Shown: piece by piece, positions 1 through 64,000 of the stretch
Position numbering within the stretch: the stretch's first letter is position 1
Layout of the letters: every line of letters starts with the position of its first letter
Assembly: GCF_019175385.1 (NCBI RefSeq)
Contig: NC_083341.1
Coordinates: 93,522,321 to 93,586,320, forward strand
DNA from: Lycium barbarum
Taxonomy: Eukaryota; Streptophyta; Magnoliopsida; Solanales; Solanaceae
Direction of reading: 5' to 3'
DNA: 64,000 nt
Notes under the pieces: generated by a model
Seen by the model: only the letters and a program-made list of their open reading frames with translations
The model's database searches: none
What the model was told of the DNA's origin: nothing
Position numbers and translations under genes: made by a program

Positions 1-174
1 ATTTTTGAAGCTTTATAACATAACTTTTGGAATCTTTTATATGCTTAGGCTTCTTTAATTCCGCATAACTTTTCATATAAAATTTGTTCCCTAACTAAAC
101 ATATAAATAATGATAACAGTCATTATACACATATCAACATTTTCATGTTTTGCAAGACTTATAGTGTCACGACC
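1..174. other. AT-rich flanking DNA left of element B
   Basis: No coding signal and no recognised repeat. The last five bases (170-174, TATAG) are the left target-site duplication of element B; the matching copy is at 34861-34865. The stretch from 34866 is therefore its continuation, split by about 34.7 kb of nested retrotransposon. Confidence 0.7.
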
Positions 175-1264
175 CAATTTCACTAAGTCATGAGGGCACC
201 TACCTTTCCCATCTCGGTAGGCGAACCCTTAACCCAACATTTCATAAACACATGAATAGATAATAAATAAGCAGAAGAAAATAAAATAACGGAAGTCTCA
301 CGATAATAATATAAGGAAGCGAAAACAAGAGAAATACACTCTAGTATCTGGTCTGCTCATACAACAACAACTATCTAACTACTACAAATCTGAATGATAA
401 TAATACATCAATAGTCTCAATGTGTCTCAGAATATCAAGTAAGACATAAATAAAGAGGAGTCTCCGGGTAGCGAAGCGGGCACGTGCTCACTCCAAAAAG
501 ACTCGTATCAGCAACCTCGAACTCTCAGCCACGAGGGGTAGATGTTGATCCCACCTGATACTCTGCGTTCATAAAAGACTGCAGCAAGTGCATGTCAGTA
601 CAAACAACAAGTGTTGGTAGGTATCATAGGCCGACTAAGACTACCCAATGTATATAAAGACAACAAAGCAAGATAAACACATAAACCAACAAGTACAAGT
701 CAACAATAAGCCATATCCACGGTACAAGTCATCACCTATGTTGTAGCATCAGAACCCAACTGTGCCAAGTGTCAGTAAAGCAATCCGAATCAACACATCA
801 TAGTAGTATCACAATAATCAGTAGAAACCAAGATACAATGCAATGCAATAATGTACGTAGGATAAATGCAACGCATATGCAACTTTTTACAACATGTCCC
901 AGGGAGAATGACTCCACGTCTCGGTGATCATGACCCATGGGGGACCAGCGAAGTCCATGGACCACTCGCTCCGGAATATGACCTCGGATAACGAGCACAC
1001 TCTCACGATCCCAGCAAAGACCTCTGGCATCGGACACACCATCGTACCATGCAAGAAACCTCGGACAACGAACACTCATCTCTCTTTTATGCTCTCCGGC
1101 AGAAACGTCGGAGGCTACACTCTCTCACATATCATCATCAGTACCAGAACCATGCATATGTCAATATATTATGGAAATGCACATGAACATGATGAAATGT
1201 GATATCAACAATCAATGTAATCCGAAACAGTACCACACGTGGCACGCAAGTAATCATCAACAAT
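175..1264 (-). repeat. Element B 3' LTR, outer segment
   Basis: Outer part of B's left LTR, up to the insertion point of element A. It aligns by eye with 14127-14893 in B's right LTR, from about position 500 onward. It contains a decayed copy of the CAGTAC/GTACTG palindrome near 596-616. The last five bases (1260-1264, ACAAT) are one copy of A's target-site duplication. Confidence 0.85.
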
Positions 1265-1749
1265 TGTCACGACCCAACCGGAGGGCCGCGACGGGCACTC
1301 GATGCTAGCCCACCCGGGCACCTCTTATCATATCTTTACATTTATATCTAGGTACGCCATATATAAAATCATATATTTTTATTCATCAATCATACTAATC
1401 CCATTGGACAACAATACCTTTATATCAACATTAGCAACTATGCCCATATCAATGTACATAAGCCGACGAGGCTAACAAAATGACGTCCAAAATATAGGCT
1501 GACAAGGCCAAACACATCAAACCATATACACATGTCTACGGCCCTCTAAGGAGAGTATGTCATATCATATAGGTGGGACAGGAGCTCGCTATGCCTATAA
1601 ATATGTACACAAAAGAATAAGTACCAAAAGCTATAGCTCCGAATGAGATGGAGCTCCGCTATGTAGTCCCTGAGAAATATAGCTATGGATCAAGCCTGTC
1701 TCCCTGGCCACCTACGGACATGACGCAGCGTCCACAAACAAAAGGAAGT

Positions 1750-1768
1750 CAGTACGAAGAATGTACTG
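1750..1768 (-). promoter_or_regulatory. CAGTAC-N7-GTACTG palindrome, A 3' LTR
   Basis: CAGTACgaagaatGTACTG: perfect 6-bp arms and a 7-nt spacer, about 485 bp from the LTR 3' end. A second weak hairpin lies next to it at about 1730-1748. The same architecture is found in the LTRs of B, C, D, F, G and I. Confidence 0.6.
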
Positions 1769-2040
1769 AGTATGTAAAGCATGATCAATATCAATATAGA
1801 AGCATAATAAGCAACATAAGAAATAGCGACTTTTCATTTCTAGTGCGTGATTGTGTACATACGTCCGTATCCATATCCGTATTCATATCCGTACTCATTT
1901 ACATTCATATCCATAATTGTATTCTTATACACATTCTTATTCGTATTTGTATGATGTCCGTATTCATACTCATATTTATATCATATACATATCCATATCA
2001 TGTACATATTCATATCATACACATATCATTTACATAGCAT

Positions 2041-2250
2041 ACCCGACCACGAAGGATCGGTGTTTCACGTACCCGACCATGGTTAGGCTCGGTGATCATA
2101 CATACCTGGCCAACCAAGTCTTAGTGTTACACATACCTGGCCCTACCAAGGCTAAGTGTTATCTGTACCCAACTACAGTGGTGCGCGCGCATCGTCATAT
2201 ACATATATATACATCTATATATTCTACCCGGCCATTTAAGCTCGGGGTTT
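2041..2250 (-). repeat. Short GC-rich repeat array in A 3' LTR
   Basis: About six diverged units with the core ACCCGACC or ACCTGGCC followed by CTCGGTG or CTAAGTG, spaced roughly 30-45 bp. The partner array is at about 9866-10075 in the other LTR. Arrays of unrelated sequence sit in the same relative place in the other LTR families here. Confidence 0.6.
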
Positions 2251-3838
2251 TCATAATAGCCATACATAGGCACACATACATATAAGCTCATAGGCATCTT
2301 TAGCATTATCACTACTATCATCGTCATCATTATCGTTATCGCTATTATTGTCGTCATCATTATCATCATTACCATTATCGTCATTCATTACATCTATCCT
2401 TATAGGATTATTCGTCATCTGAGGAATTTAGTACAATCGCAATACATATCAAGGATTATAAGGTTTGTAGCTTTTTGAAGATAGAATCATTTGGAGCGCA
2501 TCATAGGCTCATAGAAGAATATATATTTGGCCAAAGAACCATGCCTTATGAAAGAAGGGTTAGCCTTACATACCTTTCCGTTCAACTATTTATCACTTGT
2601 ATGTTCTCCTTCAATGCTCACGTTTCTACCTTCATTAGAGTTATACTATTATTAGAAAACCGATAGCTAGCATACATGACTAAGGCTAGAGAAAATTGGA
2701 CAGCATCTCCTTCATTTATACGAAATTCCTCCATATCGTAAATCAACTCCCAAATGTCAATTATATATTGACAATATCATAACAATAGTCTTCATTTATC
2801 CATATTATCTATATTTCTCAATTCACTTCCAATCACCCATATCCATGGTCATAACACACGACTACGTTCATTCATGTACATTGCCTATGCCATGTTCTTA
2901 ACATCATTTATAACATATCCATATCAGAACACATCAAGAATCATGACTCAATTCAAGCTATTACTCAAAATGGCACTATTTCCACATTCATGACCCATTC
3001 TTCTATATCCTTCCACAATCCAAGTGTTTCAACTTTCAAATACCTTAAACAACATCGAAATACCATAAATATTACCTTAGATGGTGTAGGGATGAACCTT
3101 GGGTAAAAACACCTCACTTGAGCAAAACCCTAGTTTCAACTTCACTTGGATTCCTTGCCTTGGATGACCTTTAATGGGTTTCTTACACTTGATTCACTTA
3201 GTTTGATGTTGTTGATCGCTAATATCTCTTGAATTCTTGTGGGAGAAGTGTAGAGAGATGTTTTAGAGAGAAGGGGTGTGAATGGAAATGAAATGAAATA
3301 AGACTTGGATCCCTCATTAAATACACCAAATCTGTCCCGACCAGTTCTACGGACCAACATACGGCCCGTAAAAATTATACTGACCGTATGTCTGGCCGTA
3401 GATTTGGTCCAGAGAGAGGTGCCAATCTGGTCTGATTAAACGGTCCAACATATGGTCCGTATGTTTTATACGGCCAGTATGGTTGGCCGTATAATCCCCA
3501 GTTTTTCCGAAGTTCATTCTCGTCGACTCGTTTGATCTCCAATCCTTATGGAACCTTCTTAGCACTTGTTTATCACCTCATTAACAATCTAAGGGACGTT
3601 ATAACTCTTCTCCAAAGCATTATTAAGTCCTCGTTAACTTGTTACTCGTAATTCTTTTTCGATACCTATCGTAAGCCTTGCCTTCTCTTGGCAAACTTTC
3701 TTCCCTTATCTCGAACGTCTTTGAAATTTTAATTAGGGTCATCAAATGTCATTCCTTACTTATCAAAATACCGTATACTTCGTGCTCTTCGTTAGTCTAT
3801 TCACTGTGCATCAACGGAAAATTTTTCGATGTGTAACA

Positions 3839-3874
3839 TTCTTCCCCCTTTAAGAACATTCGTCCTCGAATGTT
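3839..3874 (-). promoter_or_regulatory. Element A polypurine tract and adjacent inverted repeat
   Basis: Immediately inside the 3' LTR, the minus strand reads a purine run (TTAAAGGGGGAAGAA) preceded by the inverted repeat AACATTCG-AGGA-CGAATGTT (3855-3874). This is the plus-strand priming site for reverse transcription. Confidence 0.85.
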
Positions 3875-4041
3875 AGGTTCTCGGGGATTTTATAAAAATT
3901 TCGCCAGAGTTTCCCCTGTAATATGGCACTACCATCCTGTCACAACAGCCCATTATAACAATGTCTCACAAGGCCACAACATAATAGCAATAGAGTTTGG
4001 CCACATAGGACCCAAATGCATAAAAGGAAAACATACATACC
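3875..4041 (-). other. Element A post-pol 3' untranslated block
   Basis: Between the end of pol and the polypurine motif. It is recognisably similar to the equivalent stretch of C (about 31590-31750), and to blocks inside D (about 24090-24240) and F (about 41800-41950) on their own strands. The shared landmarks are the words for gccctgtgaggcattgt and gcgaaattt. No ORF. Confidence 0.6.
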
Positions 4042-5259
4042 TTATGATCTTGACGTCTCATCTTGGATCTCTTCTAGGGGCTGAAATAAATGCGGGTACT
4101 TGAATCTCATAATTTCTTCCGCTTCCCATGTCATTTCTTCTCGTTTATTGTTTCTCCATAAAACCTTAACTGAGGCTACTTCTTTGTTTCTAAGCCTCCG
4201 TACTTGCCTATCTAGTATGACAATAGGTACTTCTTCATAAGTCAACTTTCCTGTCACTTGAACATCATTTATTGGTACGATCCTAGTAGGATCTCCAACA
4301 CATTTACGAAGCATCGAGACATGAAAAACTGGGTGGACTGACTCTAAATCAGGAGGTAGATCTAACTCATAGGCCACTTTTCCTATTTTGCGCACAATCT
4401 CATAAGGCCCAATGTATCGGGGACTAAGTTTCCCCTTTTTGCCAAATCTCATTACACCCTTCATTGGTGACACTTTTAAGAATACCCAGTCTTTCACTTG
4501 GAACTCTAAGTCCCTTCGACGATTATCCGCATAGGACTTTTGACGACTTTGAGCTGCTAATAACCGATCTTGTATGAGCTTGACTTTCTCTATGGCTTCC
4601 TGGACCAAGTTTGGCCCTATCAATTTAGTCTCTCCTACCTCGAACCACCCAATTGGGGATCTACACTTTCGCCAATATAAAGCCCCATGCGGTGCCATTT
4701 GGATGCTAGAACGATAACTATTGTTATAAGAAAATTCAATGAGTGGCAAGTGATCATCCCAATTACCTCCAAAATCTATCATACATGCCCATAACATATC
4801 TTCAAGAGTCTGAATGGTGCGTTCAGCTTGTCCATCGGTCTGCGAATGAAATGCCGTGCTAAGGCTCACTTGGGTCCCTAAACCCTCTTGGAAGGACTTC
4901 CAAAAATTAGCTATAAATGGAGTCCCTGTATCAGAGAAAATAGATGCTGGGACACCATGGAGTCGCATTATCTCTTTAACATAAAGCTTTGCATAATCTT
5001 CCGCCACATATGTCATCCTGACTGGTAAGAAATGAGTTGACTTCGTGAGTCTATCTACAATCACCCATATGGAATCATACTTACGTCGAGAACGGGGTAA
5101 GCCTGTAATGAAGTCCATGTTAATTACTTCCCACTTCCAAGTTAGAATTTCTATAGCTTGCAACAATCCGCCCGACTTTTGGTGCTCAATTTTCACTTGT
5201 TGACAGTTGAGACATTGAGCTACGAATTCTGCTATATCTTTCTTCATCCCATTCCATCA
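4042..5259 (-). pseudogene. Element A integrase plus chromodomain (pol 3' part)
   Basis: The open frame of 401 codons starts within integrase. A CxxC pair (residues 12-15) ends the HHCC zinc domain. The catalytic triad is intact as NMDF (D45), FSDTG (D106) and GQAER (E142), with 35 residues between the last two as in DD35E integrases. The tail carries the WEV/VxWR region and the chromodomain signature [19 protein letters not shown]...EEMTWEAE typical of Tekay-type plant chromoviruses, which is thought to steer insertion to heterochromatin. A TGA at 5257-5259 replaces a conserved Trp codon (W to stop), separating this part from upstream pol. Not functional as it stands. Confidence 0.9.
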
Positions 5260-6452
5260 ATATATAGATTTAAGATCATGGTACATTTTCGTCACTCCAG
5301 GGTGAACAGAATAATGGGAGCAATGGGCTTCGCTCAATATTTGGTGGCATAAACCTGCCACATTAGGAACACATAATCTGCCTCGGCATTGGAGAAATCC
5401 GTCTCCTGCAAGCTCAAATGACTCCTCCTCCTTCTAAAGGAGTGTATCTCTGTAATGCATTAGCATGGAATCTTCGTATTTTCGCTCTTTCACTTCCGCT
5501 ACTAGCGACGAGACTGCTGAATTCTGAATGGTAGTTCCCCTGCTATCTGAGTCCACTACTCGAACTCCTAGGCTAGCTAATTGTTGGAGCTCACGAGCCA
5601 TTTTTCTCTTCTCTGGTCGTACATCATACAAACTTCCCATAGATCTACGGCTAAGAGCATCAGCCACAACATTTGCCTTTCCGGGGTGATATAAGATATC
5701 CACATCATAATCTTTTAGCAAATTCACCTCTTTCTGCTTGAAGATATACTGAAGGCTCTTATGATCTGTATAAATATCCACATGGACACCATATAAATAA
5801 TGTCTCCACATCTTTAATGCATGAATCACTGCAGCCAATTCTAGATCATGGGTTGGGTAATTTTTCTCATGTTTCCATAATTGCCTTGAAGCATACGTAA
5901 TCACCTTACCATGTTGCATCAACACACAGCCTAGCCCATTGCCTGAGGCATTGCAATAAACAACATATCCTTCCAATCCCTCTGGAAGTGTCAGGACTGG
6001 GGCAGAAGTCAATCTATCTTTTAACTCTTGGAAACTACGATCACAAGCATCTGTCCATTGAAACTTTGCTGATTTCTGGGCCAGCTTTGTGAGTGGTGCA
6101 GAAATAGAAGAAAAACCTTCAACAAATCTCTTGTAATAACCTGCTAAGCCCAGAAAGCTACGAACCTCCATAAGAGTTGTGGGCCTTGGCCAAGTCTTCA
6201 CGGCCTCAATCTTTTGGCTATCTACCCGAATACATCGGCTGAAACAATGTGCCCCAAAAATTTCACTGAGTTTAACCAAAATTGACACTTAGAAAATTTG
6301 GCGAATAGCTCTCGAGTTTGAAGAACTCTAAGGATAGTACGCAAATGTTCCGCATGTTCTGCCCCGGATCTAGAATACACCAAGATATCGTCGATGAATA
6401 CAATCAAAAATAGATCTAGGAAGGGCCTGGACACGTTGTTCATCAAATCCAT
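5257..6452 (-). pseudogene. Element A reverse transcriptase / RNase H (broken)
   Basis: Two overlapping frames. 6222-6452 carries the RT active site [11 protein letters not shown]. 5434-6288 carries the RT thumb ([22 protein letters not shown]) and RNase H. A frameshift near 6235 separates them. The first RNase H catalytic Asp is Asn here (VVYCNAS where C and I have or imply YCD). TAG at 5434-5436 truncates the frame before the integrase zinc domain, and the stop at 5257-5259 follows. Part of the connection domain lacks the usual LRQRRW stretch. Confidence 0.85.
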
Positions 6453-7657
6453 AAATACTGTCGTGCATTAGTTAGCCCAAATGACATTAGCCAGAACTCA
6501 AAATGACCATATCTTGTTCTGAAGGCTGTCTTAGGGATATCTTTCTCCCTAACTCTCACTTGATGATACCCGGACCTCAAATCTATCTTGGAAAGCCATT
6601 TGGCACCTTGGAATGGGTCAAATAAGTCATCAATCCTCGGAAGAGGATATTTGTTCTTAATCGTCACCTTATTCAATTGCCGATAGTCAATGCACATTCT
6701 CAAGGATCCATCTTTCTTTCGGACAAACAATACGGGTGCTCCCCACGGGGATGAACTAGGCCTAATAAAGCTTTTCTCAAGCAAGTCTTTCAATTGCTCC
6801 ATCAACTCTTTCAATTCTGCGGGAGTCATTCTATAAGGAGGAATAGATATAGGCTTAGTGTTTGGCAACACATCAATAACGAACTCAATCTCCCGCTCAG
6901 GAGGGAAGCCTGGAAGCTCTTCCGAGAACACATCCAAAAATTCATTTATTATGGGAACTGACTGAAGAGTCGGCGGTTCAACTTCTACATCTTGGACCCG
7001 AACTAGATGATAAATACATCCTTTTGTGATCATTTTTCTTGCCTTTAGATAGGAAATAAACCTAACTTTTGGTGACGCAGTATTCCCTTTCCATTTTAAA
7101 ACTGGTTCTCCCGGAAATTGGAAACGAACCATTTTCATTCTACAATCAACATTGGCATAGCAAGAAGTCAACCAATCCATGTCCATAATAACTTCAAAGT
7201 CTACCATTTTTAGCTCATGCAAGTCAATCATAGTACGACGGTCACAAACCACAACTATACAGTTTCTATATACTCGGCTAGCTACTACCGATTCACCAAC
7301 GGGTGTAGACACCTCAAAAGGTTTGATCGACTCTGGTTCGACTCTAAACCGACCCGCAATATATGGAGTAACATATGACAATGTGGAGCCTTGATCTATC
7401 AAAGCATATACATCATGAGAAAATACCGATAATATACCTGTGACCACATCAGGAGAAAACTCAAGATCTTGGTGTCCAGCCAAAGCATAAATACGGTGCT
7501 GAGGACCGCTAGAACTGGGGACTCTCCCTCTGCCTCTACCATGGCCGACTGGAGCATGTGAACCTGGCCCCATAGGGCGTACAGATGATGAAGATCTGAC
7601 TACCGACCCTGAAGGCTGGGTCCTACCTTTACCACCAACTGAGGGGCAATCACGCAT
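6443..7657 (-). pseudogene. Element A protease and N-terminal RT
   Basis: Open frame from just inside the zinc knuckle. The aspartic protease region is recognised by [18 protein letters not shown] (family active site D-x-G-S/T; the Pro seen in C and I is Gln here) and [15 protein letters not shown]. The RT start reads [18 protein letters not shown], then [18 protein letters not shown] and [18 protein letters not shown]. The Gln in YRQLN is intact here but is a stop codon in C and in I. A 1-nt loss near 6460, within the conserved LTNAPAVFM region, throws the frame. Confidence 0.88.
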
Positions 7658-8824
7658 AATATGGCCTGGTCGACCACATGAATAGCAAACCTCTGAACCC
7701 GATCGACACTGACCCCTATGTAACTTCCCACACTGGGAATATCATGGTATGGTTGGCCTCGCCTGACCCGAATCACCTCTGAACTGAGATCCCGAAAAAC
7801 TCTAACTCTGCCCGTAATGAGTAGATCTATCGAATCTATGGCCTGAAAACCGTGGAGGCGCACTAGTATTAGAAAGGCCTGAATGCCCAGAAAACTGTTG
7901 TCTGTGCCCGCCTCTAAACTCACTCATCGGACCCGAAGATCTAGCCCTCTTGCTATGTCCCCTATCATGCTCACGCTCACTTCTTTGTTGTTGTAGGCTT
8001 TCTTCTAAATTCTGAGCATGGGCCTGAATGCGTGAAATATCCATGTTATCCTGAAGGGACGCGGTCAAGCACCTATCCATCAAATGTGGCCCTAGGCCTT
8101 TCACAAATCGGTGCACTCGGTCACCCATATCCGCTATCATGGTCGAAGCATACCTGGCCAAAGAATTGAAGCGGAGACTATACTCTAGAGCACTCATGTT
8201 TCTTTGCCTCAAATTCAAGAACTTATCGGCTCTAGCTCGCCGAACTTCTGGAGGCAAATAATGTCGGAGGAAAGCATCAACAAACTCTTTCCATACCGGG
8301 GGAGGCGCATTGGCTCCCCGTGAAGCCATCCAAACCGTGTACCAATGAATCGCAACATCCCTCAATCTATAGGTCGCTAACTCCACCGATTCGGTGTCCG
8401 AAGTATGTATCAAGCGAAGCGTCCTTAACATTCCATCAATAAAATTCTGAGGGTCCTCATCCAGCTTCGATCCAAAGAATTCCGGAGGGTTCAAGCTAAT
8501 GAAGTCACGGGCCCTTCCACTAACGACCCTATCACCTTGCCTTGTACTTTGCCGCTGAGTCTGAGCAGCAACCAATTGAGCAAGCAAATGAATGACCTCT
8601 TTTACATCTTGGCCTGAAGCATCCGGTGGAGGAGCCGGAGGTGCTATAGCTGGGGCTGAGGCTCCCTCACGCTCCTTAGAAATAGGCACTGACTGGGAGG
8701 ACTGAGATTGAACCGCATTCTGGGACTCATTTTCCTCTACAACAGTTGGCGGTGCTCTTTCAGCCCACTTTTCTGCCACTGTCTTGCCCTTTTGGGCTGC
8801 CGTAGCCTTTCTCTTTACAAGCAT
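7658..8824 (-). pseudogene. Element A gag (capsid-nucleocapsid)
   Basis: The start is ATG at 8824-8822 (MLVKRKATAAQKGK), chosen because C and I start at the equivalent place just after a TTTTAG or TTNCAG acceptor-like motif. It has a low-complexity Pro/Ala N-terminus, then the retrotransposon gag capsid domain (FISLNPPEFFGSK ... ATYRLRDVAIHWY ... FLRHYLPPEVRRARADKF), a basic RS-rich linker and a zinc knuckle with [14 protein letters not shown] intact (CX2CX4HX4C). A frameshift near 7805 ends the first frame, and TGA at 7742-7744 (Arg CGA to TGA) lies just before the knuckle. Confidence 0.87.
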
Positions 8825-8937
8825 CTCTAAAATACACAATACACGGTTAAGGAGATGGAAGTTCTTATATCATAGCTCTATCGCACGATGTTATGAAGAA
8901 AGAAGGTCAATCATTCCTAAAATGCCCACAACCTCTT

Positions 8938-8970
8938 GTTTATAAGTGTGGCGTGCAACACAACCATAAC
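8938..8970 (-). ncRNA. Element A leader stem-loop (dimerization-type)
   Basis: On the minus strand the inner stem is GTTGTG/CACACT around the 8-nt loop TTGCACGC, with an outer arm pairing toward GTTTAT/ATAA. The loop differs by one G-to-A change from the self-complementary GCGCGC of C and F, so A's copy is probably a decayed form. It lies about 50-80 nt from the primer site. Confidence 0.5.
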
Positions 8971-9017
8971 CAAGACTCTACTGGACACATCTCGTAGACA
9001 CACCCTAGGACAAAACT

Positions 9018-9029
9018 GCTCTGATACCA
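9018..9029 (-). promoter_or_regulatory. Element A primer binding site (tRNA-iMet)
   Basis: The minus strand reads TGGTATCAGAGC, complementary to the 3' end of plant initiator methionine tRNA. It lies four bases inside the 5' LTR, as expected. Confidence 0.92.
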
Positions 9030-9033
9030 CTTT

Positions 9034-11648
9034 TGTCACGACCCAACAGGAGGGCCGCGACGGGCACCCGGTGCTAGCCCACCCGGGCACCTCTTATCAT
9101 ACCTTTACATTTACATCTAGGTGAGCCACATATAAAATCATACATTTCTATTCATCAATCATACTAATCCCATTGGACAACAATACCTTTATATCAATAT
9201 TAGCAATTATGCCCATATCAATGTACATAAGCCGATGAGGCTAACAAAATAACGTCCAAAATATAGGCCGACAAGGCCAAACACATCTAAACATATACAT
9301 ATGTCTACGAGCCTTTAAGGAGAGTATGTCATGTCATATAGGTGGCACAGGACCCCGCTATGCCCATAAATATGTACACAAAATAATAAGTACCAAAAGC
9401 TATAACTCCGAATGAGATGGAGCTCCGCTATGTAGTCCCTGAGAAATATAGATATGGATCAAGCCTGTCTCCCTGGCTACCTGCGGGCATGACGCAGCCT
9501 CCACAAACAAAAGGACGTCAGTACAAAGAATGTACTGAGTATGTAAACCATGATCAATATAAATATAGAAGCATAATAAGCAACATAAGAAATAGCATAA
9601 AATGCGAGATAGTAGTATCAATATCATAAGCACTTACTTGCCCTTCATAGGGACCTTCCGTTTCTAGTGCGTGATTGTGTACATACGTCCGTATCCATAT
9701 TCGTATTCATATCTGTACTTATTTACATTCATATCCATAATCGTATTCTTATACACATTCTTATTCATATTTGTATCATTTCCGTATTCATACTCATATC
9801 TATATCATATACATATCGATATCATGTACATATCCATATCATATACATATCATTTACATAGCATACCCGACTACGAAGGTTCGGTGTTTCTCGTACCCGA
9901 CCATGGTTAGGCTCGGTGATTACACATACCTGGCCAACCAAGGCTCAGTTTTACACATACCTGGCCCTACCAAGGCTCAGTGTTATCCGTACCCAACTGC
10001 AGTGGTGCGCACGCATCGTCATATAAATATATATACATCTATATATTCTACTCGGCCATATAAGCTCGGGGTTTTTATAATAGCCATACATAGGCACACA
10101 TACATATAAGCTCATAGGCGTCATTAGCATTATCACTACTATCGTCGTCATCATTATCGTTATCGCTATTATCGTCGTCATCATTATCATCATTACCATT
10201 ATCTTCATTCATTACGTCTATCCTTATAGGATTATTCGTCATATGAGGAATTTAGTACAATCGCAATACATATCAAGGATTATAAGGTTTGTAGCTTTTT
10301 GAAGATAGAATCATTTGGAGCGCATCATAGGCTCATAGAAGAATAGATATTTGGCTAAAGAACCATTCCTTATGAAAGAAGGGTTAGCCTTACATACCTT
10401 TCCGTTCAACTATTTATCACTTCCACGTTCTCCTTCAATGCTCACGTTTCTACCTTCATTAGAGTTATACTATCATTAGAAAACCGATAGCTAGCATACA
10501 TGACTAAGGCTAGAGAAAATTGGACAGCATCTCCTTTATTTATACAACATTCCTACATATCGTAAATCAACTCCCGATCGTCAATAATACATTCACAATA
10601 TCATAACAATAGTCTTCATTTATCCACATTATCTATATTTCTCAATTCACCTCCAATCACCCATATCCATGGTCATAACACACGACTACGTTCATTTATG
10701 TACATTGCCTATCCCATGTTCTTAACATCATTAATAACATATCCATATCACAACACATCAAGAATCATGACTCAATTCAAGCTATTACTCAAAATGGCAC
10801 TATTTCCACATTCATGACCCATTTTTCTGTATCTTTCCACAATCCAAGTGTTTCAACTTTCAAATACCTTAAACAACATGGAAATACCATAAATCTTACC
10901 TTATATTGTGTAGGGATGAACCTTGGGTGAAAATACCTCACTTGAGCAAAACCCTAGTTTCAACTTCACTTGGATGAACTTTAATGGGTTTCTTACACTT
11001 GATTCACTTAGTTTGATGTTGTTGATCACTAATATCTCTTGAATTCTTGTGGGAGAAGTGTAGAGAGATGTTTTAGAGAGAAGGGGTGTGAATGGAAATG
11101 AAATGAAATAAGACTTGGATCCCTCATTAAATACACCAAATCTGTCCCGACCAGTTCTACGGACCAACATACGGCCAGTAAAAATTATACTGACCGTATG
11201 TCTGGCCGTAGATTTGGTCCAGAGAGAGGTGCTAATATGGGATGATTATGCGGTCCAACATACGGTCCGTATGTTTTATACGGCCAGTATGGTTGGCCGT
11301 ATAATCCCCAGTTTTTTCGAAGTTCGTCGTCGTCGACTCGTTTGATCTCCAATCCTTATGAAACCTTCTTAGCACTTGTTTATCACCTTATTAACAATCT
11401 AAGGGACGTTATATCTCTTCTCCAAAGCATTATTAAGTCCTCGTTAACTTGTCACTCATAATTCTTTTTCGATACCTATTATAAGCCTTGCCTTCTCTTG
11501 GAAAACTTTCTTCCCTTATCTGGAACGTCTTTGAAATTGTAATTAGGGTCATCAAATGTCATTCCTTACTTATCGAAATATCGTATACTTCGTGCTCTTC
11601 GTTAGTCTATTCACTGTGCATCAACGGAAAATTTTCCAAGGTGTAACA
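9034..11648 (-). repeat. Element A 5' LTR
   Basis: 2615 bp, the promoter-bearing copy for the minus-strand transcript. It contains the palindrome at 9519-9537, the short repeat array at about 9866-10075, and donor-like sites corresponding to those in the 3' LTR. Relative to its partner it has an extra stretch near 9595-9650. Confidence 0.9.
9519..9537 (-). promoter_or_regulatory. CAGTAC-N7-GTACTG palindrome, A 5' LTR
   Basis: CAGTACaaagaatGTACTG, perfect arms. The neighbouring GGAC/GTCC-type second hairpin is better kept here than in the 3' LTR. Confidence 0.6.
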
Positions 11649-13260
11649 ACATTAAGGCTACACAATAAGCCACAATGAATCACCATTCTCATCTCAGCAT
11701 CGAACGAATAAGTAACACAATATCAAATCCATGATATTCACTAGCCACAATTACCAATGTCTCAACGTGTCAGCAAACTAACAACTAAATAGATCAAGAT
11801 GAGTCAACAACACAACGGGGTGGCTAGCCCCAAATCATACAACAAGGCCCAACCTAAGCCAATATCCATCCCAACTTAGTACCCGAAGGCTTTCATGCAT
11901 TCTCCGACAATATCATCTAAACATACGCTTCGCTAATCGAAGTCTCACCATAAGGTAAACCATAACCTACCTGGAAGGCCGAACAGTAAAGTCTCCAACA
12001 ATCACTCCTTACTCTTTTCTTTCCTTTGAGCCTCGAGATATGAAAGTCTATCATATCCAAGTCATGAAATTAGAATCAAGAAGAACATCATTCAAACCCT
12101 ACTTCTAATCAAGACCTAAATCCCCAACCTATGGAATAGGGTTTATGAACTAGAAAGGTGAAATTAGGAATCTAACGGTCTCAACATGAAATTAAAGCTC
12201 TAGGTGATCAATTTCCATCAATATCAAGCTAGAAGAACCAACAATTTACTCAAATTCAGATTCTAGGTAAAATCCCCAAATTTGGGTATAAACCCTAACT
12301 TCTAAATCTATAATGTAGCCACTAATTAGGAAGGAATCATGCAATAATAGGTTCTTATCATCACTTTCATGCTTAATGAAGCTAACCTAATCAACGATCA
12401 AGATTTAGAAGCCAAGAAAGAAGAACTCATTGAACCCTCTTTTAATTCATCAAACTCTTAATGAACAATCAAGATAAAGGAATCCTAAGGTGATTATGGA
12501 AAATGGATTAGCAAAGAAGATAGAAGAACTTACAACCAAGAGTTTCCCACAAGAATCACCTTGAAAAGCTCTCAAAACTCAAAAGTCGAAATAATAAAGA
12601 ATGAGGGACTTAGAGCTTTTAATACTCAATTAATGAAATAATCAGCCCGATATCACTTCTGTGGCAACGGGACTACTGCGGCGGTCCCGCCTCGACTACC
12701 ACTCAGACCGTCACGATGGTCAGCCAACAATACACTATGCCATTGTTGCGGCAAGTCCACCACTATAGCGGGCACTAGAACCAGATTTTTCCAAAATAAT
12801 CACAATCTCAATCCGAAATCCCGACTATCACCGAGGCCATCTGCTTATATACCACATACACAGACACACATAAAAACACGCGACGAATGCACTCGTGGCC
12901 TCGAAATTCCCAACGGAGGTCTCGTTGACCGAGTCAACCCCGATACCTTAACATAACTTCCCAACCCAAGTCCCAAAGTGCACTCGAGTACATTGGGAAC
13001 CGAACCAAATATGCACACAAGTTCTAAAAGACCATCCGAGCCTCTCAAAATTGACAAATTTCCGAAAAAGGTCCGTTTACCCAAAAGTCAACTTTGAGTC
13101 CTTTTTTTCGCTTAAAGCTTGAATTTCCCAATAAGTGTCCCAAATCCTATCCAAATACTTCGGGGAGCATGTCAACGATCTTCTCGCCAAATGAGCTAAA
13201 CAAGCTCGGGAAAGGGTCAAAAGTACCAAAAAGACTATAACGGCCAAACGGGTCATTAAA
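11649..13260 (-). repeat. Element B 3' LTR, inner segment
   Basis: Continuation of B's left LTR after element A. It begins with the second copy of A's target duplication (11649-11653, ACATT). It aligns with 14889-15970 and then with 34331-34860. The inner end reads GGTCATTAAA where the right LTR ends GGTTGTTACA, so the terminal ACA is mutated and the edge is accurate to about 2 bp. Confidence 0.82.
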
Positions 13261-13338
13261 TCAGATACCGATTAAACAATCACTCGTCCTCGAGCGACGA
13301 AGAGAAAAGAATGGAGAAGTACCTGCATCGGCAAATAA
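13261..13338 (-). promoter_or_regulatory. Element B polypurine-side region
   Basis: Contains CTCG-TCCT-CGAG near 13283-13294. This is a shortened version of the 8-bp inverted repeat that flanks the polypurine tract in the other families. No coding sequence. Confidence 0.5.
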
Positions 13339-14108
13339 CTAAGGAGATCGGCTACGTAGGTCGGACTCAGTCTCCCAAGTGGCCTCCTTAACATGGCGAT
13401 GCTTCCATTGTACCTTCACAGAAGCAATCTTCTTAGCCCTCACCTTTCGAACCTGCCTATCCAAAATCGCAATAGGCTCCTCCTCATAAGTCAAATTCTC
13501 ATCAAGAAATACCGAGTCCCAACGAATAATATATGTACCATCGGCATGATACTTCTTCAGCATAGACACATGAAAAACTGGATGAAATCCCGCCAAGCCT
13601 GGCGGCAAGGACAACTCATAAGCAACATTTTTCACACGGTCAAGAATCTCAAATGGCCGAATATATCTCAGACTCAACTTACCTCTCTTCCCAAATCTTA
13701 TAACACCTTTCATGGGTGAAATCATTAATAGAACCTGATCACAAAAGACGAACTCTAAATATTGGACCTTCCGGTCCGCATACATCTTCTGTTGACACTG
13801 AGATGCCAAAAGCTTGGCCTGAATGACCTTCACTCTCTCAAGAGACTCTCTCAACAGATCCGTACCCCAAGGTCGAACCTCAAATGCATCAAACCAACCA
13901 ACTGAAGATCTACATCTCCTACCATATAAAGCCTTAAAAGGCGCCATGTCGATGCTCGAGTGATAACTGTTGTTATATGCAAACTCTGCCAATGGCAAGA
14001 ACTGGTCTCAATGACCACCAAAGTCTATAACGGAAGCCTCAACATATCCCCCAGTACCAGAATGGTCCACTCGGACTGCCCATCGGTCTGGGGGTGGAAG
14101 GTTGTACT
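13339..14108 (-). pseudogene. Element B integrase C-terminus and chromodomain fragment
   Basis: The minus-strand frame 13339-13998 reads [20 protein letters not shown] ... SPMKGVIRFGKRGKLS ... [12 protein letters not shown] ... EEEPIAILDRQVRKVRAKK, which is the C-terminal integrase region and chromodomain of a Ty3/gypsy chromovirus. Upstream, past a stop, the frame around 14047-14108 still spells the FHPQTDGQSE motif containing the third catalytic residue. It then stops abruptly at a deletion junction with LTR sequence. The rest of pol and all of gag are missing. Confidence 0.85.
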
Positions 14109-14144
14109 AAGACTCGTATCAGCAACAAGACTCGTATCAGCAAC
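14109..14144. repeat. 18-bp tandem duplication at deletion junction in B
   Basis: The 18-mer beginning AAGACTCG and ending CAGCAAC occurs twice head to tail (14109-14126, 14127-14144). The left LTR has it once, near 499-516. It marks exactly where integrase sequence is joined to the interior of the right LTR. Confidence 0.8.
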
Positions 14145-15975
14145 CTTGAACTCTCAACCACGAGGGGTAGACTTCGATCCCACCTGATACTCTGCATTCA
14201 TAAAAGAAAGTAGCAAGTGCAGGTCAGTACAAACAACAAGTACTGGTAGGTATCATAGGCCGCCTAAGACTACCCAATGTATATAAAGAAAACAAAGCAA
14301 GATAAACACATAAACCAACAAGTACAAGTCAACAATAAGCCATATCCACAGTACAAGTCATCACCTATGTTATAGCATCTGAACCCAACTGTGCCAAGTC
14401 TCAATAAAGCAATCAGAATCACTACATCACAGTAGTATCACAATAATTAGCAGAAACCAAGATACAATGCAATGCAATAATGTATGTAGGATGAATTCAA
14501 TGCATATACAACTTCGTACAACATATCCCAAACGGAATGACTCCACATTTCGGCGATCATGACCCATGGGAGATCCGCGAAGTCCATATTTCACTCACTC
14601 CGAAATATAACCTCGGATCACGAGCATACTGTCACTATCCCAGCAAAGACCTCGAGCATCGGACACTCCATCGTTCTCGATAAGAAACCCTGAGCAACGA
14701 ACACTCATCTCGCTTTTACGCTCTCTGGCAGAAACCTCGCAGGCTACACTCTTTCACATATCATCATCGGTACCAGAACCATGCATATGTCAATGTATCA
14801 TGGAAATGCATATGAACATGATGAAATGTGATATCAACAACCAATGTAATCCGAAACAGTACTACACATGGCACACAAGTAATCATCAACAGTAAGTCTA
14901 CACAATAAGCCATAATGAATCACCATTCTCATCTCAGTATCGAATGAATAAGTACTGCAATATCAAATCCATTATATTCACTAGCCGCAATTACCAATGT
15001 CTCAATGTGTCAATGAACCAACTAGTAAGTAGATCAAGATGAGTCAACAACATAACGGGGTGGCTAGCCTCAAATCATACAACAAGACCCAACCTAAGAC
15101 AATATTCATCCCAACTTCGTACCCGAAGGCTTACATGCATTCTCATAAAATATCGCCTAAACATACACTTCGCTAATCGAAGTCTCACCATAAGGTAAAT
15201 TATAACCTACTTGGAAGGTCGAATAGAAAAGTCTCCAACAATCACTCCTTAGTCTTTCCTTTCCTTTGAGCCTCGAGATATGAAAGTCTAACATATTTGA
15301 ATCATGAAATTAGAATCAAGAAGAACATCATTCAAACCCTACTTCTATTCAAGACCCATGTCCCTAACCTATGGAATAGGGTTTATGAACTAGAAAGGTG
15401 AAATTAGGAATCTAAAGGTCTCAACATGAAATTAAAGCTCTAGGTGATCAATTCCCATCAATATCAAGCTAGAAGAATCAACAATTTACTCAAATTCGGG
15501 TTCTAGGAAAAACCCCCTAATTTGGGTATAAACCCTAACTTCCAAATCTATAATTTAGACACTAATTAGGAAGGAATCATGCAATAATAGGTTCTAATCA
15601 TCAATTCCATGATAAATGAAGCTAACCCAATCAACAATCATTACTTAGAAGCCCAGAAAGAAGAACTCGTTGAACCCTCTTTTAGTTCATCAAAATTTTA
15701 ATGAACTATCAAGATAAAGGAATCCTAAGGTGATTTTGGAAAATTGAATAGCAAAGAAGATAGAAGAACTTACCACCAAGAGTTTCCCCCAAGAATCACC
15801 TTGAAAAGCTCTCAAAACTCAAAAGTCAAAATAATAAAGAATGAGGGACTTAGGGCTTTTAATACTCAGTTGATGAAGTAATCAGCCCAATACCGCTTCT
15901 ACGACAACGGGACCGCTACAGCGCTCCCGCCTCGATGACCACTCAGACCGTCACGATGGTCAGCCAACATTACAC
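14127..15975 (-). repeat. Element B 5' LTR, first segment (truncated)
   Basis: Aligns with 499-1264 plus 11654-12727 of the left LTR. The first roughly 325 bp of this LTR and the adjoining primer site are lost in the internal deletion. It holds the empty target site of A (ACAGT, 14889-14893). The last five bases (15971-15975, TACAC) are C's left target duplication. Confidence 0.87.
14225..14245 (-). promoter_or_regulatory. CAGTAC-N9-GTACTG palindrome, B 5' LTR
   Basis: Arms CAGTAC (14225-14230) and GTACTG (14240-14245) are perfect. The spacer is 9 nt rather than 7. The other B LTR has lost the right arm (GTGTTG). Confidence 0.5.
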
Positions 15976-18423
15976 TGTGACACCTCAAAAAATTTTCCGA
16001 ATAGACCAACGAAGAGTATGAGTGTACGACGTTTTACTAAGAAGGGAATGACTACCCATGAGTTTTGAAAACGCGAAGGTTGCAGATTTGCATTGTGACC
16101 CAGTGGTCGTAAAACACAATACAGCCCGTAAAGTGATTTACGGACCGTAAAGTGCCATCGTCTTCCAACTATCAAAACTTTAACTTTCTGTCAAATGTTG
16201 AAATGGTTAAATACGACTCAGAATACGGACCGTAAATCGAAATACGGCCCGTAAACTGTGACCGTAAACCACCATGATCTACAGCAAACCTTTCTGTTTC
16301 TGATATGCTTAAATACGGTCATGAAGGACGGACCGTAAACCAGAATACGGCCCGTAAACTGGGTTTACGGCTACTGTGCATCCCGACTACTATTCACAAA
16401 AATCAGATTTTTAAGTTAAGTATAAGGGACCCCAAGCTCATTTTATTTCATTTCTCATCTTCACAATTCAAGAGCTCTCTAGTATACTCCAAAACACTTC
16501 ATCCACAAGAATTCAAGAGAATCAAGGGAAAATCAAGATCAACAATGCCAAATTCATGAAAACAAGAGTGTGAAACCTAGCTCAAGTTCATCTTCCTCAA
16601 AGAAAACTAAAAGAGGTGAAGTAGGGTTTTGGTGCTAGAGTATAAACTCCACTCAAGGCTTGTTCCACCATCATCCAAGGTAAGTTTCATGACCATTTCA
16701 TGTTATTTAAGGTATTGGAAGGTTAAGATACCCGAATTGTAGAAAAGCATAGTAAATGGGTCATAAATGAGTGAATAGTGCCATGAGTGAATGGTAGTTG
16801 AATTGAATCATGAATGTTAGTGTGTTGTGAGTATGAATGCGTTATAAATGACATGTAGACCAGGAGATAAAGTGTGATACATGAGAAAATACGATAGCGG
16901 ACCCAAAACCATAAATGTGGGAAAAATGAAGAGAAATGGTGGATCATGGTCATTGTATATGAATGATGATTGTTGATTGCTATATTATAATTGTTGTTGT
17001 GGGTGTTGGGAGTTGATATGGAATATGGGAAAAATAGTATAAACAAAGGAAGTGCTTCCCAATTGTCTCTAGAAATAGTGGTGCGTTCTTATAGTTGATT
17101 AACTAACGTTGGTACGAATCCTCTTTTGAAGGTAGAGACGTGACATTGAAGGAGAATAAGCAAATGCTAGATTGCTTAAACGAGAAAGGTATGTGAGGCT
17201 TAACTCTTCTTTCAAAAGGAATTAATTCTTCAAGTTTTCCATAATCCTCCTATAAGATGAAGCTTATGAGTCCTTCTATATATCGAATCATCTATAAGCA
17301 TGATAATAATGACAATAAGCTAGAGTATAGAGATTCAAGAAATTGTGGCACGATGTTCCTACAATGCTAATGATGTTATTATCGTTAACACACGCCTTAT
17401 GTTTTATTTCCTTCAAGGCGAGGAATAATACTCATGATATGTCCATAATACAATCGGGGGTTCACGACCTTACGTCACCTCAACATAGTGTGGTTTCCTT
17501 AAAGCCTAATGTATGCTCCTAACGCTAATGTATGCTATGAGATGTGTAATAGTGATGTATTATGATTGATTTTGTGATGATATGATTCCACCGCGCCCAT
17601 ATGGCCGGGCATGTCAACGCTAATGCGGGCTGTGTATGATTCCACCGCGCCTATATGGCTGGCCATGTCACCGCTAATGCGGGCTGCTATGTTTACACCG
17701 AGCCTAGAGGGCCGGGCATGATCACCACTAGTGGGCGGCATATGAGGGTTACCTGGCCGCGGGTAACGATGCGGATTATAATGTGAGGATGTATGTGATG
17801 ACGTATATGACGTATATGATGATGTATGTGATGATGTACGGGATGTGATAGCATGTATACTATGATTATGTAAAATGCAATATATGTAGAGAGTATGTTA
17901 TCCATGATATACACTCAGGTTGTATCCTTCTCTCATGATTCCTGATCCCTCTATTATGTTTGTTTATTTCATTCTTGCCTTACATATTCAGTACAATATT
18001 CATACTGACGTCCGTTTTCTTTGGACGCTGTGTTCATGCCCATAGGTAGACAGGGAGGAGATCTTGCTCCAGATTCTTAGAGGCTGTTAGCTGACTGAAA
18101 GCACCCCATTGTCCTGGAGGTGCCTATGATGATTCTTTGGTGTACAATTGTAGATGTCATCTCATAGTGGCTCGGAGATACTTAATGTGGGTCATGTGGT
18201 GTCACGACATGGTCATTGTGTAAATATATACATATATATTATTTTGCTAGCCTAAGGGCTCATGTGTATAAAAACATTATGTTTCTAAAGGAAAACGGGT
18301 TTTCTTATAAATTGAGCATGAATCCGATAAATGATTGTTAAATAAACCTAAGGAGTACTAGTACGAGCGGTGCTCGGCGGTTAGCCTTGGGTACCCGTCA
18401 CGGCCCCTAGCCGGGTCGTGACA
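15976..18423 (+). repeat. Element C 5' LTR
   Basis: 2448 bp. It contains, in order, many ACGG(A/C)CCGTAAA-type short words near 16110-16380, a donor-like CCAAG|GTAAGT (GT at 16680-16681), a second AAAG|GTATGT (GT at 17189-17190), a three-unit GC-rich array at 17584-17745, and the palindrome at 17989-18007 with one damaged arm (CATACTG). It lacks roughly 80 bp present in the 3' LTR near 33350-33435. Confidence 0.92.
17584..17745 (+). repeat. Three-unit GC-rich array in C 5' LTR
   Basis: Units of about 54 bp built on CCGCGCC-TATATGGCCGG and GCTAATGCGGGCTG. The partner array is at about 33486-33650. It occupies the same relative place, upstream of the conserved palindrome, as arrays of other sequence in A, D, F and G. 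Confidence 0.7.
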
Positions 18424-18427
18424 AAAG

Positions 18428-18439
18428 TGGTATCAGAGC
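18428..18439 (+). promoter_or_regulatory. Element C primer binding site (tRNA-iMet)
   Basis: TGGTATCAGAGC, five bases after the 5' LTR. Confidence 0.93.
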
Positions 18440-18485
18440 AGTTCGGTCCTAGAAAGTGTCTACGAGCCGTGTCTAGTAGAGTCTT

Positions 18486-18518
18486 GTTTATGGTGTGTAG
18501 CGCGCCACATCAATAAAT
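18486..18518 (+). ncRNA. Element C leader stem-loop with GCGCGC loop
   Basis: The inner stem is GGTGTG (18492-18497) with CACATC (18506-18511), closing the 8-nt loop TAGCGCGC. The outer stem is GTTTAT (18486-18491) with ATAAAT (18513-18518). The hexamer GCGCGC (18500-18505) is self-complementary. It lies about 50 nt after the primer site and about 110 nt before gag. Confidence 0.65.
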
Positions 18519-18628
18519 AAAGGGCTACAGGGCATGTAGGAAAAATGAACATCTTTCTTCTTACGAAATCGTGCGATAGAGCCATGTATAAGATTTTATC
18601 CTCCCTAATAGTGCGTTATGATTTCAGA

Positions 18629-20052
18629 ATGCCGCCAAAGGGGAAAGCCACAGCCGCCTAGACGGGCAAGACTACGACAAAGAGGCGGGTAGAAAGAGAG
18701 CCTCCAATGAATATTGAAGAGGGTTAATCACACAACGAGGCCTTGTCTAATACTTCTTCTACCCCGCCTAATGTGGAAGAGCAAGGAGGAGCCCCAGCTC
18801 CAATTCCTCCGCCGGCTGCTTCGGGTCAACAAATGACTGAGGCCATCCAGTTATTGACACAATTGGTTGCCGCACAAGCACAACGACAGAATGTGGGTTC
18901 AAGCAACCGGGCAACAAGTACAAAGACCCGTGATTTTATGAGTCTAAATCCTCCGGAGTTCTTCGGGTCAAAGCCGGAGGAAAACCCACAAGGTTTCATT
19001 GATGAAATGTTGAGGGCATTGAAGATCGTCCATGCCTCCGAAACTGAATCCGTGGAGTTGGCATCCTATAGACTCCGGGATGTGGCGGTGTTATGGTACA
19101 ACAACTGGGTATTATCAAGAGGAGAGAATGCGCCTTCTCCGGTTTGGCAAGAGTTTGTAGATGCTTTTGTTCGTCACTACTTTCCACCCGAGGTCTGCCG
19201 AGCTAGAGCGGATAGATTTCTAAATTTGAGTCAAGGAAACATGAGTGCCCGGGAGTATAGCATGCGATTCAATTCTTTGGCTAGATATGCTCCGACTATG
19301 GTGGCCGATATGAGAGATCGGGTACATAGATTTATGAGTGGTTTGGGGCCACATTTATTCAGAGATTGCCTGACGGCTTCCCTGCAAAACGGGATGGACA
19401 TTTCCCGGATATAGGCCCATGCTCAGAATTTGGAGGGGCGACAACAACAACAAAGGGGTGATCACGACAGTGATAGAAGACAAAGTAAAAGGGCTAGATC
19501 TATGGGCACAGGCAGTGATTATAGAGGGGGATCGAGGCAGACTTATTCCCGACATTCAGGCCAGTCAGCGACTAGCGCACCTCCCAAATTTCCAGATAGA
19601 AGATTTGACCGCTCCTTTCACCCGGGACAGGGTCAGAGTTCGAGGGCCTCAGGTTCCTAGTTTGAGGGTGATTATAGTCAGAGGAGACCCCCAGTTCCAC
19701 GATGTAGTCGGTGCCGAAAATTACACTCAGGGCCATGTCATCAGGACACTAATGCTCGTCTGTTTGTGGGCAGACCGAACATTTTATGCGGGATTGTCCC
19801 TCGCGATATGACAGAGGTGGGGTTCAGCCCACAGGCTCAGTAGCGGGTTCCTCATCAGCACGCCCAGCGGGGCAGACTCCCCAGATGACAGCAGGCCGAG
19901 GTAGAGGCCGAGGGGCAGCATCTACTTCAGGTGCCACTCAGCCCCGTGTATATGCTTTAGCCGGACGGCAGGATCTCGAGTCCTCTCCGGATGTAGTCAC
20001 AGGTATACTGTTTATACTCTCCCGTGATGTGTATGCGTTGATAGATCCGGGT
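18629..20052 (+). pseudogene. Element C gag and start of protease
   Basis: The start MPPKGKATAA at 18629 lies directly after an acceptor-like TTTCAG. The capsid domain is clear in 18743-19414 (FMSLNPPEFFGSKPEENPQGFIDEM ... SYRLRDVAVLWY ... HYFPPEVCRARADRF). Stops replace Gln codons at 18659-18661 (TAG), 18725-18727 (TAA), 19412-19414 (TAG) and 19658-19660 (TAG). A frameshift near 19770 falls in the zinc knuckle, where the first Cys pair is lost. The frame ends with YALIDPG, the protease active site, at the exact place where D is inserted. Confidence 0.88.
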
Positions 20053-20624
20053 TGTCACGACCCAACCCCGTAGGCCGTGACTAGTGCCCGAGTTGGACAC
20101 TCATATTATCTATTAACTGTAGTCATTTGCAATTAGCATGTCATGATCTCATTTGTACACAAAAAAAAAATAGGACATTATTTTTAAGCTGTCAAGTTTT
20201 GTTTGTCTTAGGCACCTGTCTCCTGAGAAGTTTCACTTTTTAAACAACAACATATATATATATATATTCCTACGCAAGCCGACAAGGCTTCCACGATATA
20301 CAAAATAACAAACATACATACATATGCAAGCCGACAAGGCTGCCATTACGAATGGGTACGCCCCAAACATAAGTCATAGACGTAAAACGCATCAACAACT
20401 ACAAACAGACCCACACCGATGTCCACAGACCTCTAAGAGTAATGACCGTATCATATGGCGGGACAGGGCCCCGCCGTACCCGAATAAACACTTATATATA
20501 CAACAAAGGAAGTTATACCACAAGCTAGGCTCCGGAACAAAGGAGCAGTCCAAAATAGCTGAATAGGTATCCTAAGCCGGCGGATCTCCAAAACGAGCGT
20601 CTGTACCTGCGGGCATGAACGTAG

Positions 20625-20650
20625 CCCCCCCCCCCCCCCCCCCCCCCCCC
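20625..20650. repeat. Poly-C run (26) in D 3' LTR
   Basis: 26 consecutive C on the plus strand. The other LTR has 15 at 25281-25295. It occupies one arm of the second hairpin beside the palindrome (C-run, GAAGAAAG, then CGGG). Confidence 0.95.
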
Positions 20651-20663
20651 GAAGAAAGCGGGT

Positions 20664-20682
20664 CAGTACGGAATATGTACTG
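20664..20682 (-). promoter_or_regulatory. CAGTAC-N7-GTACTG palindrome, D 3' LTR
   Basis: CAGTACggaatatGTACTG, perfect arms, about 610 bp from the LTR 3' end. Confidence 0.6.
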
Positions 20683-20869
20683 AGCATGTAATGCTTGAAA
20701 CATAATAATAGACTTATATTGAGACAAGGTATGTAGGACTCAATGCAACAACCAGAATTTTCATAAAACTTGCCTTTGAACATATTCCATCTATATAATT
20801 CTCATATCAATGTCATTATAGAGTTTTGTAATCAAAGTTGCATAATCATTCTGTATATAACATATATAT

Positions 20870-21138
20870 CGTGTCCCGGCCCTTTAATGAGGGACTCGGT
20901 AATTATAATCATAGAATCATAAACATAAACATGTACGTGTCCCGGCCCTTTAATGAGGGACTCGGTAATAAGGAATATATGCCCTCCTGGCCGCCATCTC
21001 CATATCATAATATCATCACATTATCATATCATCATATCATCATATATATATATAACGTGTCCCGGCCCTTTAATGAGGGACTCGGTGAATAATGTAGTAA
21101 ACATGCGCATGAAAACGTGTCCTGGCCCGGGACTCAGT
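20870..21138 (-). repeat. Four-unit hairpin array in D 3' LTR
   Basis: Identical 31-bp units at 20870-20900, 20936-20966 and 21056-21086. Each begins CGTGTCCCGG, ends GGGACTCGGT and contains the inverted repeat CCCT-TTAATG-AGGG. A fourth, shortened unit is at 21116-21138. The same four units recur in the other LTR from 25515. Confidence 0.85.
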
Positions 21139-21969
21139 GAAGGATATAGCGGTAAGCACGAGCAGAATAATGAGCAACCACATATATGCAATTCATCTTT
21201 TTAGACTCAATGGATAAGAAACTAACCAGCTCTAAAGTGTCAAAATAATATTCATATTCAGTTCATTTTAAGTCTCATAACAAACTATTACAAGAAACGT
21301 TTCAGATTTCATGTACATGTATCACTTTAACATGATGTAGCTTTTAAAAGTCAAGTATGTCTCTAGTTGTGCAATTCTTTAAGAATAGGAACTTTCATGC
21401 ATTATTCATTAGTCACTCATATTGTAGGCACATGACAACAACCTTAATAAAATATAGAATCATAAGTCATACATGGAACTAGAGAATAGAATTTACCCCA
21501 AGGTTCATATTGTTTCATACTTACGTCTAGGACATGCCAAAAGAAAGAAGGAATAGGCTTTACATACCTTTAGCGTTTAGTCGTATTATAACTTGTACTT
21601 GCTGCCCAAAAACACTTATCCTATATCAAGATATCAAGAGCTACAATTAGTCTACGAGGGAATTCAATACGTACTTTAACGTCAACAATCCCTTTCAAAC
21701 ATTTAGACGACGTTTCGTTCGCATTCAAATCAACTACATACAACCACCCCAACATCAATAATCATATGTTCAATACCAATCCGGACAGCCCACATAACAT
21801 TCCAAATAGCCCACATTCACAACATTCCATAACGATTCACATACGGCTACTACATTCTCAAGTTACTCCTAATAATCCGTAGCCTTAACGTTTTCGTGTA
21901 ACAACTTTACAACAACCCAAACAACGTAAATACAATATATATTCTTAACTATCATTAGTATTTCCAATT

Positions 21970-22066
21970 TAAAGAATACAACATGTCCAAAACAGTTCCT
22001 AACCACAACACGTCCAAAACAGTCCCTAATCAACAACACGCCCAAAACAGTCCCTAACCAACAACA
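21970..22066 (-). repeat. Three tandem ~28-bp units in D LTR
   Basis: Three adjacent units with the core GTCCAAAACAGTCCCTAA. Further single copies of AAAACAGTCC follow, including the nested palindrome AAAACAG-TCCA-CTGTTTT at 22431-22448. The same arrangement is in the right LTR from about 26615. Confidence 0.75.
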
Positions 22067-23607
22067 TAAAGGTGCCCGGAATTCTTGCAAACGTTTACGA
22101 ACATACCAAGCAAACCACATATGATTCTTACATATTATTTCATGTCTTCATTTCATATAATTTCAGTAAAATACGACCAGCAGTCACACGATAAATATAT
22201 CACCAAATTCGTACGCAAATAGCTACATTGTCGACACTATAACCTTACAACGACAACAACATATTTAACAACATTACCTTTATGATTTTTGGAACTGTTT
22301 CAGCATCATTTTCATTCTTACAACAGCCCACAATTCATTCCAATTTCGACCTAAGTCATTGCTCTTCACTTTCACTAAACGTTCACAACAAGAATCAACA
22401 CTCAACACATACAAATTCATTTCTAGCACTAAAACAGTCCACTGTTTTGGACTGCTTATATGCTTCAACATAATTCATTTCTTTAACACCTTAATTCACA
22501 TATTCAACATGCACACAATACACCACAATGTCCATAACAACAACAATCAAAATGTGACACAAAACAGTCCACAAATTCCTCTAAAACAGCCCCCTCACAC
22601 GGCTTCAACACAACTACAACAACTTCATGATTTTCATTCATTTATCCATACTACAACACATTCAATCCATTTCCAATACATGTACAAGAATAATAAGCAT
22701 CATTTCACCTAAGTTTATAGCACACAGCCCACTTCAACTTCAACAACAACAGTCCCTAACTTACGATAACATCTAAGTCTGTATATCGCTTGTATATCAA
22801 CGTTTCCTCCATGTATACACCATATTAAACCTTTAATCCAAATTAATAACATGAGTAGGAGGTTGAAATTACCTTTAACAATCAGAATCTTCAAGAATCT
22901 TGTTCCTCTTTCCAGCTTCTTGCTTAACAACTAAAGGAAAACTTAGGCTACAACTTCTCTTTAACTAATATCGTGTCAAGGGTCTAGGATTTAGCTTATA
23001 TGATGGCTCAATTAGAAAGGGGGTTTGGGCGAGAAAATAAGGGTTCTTGGATCTGTTTAAGTCGTGTGAAGTGATATAGGGAAAAGTGGTGGCTTATATA
23101 TTAAGTTTAATGGGCCTCATGGGCCGAAATATGAGTGTTTGGGTCGGGTCCAAACTTGCTGCCCTGTCAGCCCAAATTACATCGTCCATATCTCCTCATC
23201 CCGATATCATTTTGATGAGCGGTTTGTTGCGTTGGAAACTAGACTCGATGAAATTAATTTTAGGCTTTTGAAAGACCTTAAAACTCCTCATATTCTAGGA
23301 GATATGCCTCCTACAATATAGGCTAAAATCGGGTCCGAAATATTTACTGAAGTTGTTCCGATTCATTTCGTTTAACTTCTAATCCTCTTCCAACCTCATG
23401 TAACCTCTTATACATACATATACACACTCATATACATACTCATAACATGATTTCAAATCCTTTAGGTTACCATGTAAGCTCGGGATACTTAAGGCAACCA
23501 TATATATAACGATATTCTTACTAACTCGACTAACTTTCCTTGAACCTTCATAACTCAATTTTTTCTTGTTTTACTTCAAGTAGCACGGATTATTATGGAG
23601 TGTAACA

Positions 23608-23643
23608 TACTTCCCCCCTTAGGAACATTCGTCCTCGAATGTT
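23608..23643 (-). promoter_or_regulatory. Element D polypurine tract and inverted repeat
   Basis: On the minus strand a purine run (TAAGGGGGGAAGTA) lies against the 3' LTR, preceded by AACATTCG-AGGA-CGAATGTT (23624-23643). Confidence 0.88.
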
Positions 23644-24542
23644 AAATTAGTGTTGTATAAGCATACTTAACCTGTTACCCTTCCTAGTCAATCTTATCCT
23701 TCACCACCTCACAGCCTGTCTTACCAATACATTCGCATCCGTCACAATTCATTTTTATCTGTACTCTCATCTTAATCATACTACTACTTCTTTTACTATA
23801 AACTCGTTATAATTTATCCCTGCTTATCAATTCAGTCGGTACCTTACTATAACACTTTATCAAGATTATCCAGCCTTTTCTAAACTATCTCTTAGTATCA
23901 TAAACCCTTTCCAAATTCTTCTTTTTACCATATCGATATCGACTTCCTAATTACTATTACCATCGATTCGGCAGTCGACTTATTTCTCGAGGTCATCCAT
24001 ATTGGAAACTTAGTCAAATCCTATCCTTACTATTGACACAACCTTTCAAAACATATTACAAACCTATACCTCATTCTCTTTTTCTATTTCTCGGAAAATT
24101 TGGGCAGAGTTTTCTCTGTACTTCTTACTATCCCAAAGCCTGCACGCAGGAAATACCAACAATGCCTCACAGGGCCAACATTTATACGTATATATCATAT
24201 CGTATCATAGCCACACAGAGCTCCCAATATCAACAACAATATAAAAATGATGAACATAACTCGTATGCCCTACTCAAACTGCACCTGTTATACTTTCTCT
24301 TTCAATTTTCAACTTTACATTTCAATCGCACTTCCATACCTTACTCGACATATACCTTTCATACCTTTGCTTACCTGCGTACTTTGGAACTTCCAATATC
24401 GTCAAACACTTTCTTCTGTCGATGTCGTTCTTCAGCTGAAATCAAATGTTAGTATAAAGAATTTCATTTCCTATGACTGGGCTCTATCGCACGATCTGTG
24501 ATATGAAAGAAAGGTAACATCCTAAATGCCCTGTAGCGTCCA
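23644..24542 (-). other. Element D non-coding interior, homologous to F
   Basis: No ORF with a known domain. Read on the minus strand it is collinear with F 41396-42400. Shared stretches include GAAGAACG...ATCGACAGAAGAAAGTG, the 3' block at 24090-24240, GATATCGATATGGTAAAAAG versus GACATTGATATGGTAAAAAG, and AGGGTAACAGGTTAAGTAT. The minus strand is purine-rich. This is a shared internal domain of two otherwise different non-autonomous families. Confidence 0.75.
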
Positions 24543-24576
24543 GTTTATAGATGTGGTGCACAACACACCGATAAAC
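24543..24576 (-). ncRNA. Element D leader stem-loop with GTGCAC loop
   Basis: On the minus strand the outer stem is GTTTAT/ATAAAC, the inner stem GGTGTG/CACATC and the 8-nt loop TTGTGCAC. The architecture matches element I. GTGCAC is self-complementary. D keeps this although it has lost all coding sequence. Confidence 0.65.
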
Positions 24577-24621
24577 AAGATTCTACTAGACACGGTCTGT
24601 AGACACTCCAAGGACGAACTG

Positions 24622-24633
24622 CTCTGATACCAC
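24622..24633 (-). promoter_or_regulatory. Element D primer binding site (tRNA-iMet)
   Basis: The minus strand reads TGGTATCAGAGC four bases inside the 5' LTR. Confidence 0.93.
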
Positions 24634-24826
24634 TTCTGTCACGACCCAACCCCGTTGGCCGTGACTAGTGCCCGAGTTGGACACTCATATTATCTATTAA
24701 CTGTAGTCATTTGCAATTAGCATGTCATGATCTCATTTGTACACAAAAAAAAAATAAGACATTATTTTTAAGCTGTCAAGTTTTGTTTGTCTTAGGCACC
24801 TGTCTCCTGAGGAGCTTCACTTTTTA

Positions 24827-24835
<9 letters not shown>

Positions 24836-24924
<89 letters not shown>
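24836..24924. repeat. (AT)n microsatellite in D 5' LTR
   Basis: About 89 bp of pure AT dinucleotide. The same spot in the 3' LTR (about 20248-20268) has only about 20 bp. Because LTRs are identical at insertion, the expansion is younger than the insertion or is an assembly effect. Confidence 0.95.
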
Positions 24925-24925
<1 letters not shown>

Positions 24926-25308
24926 CTACGCAAGCCGACAAGGCTGCCACGATAAACAAAATAACAAACATACATACATATGCAAGCCGACAAGGCTGCC
25001 ATTACGAATGGGTACGCCCCAAACATAAGTCATAGACGTAAAACGCATCAACAACTACAAACAGACCCACACCGATGTCCACAGACCTCTAAGAGTAATG
25101 ACCGTATCATATGGCGGGACAGGGCCTCGCCGTACCCGAATAAACACTTATATATACAACAAAGGAAGTTATACCACAAGCTAGGCTCCGGAACAAAGGA
25201 GCAGTCCAAAATAGCTGAATAGGTATCCTAAACCGGCGGATCTCCAAAACGAGCGTCTGTACCTGCGGGCATGAACGTAGCCCCCCCCCCCCCCCGAAGA
25301 AAGCGGGT

Positions 25309-25327
25309 CAGTACGGAATATGTACTG
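25309..25327 (-). promoter_or_regulatory. CAGTAC-N7-GTACTG palindrome, D 5' LTR
   Basis: CAGTACggaatatGTACTG, identical to the 3' LTR copy. Confidence 0.6.
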
Positions 25328-28253
25328 AGCATGTAATGCTTGAAACATAATAATAGACTTATATTGAGACAAGGTATGTAGGACTCAATGCAACAACCAG
25401 AATTTTCATAAAACTTGCCTTTGAACATATTCCATCTATATAATTCTCATATCAATGTCATTATAGAGTTTTGTAATCAAAGTTGCATAATCATTCTGTA
25501 TATAACATATATATCGTGTCCCGGCCCTTTAATGAGGGACTCGGTAATTATAATCATAGAATCATAAACATAAACATGTACGTGTCCCGGCCCTTTAATG
25601 AGGGACTCGGTAATAAGGAATATATGCCCTCCTGGCCGCCATCTCCATATCATAATATCATCACATTATCATATCATCATATCATCATATATATATATAA
25701 CGTGTCCCGGCCCTTTAATGAGGGACTCGGTGAATAATGTAGTAAACATGCGCATGAAAACGTGTCCTGGCCCGGGACTCAGTGAAGGATATAGCGGTAA
25801 GCACGAGCAGAATAATGAGCAACCACATATATGCAATTCATCTTTTTAGACTCAATGGATAAGCAACTAACCAGCTCTAAAGTGTCAAAATAATATTCAT
25901 ATTCAGTTCATTTTAAGTCTCATAACAAACTATTACAAGAAACGTTTCAGATTTCATGTACATGTATCACTTTAACATGATGTAGCTTTTAAAAGTCAAG
26001 TATGTCTCTAGTTGTGCAATTCTTTAAGAATAGGAACTTTCATGCATTATTCATTAGTCACTCATATTGTAGGCACATGACAACAACCTTAATAAAATAT
26101 AGAATCATAAGTCATACATGGAACTAGAGAATAGAATTTACCCCAAGGTTCATATTGTTTCATACTTACGTCTAGGACATGCCAAAAGAAAGAAGGAATA
26201 GGCTTTACATACCTTTAGCGTTTAGTCGTATTATAACTTGTACTTGCTGCCCAAAAACACTTATCCTATATCAAGATATCAAGAGCTACAATTAGTCTAC
26301 GAGGGAATTCAATACGTACTTTAACGTCAACAATCCCTTTCAAACATTTAGACGACGTTTCGTTCGCATTCAAATCAACTACATACAACCACCCCAACAT
26401 CAATAATCATATGTTCAATACCAATCCGGACAGCCCACATAACATTCCAAATAGCCCACATTCACAACATTCCATAACGATTCACATACGGCTACTACAT
26501 TCTCAAGTTACTCCTAATAATCCGTAGCCTTAACGTTTTCGTGTAACAACTTTACAACAACCCAAACAACGTAAATACAATATATATTCTTAACTATCAT
26601 TAGTATTTCCAATTTAAAGAATACAACATGTCCAAAACAGTTCCTAACCACAACACGTCCAAAACAGTCCCTAATCAACAACACGCCCAAAACAGTCCCT
26701 AACCAACAACATAAAGGTGCCCGGAATTCTTGCAAACGTTTACGAACATACCAAGCAAACCACATATGATTCTTACACATTATTTCATGTCTTCATTTCA
26801 TATAATTTCAGTAAAATACGACCAGCAGTCACACGATAAATATATCACCAAATTCGTACGCAAATAGCTACATTGTCGACACTATAACCTTACAACGACA
26901 ACAACATATTTAACAACATTACCTTTACGATTTTTGGAACTGTTTTAGCATCATTTTCATTCTTACAACAGCCCACAATTCATTCCAATTTCGACCTAAA
27001 TCATTGCTCTTCACTTTCACTAAACGTTCACAACAAGAATCAACACTCAACACATACAAATTCATTTCTAGCACTAAAACAGTCCACTGTTTTGGACTGC
27101 TTATATGCTTCAACATAATTCATTTCTTTAACACATTAATTCACATATTCAACATGCACACAATACACCACAATGTCCATAACAACAACAATCAAAATGT
27201 GACACAAAACAGTCCACAAATTCCTCTAAAACAGCCCCCTCACACGGCTTCAACACAACTACAACAACTTCATGATTTTCATTCATTTATCCATACTACA
27301 ACACATTCAATCCATTTCCAATACATGTACAAGAATATTAAGCATAATTTCACCTAAGTTTATAGCACACAGCCCACTTCAACTTCAACAACAACAGTCC
27401 CTAACTTACGATAACATCTAAGTCTGTATATCGCTTGTATATCAACGTTTCCTCCATGTATACACCATATTAAACCTTTAATCCAAATTAATAACATGAG
27501 TAGGAGGTTGAAATTACCTTTAACAATCAGAATCTTCAAGAATCTTGTTCCTCTTTCCAGCTTCTTGCTTAACAACACAAGGAAAACTTAGGCTACAACT
27601 TCTCTTTAACTAATATCATGTCAAGGGTCTAGGATTTAGCTTATATGATGGCTCAATTAGAAAGGGGGTTTGGGAGAGAAAATAAGGGTTCTTGGATCTG
27701 TTTAAGTCGTGTGAAGTGATATAGGGAAAACTGGTGGCTTATATATTAAGTTTAATGGGCCTCATGGGCCGAAATATGAGTGTTTGGGTCGGGTCCAAAC
27801 TTGCTGCCCTGTCAGCCCAAATTGCATCGTCCATATCTCCTTATCCCGATATCATTTTGATGAGAGGTTTGTTGCGTTGGAAACTAGACTCGATGAACTT
27901 AATTTTAGGCTTTTGAAAGACCTTAAAACTCCTCATATGCTAGGAGATATGCCTCCTACAATATAGGCTAAAATCGGGTCCGAAATTTTTACTGAAGTTG
28001 TTCCGATTCATTTCGTTTAACTTCTAATCCTCTTCCAACCGCATGTAACCTCTTATACATACATATACACACTCATATACATACTCATAACATGATTTCA
28101 AATCCTTTAGGTTACCATGTCACCTCGGGATACTTAAGGCAACCATATATATAACGATATTCTTACTAACTCGACTAACTTTCCTTGAACCTTCATAACT
28201 CATTTTTTTTCTTGTTTTACTTCAAGTAGCACGAATTATTATGGAGTGTAACA

Positions 28254-30199
28254 CGGGTTCTACATTCTCTTATATTACTCCATATGTTGCTGGTTGTATT
28301 GGGGTGAAACCCGAGTCAGTTAAACCCTTTCAGGTGCTTACTCCGGTTGGTGATCCCGTGATAGCAAGACAAGTGTACAAAACTTGTGTCATTGTGATAT
28401 GTGATCGACAGACCAAGGCCGATTTGATTGAGCTGAAAATGGTAGATTTTGATGTAATCATGGGTATGGATTGGTTGGCTTCGTGTTATGCAAATGTTGA
28501 TTGCCGCACAAAAGTGGTTCGATTTCAATTTCCAGGAGAGCCCGTGCTTGAATGGAAAGGTAATGCAGCATCGCCAAAGGGTAGGTTTATTTCCTATCTT
28601 AAGGCAAGGAAGATGATAGCCAAGGGTTATATTTATCACTTAGTTTGGGTTCATGACACCGAGGCAAAGCCGCCAACTTTCCAGTCAGTTCCGGTAGTGA
28701 ATGAATTCCTAGATGTGTTTCCAGACGAACTTCCAGGACCTCCGCCAGAAAGAGAGATTGACTTCGCCATTGATGTATTGCCGGACACCAAGCCTATTTC
28801 TATTCCTCCTTATCGAATGGCCCCGACAGAATTAAAGGAGCTAAAGGCGTAGCTGAAAGACTTGCTCGAGAAAGGATTCATTAGACCCAATTCATCACCG
28901 TGGGGAGCACCGGTCTTGTTTTTGAGAAAGAAAGACGGTTTCCTGCGAATGTGCATCGACTATAGGTAATTGAACAAGGTGACGATAAAGAACAAATATC
29001 CTCTTCTGAGGATTGATGATTTATTCGATCAACTGCAAGGTTCCAAGTGGTTCTCTAAAATAGATTTGAGGTCGGGTTACCATCAAGTGAGAGTTAGAGA
29101 AGCGGATATTCCCAAAACGGCCTTCAGAACGAGATATGGCCATTATGAATTCCGAGTGATGTCATTCGGGTTGACTAATGCTCCGGCTGTATTTATGAAT
29201 TTGATGAACAATGTATTCCGGCCTCTCTTCGATCAATTTGTGATAGTATTTATTGATGATATTCTGGTGTATTCTCGCACGGAATCGGAACATGCAGATC
29301 ATCTGAGAATTGTTCTTGGTATTCTTCGAGCCCGAGAATTGTATGCAAAATTTTCAAAGTGTGACTTCTGGCTGAATTCTGTGACATTTCTGGGCCATGT
29401 CATTTCAAATGATGGTATTCGAGTCGACACTCAGAAAATTGAAGCTGTGAAGACTTGGCCAAGGCCTACGACGCCCACAGAAGTTCGTAGTTTCCTGGGT
29501 TTGGCAGGTTATTATAGGAGATTCATAGAGGGCTTCTCATCTATTTCAGCCCCATTGACGAAGTTAACCCAGAAGTCCATTAAATTTCAATGGAACGATG
29601 CTTGTGAACGCAGTTTCCAAGAGTTGAAAAATAAGTTGACCTCAGCCCCGGTTTTAACACTTCCAGAACGGCCAGATGGCTATGTGGTGTATTGTGACAC
29701 TTCCGGTGTCAGATTGGGATGTGTATTGATGCAGCATGGAAAGGTTATTGCATATGCTTCGAGAAAGTTGCGGAAGCCTGAAAAGAATTACCCAACTCAT
29801 GATCTCGAACTAGCTGCGGTCATTCATGCCTTAAAAATATGGAGACATTATTTGTACGGTGTGCACGTTGATATCTATACAGATCACAAAAGTCTTCAGT
29901 ACATCTTCAAGCAAAAGGAGTTGAACCTGCGACAGAGACGGTGGTTAGAATTATTAAAAGATTATGATGTTAACATTTTATACCACCCCGGGAAGGCGAA
30001 TGTAGTAGCCGACGCACTTAGCCGCCGATCAATGGGCAGTTTATGTGAAGTCCCTCCGGAAAGGAAAGAGATGGTTCAAGAACTTCATCGATTGACTAAT
30101 CTTGGAGTGCGTGTAATTGATTCGGGCAATGCCAGGATTAGTATAAATGATTCCACGATTTCGTCCTTGGATATGGAAGTGAAAGAACGGAAGTGTTAA
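28254..30199 (+). pseudogene. Element C protease, RT and RNase H
   Basis: Resumes directly after D with the duplicated CGGGT, restoring the frame of the protease active-site motif. Protease continues with [23 protein letters not shown] follows: [44 protein letters not shown] (active-site DD intact) and [12 protein letters not shown]. RNase H has [29 protein letters not shown] and [10 protein letters not shown], so its acidic residues are present. Gln codons are stops at 28850-28852 (TAG) and 28967-28969 (TAA). The frame ends at TAA 30197-30199, where related elements encode KYEDP. Confidence 0.92.
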
Positions 30200-31570
30200 G
30201 ATCCTCAGTTATGTCGTTATAGAGACACATCTCATGGGAAAGAAAAGTCTCCGTTTGAAGTTTCCATGGATGGGATTCTTAGGTGCCGAGGCAGGTTATG
30301 TGTGCCGAATGTGGCGGAATTGCGCTGATGAATTTTAGAAGAAGCACATTGCTCTCGATATTCTATTCACCCAGGTGCAACCAAAATGTATCATGATCTC
30401 AAGATGATGTACTGGTGGGATGGCATGAAGAGAGACATAGCAGAATTCGTAGCACAATGCCCAAATTGCCAACAGGTAAAAGCTGAACACCAGAAGCCGG
30501 GAGGCTTGTTGCAAGCAATGGAAATCCCTACTTGGAAGTGGGAAGTGACTCTATATGGGTGATCGTGGATAGGTTGACGTGGCAGGTATGACTCTATATG
30601 GGTGATCGTGGCAGGTATGACTCTATATGGGTGATCGTGGATAGGTTGACGAAAGCAGCCCATTTTCTTCCAGTTAGGACCATGTACTCAGCAGAAGACT
30701 ATGCAAGGTTGTATCTCAAAGAATTGTGCGACTCCATGGAATCCCATTATCTATTATCACAGATAGAGGAGCATAGTTTACAGCTAAGTTCTGGAAGCCT
30801 TTTGAAGAAGGTTTGGGCACGCAAGTGAAGTTTAGCACGGCATTTCATCCGCAAACTGATGGGCAGGCCGAGCGTACCATTCAAACCTTAGAAGACATGC
30901 TACGGGCGTGTGTGTTGGATTTCGGTGGTAGCTGGGATGACCACTACCCCTTATTGAGTTCGCATACAACAATAACTACCACTCAAGTATACAAATGGCT
31001 CCATATGAAGCTTTATATGGAAGGAAATGCAGATCTCCAATCGGATGGTTCGAAATAGGAGAAGCACAATTAGTGGGCCCCGAATTGATCCAACAAGCGA
31101 TAGAAAAAGTCCAGGTGATCCAAGATCGGTTGTTGACAGCCCAAAGTCGCCAAAAATCCTACGCGGACAACCGCCGACCAGACTTGGAATTTCAAATTAA
31201 TGATTGGGTATTTTTTAAAGTGTCACCCATGAAAGGGGTGATGAGATTTAGTAAGAAAGGGAAGCTAAGTCCCAGATACATTGGACCCTACAAAATCATC
31301 CGCAAGGTAGGTCATGTAGCCTATGAATTGGATTTGCCTTCGGAATTTGAATCAGTCCACCCAGTCTTTGATGTTTCGATGCTCCGCAAGTGTGTTGGAG
31401 ATCCCACAAATATTGTTCCGATAGATGATGTGCAAGTAACAGAAAGAAGTAGCGTCAGTCAAAGTATTGTGGCGAAACAACAATCGGGAAGAAATGACTT
31501 GGGAAGCGGAAGAGACTATGGAGTCCAAGCACCCACAGTTATTCCAACCCCCAGGAGAGATCCAAGATGA
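30200..31570 (+). pseudogene. Element C integrase and partial chromodomain
   Basis: The zinc domain is readable (HPGATKMYHD ... [16 protein letters not shown]) but is preceded by two consecutive TGA codons (30326-30331). The stretch that should carry the first catalytic Asp is replaced by a triplicated 21-bp segment (30548-30640). The second-Asp region survives (TDRGA), but TAG at 30774-30776 replaces the next Gln. FHPQTDGQAERTIQT with the catalytic Glu is intact. The C-terminal part 30995-31570 is open, but a shift after DVQVTE disrupts the chromodomain. Confidence 0.88.
30548..30640 (+). repeat. Triplicated 21-bp segment in C integrase
   Basis: Copies of the 21-mer running from ACTCTATATG to GATCGTGG are at 30548-30568, 30591-30611 and 30620-30640. 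They are joined by shorter flanking duplications including GGCAGGTATG. Intact relatives have one copy. Confidence 0.9.
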
Positions 31571-31796
31571 AACACCAACAATATAAGGTATGTATCCTTT
31601 ATCTTTATGCTTTTGGTCGTGTGTGGCCATAGATATGTCGATGTTGTGATGTAGCCCTGTGAGGCAGTGATGTGATATTATGGGTTGTTGTGGCAGGATG
31701 GTAGTGCCATATTATAAAGGAAACTTTGGCGAAATTTTTCTAGAATCCCCGATGATCTAACATTCGAGGACGAATGTTTCCAAAAGGGGGGAAGAA
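31571..31796 (+). promoter_or_regulatory. Element C 3' untranslated block and polypurine tract
   Basis: 31571-31750 is the 3' block shared with A, D and F. AACATTCG-AGGA-CGAATGTT lies at 31759-31778, followed by a purine run (AAAAGGGGGGAAGAA) against the 3' LTR. Confidence 0.87.
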
Positions 31797-34325
31797 TGTG
31801 ACACCTCGGAAAATTTTCCGTGAGCATACAATGAATAGACCAACGAAGAGTATGAGTGTACGATGTTTTACTAAGAAGGGAATGACTACCCATGAGTTTT
31901 AAAAACGCGAAGGTTGCAGATTTGCATTGCGACCCAGTGGTCGTAAAACACAATACGACCCGTAAAGTGCCATCGTCTTCCAACTATCAAAACTTCAACT
32001 TTCTGTCAAATGTTGAAATGGTTAAATACGACTCAGAATACAGACCGTAAATCGAAATATGGCCTGTAAACTGTGACCGTAAACCACCATGATCTACAAC
32101 AAACCTTTTTGTTTCTGATATGCTTAAATACGGTCATGAAGGACGGACTGTAAACCAGAATACGGCCCGTAAACTGGGTTTACGGCCACTGTGCATCCCG
32201 ACTACTATTCACAAAAATCAGATTTTTAAGTTAAGTATAAGGGACCCTAAGCTCATTTTATTTCATTTCTCATCTTCACAATTGAAGAACTCTCTAGAAT
32301 ACTCCAAAACACTTCATCCACAAAAATTCAAGAGAATCAAGGGAAAATCAAGATCAACAATGCCAAATTCATGAAAACAAGAGTGTGAAACCTAGCTCAA
32401 GTTCATCTTCCTCAAAGAAAACTAAAAGAGGTGAAGTAGGGTTTTGGTGCTAGAGTAGAAAATCCACTCAAGGCTTGTTCCACCATCATCCAAGGTAAGT
32501 TTCATGACCATTTCATGTTTTTTAAGGTATTGGAAGGTTAAGATACCCGAATTGTAGAAAAGCATAGTAAATGGGTCATAAATGAGTGAATAGTGCCACG
32601 AGTGAATGGTAGTTGAATTGAATCATGAATGTTAGTGTGTTGTGAGTATGAATGCGTTATAAATGACATGTAGACCAGGAGATAAAGTGTGATACATGAG
32701 AAAATACGATAGCGGACCCAAAACCATAAATGTGGGAAAAATGAAGAGAAATGGTGGATCATGATCATTGTATATGAATGATGATTGTTGATTGCTATAT
32801 TATAATTGTTGTTGTGGGTGTTAGGAGTTGATATGGAATATGGGAAAAATAGTATAAACAAAGGAAGTGCTGCCCAATTGTCTCTAGAAACAGTGGTGCG
32901 TTCTTATAGTTGATTAACTAACGTTGGTACGAATCCTCTTTTGAAGGTAGAGACGTGACATTGAAGGAGAATAAGCGAACGCTAGATTGCTTAAACGAGA
33001 AAGGTATGTGAGGCTTAACTCTTCTTTCAAAAGGAATGAATCCTTCAAGTTTTCCATAATCCTCCTATAAGATGAAGCTTATGAGTCCTTCTATATATCG
33101 AATCACCTATAAGCATGATAATAATGACAATGAGCTAGAGTATAGAGATTCAAGAAATTGTGGCACGATGTTCCTACAATGCTAATGATGTTATTATTGT
33201 TAACACATGCCTTATGTTTTATGTCCTTCAAGGCGAGGCATAATACTCATGATATGTCCATAATACAATCGGGGGTTCACGACCTTACGTCACCCCGACA
33301 TAGTGTGGTTGCCTTAAAGCGTAATGTATGCTCCTAACACTAATGTATGATATTATAATAAAAGGATAAATAATGCTAACTTGTAATACGACTATGGGAT
33401 GCATGGAATACCAAGAAATGATAACATGATGCTATGGTATGAGATGTGTAATAGGGATGTGTTATGATTGATTTTGTGATGATATGATTCCACCGCGCCC
33501 ATATGGCCGGGCATGTCACCGCTAATGCGGGCTGCGTATGATTCCACCGCGCCTATATGGCCGTCCATGTCACTGCTAATGCGGGCTGCTATGTTTACAC
33601 CGAACCTAGAGGGTCGGGCATGATCACCACTAGTGGGCGGCATATGAGGGTTACCCGGACGCGGGTAACGATGCGGATTATGATGTGAGGATGTATGTGA
33701 TGACGTATATGACGTATATGATGATGTATGTGATGATGTATGGGATGTGATAGCATGTATACTATGATTATGTAAAATGCAATATATGTAGAGAGTATGT
33801 TGTCCATGATATACACTCAGGTTGTATCCTTCTCACATGATTCCTGATCCCTCTATTATGTTTGTTTATTTCATTCCTGCCTTACATACTCAGTACAATA
33901 TTTGTACTGACGTCCGTTTTCTTTGGACGCTGTGTTCATGCCCACCGGTAGACAGGGAGGAGATCTTGCTCTAGATTCTTAGAGGCTGTTAGCTGACTGA
34001 AAGCACCCCATTGTCCTGGAGTTACCTATGATGATTCTTTGGTGTACAATTGTAGATGTCATCTCATAGAGGCTCGTAGATACTCAATGTGGGTCATGTG
34101 GTCTCACGGCGTGGTCATTGTGTAAATATATTCATATATATTATTTTGCTAGCCTAAGGGCTCATGTGTATAAAAACATTATGTTTCTAAAGGAAAACGA
34201 GTTTTCTTATAAATCGAGCATGAATCCGATAAATGATTGTTAAATAAGCCTAAGGAGTACTAGTACGAGCGGTGCTTGGCGGTTAACCCCGGGTACACGT
34301 CACGGCCCCTAGCCGGGTCGTGACA
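31797..34325 (+). repeat. Element C 3' LTR
   Basis: 2529 bp, TGTGACACC...CGTGACA. It differs from the 5' LTR by scattered substitutions, a 15-bp stretch near 31820, loss of about 18 bp near 31963, and the roughly 80 bp missing from the 5' copy. The palindrome is intact at 33891-33909. Confidence 0.93.
33891..33909 (+). promoter_or_regulatory. CAGTAC-N7-GTACTG palindrome, C 3' LTR
   Basis: CAGTACaatatttGTACTG, then a second hairpin GTCC-GTTTTCTTT-GGAC and the conserved GTTCATGCCCAC. Confidence 0.65.
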
Positions 34326-34330
34326 TACAC

Positions 34331-34860
34331 TATGCCGTTGTTGCGGTAATTCCACCGCTATAGCGGGCACCAGAACCAGATTTTCCCAAAATAATTACAA
34401 TCTCAACCCGGAATCCCGACTGTCAGCCGAGGCCATCTGCTCACATACAACATACACTGATACGAATAAAAACAAGCTACGAATGCACTTGTGACCTCGA
34501 AATTCTCAACAGAGGCCTCGTTGACCGAGTCAACCTCAATACCTCAACATAACTTCCCAACCCAAGTCCCAAAATGCACCCAAGTGCATTAGGAACTGAA
34601 CCGAATATGCGCATAAGTTCAAAAAGACCATCCGGACCTCTCGAAATCGACGGATTTTCGAAAAAGGTCTGTTTACTCAAAAGTCAACTTTGAGTCCTCT
34701 TTTTCGCTTAAAGCCCTAATTTCCCAAAAATTCTCTCAAATCCTATCCAAATACCTCGAGAAACATGTCAACACTCCCCTCGGGTCAAATGTGAGCTAAA
34801 CAAGCTCGTGGAAGGGTCAAAAGTACCGAAAAAACTACAACGGTCAAACGGGTTGTTACA
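34331..34860 (-). repeat. Element B 5' LTR, second segment
   Basis: Continuation after C (TSD copy at 34326-34330). It matches 12728-13260 of the other B LTR and ends GTTGTTACA. TATAG follows, which is B's right target duplication. Confidence 0.88.
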
Positions 34861-35412
34861 TATAGATACTTGGAACACAATATGTGAATATATATATATT
34901 AATCTGTATCGGGTCTTCACGAAAAATTTTGTGTCATAAGTCATAGTTTATCTCACTGACCTTTTTCTTTTTGCGCAAATAATATATTTGTATCCCCATT
35001 GACTTTATGTTTTTTGGTGTTTGGATTACAAGTTCAAAACTTTACATTTTAGACGTGAAATTCAAATTGCGTATTTTTATTAGTGTTCCAAATTTTGAGT
35101 GTTCATTTTATCAAAAATATCATCGACGTTCATTTTGTATCAATTTTAATGTGACATAATATATTGAGATCTCTCTGTATTTACAATTTTCAGGTACCTG
35201 AACATTTCCAGCGTTTTATGAAATGTTATGTCATGGTGCGCTTTAAAGTAGTTGCCTTCTCATTATGACCATCTTGATCAATTCCTTCTCTTATCTTCAA
35301 CAATTTTTTTTATCTTTTGAACGATTAGTCTACCACTCTTCAATTGTGTCCTACACTCTGATCTTCACAGACTTTAATCATACTTGGAGCATTTAAAATT
35401 ATAGTATGATAT

Positions 35413-35590
35413 TTAGGGTATGTTTGGAAAGCCACCTGGTGATAGGAGCTAGTGTAATCACTACTGTAATAATTACATGGCCTAGTAATTACATAGTATA
35501 ATAATTACGACGATTTGTTTGTTTGTCATAACGTAAATGCAGAGTAATTTCAAGTGTATTGTTTGGTTGCACAATTGTAATTACACAGCT
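35413..35590. repeat. Possible hAT-type MITE fragment
   Basis: Begins TTAGGGTATGTTTGGAAAGC and holds several GTAATTAC-like words and TGTTTGGTTGCACAATTGTAATTAC, a composition I associate with small hAT-related plant elements. I could not find a clean matching inverted end, so this is weak. Confidence 0.25.
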
Positions 35591-36624
35591 AGATTAAAAT
35601 ATAAAATAAAAGTTAATTCTCAAAATTTAAAAGTTAATATTTGACAAATATATTTTCTTATAAATGATACTAAATTAGGTATTGAAGATACATTTTATTT
35701 CTTGACAATATATTAATTAATAATCATATATCTGTAACTAATATTTTAAAAAATAATTGATATCTATTTTTTAAATAATAATATCTTAATTTAATTAACT
35801 ATAAAAACAAACAAAAAAAACACATTTTTTAAAAACATCATGGACTGCGTGTTTGACCAAAAGATTGGAAAACATGCAGTCCAGTGGGGGCACTATCTCC
35901 GTTCGAATGGTAAGAACAAATTGTGGTGAGAGACAGAGGAAAGAAAAGTGAGATCCAATTTCAGGGAGGAAGGCAAGGTAGTGATAATGGTGGATTCATA
36001 AATTTGAAGAAGTGGTCAAGATAAAAGTGGTGCGTAAAAGATACGCTTTAAAAAAAAAAAAAATGAGTACATGTAAAACTTTGCATGTGATCTACGGGTA
36101 TGGCTATTTCATATAACTATAACACTATATAACTATAAGAAGATTTTTAACCTCTATATTATATGTAGGGAGCTCCAATTCATTCTCTAGATCACTCTTC
36201 TCTATTAAATAAATTTTTCTTCTAATGAAATTAGGAAATAATGATTTTAATTTAAAAAAAACCTTAATCTTTGTCCAAAAAGGAAAATAAAAAGGGTATA
36301 ATATTTCCTTATATAGATAAAATACATATCTAGATCTCATACAAGAAACTATATTTTTTGGAGGGATTCATAAACATGATGCACTTTTCTTAATGACCGT
36401 GATCTTGATGTAAGGGCAAATACAAATAAATAAGAAATAATACCTATATTTTTAATTCAATTTTTAATCATTAAGTTATATAAGTTGAGGACCATCTTTA
36501 ATTAATAGTTTGTCCGAACAAAGACTCCACTTTGATATGAAACCCTAACCACCATCATTCATCAAATATCTTTATTATACTTCGAACTTCTTCACATAAG
36601 TTGGAACAACGGGAGTAATTGTTT

Positions 36625-36626
<2 letters not shown>

Positions 36627-36657
<31 letters not shown>
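36627..36657. repeat. (AT)n microsatellite
   Basis: About 31 bp of alternating A and T. Confidence 0.95.
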
Positions 36658-36660
<3 letters not shown>

Positions 36661-37029
36661 GTACTTATGGATTAGAAAAAAGAAATCTTTTTAAGTTTTT
36701 TATTTGCAATGGGCGTTGTTAACGGATTGAGCATGTGTAGCAGCTTAATTAGTCAAAACATATTCGATGTTCATTTATTAATATTAATAAATTTTGTGCT
36801 AAGTCGAGTCCTCAAACATAACAATGTGAAATCTGAAACCAATAAGGAGACCATACCCTTGTCTCCTCACTTTACATCAATATTTCAGAACATCGTAAAG
36901 TGAGAAAAATGATCATATCAATCTTGATTAGGTAGATGATATATTTTTATGTTATGATAAGAAATGAAGTACTACACTCTCTAGATCCTACTTGTGGAAC
37001 TACACCAAATATAAAAAAAGGAGCACCAC

Positions 37030-37439
37030 TGTCACGCCCCAAATTTAGGTGATAAGTAGTTGAAACTTAACTAATCAACACCTTTGAGTGGACAAAATTT
37101 ATCATCGAAATATAAACATGTAAGAAAATCACAACGTTCCAATACCATCATATAACATGTATAGGGACTCCAGGCAGCCCAGATTGTATTGGTCAAAATA
37201 CGTACTCAACACGTGGACCAATCGGAAGATAACACGTGGTAGATCGGGTCCAATCGTATTCAACTCAACAACAGATAGCTCCGGTCAGTGTTCGAGATCT
37301 GATTTTCATCATCTCCTGTTGTATACTTTGTAACAAGCAAGCAAAATTTGGTTTACCAGCCACACTGCCTGACAGCTCCGTTGGAGATGATTGAATAAGG
37401 CTCCTCTCCATTTTTGAAAATTCCTACTTGGATGTCATG
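37030..37439. repeat. Possible LTR remnant starting TGTCACGCCCC
   Basis: The first bases resemble the TGTCACG(A/C)CCC end shared by minus-oriented LTRs in this window, but no partner or TSD is visible and the rest matches none of the nine families. Confidence 0.3.
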
Positions 37440-37662
37440 GTAGATCCGGGATTTTTACTGAGGGAGTTCGACAAATAAAAATGTAGTTACTGAGATTTGA
37501 ATGTAGCATCTCAAGGTGAATACAGAACGCCCTAAACCATTGAACCAACCTCTTCTATTGTGTTTAGGGTATTCAAAAACTATATATATATATATATATA
37601 CACACAAAAAAAAAATACCTTATATATACAGTGTAATTTTTTGCTAAGGGTACCGGGTGAAC
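37440..37662. repeat. Small dispersed Solanaceae-type repeat
   Basis: It resembles, from memory, a short repeat common in Solanaceae introns and flanks: GATCCGGGATTTTTACTGAG, then a (TA)n core, then CAGTGTAATTTTTTGCTAAG near the other end. It is cut by LTR E at 37664. Family name not asserted. Confidence 0.45.
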
Positions 37663-37663
37663 T

Positions 37664-38551
37664 TGTCACGACCGAAATCACTAGTCGTGTGGGCACCCAA
37701 TATCAATGCGGAAGAATAATATAAATGCTAATAAGTCTCAAATATCATATAAAAGTAATAAGTGCGGAAATACATAAACTACCAAAGGCCTCTGGTCTGT
37801 ATCAGTACACGAGCTACTACTCACTACATAAGTCTAAACCAATAAGTACAAATATCTAAATATTTCCATACAAGGCTCATAACAAGATAAGGAATACTGT
37901 CCGAAAAATAAAAGACAGATATAATGAGGAATGGAAACTCGAGCTGCAGATCTAACAGTGGCTCACCCTAAGTCTCCAAAGGAACTGCCTCGGGGATCAC
38001 TCACGAGGGCCTGTTTTGGATCTTGTCTCAAACTCTTCACCCCGAAAAGGAGTGTAGCAAGGTAGCATTAGTACAAACAACACGTATTGAGTAGGCATCA
38101 TAGGCCGACAATAGTTAGTTCACATATATAAAAGAAAGAAATCAACAAATAGGCAAGTAAACAATCAAATATGGGTACTAAGCAAATACAAGTCACCTCG
38201 CGGTAATAAGAACCACAATAGATCTTCATAATATCAAGTCATAGCCTAGGAGAAAGTCTCTAATCCTCGAGTCCATCAATTCTCAAGTGTGTATTAATCA
38301 GGCACACGACAGCTCAAGTCAATAATCAACCACTGAATCAATGCGGGAACGCACCATGCAATACAATAAATACAACAACCAAATCAGAGATGTGGATGGA
38401 TGTACAATGAATGCACGTGTAATGCAATGCAATGCATTGGCCAACTGTCTCATATCGTACACACATGCTATGGACGAAATACCTCCACGTTTCTTTAGTC
38501 ATGACAAATGAGGGACCCGCAAAGTCCATGTACCTACTGCGGCGTGCAACC
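37664..38551 (-). repeat. LTR E, outer segment (B-related, minus)
   Basis: Begins TGTCACGACCGAAATC. It follows the order of element B's LTR with strong drift (CGGAAG, TCTGGTCTG, GTACAAACAACACGTATTGAGTAGGCATCATAGGCCG). It is interrupted at about 38551 by LTR G. The palindrome is decayed near 38069-38090. Confidence 0.75.
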
Positions 38552-38698
38552 CGTCACGACCCAACTAGTGGGCCATGACGGGTACCCGGAGCTGACTACC
38601 GAGCACCACTCATCATGTTGTCTATCATACTCAGCCTGAACATACATCATTCTCAACACTAGACTCATCATGAAACAATCTCCAAATATCTCTCAAAA

Positions 38699-41240
38699 TG
38701 TTACATCCCGTACTTTTGCACATTGGACTTGTCGTAAGTCAAATGACATAAGTTAAAGGACAAAGTTAATTTGTGAGGTTATAAGTATTTATGCGATGCT
38801 TAACACGTGATAAGTAGGTGTCGTGAAGGTTAGAAGTTACACAAATCAAATAGTATATGTTTCATCAATACAATACCGGTACCTTTGGGCTATGGTTTGA
38901 ACCGCTCGCACTGGAGGATTTTGATCATATTCAAGTATGCAAATAACGAGATCGGTGTATAAAAGGATGAGGTCCCGAAATAATTTAGGACTTAACAAGT
39001 GTGACGACGGTGATTGAGAATAATATTTGGTGTATGTATAAAGAGGCTATGGACTGGAGTTCTACCACATTATTATAATAATGAGTATAGGTAGTGTGTT
39101 AAAAGTGGTTCATGTTTAAGTAAATCATGATCAAGAAATTAATTATATGATTAATTGGTTAAACATTGGAATAAAATGGGAGAGCAAGGAATTAATTGTT
39201 ATATTATTGGGTGAGGATTAAAGTGGTTTAAGTATTGTATAATGGATAATTTTTTATGTGGCAGCACTCTATACATGTGGAAGCATGGTAAATGAATTAA
39301 TAGTGACTTGGGACACTTGTATATATATCCATCTATTCACATTTTTGGAGAGAGTATATAAGGAAACAATATAGGTAGTATATTGGTAGCACCAAAGCAA
39401 CGTTTTTCTTCTTAATGGAAGACTACAAAATTTTTTGAAATGATTCATATGTATAGTAGAAAATTAATGAGCAGAAATGTGTTTATGTTAGAGAAGCAAC
39501 GTTGCAATATGAAAGAAGAAGAAAGTGGGCTACGACAAACCAAAATTCAACAACAACCTCGTATCCATTTCGTTTAAGTAATCCCTTGTTCTCTTAAGCT
39601 CAGAGCAAAGCGGGCTGATCGCATCATTGATATAAGGTATGTAAGCACCTCTTATCATCGTAGAGAAAATCGTGATTATCGTATTGGCACATTTATAGTG
39701 TAGGACTCACGAGACGGCGATTGGAAGTCGCGAACCGATTGTTTGAAATTGTTGTATTATGTATTGGGGTTATTCCTAATGTGTTGAAGTTCTGGGAGTG
39801 TGGGTATGGTTATATAGATTGTTGTCCCGTTGTTATTAAGTTGGATTAAAGGTTTAACATGGTGTGTACGTGAAGGAAACGTTGATGTACAAGTGATATA
39901 CGGACTTAGATGTTATTGTAAGATGGGGGCTGTTTTATGATGATATTTTGGGGCTGTTTGGTATGATTTTCGTGGCTGTTTTGTAATGATATTGTTGTGA
40001 TTATTCTGGGTTGTTGGTGAGTTTGGACAGAGTAAGAAAACTAGGGGTAATGTTGCCAGATTTTTGTTAGATTGTTTGTTAGCTTACAATGAGTAGTGAA
40101 GAATAACTTTCATCTAATTGTGGCGTAATTATTGCCTTGTTATAGATTACAAACTTGGGTAGTAGATTTTGGACGAATAGACATGCTTCAAGGTATGTTA
40201 AGGCTATCCCTTTCTTTCATTTTGGCATGATCCTTATCATATGAACGAACATAGTGAGCAAGCAAGTTCCAAAGACTCTATTCTTAGATAGTGTAGAGAT
40301 ATTTGTATCCTTGGCCTCCTCTGTTTTATGTCCATAACTCCTAGAGACTTATCATATTAGCTTCTTATATCACCAGCGGAGTTTAGAGTATCTTTGTCCG
40401 AGTCTTACATGCATTTATAAATATTATATTATATATGGATCGGGCCGTACGTTCCTCGGCACTATTATATTATATATGAATCGGGTCGTACGTTCCTTGG
40501 CACTATTATATTATGTATGGATCGTCCGTACGTTCCTCGACACTATTATATTATATATGGATCAGGTTGTACGTTCCACAACACTATCAGTTATATTATA
40601 ACCTACGCCTATCATACGCCACAGGGTCAGTTTCAGTCATATAGAGTTACGCAGATATTCTCAGATGTTAGCCACAGACGCATTCAAATACTGAGATTGG
40701 TTTTCATGATTCATCTGTACTTGATGATCTTATGCCTTACATACTCGGTACATTGTTCGTATTGACGTCCCTTTGCCTGGGGGCGCTGTGTTCATGCCAC
40801 ACAGTCCCAGATCATTTTGCAGGTAGAAGTATTCAGCTAGGATGGTTGGCTATCAGTTGGGGTTGGTAAAGTCCATTTTCCTCCTGGAGCAGTGCCAAGT
40901 CATTATAGTTATCATATGTGTGTATGGGTACATCGGGGCCCTATCCCGACTCATATGATTCAGGTGTTTACTCTTAGAGACTTTGCAGACAGTGGCCTGT
41001 GGTTAGTATGTTGAGATGTCATGTGTTGAGTAAAGCGACCAGGTAGGCCGATATGTCAGTTTGACTTACTCGGTTTTTGATTAATTGAGGTTTGATGTCT
41101 ATGGTTTGACGGAAAGTACTTTATTATATTTCCGATTTTTTTTTATGTATCTAGTTTCATGATGTGAATGCCAGAGCGTTCTCTAAGCTCTAAGTAAGAG
41201 TTGGGTGCCCATCATGTCCTATCGAAATTGGGGTGTGACA
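38699..41240 (+). repeat. Element F 5' LTR
   Basis: TATA box TATATAAGG at 39355-39363; donor-like ATAAG|GTATGT (GT at 39637-39638); a second CAAG|GTATGT (GT at 40193-40194); repeated GGGGCTGTTT words at 39920-40000; a four-unit array at 40434-40600; a decayed palindrome at 40746-40764. Confidence 0.92.
40434..40600 (+). repeat. Four-unit array in F 5' LTR
   Basis: About 40-46-bp units with the core GGGCCGTACGTTCCTCGGCAC, followed by CTATTATATTATATATGGAT. The fourth unit reads GTACGTTCCACAACAC. Matching array near 46826-46990 in the 3' LTR. CGTACG is itself palindromic. Confidence 0.85.
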
Positions 41241-41243
41241 AAG

Positions 41244-41255
41244 TGGTATCAGAGC
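41244..41255 (+). promoter_or_regulatory. Element F primer binding site (tRNA-iMet)
   Basis: TGGTATCAGAGC three bases after the 5' LTR. Confidence 0.93.
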
Positions 41256-41301
41256 AGTTCGTCTTAGGGGTTGTCTTCAAGGTCGTGTCTAGTACAGTCT
41301 T

Positions 41302-41334
41302 TTTTATGGTGTGTAGCGCGCCACATTTATAAAC
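41302..41334 (+). ncRNA. Element F leader stem-loop with GCGCGC loop
   Basis: Inner stem GGTGTG (41308-41313) with CACATT (41322-41327, two G-T pairs); loop TAGCGCGC (41314-41321), identical to C. Outer pairing is TTTTAT with ATAAA. Confidence 0.6.
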
Positions 41335-44300
41335 AGAAGGCTACAGGGCATTTAGGATGGTTACTCTTCTTTTATATTATATATATATATACATTCAGCA
41401 GAAGAACGGTATCGACAGAAGAAAGTGATTGATGATATTGAAAGTTTCAGAGGTAAGTCACTTCGTTGAGGCTACGTTATTAGAATATGTATTTATATGA
41501 TAATGGATTGGTTGTCATAGAGGTAAGTCAGTGTTTGCACAACAGAGGAATTTTTTAAATGTATCTCTTGATGATAAGTTCAGTTATAAATTTGTGAACT
41601 AAACAAATTGAAGGAATCAGTACAAAGGTAAGCAACGGTATGAAAGATGTATGTCAGGTAAGGTAAGAATATTGAGGTATGATTGAAATGTAAAGCTGAA
41701 GAATGAAAGGGAAAGTAAATAGGAAGGTATAACAGGGCAGATCGCTAAAGGATCAGGTACATCTCGAGGTGTAATATATGAGGTAAGTTTCGACATCTTT
41801 GTACTTTTACTTGAAATTGGGAGCCCTGTGTGGCTGAGATATGTCGTACATATATATTAGCCCTGTGAGGCATTGTTGGTATTTTCTGCGTGCAGGTTTT
41901 GGATAGTAAGAAATATAGAGGAAACTCTGCCAAAATTTTCCTAGAATTTAAAGAAGATAAGATATAAGTTTGTAATATGTTCTAACGGGAAAGGATGTTG
42001 TGTAAAAAGTAATGGCAGGACGGGGTTAAGTTAGGAGTATCGTTGACAACTACAAGAGATGAGTTAAATGTTGTTGAATTGATAGTAACGGTAATTATAA
42101 GATCGACATTGATATGGTAAAAAGAAATGCTAGAGTAAATTAGGGAGACTAGTAGTGCTAAAACATGACATAGAAGAGAAAGGGTTACTCCAATAGAGTG
42201 TGATATTGAAGTATTGATTGGATAGATAAGCACAAGTAAAATACGACAAGTCTATTAGAAAAATAACGTAACAGCATGACTGAGATAGGGGTACGAAATA
42301 CGAAGGGTTATAACGAATGTGAATACTTTGGTGAGACAATTTATGTGGTAAGTGTAATAGGGTTGATCAGAAAGGGTAACAGGTTAAGTATACTTACGTC
42401 ATGAGGTTTATTCTATTTTATAAGCAGGCTTACGAATGAGAACGAGAAGTAGCACTCTATAGAGTTGATTATGATAAGAATATAATGAGAACGTAGCAAG
42501 AACTGTAATACAAAGTAAGTAAAGTATAGCGAGGAAACGACTAAAGACGTGACATGTCTATATGAATAAAGAGTGAATGCAAGTGTGAAACCAATAAGCG
42601 AGCCATGGGGCGGTAGATAAGAAAGCTTATAAGACCTTGTTAGGGGAAAGTCCAGCATAGAGGTTTCGCAATGACAGAAATGATAGCAAGCAAAAGGAAA
42701 AAGAAAGTCAACTAGAAAAAGAAATCAGAGAAAAGTGATATGGCAAAGTAGTAACAGTTTGTGATTTGTATAATGGAGATCACGAGTGATATCTTTGGCT
42801 GGATGTAAAAGACCATAACTACGAAAAGATGAATAATGAAATAGAACGATTGATAGGAAAAGGATCAGCATAATAAGGATGAGAGGGTATGATCAGAATG
42901 AACAGAATAAGTTTTGGAAGCGAAAAATGGATTATATAGAAGTAATATATTCTAAAGGACAAAGCCGTACTGGGTTAAGAATAGGGTTCCTTGTGCAAGG
43001 AATAAAGGATTGATTATTAAACGGGAGGTAATAGGATAAATTGAGGAGGAAATAATTTAAAGAAATAAGTATGGACATAGAAAGAAAAGGAAATATACGA
43101 AGTACGCACGCTTAAGAAGTAGTTGTACTATGAGAAAAGGAAGATTCATCTCCTGCGAATATCCTATACCAAGAAAGAACGAGTAAAGTATATAGAGGAA
43201 TAAGTTGGAAAGAAAAATGTGGCCATGAGTTATGAGTTTACCGTACAACGATAAAGCGATAAAGTAAGGCTATCATCAACGACTAATACGATATGATTAT
43301 GATTGGTTTTGAAATCAACGTTGAGTGAAACACAAGAGTAAAAGAGTATGAGGCATAAAGGGTATTAGTTGCGCATGAGGCTTAGATCCTTGAAAACAAA
43401 GATGGCGAGTTTAAGGAAAAATGCATTTATGGTTACTACAAGTCGAATACGGGAAAGAGAGGAATGACTTGAGATGGGAAGAAAAGGGAAAAATGACACT
43501 ATAAGTGAACTCTAAGTATCGAAGAATGGGATAAGTGACATTACATGGATGTTACGGATAGGTAGACCTACGACTATTTCGAGTATCCCTATCGGACAAA
43601 AGTTGTTAATTGGAGCGGATGTAGACATTGACTCATAACTAACGATTGAGCTAAGTAAAATACATCCTTGTTTGGATTGCTAAGTTGGTTGTATTATTTG
43701 GTTGCAAAAATGTAAGATGAGTGTGTTAAGACTTCACACATGAATTACCGTGGCTACAACTTATGGAAAATGACATGAATATGATGCAGTCAAATAAGGG
43801 AATTGAGTAAAGGGGTACATGAATTCAAGAATGGAAACGAGGTAACAAATTTGAGAATGGTATAAGTAAGACCCTAAAGGAGGGAAGCGAGTAAGGAAAA
43901 TACAAAGTGTAGGGATTGAAACGATGAATCCTAAGATATGATAGATATAGACTCTAAAACAAAAAGTGAGAGTTATGCAGAAATGAGTCTAATAGAGAGT
44001 AAATAAGTGAACAAGAATCGAATTGGTATCTGAGATTGTACTGAAAATCATTCGTGAAGACCTTGAACAACATGAAATTGGGAGCAAATAACTCAAGTAA
44101 TATTGTAAAGGATAGCGATGTTATGCTGGAATAGAGGCAAAGGAATTGACAGTAGAGTCGTTTGTTAATGATATTGCGATTTATAAGTGACAAATAAAAA
44201 GGGACATAAAGTTTTCTATAGTAGAATATAAGATGTGATAATCAAGGGACCAATAAAGGAAAGAAAAGAGTATGACGAGATAAGTTACAACAGATAGACA

Positions 44301-45084
44301 AAAGAGTTCTTGGTATGTATGAGATACGTAAAATAGAACGAACCAAGGAAAGGGAAGTTTACGAATAAGATTATATGCTCATACACGAATCACACAAGAA
44401 CGGCTATGTAACCTGCAAGTATTTACATGTCGAGAATGAAACCAATTGGGTACTTAAAAAGAGGAGTAAGAAGTAAGTAAAAATAGTGTGTTTGTGATAC
44501 TCCGGGTCAGTTGAGGGAAAATATATGATAAATTGAGTTGAAATGTTGAGTTGGAATTATCATTAAGGACAAATAGGACAATTACTCTGAATATAATATA
44601 AGTATATGTTATATGTTTCCTACAATAGCCCTGGGGTGTGTTAGATTACTCATGAATTCGATGGGATCATTGAATAAAGGGGGTTTTACCAGAAGAATAT
44701 TACGCCTTGGAATTTTCATTTTTGTACCATTCTGGTTATAGCGAATTTCCAACAGTTTACCAGAGGATTATGAAATTCTCAAAAATTGTGAAGCCTTTAA
44801 TGAGTCGACAAGGGACACCTACGACAGGATATCTCGGATTGAATTTACCTAGACTCTACAGATGTGAATTAATACCATTATCATGGTCATATGGAAGAAA
44901 GGAAGTGGGAGAGCTTCGAGTGTAGATGGATATAGTAAGTTGCAGTCTATTACGAAAGTAGCTAAATTATGACCACTTACTTTGGAAATTCAATATTAAC
45001 TGGTGTCAAGTGGAGAATGGTATTAAGTTAAGCAAAAAGAGGCACAACATGATAGACGAGTTCTAGTTTATACATGACTAGTTT
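41335..45084 (+). other. Element F non-coding, purine-rich interior
   Basis: 41396-42400 is collinear with D's interior and includes the 3' block at about 41800-41950. From about 42400 to 44640 the plus strand is visibly rich in A and G, with many short GAAAGAGA-like words. The only ORFs are short and show no domain. The 3' block, which follows pol in autonomous elements, is here near the 5' end. Confidence 0.8.
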
Positions 45085-45120
45085 AACATTCGAGGACGAA
45101 TGTTCTAAAGGGGGGAAGGA
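45085..45120 (+). promoter_or_regulatory. Element F inverted repeat and polypurine tract
   Basis: AACATTCG-AGGA-CGAATGTT (45085-45104), then a purine run (AAAGGGGGGAAGGA) against the 3' LTR. Confidence 0.9.
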
Positions 45121-47636
45121 TGTTACGTCCCATACTTTTGTACTTTGGACTTGTCATAAGTTAATCGACGTAAGTTAAAGGACAAGGTTAATTTTTGAGG
45201 TTATAAGTATTTATGCGATGCTTAACAAGTGATAAGTAGGTGTCGTGAAGGTTAGAGGTTACACAAATTGAATAGTATAAGTTTCATCAATACTATATCA
45301 GTACCTTTGGGCTACGGTTTGAACCGCTCGCACCGGAGGATTTTGATCATATTCAAGTATGCAAATAACGATATCAGTGTATAAAAGGATGAGGTCCCGA
45401 AATAATTTAGGACTTAACAAGTGTGACGACGGTGATTGAGAATAATATTTGGTGTATGTATAAAAAGGCTATGGACTAGAGTTCTACCACATTATTATGA
45501 TAATGAGTATATGAAGTGTGTTAAAAGTGGTTCATGTTTAATTAATCATGATCAAGAAATTAATCATATGATTAATTGGTTAAACATTGGAATAAAATGG
45601 GAGAGCAAGAAATTAATTGTTATATTATTAGGTGAGGATTAAAGTGGTTTAAGTATTGTATAATGGATAATTTTTGGTGTGGCAGCACTCTATACTCGTG
45701 GAAGCATAGTAAATGAATTAATAGTGACTTGGGACACTTGTATATATATCCATCTATTCACATTTTTGGAGAGAGTATATAAGGAAACAATATAGGTAGT
45801 ATATTGGTAGCACCAAAGCAACGCTTTTCTTCTTAATGGAAGACTACAAAAAAAATGAAATGATTCATATGTATAGTAGAAAATTAATGAGCAGCAATGT
45901 GCTTATGTTAGAGCAGCACTGTTGCAATATGAAAGAAGAAGAAAGTGGGCAACGACAAACCAAAATTCAACAACAACCTCGTATCTGTTTCGTTTAAGTA
46001 ATCCCTTGTTCTATTAAGCTCAGAGCAATGAGGGCTGATCGCATCATTGTTATAAGGTATGTAAGCACCTCTAATCATCGTAGAGAAAATCGTGATTATC
46101 GTATTGGTACATTTATAGTGTAGGACTTACGAGACGACGATTGGAAGTCGCGAACCGATTGTTTGAAATTGTTGAAATTCTGGGTGTGTGGGTATGGTTA
46201 TCTACATTGTTGTCCCGTTGTTATTAAGTTGGATTAAAGGTTTAACATGGAGTGTACGTGAAGGAAACGTTGATATGCAAGTGATATACGGACTTAGATG
46301 TTATTGTAAGATGGGGGCTGTTTTGTGATGATATTTTGGGGCTGTTTGGTATGATTTTCGTGGTTGCTTTGTGATGATATCGTTGTGATTATTTTGGGTT
46401 GTTGGTGTGTTGGGAAGGAGTAAGAAAACTAGGGGAAATGTTGTCGGATTTTCGTTAGATTGTTTGTTAGCTTACAATGAGTAGTAAAGAATAACTTTCA
46501 TATAATTGTGGCGTAATTAATACCTTGTTATAGATTACAAGCTTGGACAGTAGATTTTTGATGAATAGACATGCTTCAAGGTATGTTAAGACTATCCCTT
46601 TCTTTCATTTTGGCATGATCCTTATCATATGAATGAACACAGTGAGCAAGCGAGTTCCAAAGACTCTATTCTTAGATAGTGTAGAGATATTTGTATCCTT
46701 GGCCTCCTATGTTTTATGTCCACAACTCCCAGAGACTTATCATACTAGCTTCTTATGTCACCAGAAGAGTTTAGAGTATCCTTGTCCGAGTCTTACATGC
46801 ATTTATAAATATTATATTATCTATGGATCGGGTCGTACGTTCCTCGGCACTATTATATTATATATGAATCGGGTCGTACGTTCCTCGGCACTAGTATGTT
46901 ATATATGGATCGGGCCGTACGTTCCTCGGCACTATTATATTATATATGGATCGGGATGTACGTTCCACAACACTATCAGTTATATTATAACCTACGCCTA
47001 TCATACGCCACAGGATCAGTTTCAGTCATATAGAGTTACGCAGATATTCTCAGATGTTAGCCACAGACGCATTCAAATACTGAGACTGGTTTTCATGATT
47101 CATCTGTACTTGATGTTCTTATGCCTTACATAGTCGGTACATTGTTCGTACTGACGTCCCTTTTCCGGGGAGCGCTGTGTTCATGCCGCACAGTCCCAGA
47201 TTGTTTTGTAGGTAAAAGTATTCAGCTAGGATGGTTGGCTATCAGCTGGGGTTGGCAAACTCCATTTTTCTCCTGGAGCAGTGCCGAGTCATTATGGTTA
47301 TCATATGTGTGTATGGGTATGTCGGGGCCCTGTCCCGACTCATATGATTCAGGTGTTTACTCTTAGAGACTTTGCAGACAGTGTCCTGTGGTTAGCATGT
47401 TGAAATGTTATGTGTTGAGTAAAGCGACCAGGTAGGCCGATATGTCAGTTTGACTTACTCGGTTTTTGATTAATTGAGTATCGTTCGCAAATTTCTATGG
47501 TTTGACGGAAAGTACTTTATTGTATTTCTGATTTTTTTTTATATATCCAGTTTCATGATGTGAATGCTAGAGGGTTCGCTCAGCTCTAAGTAAGAGTTGG
47601 GTGCCCATCATGCCCTATCGGAATTGGGGTGTGACA
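45121..47636 (+). repeat. Element F 3' LTR
   Basis: 2516 bp, collinear with the 5' LTR, with scattered substitutions and a loss of about 28 bp near 46170. Palindrome form CGGTACattgttcGTACTG at 47135-47153. Confidence 0.92.
47135..47153 (+). promoter_or_regulatory. Palindrome variant, F 3' LTR
   Basis: CGGTACattgttcGTACTG: GTAC core arms kept, one mismatched outer pair. It is followed by a GTCCC/GGGGAGC second hairpin. Confidence 0.5.
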
Positions 47637-47941
47637 CAAAACATGGGTGCATACATAGGCCCATAAGGCTACAAAATGATATAACAAATAAGCTAAAGAA
47701 GTCTCACAACATCTATTACCCACACATAAGTATCTACGAGCTTCTAACCGGAATACTGAAGTCATAAGGACGGGACAGGACCCCGTCATGCCCCAACTTT
47801 GTACACAAAACAATATACCAATATGTTGCACCTCCGGAGTAGTGGGGTGCTCCTGTACAACTGCTGAGTAAGCTCCTAAGCATCTACACCGTCTCCCTGT
47901 CTACCTGTGGGCATGAACACAGTGTCCATAAAGAAAAGGAC

Positions 47942-50291
47942 TGTCATGCCCCGAACCTGGGCCTGGACGTAACACGGCACCCGGTGCCTGACTGCATGTG
48001 ACCGAGCGAACCAACTGGTTGGCTGAATCAACATGTGATATCAAAACATAACTGACTGCGGAAAACAACGAAACACATACTGATATACCAAAGGTCTGAC
48101 TGAAATCATAATGCGGAAATACTTAGACAATCTGAAAAATATCTGAAAGTAGCCAACATGGCTAAACCGAAACAACTGAGTATAACTGGCAACAAGACTA
48201 ACATAATAAATATCTGACTCTCTGAACTGTGTCTATGAAGCCTCTAATGAATACAAAAAGGTAACTGTCTAGAAAGCTATAAGAACAGCATGACTGATAT
48301 CGCCCCGAAGGAAACTGGGGCTCACCACAGTAGCTGATACGAACACTCCTAAGTAGCTAGATCGTCAACCTGTATGTCGTTACCTGCATCGCGAGATGCA
48401 GGCCCCCAAGCAATAAAAAGGGACATCAGCACATTTGAATTATACTGGTATGTAAAGCAACTGAAGCAATAAACTACTGGAACTGAAACTGAAACTGAAA
48501 CTGAACTAAACAAGAAAGCAAGAAGCTGAAGTACTCCCTGTTCTGGATGAAGAATCACCTGTAAAACTGTAAATATAACTGTGGCCTAGGGCCCAAATAA
48601 TGTGCACAAAAACTGTGGCCTCAGGCCCAAGCAATACGTATGCATAAACTGTGGCCTAGGGCCCAAAGATACAGATACAGGTGTTCAACATTAACAATTT
48701 ACAAGTCTGAGACTGGCTATAGCTGATAGCATGATAACTGTTTCTGATTAAGGGACTCATGCAAATAACTGGTTATACACTGACTGAGACTCATGTGATA
48801 ACAATGCATAAGTCTATAAAGATTACGTGTTGAGTTCATGATGTTCAAAGTGACAACCATGAACGAATGTTGTAACTGCAACCCTAGAAGATAACAGTTC
48901 TATATCATATCATGAAACTAGGGCTAAACTATATTTTGAGTCAAATTACTGACAAGTATGAAGAATGAGGCATAGGAAGAATCATGAATATTCCCTAACG
49001 TAGATAGTTAGCCTCACATACCTTAATTCCAGCATTTGAGCGTAATACAATGTTCGTCAACCCTTTCAACTTTGATCTATATCAATACAATATAAAGGGA
49101 TTCTATATTAGCAATAATATTCATGCTTTGATCATCTAAGCATTTTATCAAACACTTAGTGGGCATAAAGCTCCACAATCTCCATTAATGGTGTTTCTTC
49201 ACCCAATTCTCATTCTATTACTTCTAGGTGATTCTACAATCTCAATTAGGTGTAATTAACATCACTCTCCATCACCCATATCATTATAATAATCTCAAGT
49301 CAATAATCCAAAACCCTACTATAGTTCGTGTAATTCTCTTTACTAAACCCATTTACTATTCTCCCAAGAACTCATCAATTCACTATTATGTATGATTAGA
49401 GTGTAGAAGCATTACCTTTTTGACGTTCAATCCTCTTGAATTCGAGTTCTAGGGTCTCCACGCCCAACAATAATGTTCCACTCACAACTTTATTGATTAG
49501 AAGGGTTTACTCAAGTTAGAAAGAGATTAGGGACTCGAATTTAACCTAGAATCATGATAAAACTTACCTTTGACGGTTCTTGAGGCTTGGGACTTGTTCC
49601 CTCTGACTTTAGGGTGATATTTCGTGACTAGGGGTGTTAGGAAAATAAACCCCAAGCTTAAATATAACTTAAAACGCGAAATCCCGATTTTTGACCCGAA
49701 ACCCGACATGTTATGCGATGGGCCCGCGATGCACATGCAGAACACGACCCTCTGCAGGTCAATATTCAGAGAGGGAATTTTGTGCAATTGGTGAGTGACG
49801 CAGGGCCAGCGCACGCGCCCTCAAAAGGGACCTGTGTCGGTTTTGCATAGTGTTCAGTAAAATGGACATAACTTCTTGTACAGAGCTCTGTTTGGGCTCC
49901 ACAATATACCGTTGGAAAGCTATTTCAAAGAGATACAACTGTCTTATTTTAAGTTTCCTCATATTCCCAACGGATATTCACGAAATTTGACTGGAAGTCA
50001 GCTTAGCCGATTCTATAGAATTTTAAGTGCCTTACTATTAGCCATATTGAGACGATCATATCTCCTTGGTCCGATCTCTGATTGGCTTGGTCCTTATATC
50101 GTTTGAAAGATATTTCTACGTACTACAACTTTCATTAAGGGTACTTTCCCAAATTCCCAACTAATCAATGAGTTATGGCTGCCCGAATTAGGCCTATCAA
50201 CCATTTTCGCAAAACGTTCAAACCTTCAGTTTTTCCACTAAAGCTCTAATGACATGAATCTGACCTTAGTTCTAAGATACGAAATGTAACA
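47942..50291 (-). mobile_element. Element H: solo LTR in LTR G
   Basis: 2350 bp from TGTCATGCCCC to GTAACA, with perfect TSD AGGAC (47937-47941 and 50292-50296). No primer site, polypurine tract or second LTR is present, so it is the product of LTR-LTR recombination. Read on the minus strand it has a donor-like CAAAG|GTAAGT near 49566. The insertion is between the two hairpins of G's conserved block. Confidence 0.88.
48579..48666 (-). repeat. Three-unit palindromic array in H
   Basis: Three units of CTGTGGCCTAGGGCCCAA (the middle one reads CTCAGGCCCAA), about 35 bp apart. The core GGCC-TAG-GGCC is an inverted repeat. A run of ACTGAA units lies nearby at about 48478-48505. Confidence 0.85.
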
Positions 50292-50298
50292 AGGACGT

Positions 50299-50317
50299 CA
50301 GTATGAACAACGTACTG
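50299..50317 (-). promoter_or_regulatory. Palindrome variant, LTR G
   Basis: CAGTATgaacaacGTACTG: one transition breaks one pair; spacer 7 nt. Confidence 0.5.
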
Positions 50318-50515
50318 AGTATGTAAGGCATATATGGTAACATAATAAGGAAATATAGAAAGCATAAGAAGAAAAGATAACTGTGACTGCTTGCCTATTG
50401 AGGCGGAATCATGCATGCTCACTTTTACCTTTAAAACCAGATCATAACACATATATACAGATATAAGTAAGCTATTTGAGTCATATGTCATCACTATCCC
50501 ACGTCCGGGATAGTC

Positions 50516-50640
50516 ATCTCACGCCGCCCACTAGTGGTGCTGCCCGTGCCATATAGACACGGTGTTATTATCATTATCCGTAAGCTGCCCACTACACCCA
50601 GCGTAGTGGTGCTGCCCGGCCGTATAGGCGCGGTGTAATC
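50516..50640 (-). repeat. Two-unit GC-rich array in LTR G
   Basis: Two units built on GCCCACTA...AGTGGTGCTGCCCG and TAGRCGCGGTGT. Confidence 0.65.
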
Positions 50641-52244
50641 ATATATAAAATAAGCATACATGTGAGCCCAATTAAAGCTACAATCATATCGGAGTGACGT
50701 AAGGTCGGGAACCTCTGAATATGTTATGGCACCATCATCATCGCTACGCCTCGCCTTGAAAGAACTATTATCATGAGGTGAGGCAACAACAAAGAATAAC
50801 ATCAATGAAATCATAAACATAGGATTATCAAGCTCGTGAAAGCATCATTATCATCATCACTATCATAAAACATATCGCATAAGAAGCTCTTAAGAATCAT
50901 TAACTCTCATCTTTTGAAATGCAAGAAGGTCATGGGAGTATAGAAAAGAAATCATAATATAGAAGTGATGCCTTTGAAAGAAGGGGACTATCCTTACATA
51001 CCTTTATGTCTTCTTAATGACTAAGAGTTCTCCTTCCAAGGTCGCGATTCTACATTCAAGAGAATCCGTACAATAGTAGCTCATTGAGAACATGTTTTAA
51101 TCTAGACTAAAGCGACTAAAAGGCTAATGAAAATTGGGTAGCATTTCCTTTGTTCCTACAACTTTTTCAATATAATCAACAACTCCCAAATATCATTAAC
51201 AACACCCAAGACATCATAATCAATAAATTTCTTCATGTTAAACATTATTCAATTCTTACTATGCCCTTCCAATGTCACCCATAACCATAACCACGACATA
51301 ATACCATGTTCATTCTCATATAATACTCCTTTAACATCATTTGTATTATTCACCACTAGATTGTACTCATAACATGTCAAGAACTATAATTCAAGTCAAG
51401 TTAATGTTCAAGAATACCACTATTTTCAGATTTGAACTTCATACTCTACTTTCTTCCATAATCCAAGTCTTTCAACTACTCAATATTCTAAGTAACATGA
51501 ATTAAATGTGAAACTCACCTTTGATCACATAGGAATGGTCTTTAGATAAACATACTCCACTTGGAGAAAAGCTCAACTTCAATTCCAAAGGAATTTCTAG
51601 CTTCCATTAACCCTAATGAGCACCCATACACTTAATTTCCCTTGATTATTGCTGATTAATCCTTGCTTTCTCTTGGATATGTACTAACATGATATGGAGA
51701 ATATTCTAGAGTCTTCAAAACCTGTAGAGAATGTGAAATCTGAAAATTATGAACAAGGGCCGTCTATTTATAGTTGGGACTAGAATATTCCAGAGAGGCG
51801 GTTCGACGATCGGGTCGACGATCCGTCGACGTGTTGATGGTCCGTCGACTTGCGCCTACATATCACCGACTGCAGAAACAAGTAGTTATTTCTCGCCTGA
51901 TGTCCCGAAGAGCCTATAAAAGGTGAGCCCCGGTAGTGTTTAGAATACTGAAATAGATCTCGGTGGGCTTGGTAACTCAATAGAAATAGCTCTTTATTGA
52001 TGGGGCACAGTGACGGTCCGTTGACATGTCGACGGCCCGTCGACAGTGACTGATGTCTGCAGAATTTCCTGAATCCGTTCCGATTTGATTCGTTCAGCTT
52101 CTAACCCATAAATTGCCGCGAATACATGCTGGTACGTTTGTACACGGGGTAAGGCACTTTCTACCTTAACTTTCTCCAACGAGCTTTCTTCTCTCACCTC
52201 AAATGTCTTTGGAATCTCTCGCCTCAACGTATCAATAACCAACC

Positions 52245-52335
52245 TTTCCTCTAGACAAAATAATACCCAATAAATGAGAGATAACGGTTTCACAGTCACA
52301 ATATGGCAACTAAATAATGATTCCAATATCACATA
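52245..52335 (-). repeat. LTR E, middle segment
   Basis: Short piece of E between G and element I. It contains ATATGGCAAC, which recurs just after I. The last five bases (52331-52335, ACATA) are I's left target duplication. Confidence 0.5.
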
Positions 52336-52655
52336 TGTTATGTTCCGTGTTTTCGTATAATTGGAAATCGAGAAATAATTAAGATTTGTGTGTTATAAGG
52401 AAATATTTTGATTTTAGTGAATATGACTATGTTGGTTATGGAATCATTAATGTTAAGACATCGGGGAAGGCCGAGGGTAAATTTGGAATTTCGGAAATTA
52501 GTTTCGGGAATTACAAAACGAGATTTCTAATGAATTGGGCCAAGAAAAAAAATTGAACAAATTGAGGCCCAAAGGATGGAGGGTAGCCGGCCATAACCAT
52601 GGCCCAAACCCATTCCTTTAATGTCATGTGCTAGGAACATGACCAAGGTTATGGA

Positions 52656-52664
52656 TATATATAT
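52656..52664 (+). promoter_or_regulatory. TATA box of element I
   Basis: TATATATAT upstream of a C/A-rich initiation zone and a donor-like site about 230 nt further on. The equivalent in the 3' LTR is 60757-60765. Promoter role inferred from position and from similar boxes in F (39355) and D (23102, minus). Confidence 0.6.
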
Positions 52665-54695
52665 CACATTGTAGTTGGTAATTATCAAAGAACAAAGCAA
52701 AAATTCAAAGAGCACAAAAAAAAGGGGTTCGGCCGAACTAGAGAGAAAAATAAAGAAAAATTTCCAAGCTTGATTGTTGATCCAAAAATCCTAATCTCTA
52801 CATAATTGTGAAGTGCTCAAGACCCTCTTCAACGGGGTATAATTAGTTTGGCAAAAGAACTACGTTTACGACAAGTCGGGTTTTCAAGAAAAGGTAAGAA
52901 TTTTGCCCCTTTAATGTTATAGAATTGATGTGAATATGTTAAGGATTGGGAATAGACGAGAATCCCGTAACTTTGATGTAAATAGAAAGCCGTGGGTGTG
53001 TGTGTATATTGTGTGTTGGCCGTGAGCCATAGGGAGAAAAAAGTGAGGTGAGTTGATCTTGTTTAGTTGGTATAATGTGTTGTTGTGAACCTTGTGTCGT
53101 AAATGATTGATTGATGAATTAAATTGGCGTTGGAAAATGATTTCGGATATTATCGAAAAGCGTATACCTTCGGTATCATTATGTATATCATTGTATATTT
53201 AGAGTGCTAAAGACTTTAAATATGAATTTCTAATGATGTTAATGAATTCGGAATGAAACGACGCGAGTTAGAATGTTCGTCGTGAATTTTGATGTTTTGA
53301 AGAATTATGGAAAGTGATGGATTTTGGGGCAATTTCGTGTATGGCTTGGATTGTAGTTAGGATGTGATTGTATAAGTTTGAATGAGGAAATGAATACAAT
53401 TATGTAGATATAGAATTGGAGTTTTGGAAGTTTGAATGAAAGTTGCCAACTTAGGTAATAAAGTAGAACTGTGAAGCTAGAGTGATTTGATTATTACTTG
53501 TGTTGTTTGATGATGTGTGGGCTGTTGTTATTGATGTATTTTGAGCCGAGCTAAGTCTCGAGGATGTTAGATTTATAGGGGAAATGCTGCCGAAATTTCG
53601 GTAGGCAAAAATGAAGTTAAAGGCATTTTTAAGCCTAAGAATCTCAATTGGTAACTTTGACCATTTGCAGATTTCGGACGAAACGGGACTTGACTTTTGG
53701 GAGAGCATAAGACGTCTATAAGGTATGTAAAGCTTCCCACTCCTTCGTTTGGCATATCTTAGTATGATAGGCGAATATGAGAACTTCCGGAGCATTCCTG
53801 CTCCTCGAAACCCGATCCACAGAAAAGTTACTATTCATTCAATTCAATTGAAGCCTAAGGGCTCTATTTTGGCTAGAATGCCACCACTCGTCCGAAACCT
53901 ATCGAAATGTGGTCGGGTAACTTAGAAATGATGGTGTATGACCCTTTGGCCTATGAATGTTCAGAAAATATGTTCGCCACCTCAATTTGACTCGAGGTGG
54001 GCCCGCTAACCCCGATACGCCCTATTTGCCTTATTGGGCTATCTTTGTGAATAAAGTTTGATATGATACTTTCGATTTTGGAACTCCCTCCTACGAGATA
54101 TGTTTTGGATATTATGATATACTAAGTTACGTTTTGAGCCATACGTACCATTTTGGGAAACTTTTTGTGAAACGAACCTTTGTATCGTCTAAGTATTCGA
54201 TTACTTTGTATTATGGAATGACTTATGAAACCATTATGTTTTGAAAGACTATTTTGAAATATGATTTGCATTTGTTTGCTCACGACTCCGCTCGTGCCCT
54301 ATTATGACTTCGTTCACCGATTCCCGGGCCGGTTTTGATTCGTGCGCCTTAGGATAATTCGGCCGTATGCTGTGTTACGGTTCCCGAGGCTTCGCCATAG
54401 GGCCGGGTTCCGTTTGGAGTTATGCTGTGATATGGCTCGTGATGCGATACGCTCACCTATGATTATGTTTGTGTTCGGGGATGTACGGAGATTTGAAACC
54501 TTCTGGTGTTATGCTGTGTGTGGCGCCAGCGTCGGAGTGGCGACCACGTTCCTAAGCGTCTGCATGATTTCGTTTGCATTATATATACGTATATGATTTC
54601 GATACGGATTTTGACATACCGATTTGTATTCCATCTTGTTATCTGATTTGCTTTCAGTTTTGATCCATATTTCTGTACTCCGTGCTTTACATACT

Positions 54696-54714
54696 CAGTA
54701 CATATTTCGTACTG
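54696..54714 (+). promoter_or_regulatory. CAGTAC-N7-GTACTG palindrome, I 5' LTR
   Basis: CAGTACatatttcGTACTG, then the strong second hairpin CCCCC-TTTCTT-CGGGGG and the conserved ATGCCCGCAGGTA. Confidence 0.65.
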
Positions 54715-55269
54715 ACCCCCTTTCTTCGGGGGCTGCGTTTTATGCCCGCAGGTACAGACATTGGTGACCCTCCGCAGTAGGCTTCACTCTTTGCTATTCC
54801 GGAGTACTCCTCTTTGATCCGGAGTCCACTTTTGGTACAGACTCCTTTTGCTTTGTATATATTCTGTACATTTGACTATTTGGGTACGGCGGGGCCCTGT
54901 CTCGCCATATGTCTTTGTTTTGAGTTCGTAGAGGCCTGTAGTCATATATGTGGGGTGAGGGTCCTGTATGTGTTGGTTTGATTTCGTTTTTTGGTCTTAA
55001 AGCGGTTTGTTCATTATGATGGCCCCAAATGGCCCTTATGCTTACGTTTGCACTTTTGACCGGCGATGTCTATTCCGCCGCTCAGTTTGTATTTGATATG
55101 GCATTTTGATTTGGTGCGACCGCTTAAGACATACTTTGATATAAATTGCATTTGATATGATTTCGTAAAATTCGGAAATACGTTTGGACCTTATAATTAA
55201 TGTGTGATTCGGTCTGGGCACCCAGGTAGGGTGCCAGTCGCGGCCCACGGGGCTGGGTCGTGACAAAAG

Positions 55270-55281
55270 TGGTATCAGAGC
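55270..55281 (+). promoter_or_regulatory. Element I primer binding site (tRNA-iMet)
   Basis: TGGTATCAGAGC four bases after the 5' LTR. Confidence 0.94.
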
Positions 55282-55325
55282 GGTTTGTCCTCAGAATGTC
55301 TACAGGCCGTGTCTCGTAGAGTCTT

Positions 55326-55359
55326 GTTTATCGATGTGTTGTGCACCACATCTATAAAC
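55326..55359 (+). ncRNA. Element I leader stem-loop with GTGCAC loop
   Basis: Outer stem GTTTAT (55326-55331) with ATAAAC (55354-55359); inner stem GATGTG (55333-55338) with CACATC (55347-55352), fully paired; 8-nt loop TTGTGCAC. The palindrome GTGCAC is at 55341-55346. This is the best-paired copy in the window. Confidence 0.7.
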
Positions 55360-55468
55360 AGGAAGCTACAGGGCATTTAGGGTATTAATTTCTTTGGAAT
55401 CTTAGATCGTGCGATAGAGCTGTGCTATTAGGATGATTTTGATCTGACTCGCCTTTGTGTTTGCAGTG

Positions 55469-56820
55469 ATGCCTCCGAAGAAGGCAACGGCGGCCCAGAA
55501 GGGCAAAGCAAGAATGGGAGAGACTAGCCAGGCACAGCGAGCTACCCGGGCTCGTGTTTATGATTTGCCTGAGGATGTGCCTCATTCTGAGGGGTCTGCT
55601 ACACCCCCACTAGTACAGCCTGGAGCAGGACCTTCAGCAGCTCAAGAGGTCCGTGTACCCGCACCTGAGACTCCAGCTCCTCAGCCAGGGGCGGAGGATC
55701 GGACCCTGAGGGAGGCTGTACAGTTGTTGACTACACTGGTAGCAGGACAGGCTCCCAGACGCGGGCGGAGGGATGATGATGACGATGACAGGCGGGACAG
55801 GCTGAGAGTTCGGGAGTTTTTGTTATGTGGCCCTCCAGAGTTCTTCGGGTCTAAGCCCGACGAGGACCCCCATGACTTTATTCGGGGGATGCGACGCTCA
55901 CTGGACTTGGTCAGGGCTTCAGAGACCGAGTCGGTTGAGCTAGCTTCGCACAGACTTCGAGATGTGGCTACCCACTGGTACGAGACTTGGGAGCTTTCTA
56001 GAGGAGAGGGTGCCCCTCCAGCCACTTGGGATCAGTTTGTGACAGCATTCACCCGCCACTTTTTGCCCCAGAGTTACGGCGGGCACGGGCTGATCGATTC
56101 TTACGTCTGCAGCAGAGGGGTCGGAGTGTTCGCGAATATAACCTTGAGTTTGATTCTCTGGCCCGATATGCACCGGCCGTGGTAGCAGATATGTCCGATC
56201 GGATGCACAGATATGTTATGGGATTGGACCGGTATTTGGTTGATAGCTGTATGGCAGTGTCATTGCAGGCAGACATGGACATTGCCCGACTTCAGGCCTA
56301 TGCGATGGGTATGGAGGACCGTCGCAGGTCTGATCCTTCTGGCAGAGATCGAGATAGGAGGCCGCCCAAGAGGGCTAGGTCCGCAGGTTATTCTGGAGAT
56401 TCCCGAGGCGGACAGCCTCAGCAGCAGCAGTCAGATAGACCTTTTCCTCTCTCCGGCCGGAGTACTCAGTCAGGCAGCCGGAGATTCGATAGTACGGGAC
56501 CGTCTGGGGCCGGTCAGAGCTCCAGAGTGGCAGGTTCGCAGGTATCCAGGGGCCCCAGCTAGGCCAGACCACCCAGGCCCCGTTGTCCTCATTGCGGGAA
56601 GTCTCATCCCGGGGAGTATTACCGAGCGACTGGAGCTTGCTTTTCGTATGGTGGTCAGGGCCACTTTATGAGAGACTGTCCTTTGGCTAGCGGTTCTGGT
56701 AGTGCTGCTCAGCAGACAGGGTCAGCCGCCGGTTCTTCATCTGTTCCATCTGTTGCACGCCCTGGAGGGCGAGGTATGCCAGCACCGGCAGGACGCGGTC
56801 GAGCCCGCGGTGGCGCTTCA
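55469..56820 (+). pseudogene. Element I gag (capsid-nucleocapsid)
   Basis: Starts MPPKKATAAQKGKARM at 55469, two bases after TTTGCAG. Pro/Ala-rich N-terminus, an acidic DDDDDDRRD stretch, then the gag capsid domain (FLLCGPPEFFGSKPDEDPHDF ... ASHRLRDVATHWYETW ... FTRHFLP). A missing C in the poly-C near 56070 shifts the frame; the continuation is LRRARADRFLRLQQRG in 56026-56562. TAG at 56560-56562 replaces a Gln codon after RGPS. The zinc knuckle reads [14 protein letters not shown], with Tyr in place of the second Cys, so zinc binding is probably lost. Confidence 0.9.
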
Positions 56821-57660
56821 GGTTCTAGCGGTCCCTCGAACCGCATATATGCTTTGGCCAGCCGCCAGGATCAGGAGGCTTCGCCAAACGTCGTCACAGG
56901 TACATTACTGGTTTTCTCCAGATCTGTATATGCATTGATTGACCCTGGTTCTACCTTATCATATATTTCCCCGCTCGTTGCTAGTAAAATTGGGATAGTG
57001 TCTGAGCCTATAGAGCCATTTGAGGTAGCTACGCCAGTTGGGGATTTTATTATAGCGAGACAGATTTATAGAGATTGTTCTGTGACCATTTATGATCGTA
57101 GCACTAAGGCTGATCTGATAGAGTTAGATATGCTTGAGTTTGACGTCATTATGGGCATGGACTGGTTGTCTTCCTGTTATGCTAATGTCGACTGCCAGAT
57201 AAAGGTAGTCCGTTTTCAGTTTCCAGGGGAACTAGTCATAGAGTGGTTCGGATCTACAGCATCGCCGAGGGGTAAGTTTATTTCATACCTCAAGGCTAAG
57301 AAGATGATCCAGAAGGGGTATATCTATCATTTGGTTCGTGTGCACGATACTGCAGCGGAGATACCTACCCTTCAGTCTGTTCCGGTCGTCAATGAGTTTC
57401 CAGATGTATTTCCTGACGAGCTTCCTGGCCTTCCGCCTGAGCGGGAGATTGATTTTACTATAGAGTTGATGTCGGATACGCAGCCTATATCTATTCCCCC
57501 GTACAGGATGGCACCGGCTGAATTGAAAGAGTTGAAGGAGCAGCTGAAAGATTTGTTGGATAAGGGCTTTATCAGACCCAGCACATCACCCTGGGGAGCG
57601 CCGGTATTGTTTGTTAGAAAGAAAGATGGGTCACTGCGGATGTGTATCGACTACCGGTAG
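56821..57660 (+). pseudogene. Element I protease and N-terminal RT
   Basis: Same frame as downstream pol. Protease active site [15 protein letters not shown] and [21 protein letters not shown] begins [18 protein letters not shown], then [18 protein letters not shown] and MCIDYR, where TAG at 57658-57660 stands for the conserved Gln of YRQLNK. The identical codon is a stop in element C. Confidence 0.93.
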
Positions 57661-60327
57661 CTGAATAAGGTGACTATTAAGAATAAATATCCCCTCCCCC
57701 GGATTGATGATTTGTTTGATCAGCTGCAGGGTGCTAAATATTTTTCAAAGATAGATCTGCGCTCAGGTTACCATCAGGTGCGAGTACGGGAGTCCGATAT
57801 CCCGAAGACTGCTTTTAGGACCCGGTACGGGCATTATGAGTTCAGAGTTATGTCTTTCGGGCTAACTAATGCTCCAGCAGTATTTATGGATCTGATGAAC
57901 CGGGTATTTCGGCCTTTTCTGGATATGTTTGTTATTGTGTTTATTGATGATATTTTGATTTACTCGCGATCAGCCGAGGAGCATTCAGATCATTTGAGGA
58001 CAGTACTTGGCATTCTCCGTCAGCAGAGGTTATATGCTAAATTCTCTAAATGTGAATTCTGGTTAACTTCTGTGGCATTCTTGGGCCATATTGTCGGCGC
58101 AGATGGTATTCGGGTCGATATGCAGAAGATTGAGGCTGTGCAGAATTGGCCCAGGCCTACTACTCCGACAGAGGTGCGCAGTTTTCTGGGATTGGCTGGG
58201 TATTATCGCAGGTTCGTGGAGGATTTTTCTTCTATTGCAGCACCACTGATGAGGCTTACCCAGAAAGCAGCAAAATTCCAGTGGACAGATGCCTGCGAGC
58301 GCAGCTTTCAGATGCTGAAGGAGAGATTGATTACAGCACCAGTTTTGGCTCTTCCAGAGGGATCTGACGGGTATGTTGTCTATTGTGACGCCTCTGGTAT
58401 TGGGATAGGATGTGTATTGATGCAGCACGGTCGAGTCATAGCCTATGCTTCCCGGCAGCTCAGACCGCATGAGAAGAACTATCCCACTCATGACCTTGAG
58501 TTGGCCGCGGTGATTCATGCTTTGAAGATTTGGCGGCACTATCTATATGGGGTCCATGTTGATATCTATACGGACCATAAGAGTCTCCAGTATATTTTTA
58601 GGCAGAAGGAACTAAATCTGCGGCAGCGGAGATGGCTTGAGCTACTAAAGGATTACGACGTTGATATTTTGTACCATCCGGGGAAAGCCAATGTGGTAGC
58701 TGATGCGCTTAGCCGCAAGTCCGTGGGCAGTCTGGCTGCTGTTCCCTTTGATAAGAGAGATTTGGTTCGTGATATTCATCAGCTGGCTAGCCTCGGAGTT
58801 CGTTTGATAGATTCTGGAGATTCTGGGATTTCTGTTCGTTCAGTTACTGAGTCATCTATTATTCAGGAGGTAAAGCAGCGCCAGTTTGAGGATCCTCTTT
58901 TGATTCAGTACAGAGATGTGGCCCTTCATAAAGCAAAGACTCAGTTTGAGATCTCGCCTGACGGAGTATTATTATATGACGGCAGATTCTGTGTACCGGA
59001 CGTTGCGGGCTTACGGCGGCAGATTATGGGCGAGGCCCATAATGCACGGTATTCTGTTCATCCTGGTTCCACCAAAATGTATCGGGATCTCAGGTGTTTG
59101 TATTGGTGGGACGGCATGAAGAAAGATATTGCTGAGTTTGTTAGTCAGTGCCCGAACTGCCAGCAAGTTAAGATCGAGCATCAGAAGCCCGGTGGTTTAT
59201 TACAGGAGATGGAAATTCCAGCCTGGAAATGGGAGATGATTAATATGGATTTCGTTGTTAGGTTACCGCACACTCCATGCAGGTACGACTCTATCTGGGT
59301 TATCGTTGACAGGCTGACGAAATCAGCCCATTTCCTTCCGGTTCGGACTACTTATTCGGCTGAGGACTATGCCAGATTGTATATCAGAGAGATAGTCAGA
59401 CTTCACGGAGTCCCTATATCTATTATTACTGACCGAGGTACCCAGTTTACAGCTAATTTCTGGAGGTCATTTCAGGAGGGATTAGGGACTCAGGTGAGCC
59501 TTAGTACAGCTTTTCACCCTCAGTCCGACGGGCAGGCCAAGCGCACTATTCAGACGCTCGAAGATATGTTACGGGCCTGCGTTATTGATTTCAGGGGCAG
59601 CTGGGATGATCATTTGCCGCTTATTGAGTTTGCCTATAATAACAGTTATCACTCCAGCATCCAGATGGCTCCGTACGAGGCCCTTTATGGCAGGAAATGC
59701 AGATCTCCTATTGGTTGGTTTGACGTGGGCGAGACTAAGCTGATTGGGCCAGATGTGATCCAGGAAGCTGTAGATAAGGTAAAGCTTATTCGAGAACGAT
59801 TATTGGCTGCTCAGAGTCAACAGAAAGCTTATGCAGATAGACGACGTCGACCGTTAGAGTTCCAGATTGGCGACTGGGTGTTCCTGAAGGTGTCGCCCAT
59901 GAAGGGTGTCATGAGATTCGGTAGAAAGGGTAAGTTGAGCCCCTGGTACATTGGGCCGTATCAGATCGTTCGGAAGATAGGCGAGGTCGCCTATGAGCTA
60001 GACTTACCATCCGACTTGGAGGCCGTACACCCGGTGTTTCATGTGTCTATGCTGCGGAAATGTATTGGTGATCCTTCTAGGATATTCCCAGTTGATGACA
60101 TTCAGGTGACGGAGCAGTTATCTTATGACGAGCAGCCTGTATCTATTCTGGATCGACAGGTGCGGAGACTACGCACTAAAGAAGTGCCCTCCGTCAAAGT
60201 CCTGTGGCGCAACAATAATCGGGAGGAGATGACTTGGGAGGCGGAGGACGAGATGAAGAAGAAATACCCCCATTTGTTCCCGACGTCCACAGGTAATCTA
60301 AACATTTCAGTTTGTTATGTTGGTTGA
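57661..60327 (+). CDS. Element I RT, RNase H, integrase and chromodomain
   Basis: Open frame of 885 codons counted from GTG at 57670, in frame with the upstream part after one TAG. RT active site FIDD (91-94). RNase H acidic residues D240, E277, D302 and D345 are present. Integrase zinc ligands H457, H464, C494 and C497 are present. Catalytic D527 and D588 are kept, but residue 624 is Lys (GQAKRT; AAG at 59539-59541) where the third catalytic Glu should be, with the correct 35-residue spacing. The chromodomain is at about 825-875 ([19 protein letters not shown] ... [17 protein letters not shown]). Strand transfer by this copy should be abolished. Confidence 0.95.
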
Positions 60328-60437
60328 TAAAAATGATTTTGTATGTCACTAATAATAAAGGAATTCCCCGCCTGGGTCATAAGACTTTGTAAGGTTAATT
60401 TAACATTCGGGGACGAATGTTCTTAAGGGGGGGAGAA
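60328..60437 (+). promoter_or_regulatory. Element I 3' region, inverted repeat and polypurine tract
   Basis: A short untranslated stretch, then AACATTCG-GGGA-CGAATGTT (60402-60421) and a purine run (TAAGGGGGGGGAGAA) against the 3' LTR. Confidence 0.9.
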
Positions 60438-63367
60438 TGTTATGTTCCGTGTTTTCGTATAATTGGAAATCGAGAAATAATTAAGATTTGTGTGTTATAA
60501 GGAAATATTTTGATTTTAGTGAATATGACTATGTTGGTTATGGAATCATTAATGTTAAGACATCGGGGAAGGCCGAGGGTAAATTTGGAATTTCGGAAAT
60601 TAGTTTCGGGAATTACAAAACGAGATTTCTAATGAATTGGGCCAAGAAAAAAATTGAACAAATTGAGGCCCAAAGGATGGAGGGTAGCCGGCCATAACCA
60701 TGGCCCAAACCCATTCCTTTAATGTCATGTGCTAGGCACATGACCAAGGTTATGGATATATATATCACATTGTAGTTGGTAATTATCAAAGAACAAAGCA
60801 AAAATTCAAAGAGCACAAAAAAAAAGGGGTTCGGCCGAACTAGAGAGAAAAAGAAAGAAAAATTTCCAAGCTTGATTGTTGATCCAAAAATCCTAATCTC
60901 TACATAATTGTGAAGTGCTCAAGACCCTCTTCAACGGGGTATAATTAGTTTGGCAAAAGAACTACGTTTACGACAAGTCGGGTTTTCAAGAAAAGGTAAG
61001 AATTTTGCCCCTTTAATGTTATAGAATTGATGTGAATATGTTAAGGATTGGGAATAGACGAGAATCCTGTAACTTTGATGTAAATAGAAAGCCGTGGGTG
61101 TGTGTGTATATTGTGTGTTGGCCGTGAGCCATAGGGAGAAAAAAGTGAGGTGAGTTGATCTTGTTTAGTTGGTATAATGTGTTGTTGTGAACCTTGTGTC
61201 GTAAATGATTGATTGATGAATTAAATTGGCGTTGGAAAATGATTTCGGATATTATCGGAAAGCGTATACCTTCGGTATCATTATGTATATCATTGTATAT
61301 TTAGAGTGCTAAAGACTTTAAATATGAATTTCTAATGATGTTAATGAATTCGGAATGAAACGACGCGAGTTAGAATGTTCGTCGTGAATTTTGATGTTTT
61401 GAAGAATTATGGAAAGTGATGGATTTTGGGGCAATTTCGTGTATGGCTTGGATTGTAGTTAGGATGTGATTGTATAAGTTTGAATGAGGAAATGAATACA
61501 ATTATGTAGATATAGAATTGGAGTTTTGGAAGTTTGAATGAAAGTTGCCAACTTAGGTAATAAAGTAGAACTGTGAAGCTAGAGTGATTTGATTATTACT
61601 TGTGTTGTTTGATGATGTGTGGGCTGTTGTTATTGATGTATTTTGAGCCGAGCTAAGTCTCGAGGATGTTAGATTTATAGGGGAAATGCTGCCGAAATTT
61701 CGGTAGGCAAAAATGAAGTTAAAGGCATTTTTAAGCCTAAGAATCTCAATTGGTAACTTTGACCATTTGCAGATTTCGGACGAAACGGGACTTGACTTTT
61801 GGGAGAGCATAAGACGTCTATAAGGTATGTAAAGCTTCCCACTCCTTCGTTTGGCATATCTTAGTATGATAGGCGAATATGAGAACTTCCGGAGCATTCC
61901 TGCTCCTCGAAACCCGATCCACAGAAAAGTTACTATTCATTCAATTCAATTGAAGCCTAAGGGCTCTATTTTGGCTAGAATGCCACCACTCGTCCGAAAC
62001 CTATCGAAATGTGGTCGGGTAACTTAGAAATGATGGTGTATGACCCTTTGGCCTATGAATGTTCAGAAAATATGTTCGCCACCTCAATTTGACTCGAGGT
62101 GGGCCCGCTAACCCCGATACGCCCTATTTGCCTTATTGGGCTATCTTTGTGAATAAAGTTTGATATGATACTTTCGATTTTGGAACTCCCTCCTACGAGA
62201 TATGTTTTGGATATTATGATATACTAAGTTACGTTTTGAGCCATACGTACCATTTTGGGAAACTTTTTGTGAAACGAACCTTTGTATCGTCTAAGTATTC
62301 GATTACTTTGTATTATGGAATGACTTATGAAACCATTATGTTTTGAAAGACTATTTTGAAATATGATTTGCATTTGTTTGCTCACGACTCCGCTCGTGCC
62401 CTATTATGACTTCGTTCACCGGTTCCCGGGCCGGTTTTGATTCGTGCGCCTTAGGATAATTCGGCCGTATGCTGTGTTACGGTTCCCGAGGCTTCGCCAT
62501 AGGGCCGGGTTCCGTTTGGAGTTATGCTGTGATATGGCTCGTGATGCGATACGCTCACCTATGATTATGTTTGTGTTCGGGGATGTACGGAGATTTGAAA
62601 CCTTTTGGTGTTATGCTGTGTGTGGCGCCAGCGTCGGAGTGGCGACCACGTTCCTAAGCGTTTGCATGATTTCGTTTGCATTATATATACGTATATGGTT
62701 TCGATACGGATTTTGACATACCGATTTGTATTCCATCTTGTTATCTGATTTGCTTTCAGTTTTGATCCATATTTCTGTACTCCGTGCTTTACATACTCAG
62801 TACATATTTCGTACTGACCCCCTTTCTTCGGGGGCTGCGTTTTATGCCCGCAGGTACAGACATTGGTGACCCTCCGCAGTAGGCTTCACTCTTTGCTATT
62901 CCGGAGTACTCCTCTTTGATCCGGAGTCCACTTTTGGTACAGACTCCTTTTGCTTTGTATATATTCTGTACATTTGACTATTTGGGTACGGCGGGGCCCT
63001 GTCTCGCCATATGTCTTTGTTTTGAGTTCGTAGAGGCCTGTAGTCATATATGTGGGGTGAGGGTCCTGTATGTGTTGGTTTGATTTCGTTTTTTGGTCTT
63101 AAAGTGGTCTGTTCATTATGATGGCCCCAAATGGCCCTTATGCTTACGTTTGCACTTTTGACCGGCGATGTCTATACCGCCGCTCAGTTTGTATTTGATA
63201 TGGCATTTTGATTTGGTGCGACCGCTTAAGACATACTTTGATATAAATTGCATTTGATATGATTTCATAAAATTCGGAAATACGTTTGGACCTTATAATT
63301 AATGTGTGATTCGGTCTGGGCACCCAGGTAGGGTGCCAGTCGCGGCCCACGGGGCTGGGTCGTGACA
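60438..63367 (+). repeat. Element I 3' LTR
   Basis: 2930 bp, same length as the 5' LTR. Palindrome at 62798-62816. All small ORFs here repeat those of the 5' LTR and are not genes. Confidence 0.95.
62798..62816 (+). promoter_or_regulatory. CAGTAC-N7-GTACTG palindrome, I 3' LTR
   Basis: CAGTACatatttcGTACTG, identical to the 5' copy. Confidence 0.65.
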
Positions 63368-63372
63368 ACATA

Positions 63373-64000
63373 TATGGCAACAAGCCAATACACAACAAGA
63401 GGCAACGATTACATATGAATTATGGAATGCATGTCGTACACTTCCTCAGCCACAATTAGACACATCAATCATAAAAGTCCCCGAATTTATATTGCAATAT
63501 GAAGATCAACATTTCAATTCTCAATAACAACATTCCTCTTTCATATGATAATGGAATAACAAAAGGGAGAGGGGAAAGTATGTCAGTCACAAGAATATCA
63601 CACATATCCAGTAGGGCGACATGCCCAATCTCAACAATCATGGCGGTGAGCCCATATAGTCAATCAACAATACAAACCTAAGAATATCCATCCCAATTTT
63701 ATACCTGAAGGCTTAACATGCTTTCTCCGTCAATAACTAACTTCTACATATGCTTCGCTAACTGAAGTCTAACCAAAAGGTAAGTCGTATCCTACCTCGA
63801 TGTCGAACAGGTGCCACGAACTAATCCAGTTGAGCCTTGCCTTTCCTCGTCGGAGAGCCTCAGAACAATTAACATCTATCAAATATGAATTCTACTTTGG
63901 AATAAGAATCTAAGGATACCCATATTACCATAGTTTTAACCAAAATCCAAAAATGGACCCAAAATAGCCAAACCCGAGCCACAAGGGTAAAACTGTAATT
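63373..64000 (-). repeat. LTR E, continuation to window edge
   Basis: It follows the order of B's LTR around 11660-12010: TATCCATCCCAA, TACCTGAAGGCTT, GCATTCTCC-like, CTTCGCTAACTGAAGTCT, AGGTAAG.CGTA.CCTACCT. The element runs off the window, so its type (solo or full) and TSD cannot be judged. Confidence 0.7.

Follow-up and report, generated by a model that had tools for sequence, protein, structure and literature searches.

Why should five LTR elements that are largely unlike elsewhere share a leader, and why should that leader, just past the primer site (PBS), present a palindrome in the loop of a predicted hairpin? The question is raised by the window, the whole 64-kb stretch of DNA analysed here, in which elements A, C, D, F and I have in common a perfect 12-base PBS, TGGTATCAGAGC, and the leader that follows it. 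We consider it probable that this hairpin serves as a site of dimerization initiation, where genomic RNAs would join loop to loop in preparation for packaging by Gag, and through which elements D and F would make use of a helper.

The coordinates of the elements, their primer sites, hairpins and a second leader block are collected in the table. Gag and pol pieces lie between the LTRs of element A. Element I, whose LTRs are the most alike among the five, has matches (Pfam) to gag, protease, RT, integrase and, weakly, the chromodomain between them, with RVT_1 (4.5e-31) and SH3_Tf2-1 (1.4e-26) both above the Pfam cut-off, rve (3.1e-7) slightly below it and Chromo (23.2 bits for a cut-off of 25.1, E 6.6e-5) just below it. 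Element D is nested within element C on the opposite strand and has about 1 kb between its LTRs. An ORF scan of the internal regions of D and F found no open frame of 150 aa on the element's own strand, and the internal region of D has one 182-aa open frame on the opposite strand; as the preliminary description had it, the hairpin is nevertheless kept in both. A long (AT)n tract occupies positions 24836-24923, within one LTR of D.

Table. Positions in the window of the LTR elements, their primer sites (PBS), leader hairpins and second leader block
Feature	Position	Strand	Remarks
Element A	1264..11648	-	LTRs 1264-3838 and 9033-11648, 92.2% alike
Element C	15976..34325	+	LTRs 15976-18423 and 31797-34325, 90.3% alike
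Element D	20053..28253	-	LTRs ~20053-23607 and 24637-28253, 98-99% alike in two pieces
Element F	38698..47636	+	LTRs 38698-41240 and 45120-47636, 92.6% alike
Element I	52335..63368	+	LTRs 52335-55266 and 60437-63368, 99.5% alike
PBS of A	9018..9029	-	0 mismatches
PBS of C	18428..18439	+	0 mismatches
PBS of D	24621..24632	-	0 mismatches
PBS of F	41244..41255	+	0 mismatches
PBS of I	55270..55281	+	0 mismatches
Predicted hairpin of A	8928..8981	-	loop TTGCACGC 8958-8951 (TT+GCACGC), not self-complementary
Predicted hairpin of C	18476..18528	+	loop TAGCGCGC 18498-18505 (TA+GCGCGC)
Predicted hairpin of D	24533..24586	-	loop TTGTGCAC 24563-24556 (TT+GTGCAC)
Predicted hairpin of F	41292..41344	+	loop TAGCGCGC 41314-41321, same as C; weak fold
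Predicted hairpin of I	55316..55369	+	loop TTGTGCAC 55339-55346 (TT+GTGCAC)
Block ATCGTGCGAT in C	18568-18577	+	
Block ATCGTGCGAT in I	55406-55415	+	
Block ATCGTGCGAT in D	24495-24486	-	
Block ATCGTGCGAT in A	8889-8880	-	

The hairpin lies in the 5' part of the genomic RNA, near the PBS and before gag, with the loop starting 58-60 nt past the last PBS base in all five leaders. These are the places where the preliminary description had put it, and the letters agree with that account, imperfectly in A, where the arms need a bulge. The description of a two-part stem closed by an 8-nt loop was right about the loop and too short for the stem, which has 20 pairs and runs from GUAG through a 2x2 internal loop to UCUUGUUUAU paired with its complementary arm, then a bulge or mismatch, then GGUGUG paired likewise, and the 8-nt loop. 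In element C the outer arms are GTTTAT (18486-18491) and ATAAAT (18513-18518) and the inner arms GGTGTG (18492-18497) and CACATC (18506-18511). In element I, GUAG and the 2x2 internal loop are followed by ten pairs of UCUUGUUUAU with AUAAACAGGA, a 1x1 mismatch and six pairs of GAUGUG with CACAUC, and the apical loop reads UUGUGCAC as RNA.

Folded as 56-nt pieces, the five leaders range from strong to negligible: I reaches -24.7 kcal/mol (z -5.99, with 0 of 200 shuffles as low), D (-14.7 kcal/mol, z -2.41) and C (z -2.13) are moderate, F (z -1.21) takes as its best fold an alternative one with the hexamer partly paired, and A (z -0.35) is barely better than its shuffles. The inner-stem probability in a 400-nt context is 1.0 in I, 0.58 in C, 0.55 in D, 0.37 in F and 0.0 in A, and the hexamer is open at 0.98 in I and 0.66 in C. 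Rfam gave no match at gathering score in the window, and the seven weak matches from a loose search with the leader of I include no DIS family. We also asked how often chance supplies such a hairpin, using 4000 dinucleotide shuffles of each 200-nt leader and counting those with six or more stem pairs below a 6-10-nt loop that contains a palindromic hexamer. Between 137 and 201 of the 4000 shuffles pass per leader, so that the hairpin is not rare for one leader, and the real leaders, scored in the same way, give a stem of at least 6 in C, D and I, 5 in F and none in A. Because so many shuffles pass, and because the five leaders are related to one another, single-leader statistics were dropped as the main argument and the test must be supplied by the population of copies.

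This population was drawn from the window's own 1.67-Gb genome with a pattern anchored outside the loop, which has 7,242 matches genome-wide and none when reversed; loops were read from the first 100 of the 7,242 matches listed, all of them on contig C1 at 6.6-41.8 Mb. In this sample, after one length-shifted copy was dropped, between 95 and 99 of the 99 copies have a standard pair at any given one of the 20 stem positions; the anchor fixes the 5' bases GTAGAGTCTTG, so that invariance in that part of the 5' arm arises by construction and information there comes from the 3' partners alone. Among the first 100 of the 7,242, nine hairpin types occur at least twice; their folds, which leave the loop unpaired, have energies of -23.3 to -26.8 kcal/mol. 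For 79 distinct copies the median fold z is -4.44, with 73 below -3, and only 46 of their 15,800 shuffles fold equally well. When 54 flanked loci are folded in a 400-nt context, the inner stem has a probability of at least 0.5 in 45 (15 of 15 GTGCAC copies and 18 of 24 GCGCGC copies) and an open hexamer is predicted for 48; the PBS stands just upstream in 53 of the 54, with 3 errors allowed.

The loops themselves fall mainly into two palindromic classes, as the preliminary description had proposed, with GCGCGC in 45 and GTGCAC in 30 of the first 100 of the 7,242 matches. The remaining loops in this sample are GCGTGC (6), GCACGC (5), ACGCGC (3), GTGCGC (3), ACACGC (2) and six that occur once; one of the six is GTGCAC in a length-shifted copy, and reading it by eye raises the palindromic total to 76. 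The first two bases of the 8-nt loop are TT in 88 and TA in 7 of the same 100. The two palindromic classes together account for 75 of the first 100. For individual families, relatives were taken as the best 40 of 3,113 (C), 3,327 (A) and 4,126 (F) candidates, and 29 of the 39 listed A relatives and 20 of the 39 listed F relatives were cut out for loop reading. The A relatives (from the best 40 of 3,327) have GCGCGC in 21 of 29, GCACGC in 3, GCATGC, also a palindrome, in 2, and GCGTGC, GTGCGC and GCCGCC in 1 each. The loop of A itself, GCACGC, does stand one transition, at a CpG, from GCGCGC, as had been noted, and it is a minority form among its relatives. The F relatives (from the best 40 of 4,126) have GCGCGC in 15 of 20, GCGTGC in 2, and GTGCGC, GCACGC and GCGCGA in 1 each.

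To relate the loops to leader phylogeny, we built a tree with the loop masked from 53 of the 54 loci (the one without a PBS was dropped) and the five window leaders. It has two large clades, and GTGCAC is tied to one of them. Element F and locus L119, both of the GCGCGC class, are nested in the GTGCAC clade with support of 98/83 and 96/89, with the bootstrap unsettled and the F branch long; their position there implies that the class switched a second time or that pieces of leader were exchanged. The number of independent loop switches is small.

Methylated plant elements usually decay by CpG transitions, and GCGCGC contains two CpGs. The loop could then be free of selection altogether, GTGCAC being GCGCGC after two methylation-driven transitions in a single master copy that was later amplified. 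The single CpG transitions of GCGCGC, found in 15 of the first 100 of the 7,242 loops (GCGTGC 6, GCACGC 5, GTGCGC 3, GCGCAC 1), agree with such decay, as does the link of GTGCAC to one leader clade. One transition in each CpG leads, however, not only to the palindromes GTGCAC and GCATGC but equally to GTGTGC and GCACAC, which are not palindromic. We therefore counted four hexamers genome-wide in the fixed context GTGTGTT-hexamer-CCAC. These fixed-context (16-base) counts, which are raw pattern matches and represent copies, not independent events, are 11,397 for GTGCAC and 9,714 for GCGCGC, as against 78 for GTGTGC and 46 for GCACAC, an excess of GTGCAC of 146-fold and 248-fold; the reversed controls give 0 for GTGCAC, GCGCGC and GTGTGC and 1 for GCACAC. 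Neither GTGTGC nor GCACAC occurs among the first 100 of the 7,242 loops. The disparity indicates that GTGCAC is an amplified class and no residue of decay, and passive CpG decay as its source was rejected on these counts. Since copy numbers are not independent, one lucky founder could explain part of the GTGCAC excess, but F and L119 would demand a second class switch or an exchange besides, and we regard amplification of a decayed master copy, with no selection on the loop, as very improbable. Judged from these counts, the loop is under pairing constraint, and this genome may hold amplified loop classes beyond the two described here.

Pairing was also examined in an alignment of 61 distinct hairpins, made up of the 5 window rows and 56 of 71 distinct hairpins; the 15 not included belong to the C and A families. 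Within the loop, 95.1% of self-pairing cells are standard, compared with 90.1% in shuffles, and 13 cells are two-sided, compared with 3.9; none of 500 shuffles reaches either value. Two of the five loop measures lie within the shuffles, namely the pairs with two-sided change (reached by 278 of 500) and the pair types (270 of 500), and with the partners slid by -2 the loop is still 93.4% paired because the hexamer is internally repetitive. For the stem, the preliminary description had stated that the bases vary and yet stay paired. The pairing is clear (96.3% of cells, compared with 35-59% for slid partners), while the covariation is weak and only slightly above shuffles: two-sided change occurs in 3 of the 20 pairs, with 17 further pair types, values that 14 to 37 of 500 shuffles reach, and most of the variation is one-sided wobble from G-C to G-U.

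Comparison of the elements within 1.5 kb of the PBS sets the leader apart. For A and D, and likewise for C and D, the alignment is confined to the leader (about -17 to +156), at 79-80%; D and I share a leader 87% alike and one 246-bp LTR piece at 73%. The remaining pairs share the leader and one or two further pieces, which are pre-PBS stretches or coding/internal stretches, the long coding/internal ones being 64-69% alike, and in A and C the leader and gag form one aligned piece. Likeness confined to the leader would be the trace expected of a cis signal used by several families, and an exchange of leaders between families would look alike. Such exchange, by template switching or recombination, would make the likeness a matter of recent transfer and imply no constraint, and it could draw as well on element F, in which a D-like leader is combined with a C-like loop. 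Between families, though, the leader pieces differ by 13-31% (the higher values come from aligned pieces that run on into coding sequence) and the stem and loop are still kept, and transfer leaves the persistence of the palindromes unexplained. As an account in place of constraint we find it extremely unlikely; it is also compatible with dimerization, because co-packaged RNAs recombine.

In F, the stretch 41238-41343 has a leader closest to that of D and a loop and inner stem like those of C, a combination that possibly goes back to an exchange between co-packaged RNAs. Farther upstream, about 400-600 bp before the PBS, stretches of 60-111 bp in A, C, F and I are 76-82% alike within otherwise unlike LTRs, and possibly represent a promoter or RNA start. 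Just before the gag start, TTTCAG (18622-18627, + strand) and TTTGCAG (55460-55466, + strand) resemble 3' splice sites, and a similar sequence stands in the matching part of D (24441-24436, - strand), as though splicing of the leader were possible. Elements A, C, D and I have a further conserved block, ATCGTGCGAT, 60-63 nt past the loop; it is exact in 39 of the 54 loci (L070-L126), was not found in F, and as RNA is self-complementary with two central G-U pairs.

The same block bears on another explanation, in which the leader would be a structured signal read by a protein, for Gag binding, nuclear export or translation control, with the palindrome incidental or suited to a dimeric protein, and with RNA dimerization proceeding without it. 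Conservation extends beyond the loop, to the long stem, the flanking leader and the downstream block, and in a mouse LTR element an intramolecular kissing-loop RNA structure is said to serve export (PMC12786077). A protein would nonetheless have to accept two hexamers that are both self-complementary and that differ at paired positions, and its binding would not account for the 146- and 248-fold excess of GTGCAC over the non-palindromic double transitions. We therefore hold this explanation to be rather unlikely and return to dimerization.

Known dimerization sites offer parallels. SL1 of HIV-1 is a leader hairpin between the primer site and gag, the same relative place as that of the plant hairpin. 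The HIV-1 DIS has a 9-nt loop with unpaired purines flanking the hexamer, and an internal loop; the plant loop, in contrast, has 8 nt (2+6), with mostly TT or TA before the hexamer and nothing after it, and the plant lower stem is longer and A/T-rich. Given this difference in loop make-up, we describe the plant hairpin as one that would work like a dimerization site and do not assign it to the HIV-1 family. In the yeast Ty1 element, which is of the Copia type, the kissing-loop palindromes differ from the plant hairpin in sequence and arrangement. What Ty1 shares with the plant elements is that it is an LTR retrotransposon, for which a kissing-loop model of packaged dimers is reported (PMC5454406). 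The likeness to SL1 would lie in an apical, GC-rich, self-complementary hexamer of the GCGCGC and GUGCAC classes: in vivo, most HIV-1 DIS loops are reported to carry GCGCGC, GUGCAC or GUGCGC (PMC5874298), so that the preliminary description was correct in naming the first two and GUGCGC is to be added. This HIV-1 set covers 78 of the first 100 of the 7,242 plant loops (GCGCGC 45, GUGCAC 30, GUGCGC 3).

Yeast Ty3 is nearer in kind, being a Ty3-type element with a palindrome, PAL6 (CUGCAG), at a hairpin apex, and deletion of one palindrome is reported to abolish dimers in vitro; PAL6 differs in its hexamer, its short hairpin and its place at nt 391, reportedly among palindromes of the GAG frame (PMC11381356), whereas the plant loop stands in the leader, 58-60 nt past the PBS. 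Barley BARE1/BARE2 provide a plant example of a Gag-less relative that is packaged in trans and is said to retain dimerization and packaging signals; these elements belong to the Copia superfamily, unlike the several Ty3 chromovirus-like families with the plant hairpin, and the portion of the account consulted contains no description of a hairpin (PMC3735527). By analogy with these systems, the best reading is that of a kissing-loop hairpin common to coding and apparently non-coding families, following a logic like that of HIV-1, Ty1 and Ty3.

How far does the feature reach? In IMG/VR, a pattern scan returned 9 stretches, all of which lack a leader with such a hairpin, and a second pattern scan returned 52 stretches, for which the 200 bases upstream contain no primer site; a protein scan returned no relatives. 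A search of genome contigs gave seven loci (L062-L068) with a Ty3-type RT at 48-84% identity in bacterial genome records, for example of Mycobacterium sp., Geminicoccus, Solirubrobacter and Labilibacter; these contigs are most likely contamination. A PBS is present in three of the seven, with leaders of two other types (L063/L064 and L067), and in both types the GC-rich palindromic hairpin is absent. The extension of the feature to plant chromoviruses in general was consequently too wide, and it applies here to one group of families. The statement that such a hairpin had not been described in plant Ty3 elements agrees with our searches of open-licence papers, whose best-ranked hits included no earlier description, and a term search for 'dimer' in a review from 2025 on the life cycle of plant LTR elements gave no occurrence (PMC12786077).

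From these patterns we infer RNA dimer formation, packaging by Gag and use in trans as follows. Past the primer site, the genomic RNA of these chromovirus-like elements would fold into the 20-pair hairpin and display a self-complementary GCGCGC or GUGCAC in its 8-nt loop. Two RNAs would then join through loop-loop pairing of identical hexamers, and the joined pair would be packaged by Gag. Elements D and F, which are without long open frames, would keep the leader because it admits their RNA to the particles of coding relatives. An extension that we consider unlikely is that the two loop classes function as RNA mating types, each pairing best with its own kind, so that class would set which families share particles and recombine. 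The non-coding families would in that case match the class of their helpers, D with I, while F, whose leader lies in the GTGCAC clade, would have moved to the GCGCGC class found in C and in the relatives of A.

RNA pairing and packaging in plant Ty3-type elements, and the entry of non-coding relatives into their particles, have seemingly been little studied. The hairpin offers a short, testable site for such work, with thousands of natural copies at hand, among which those with decayed loops are ready controls. If the dimerization reading is true, retroviruses and these plant elements would have arrived at the same two hexamers, which would point to physical limits on loop-loop pairing.
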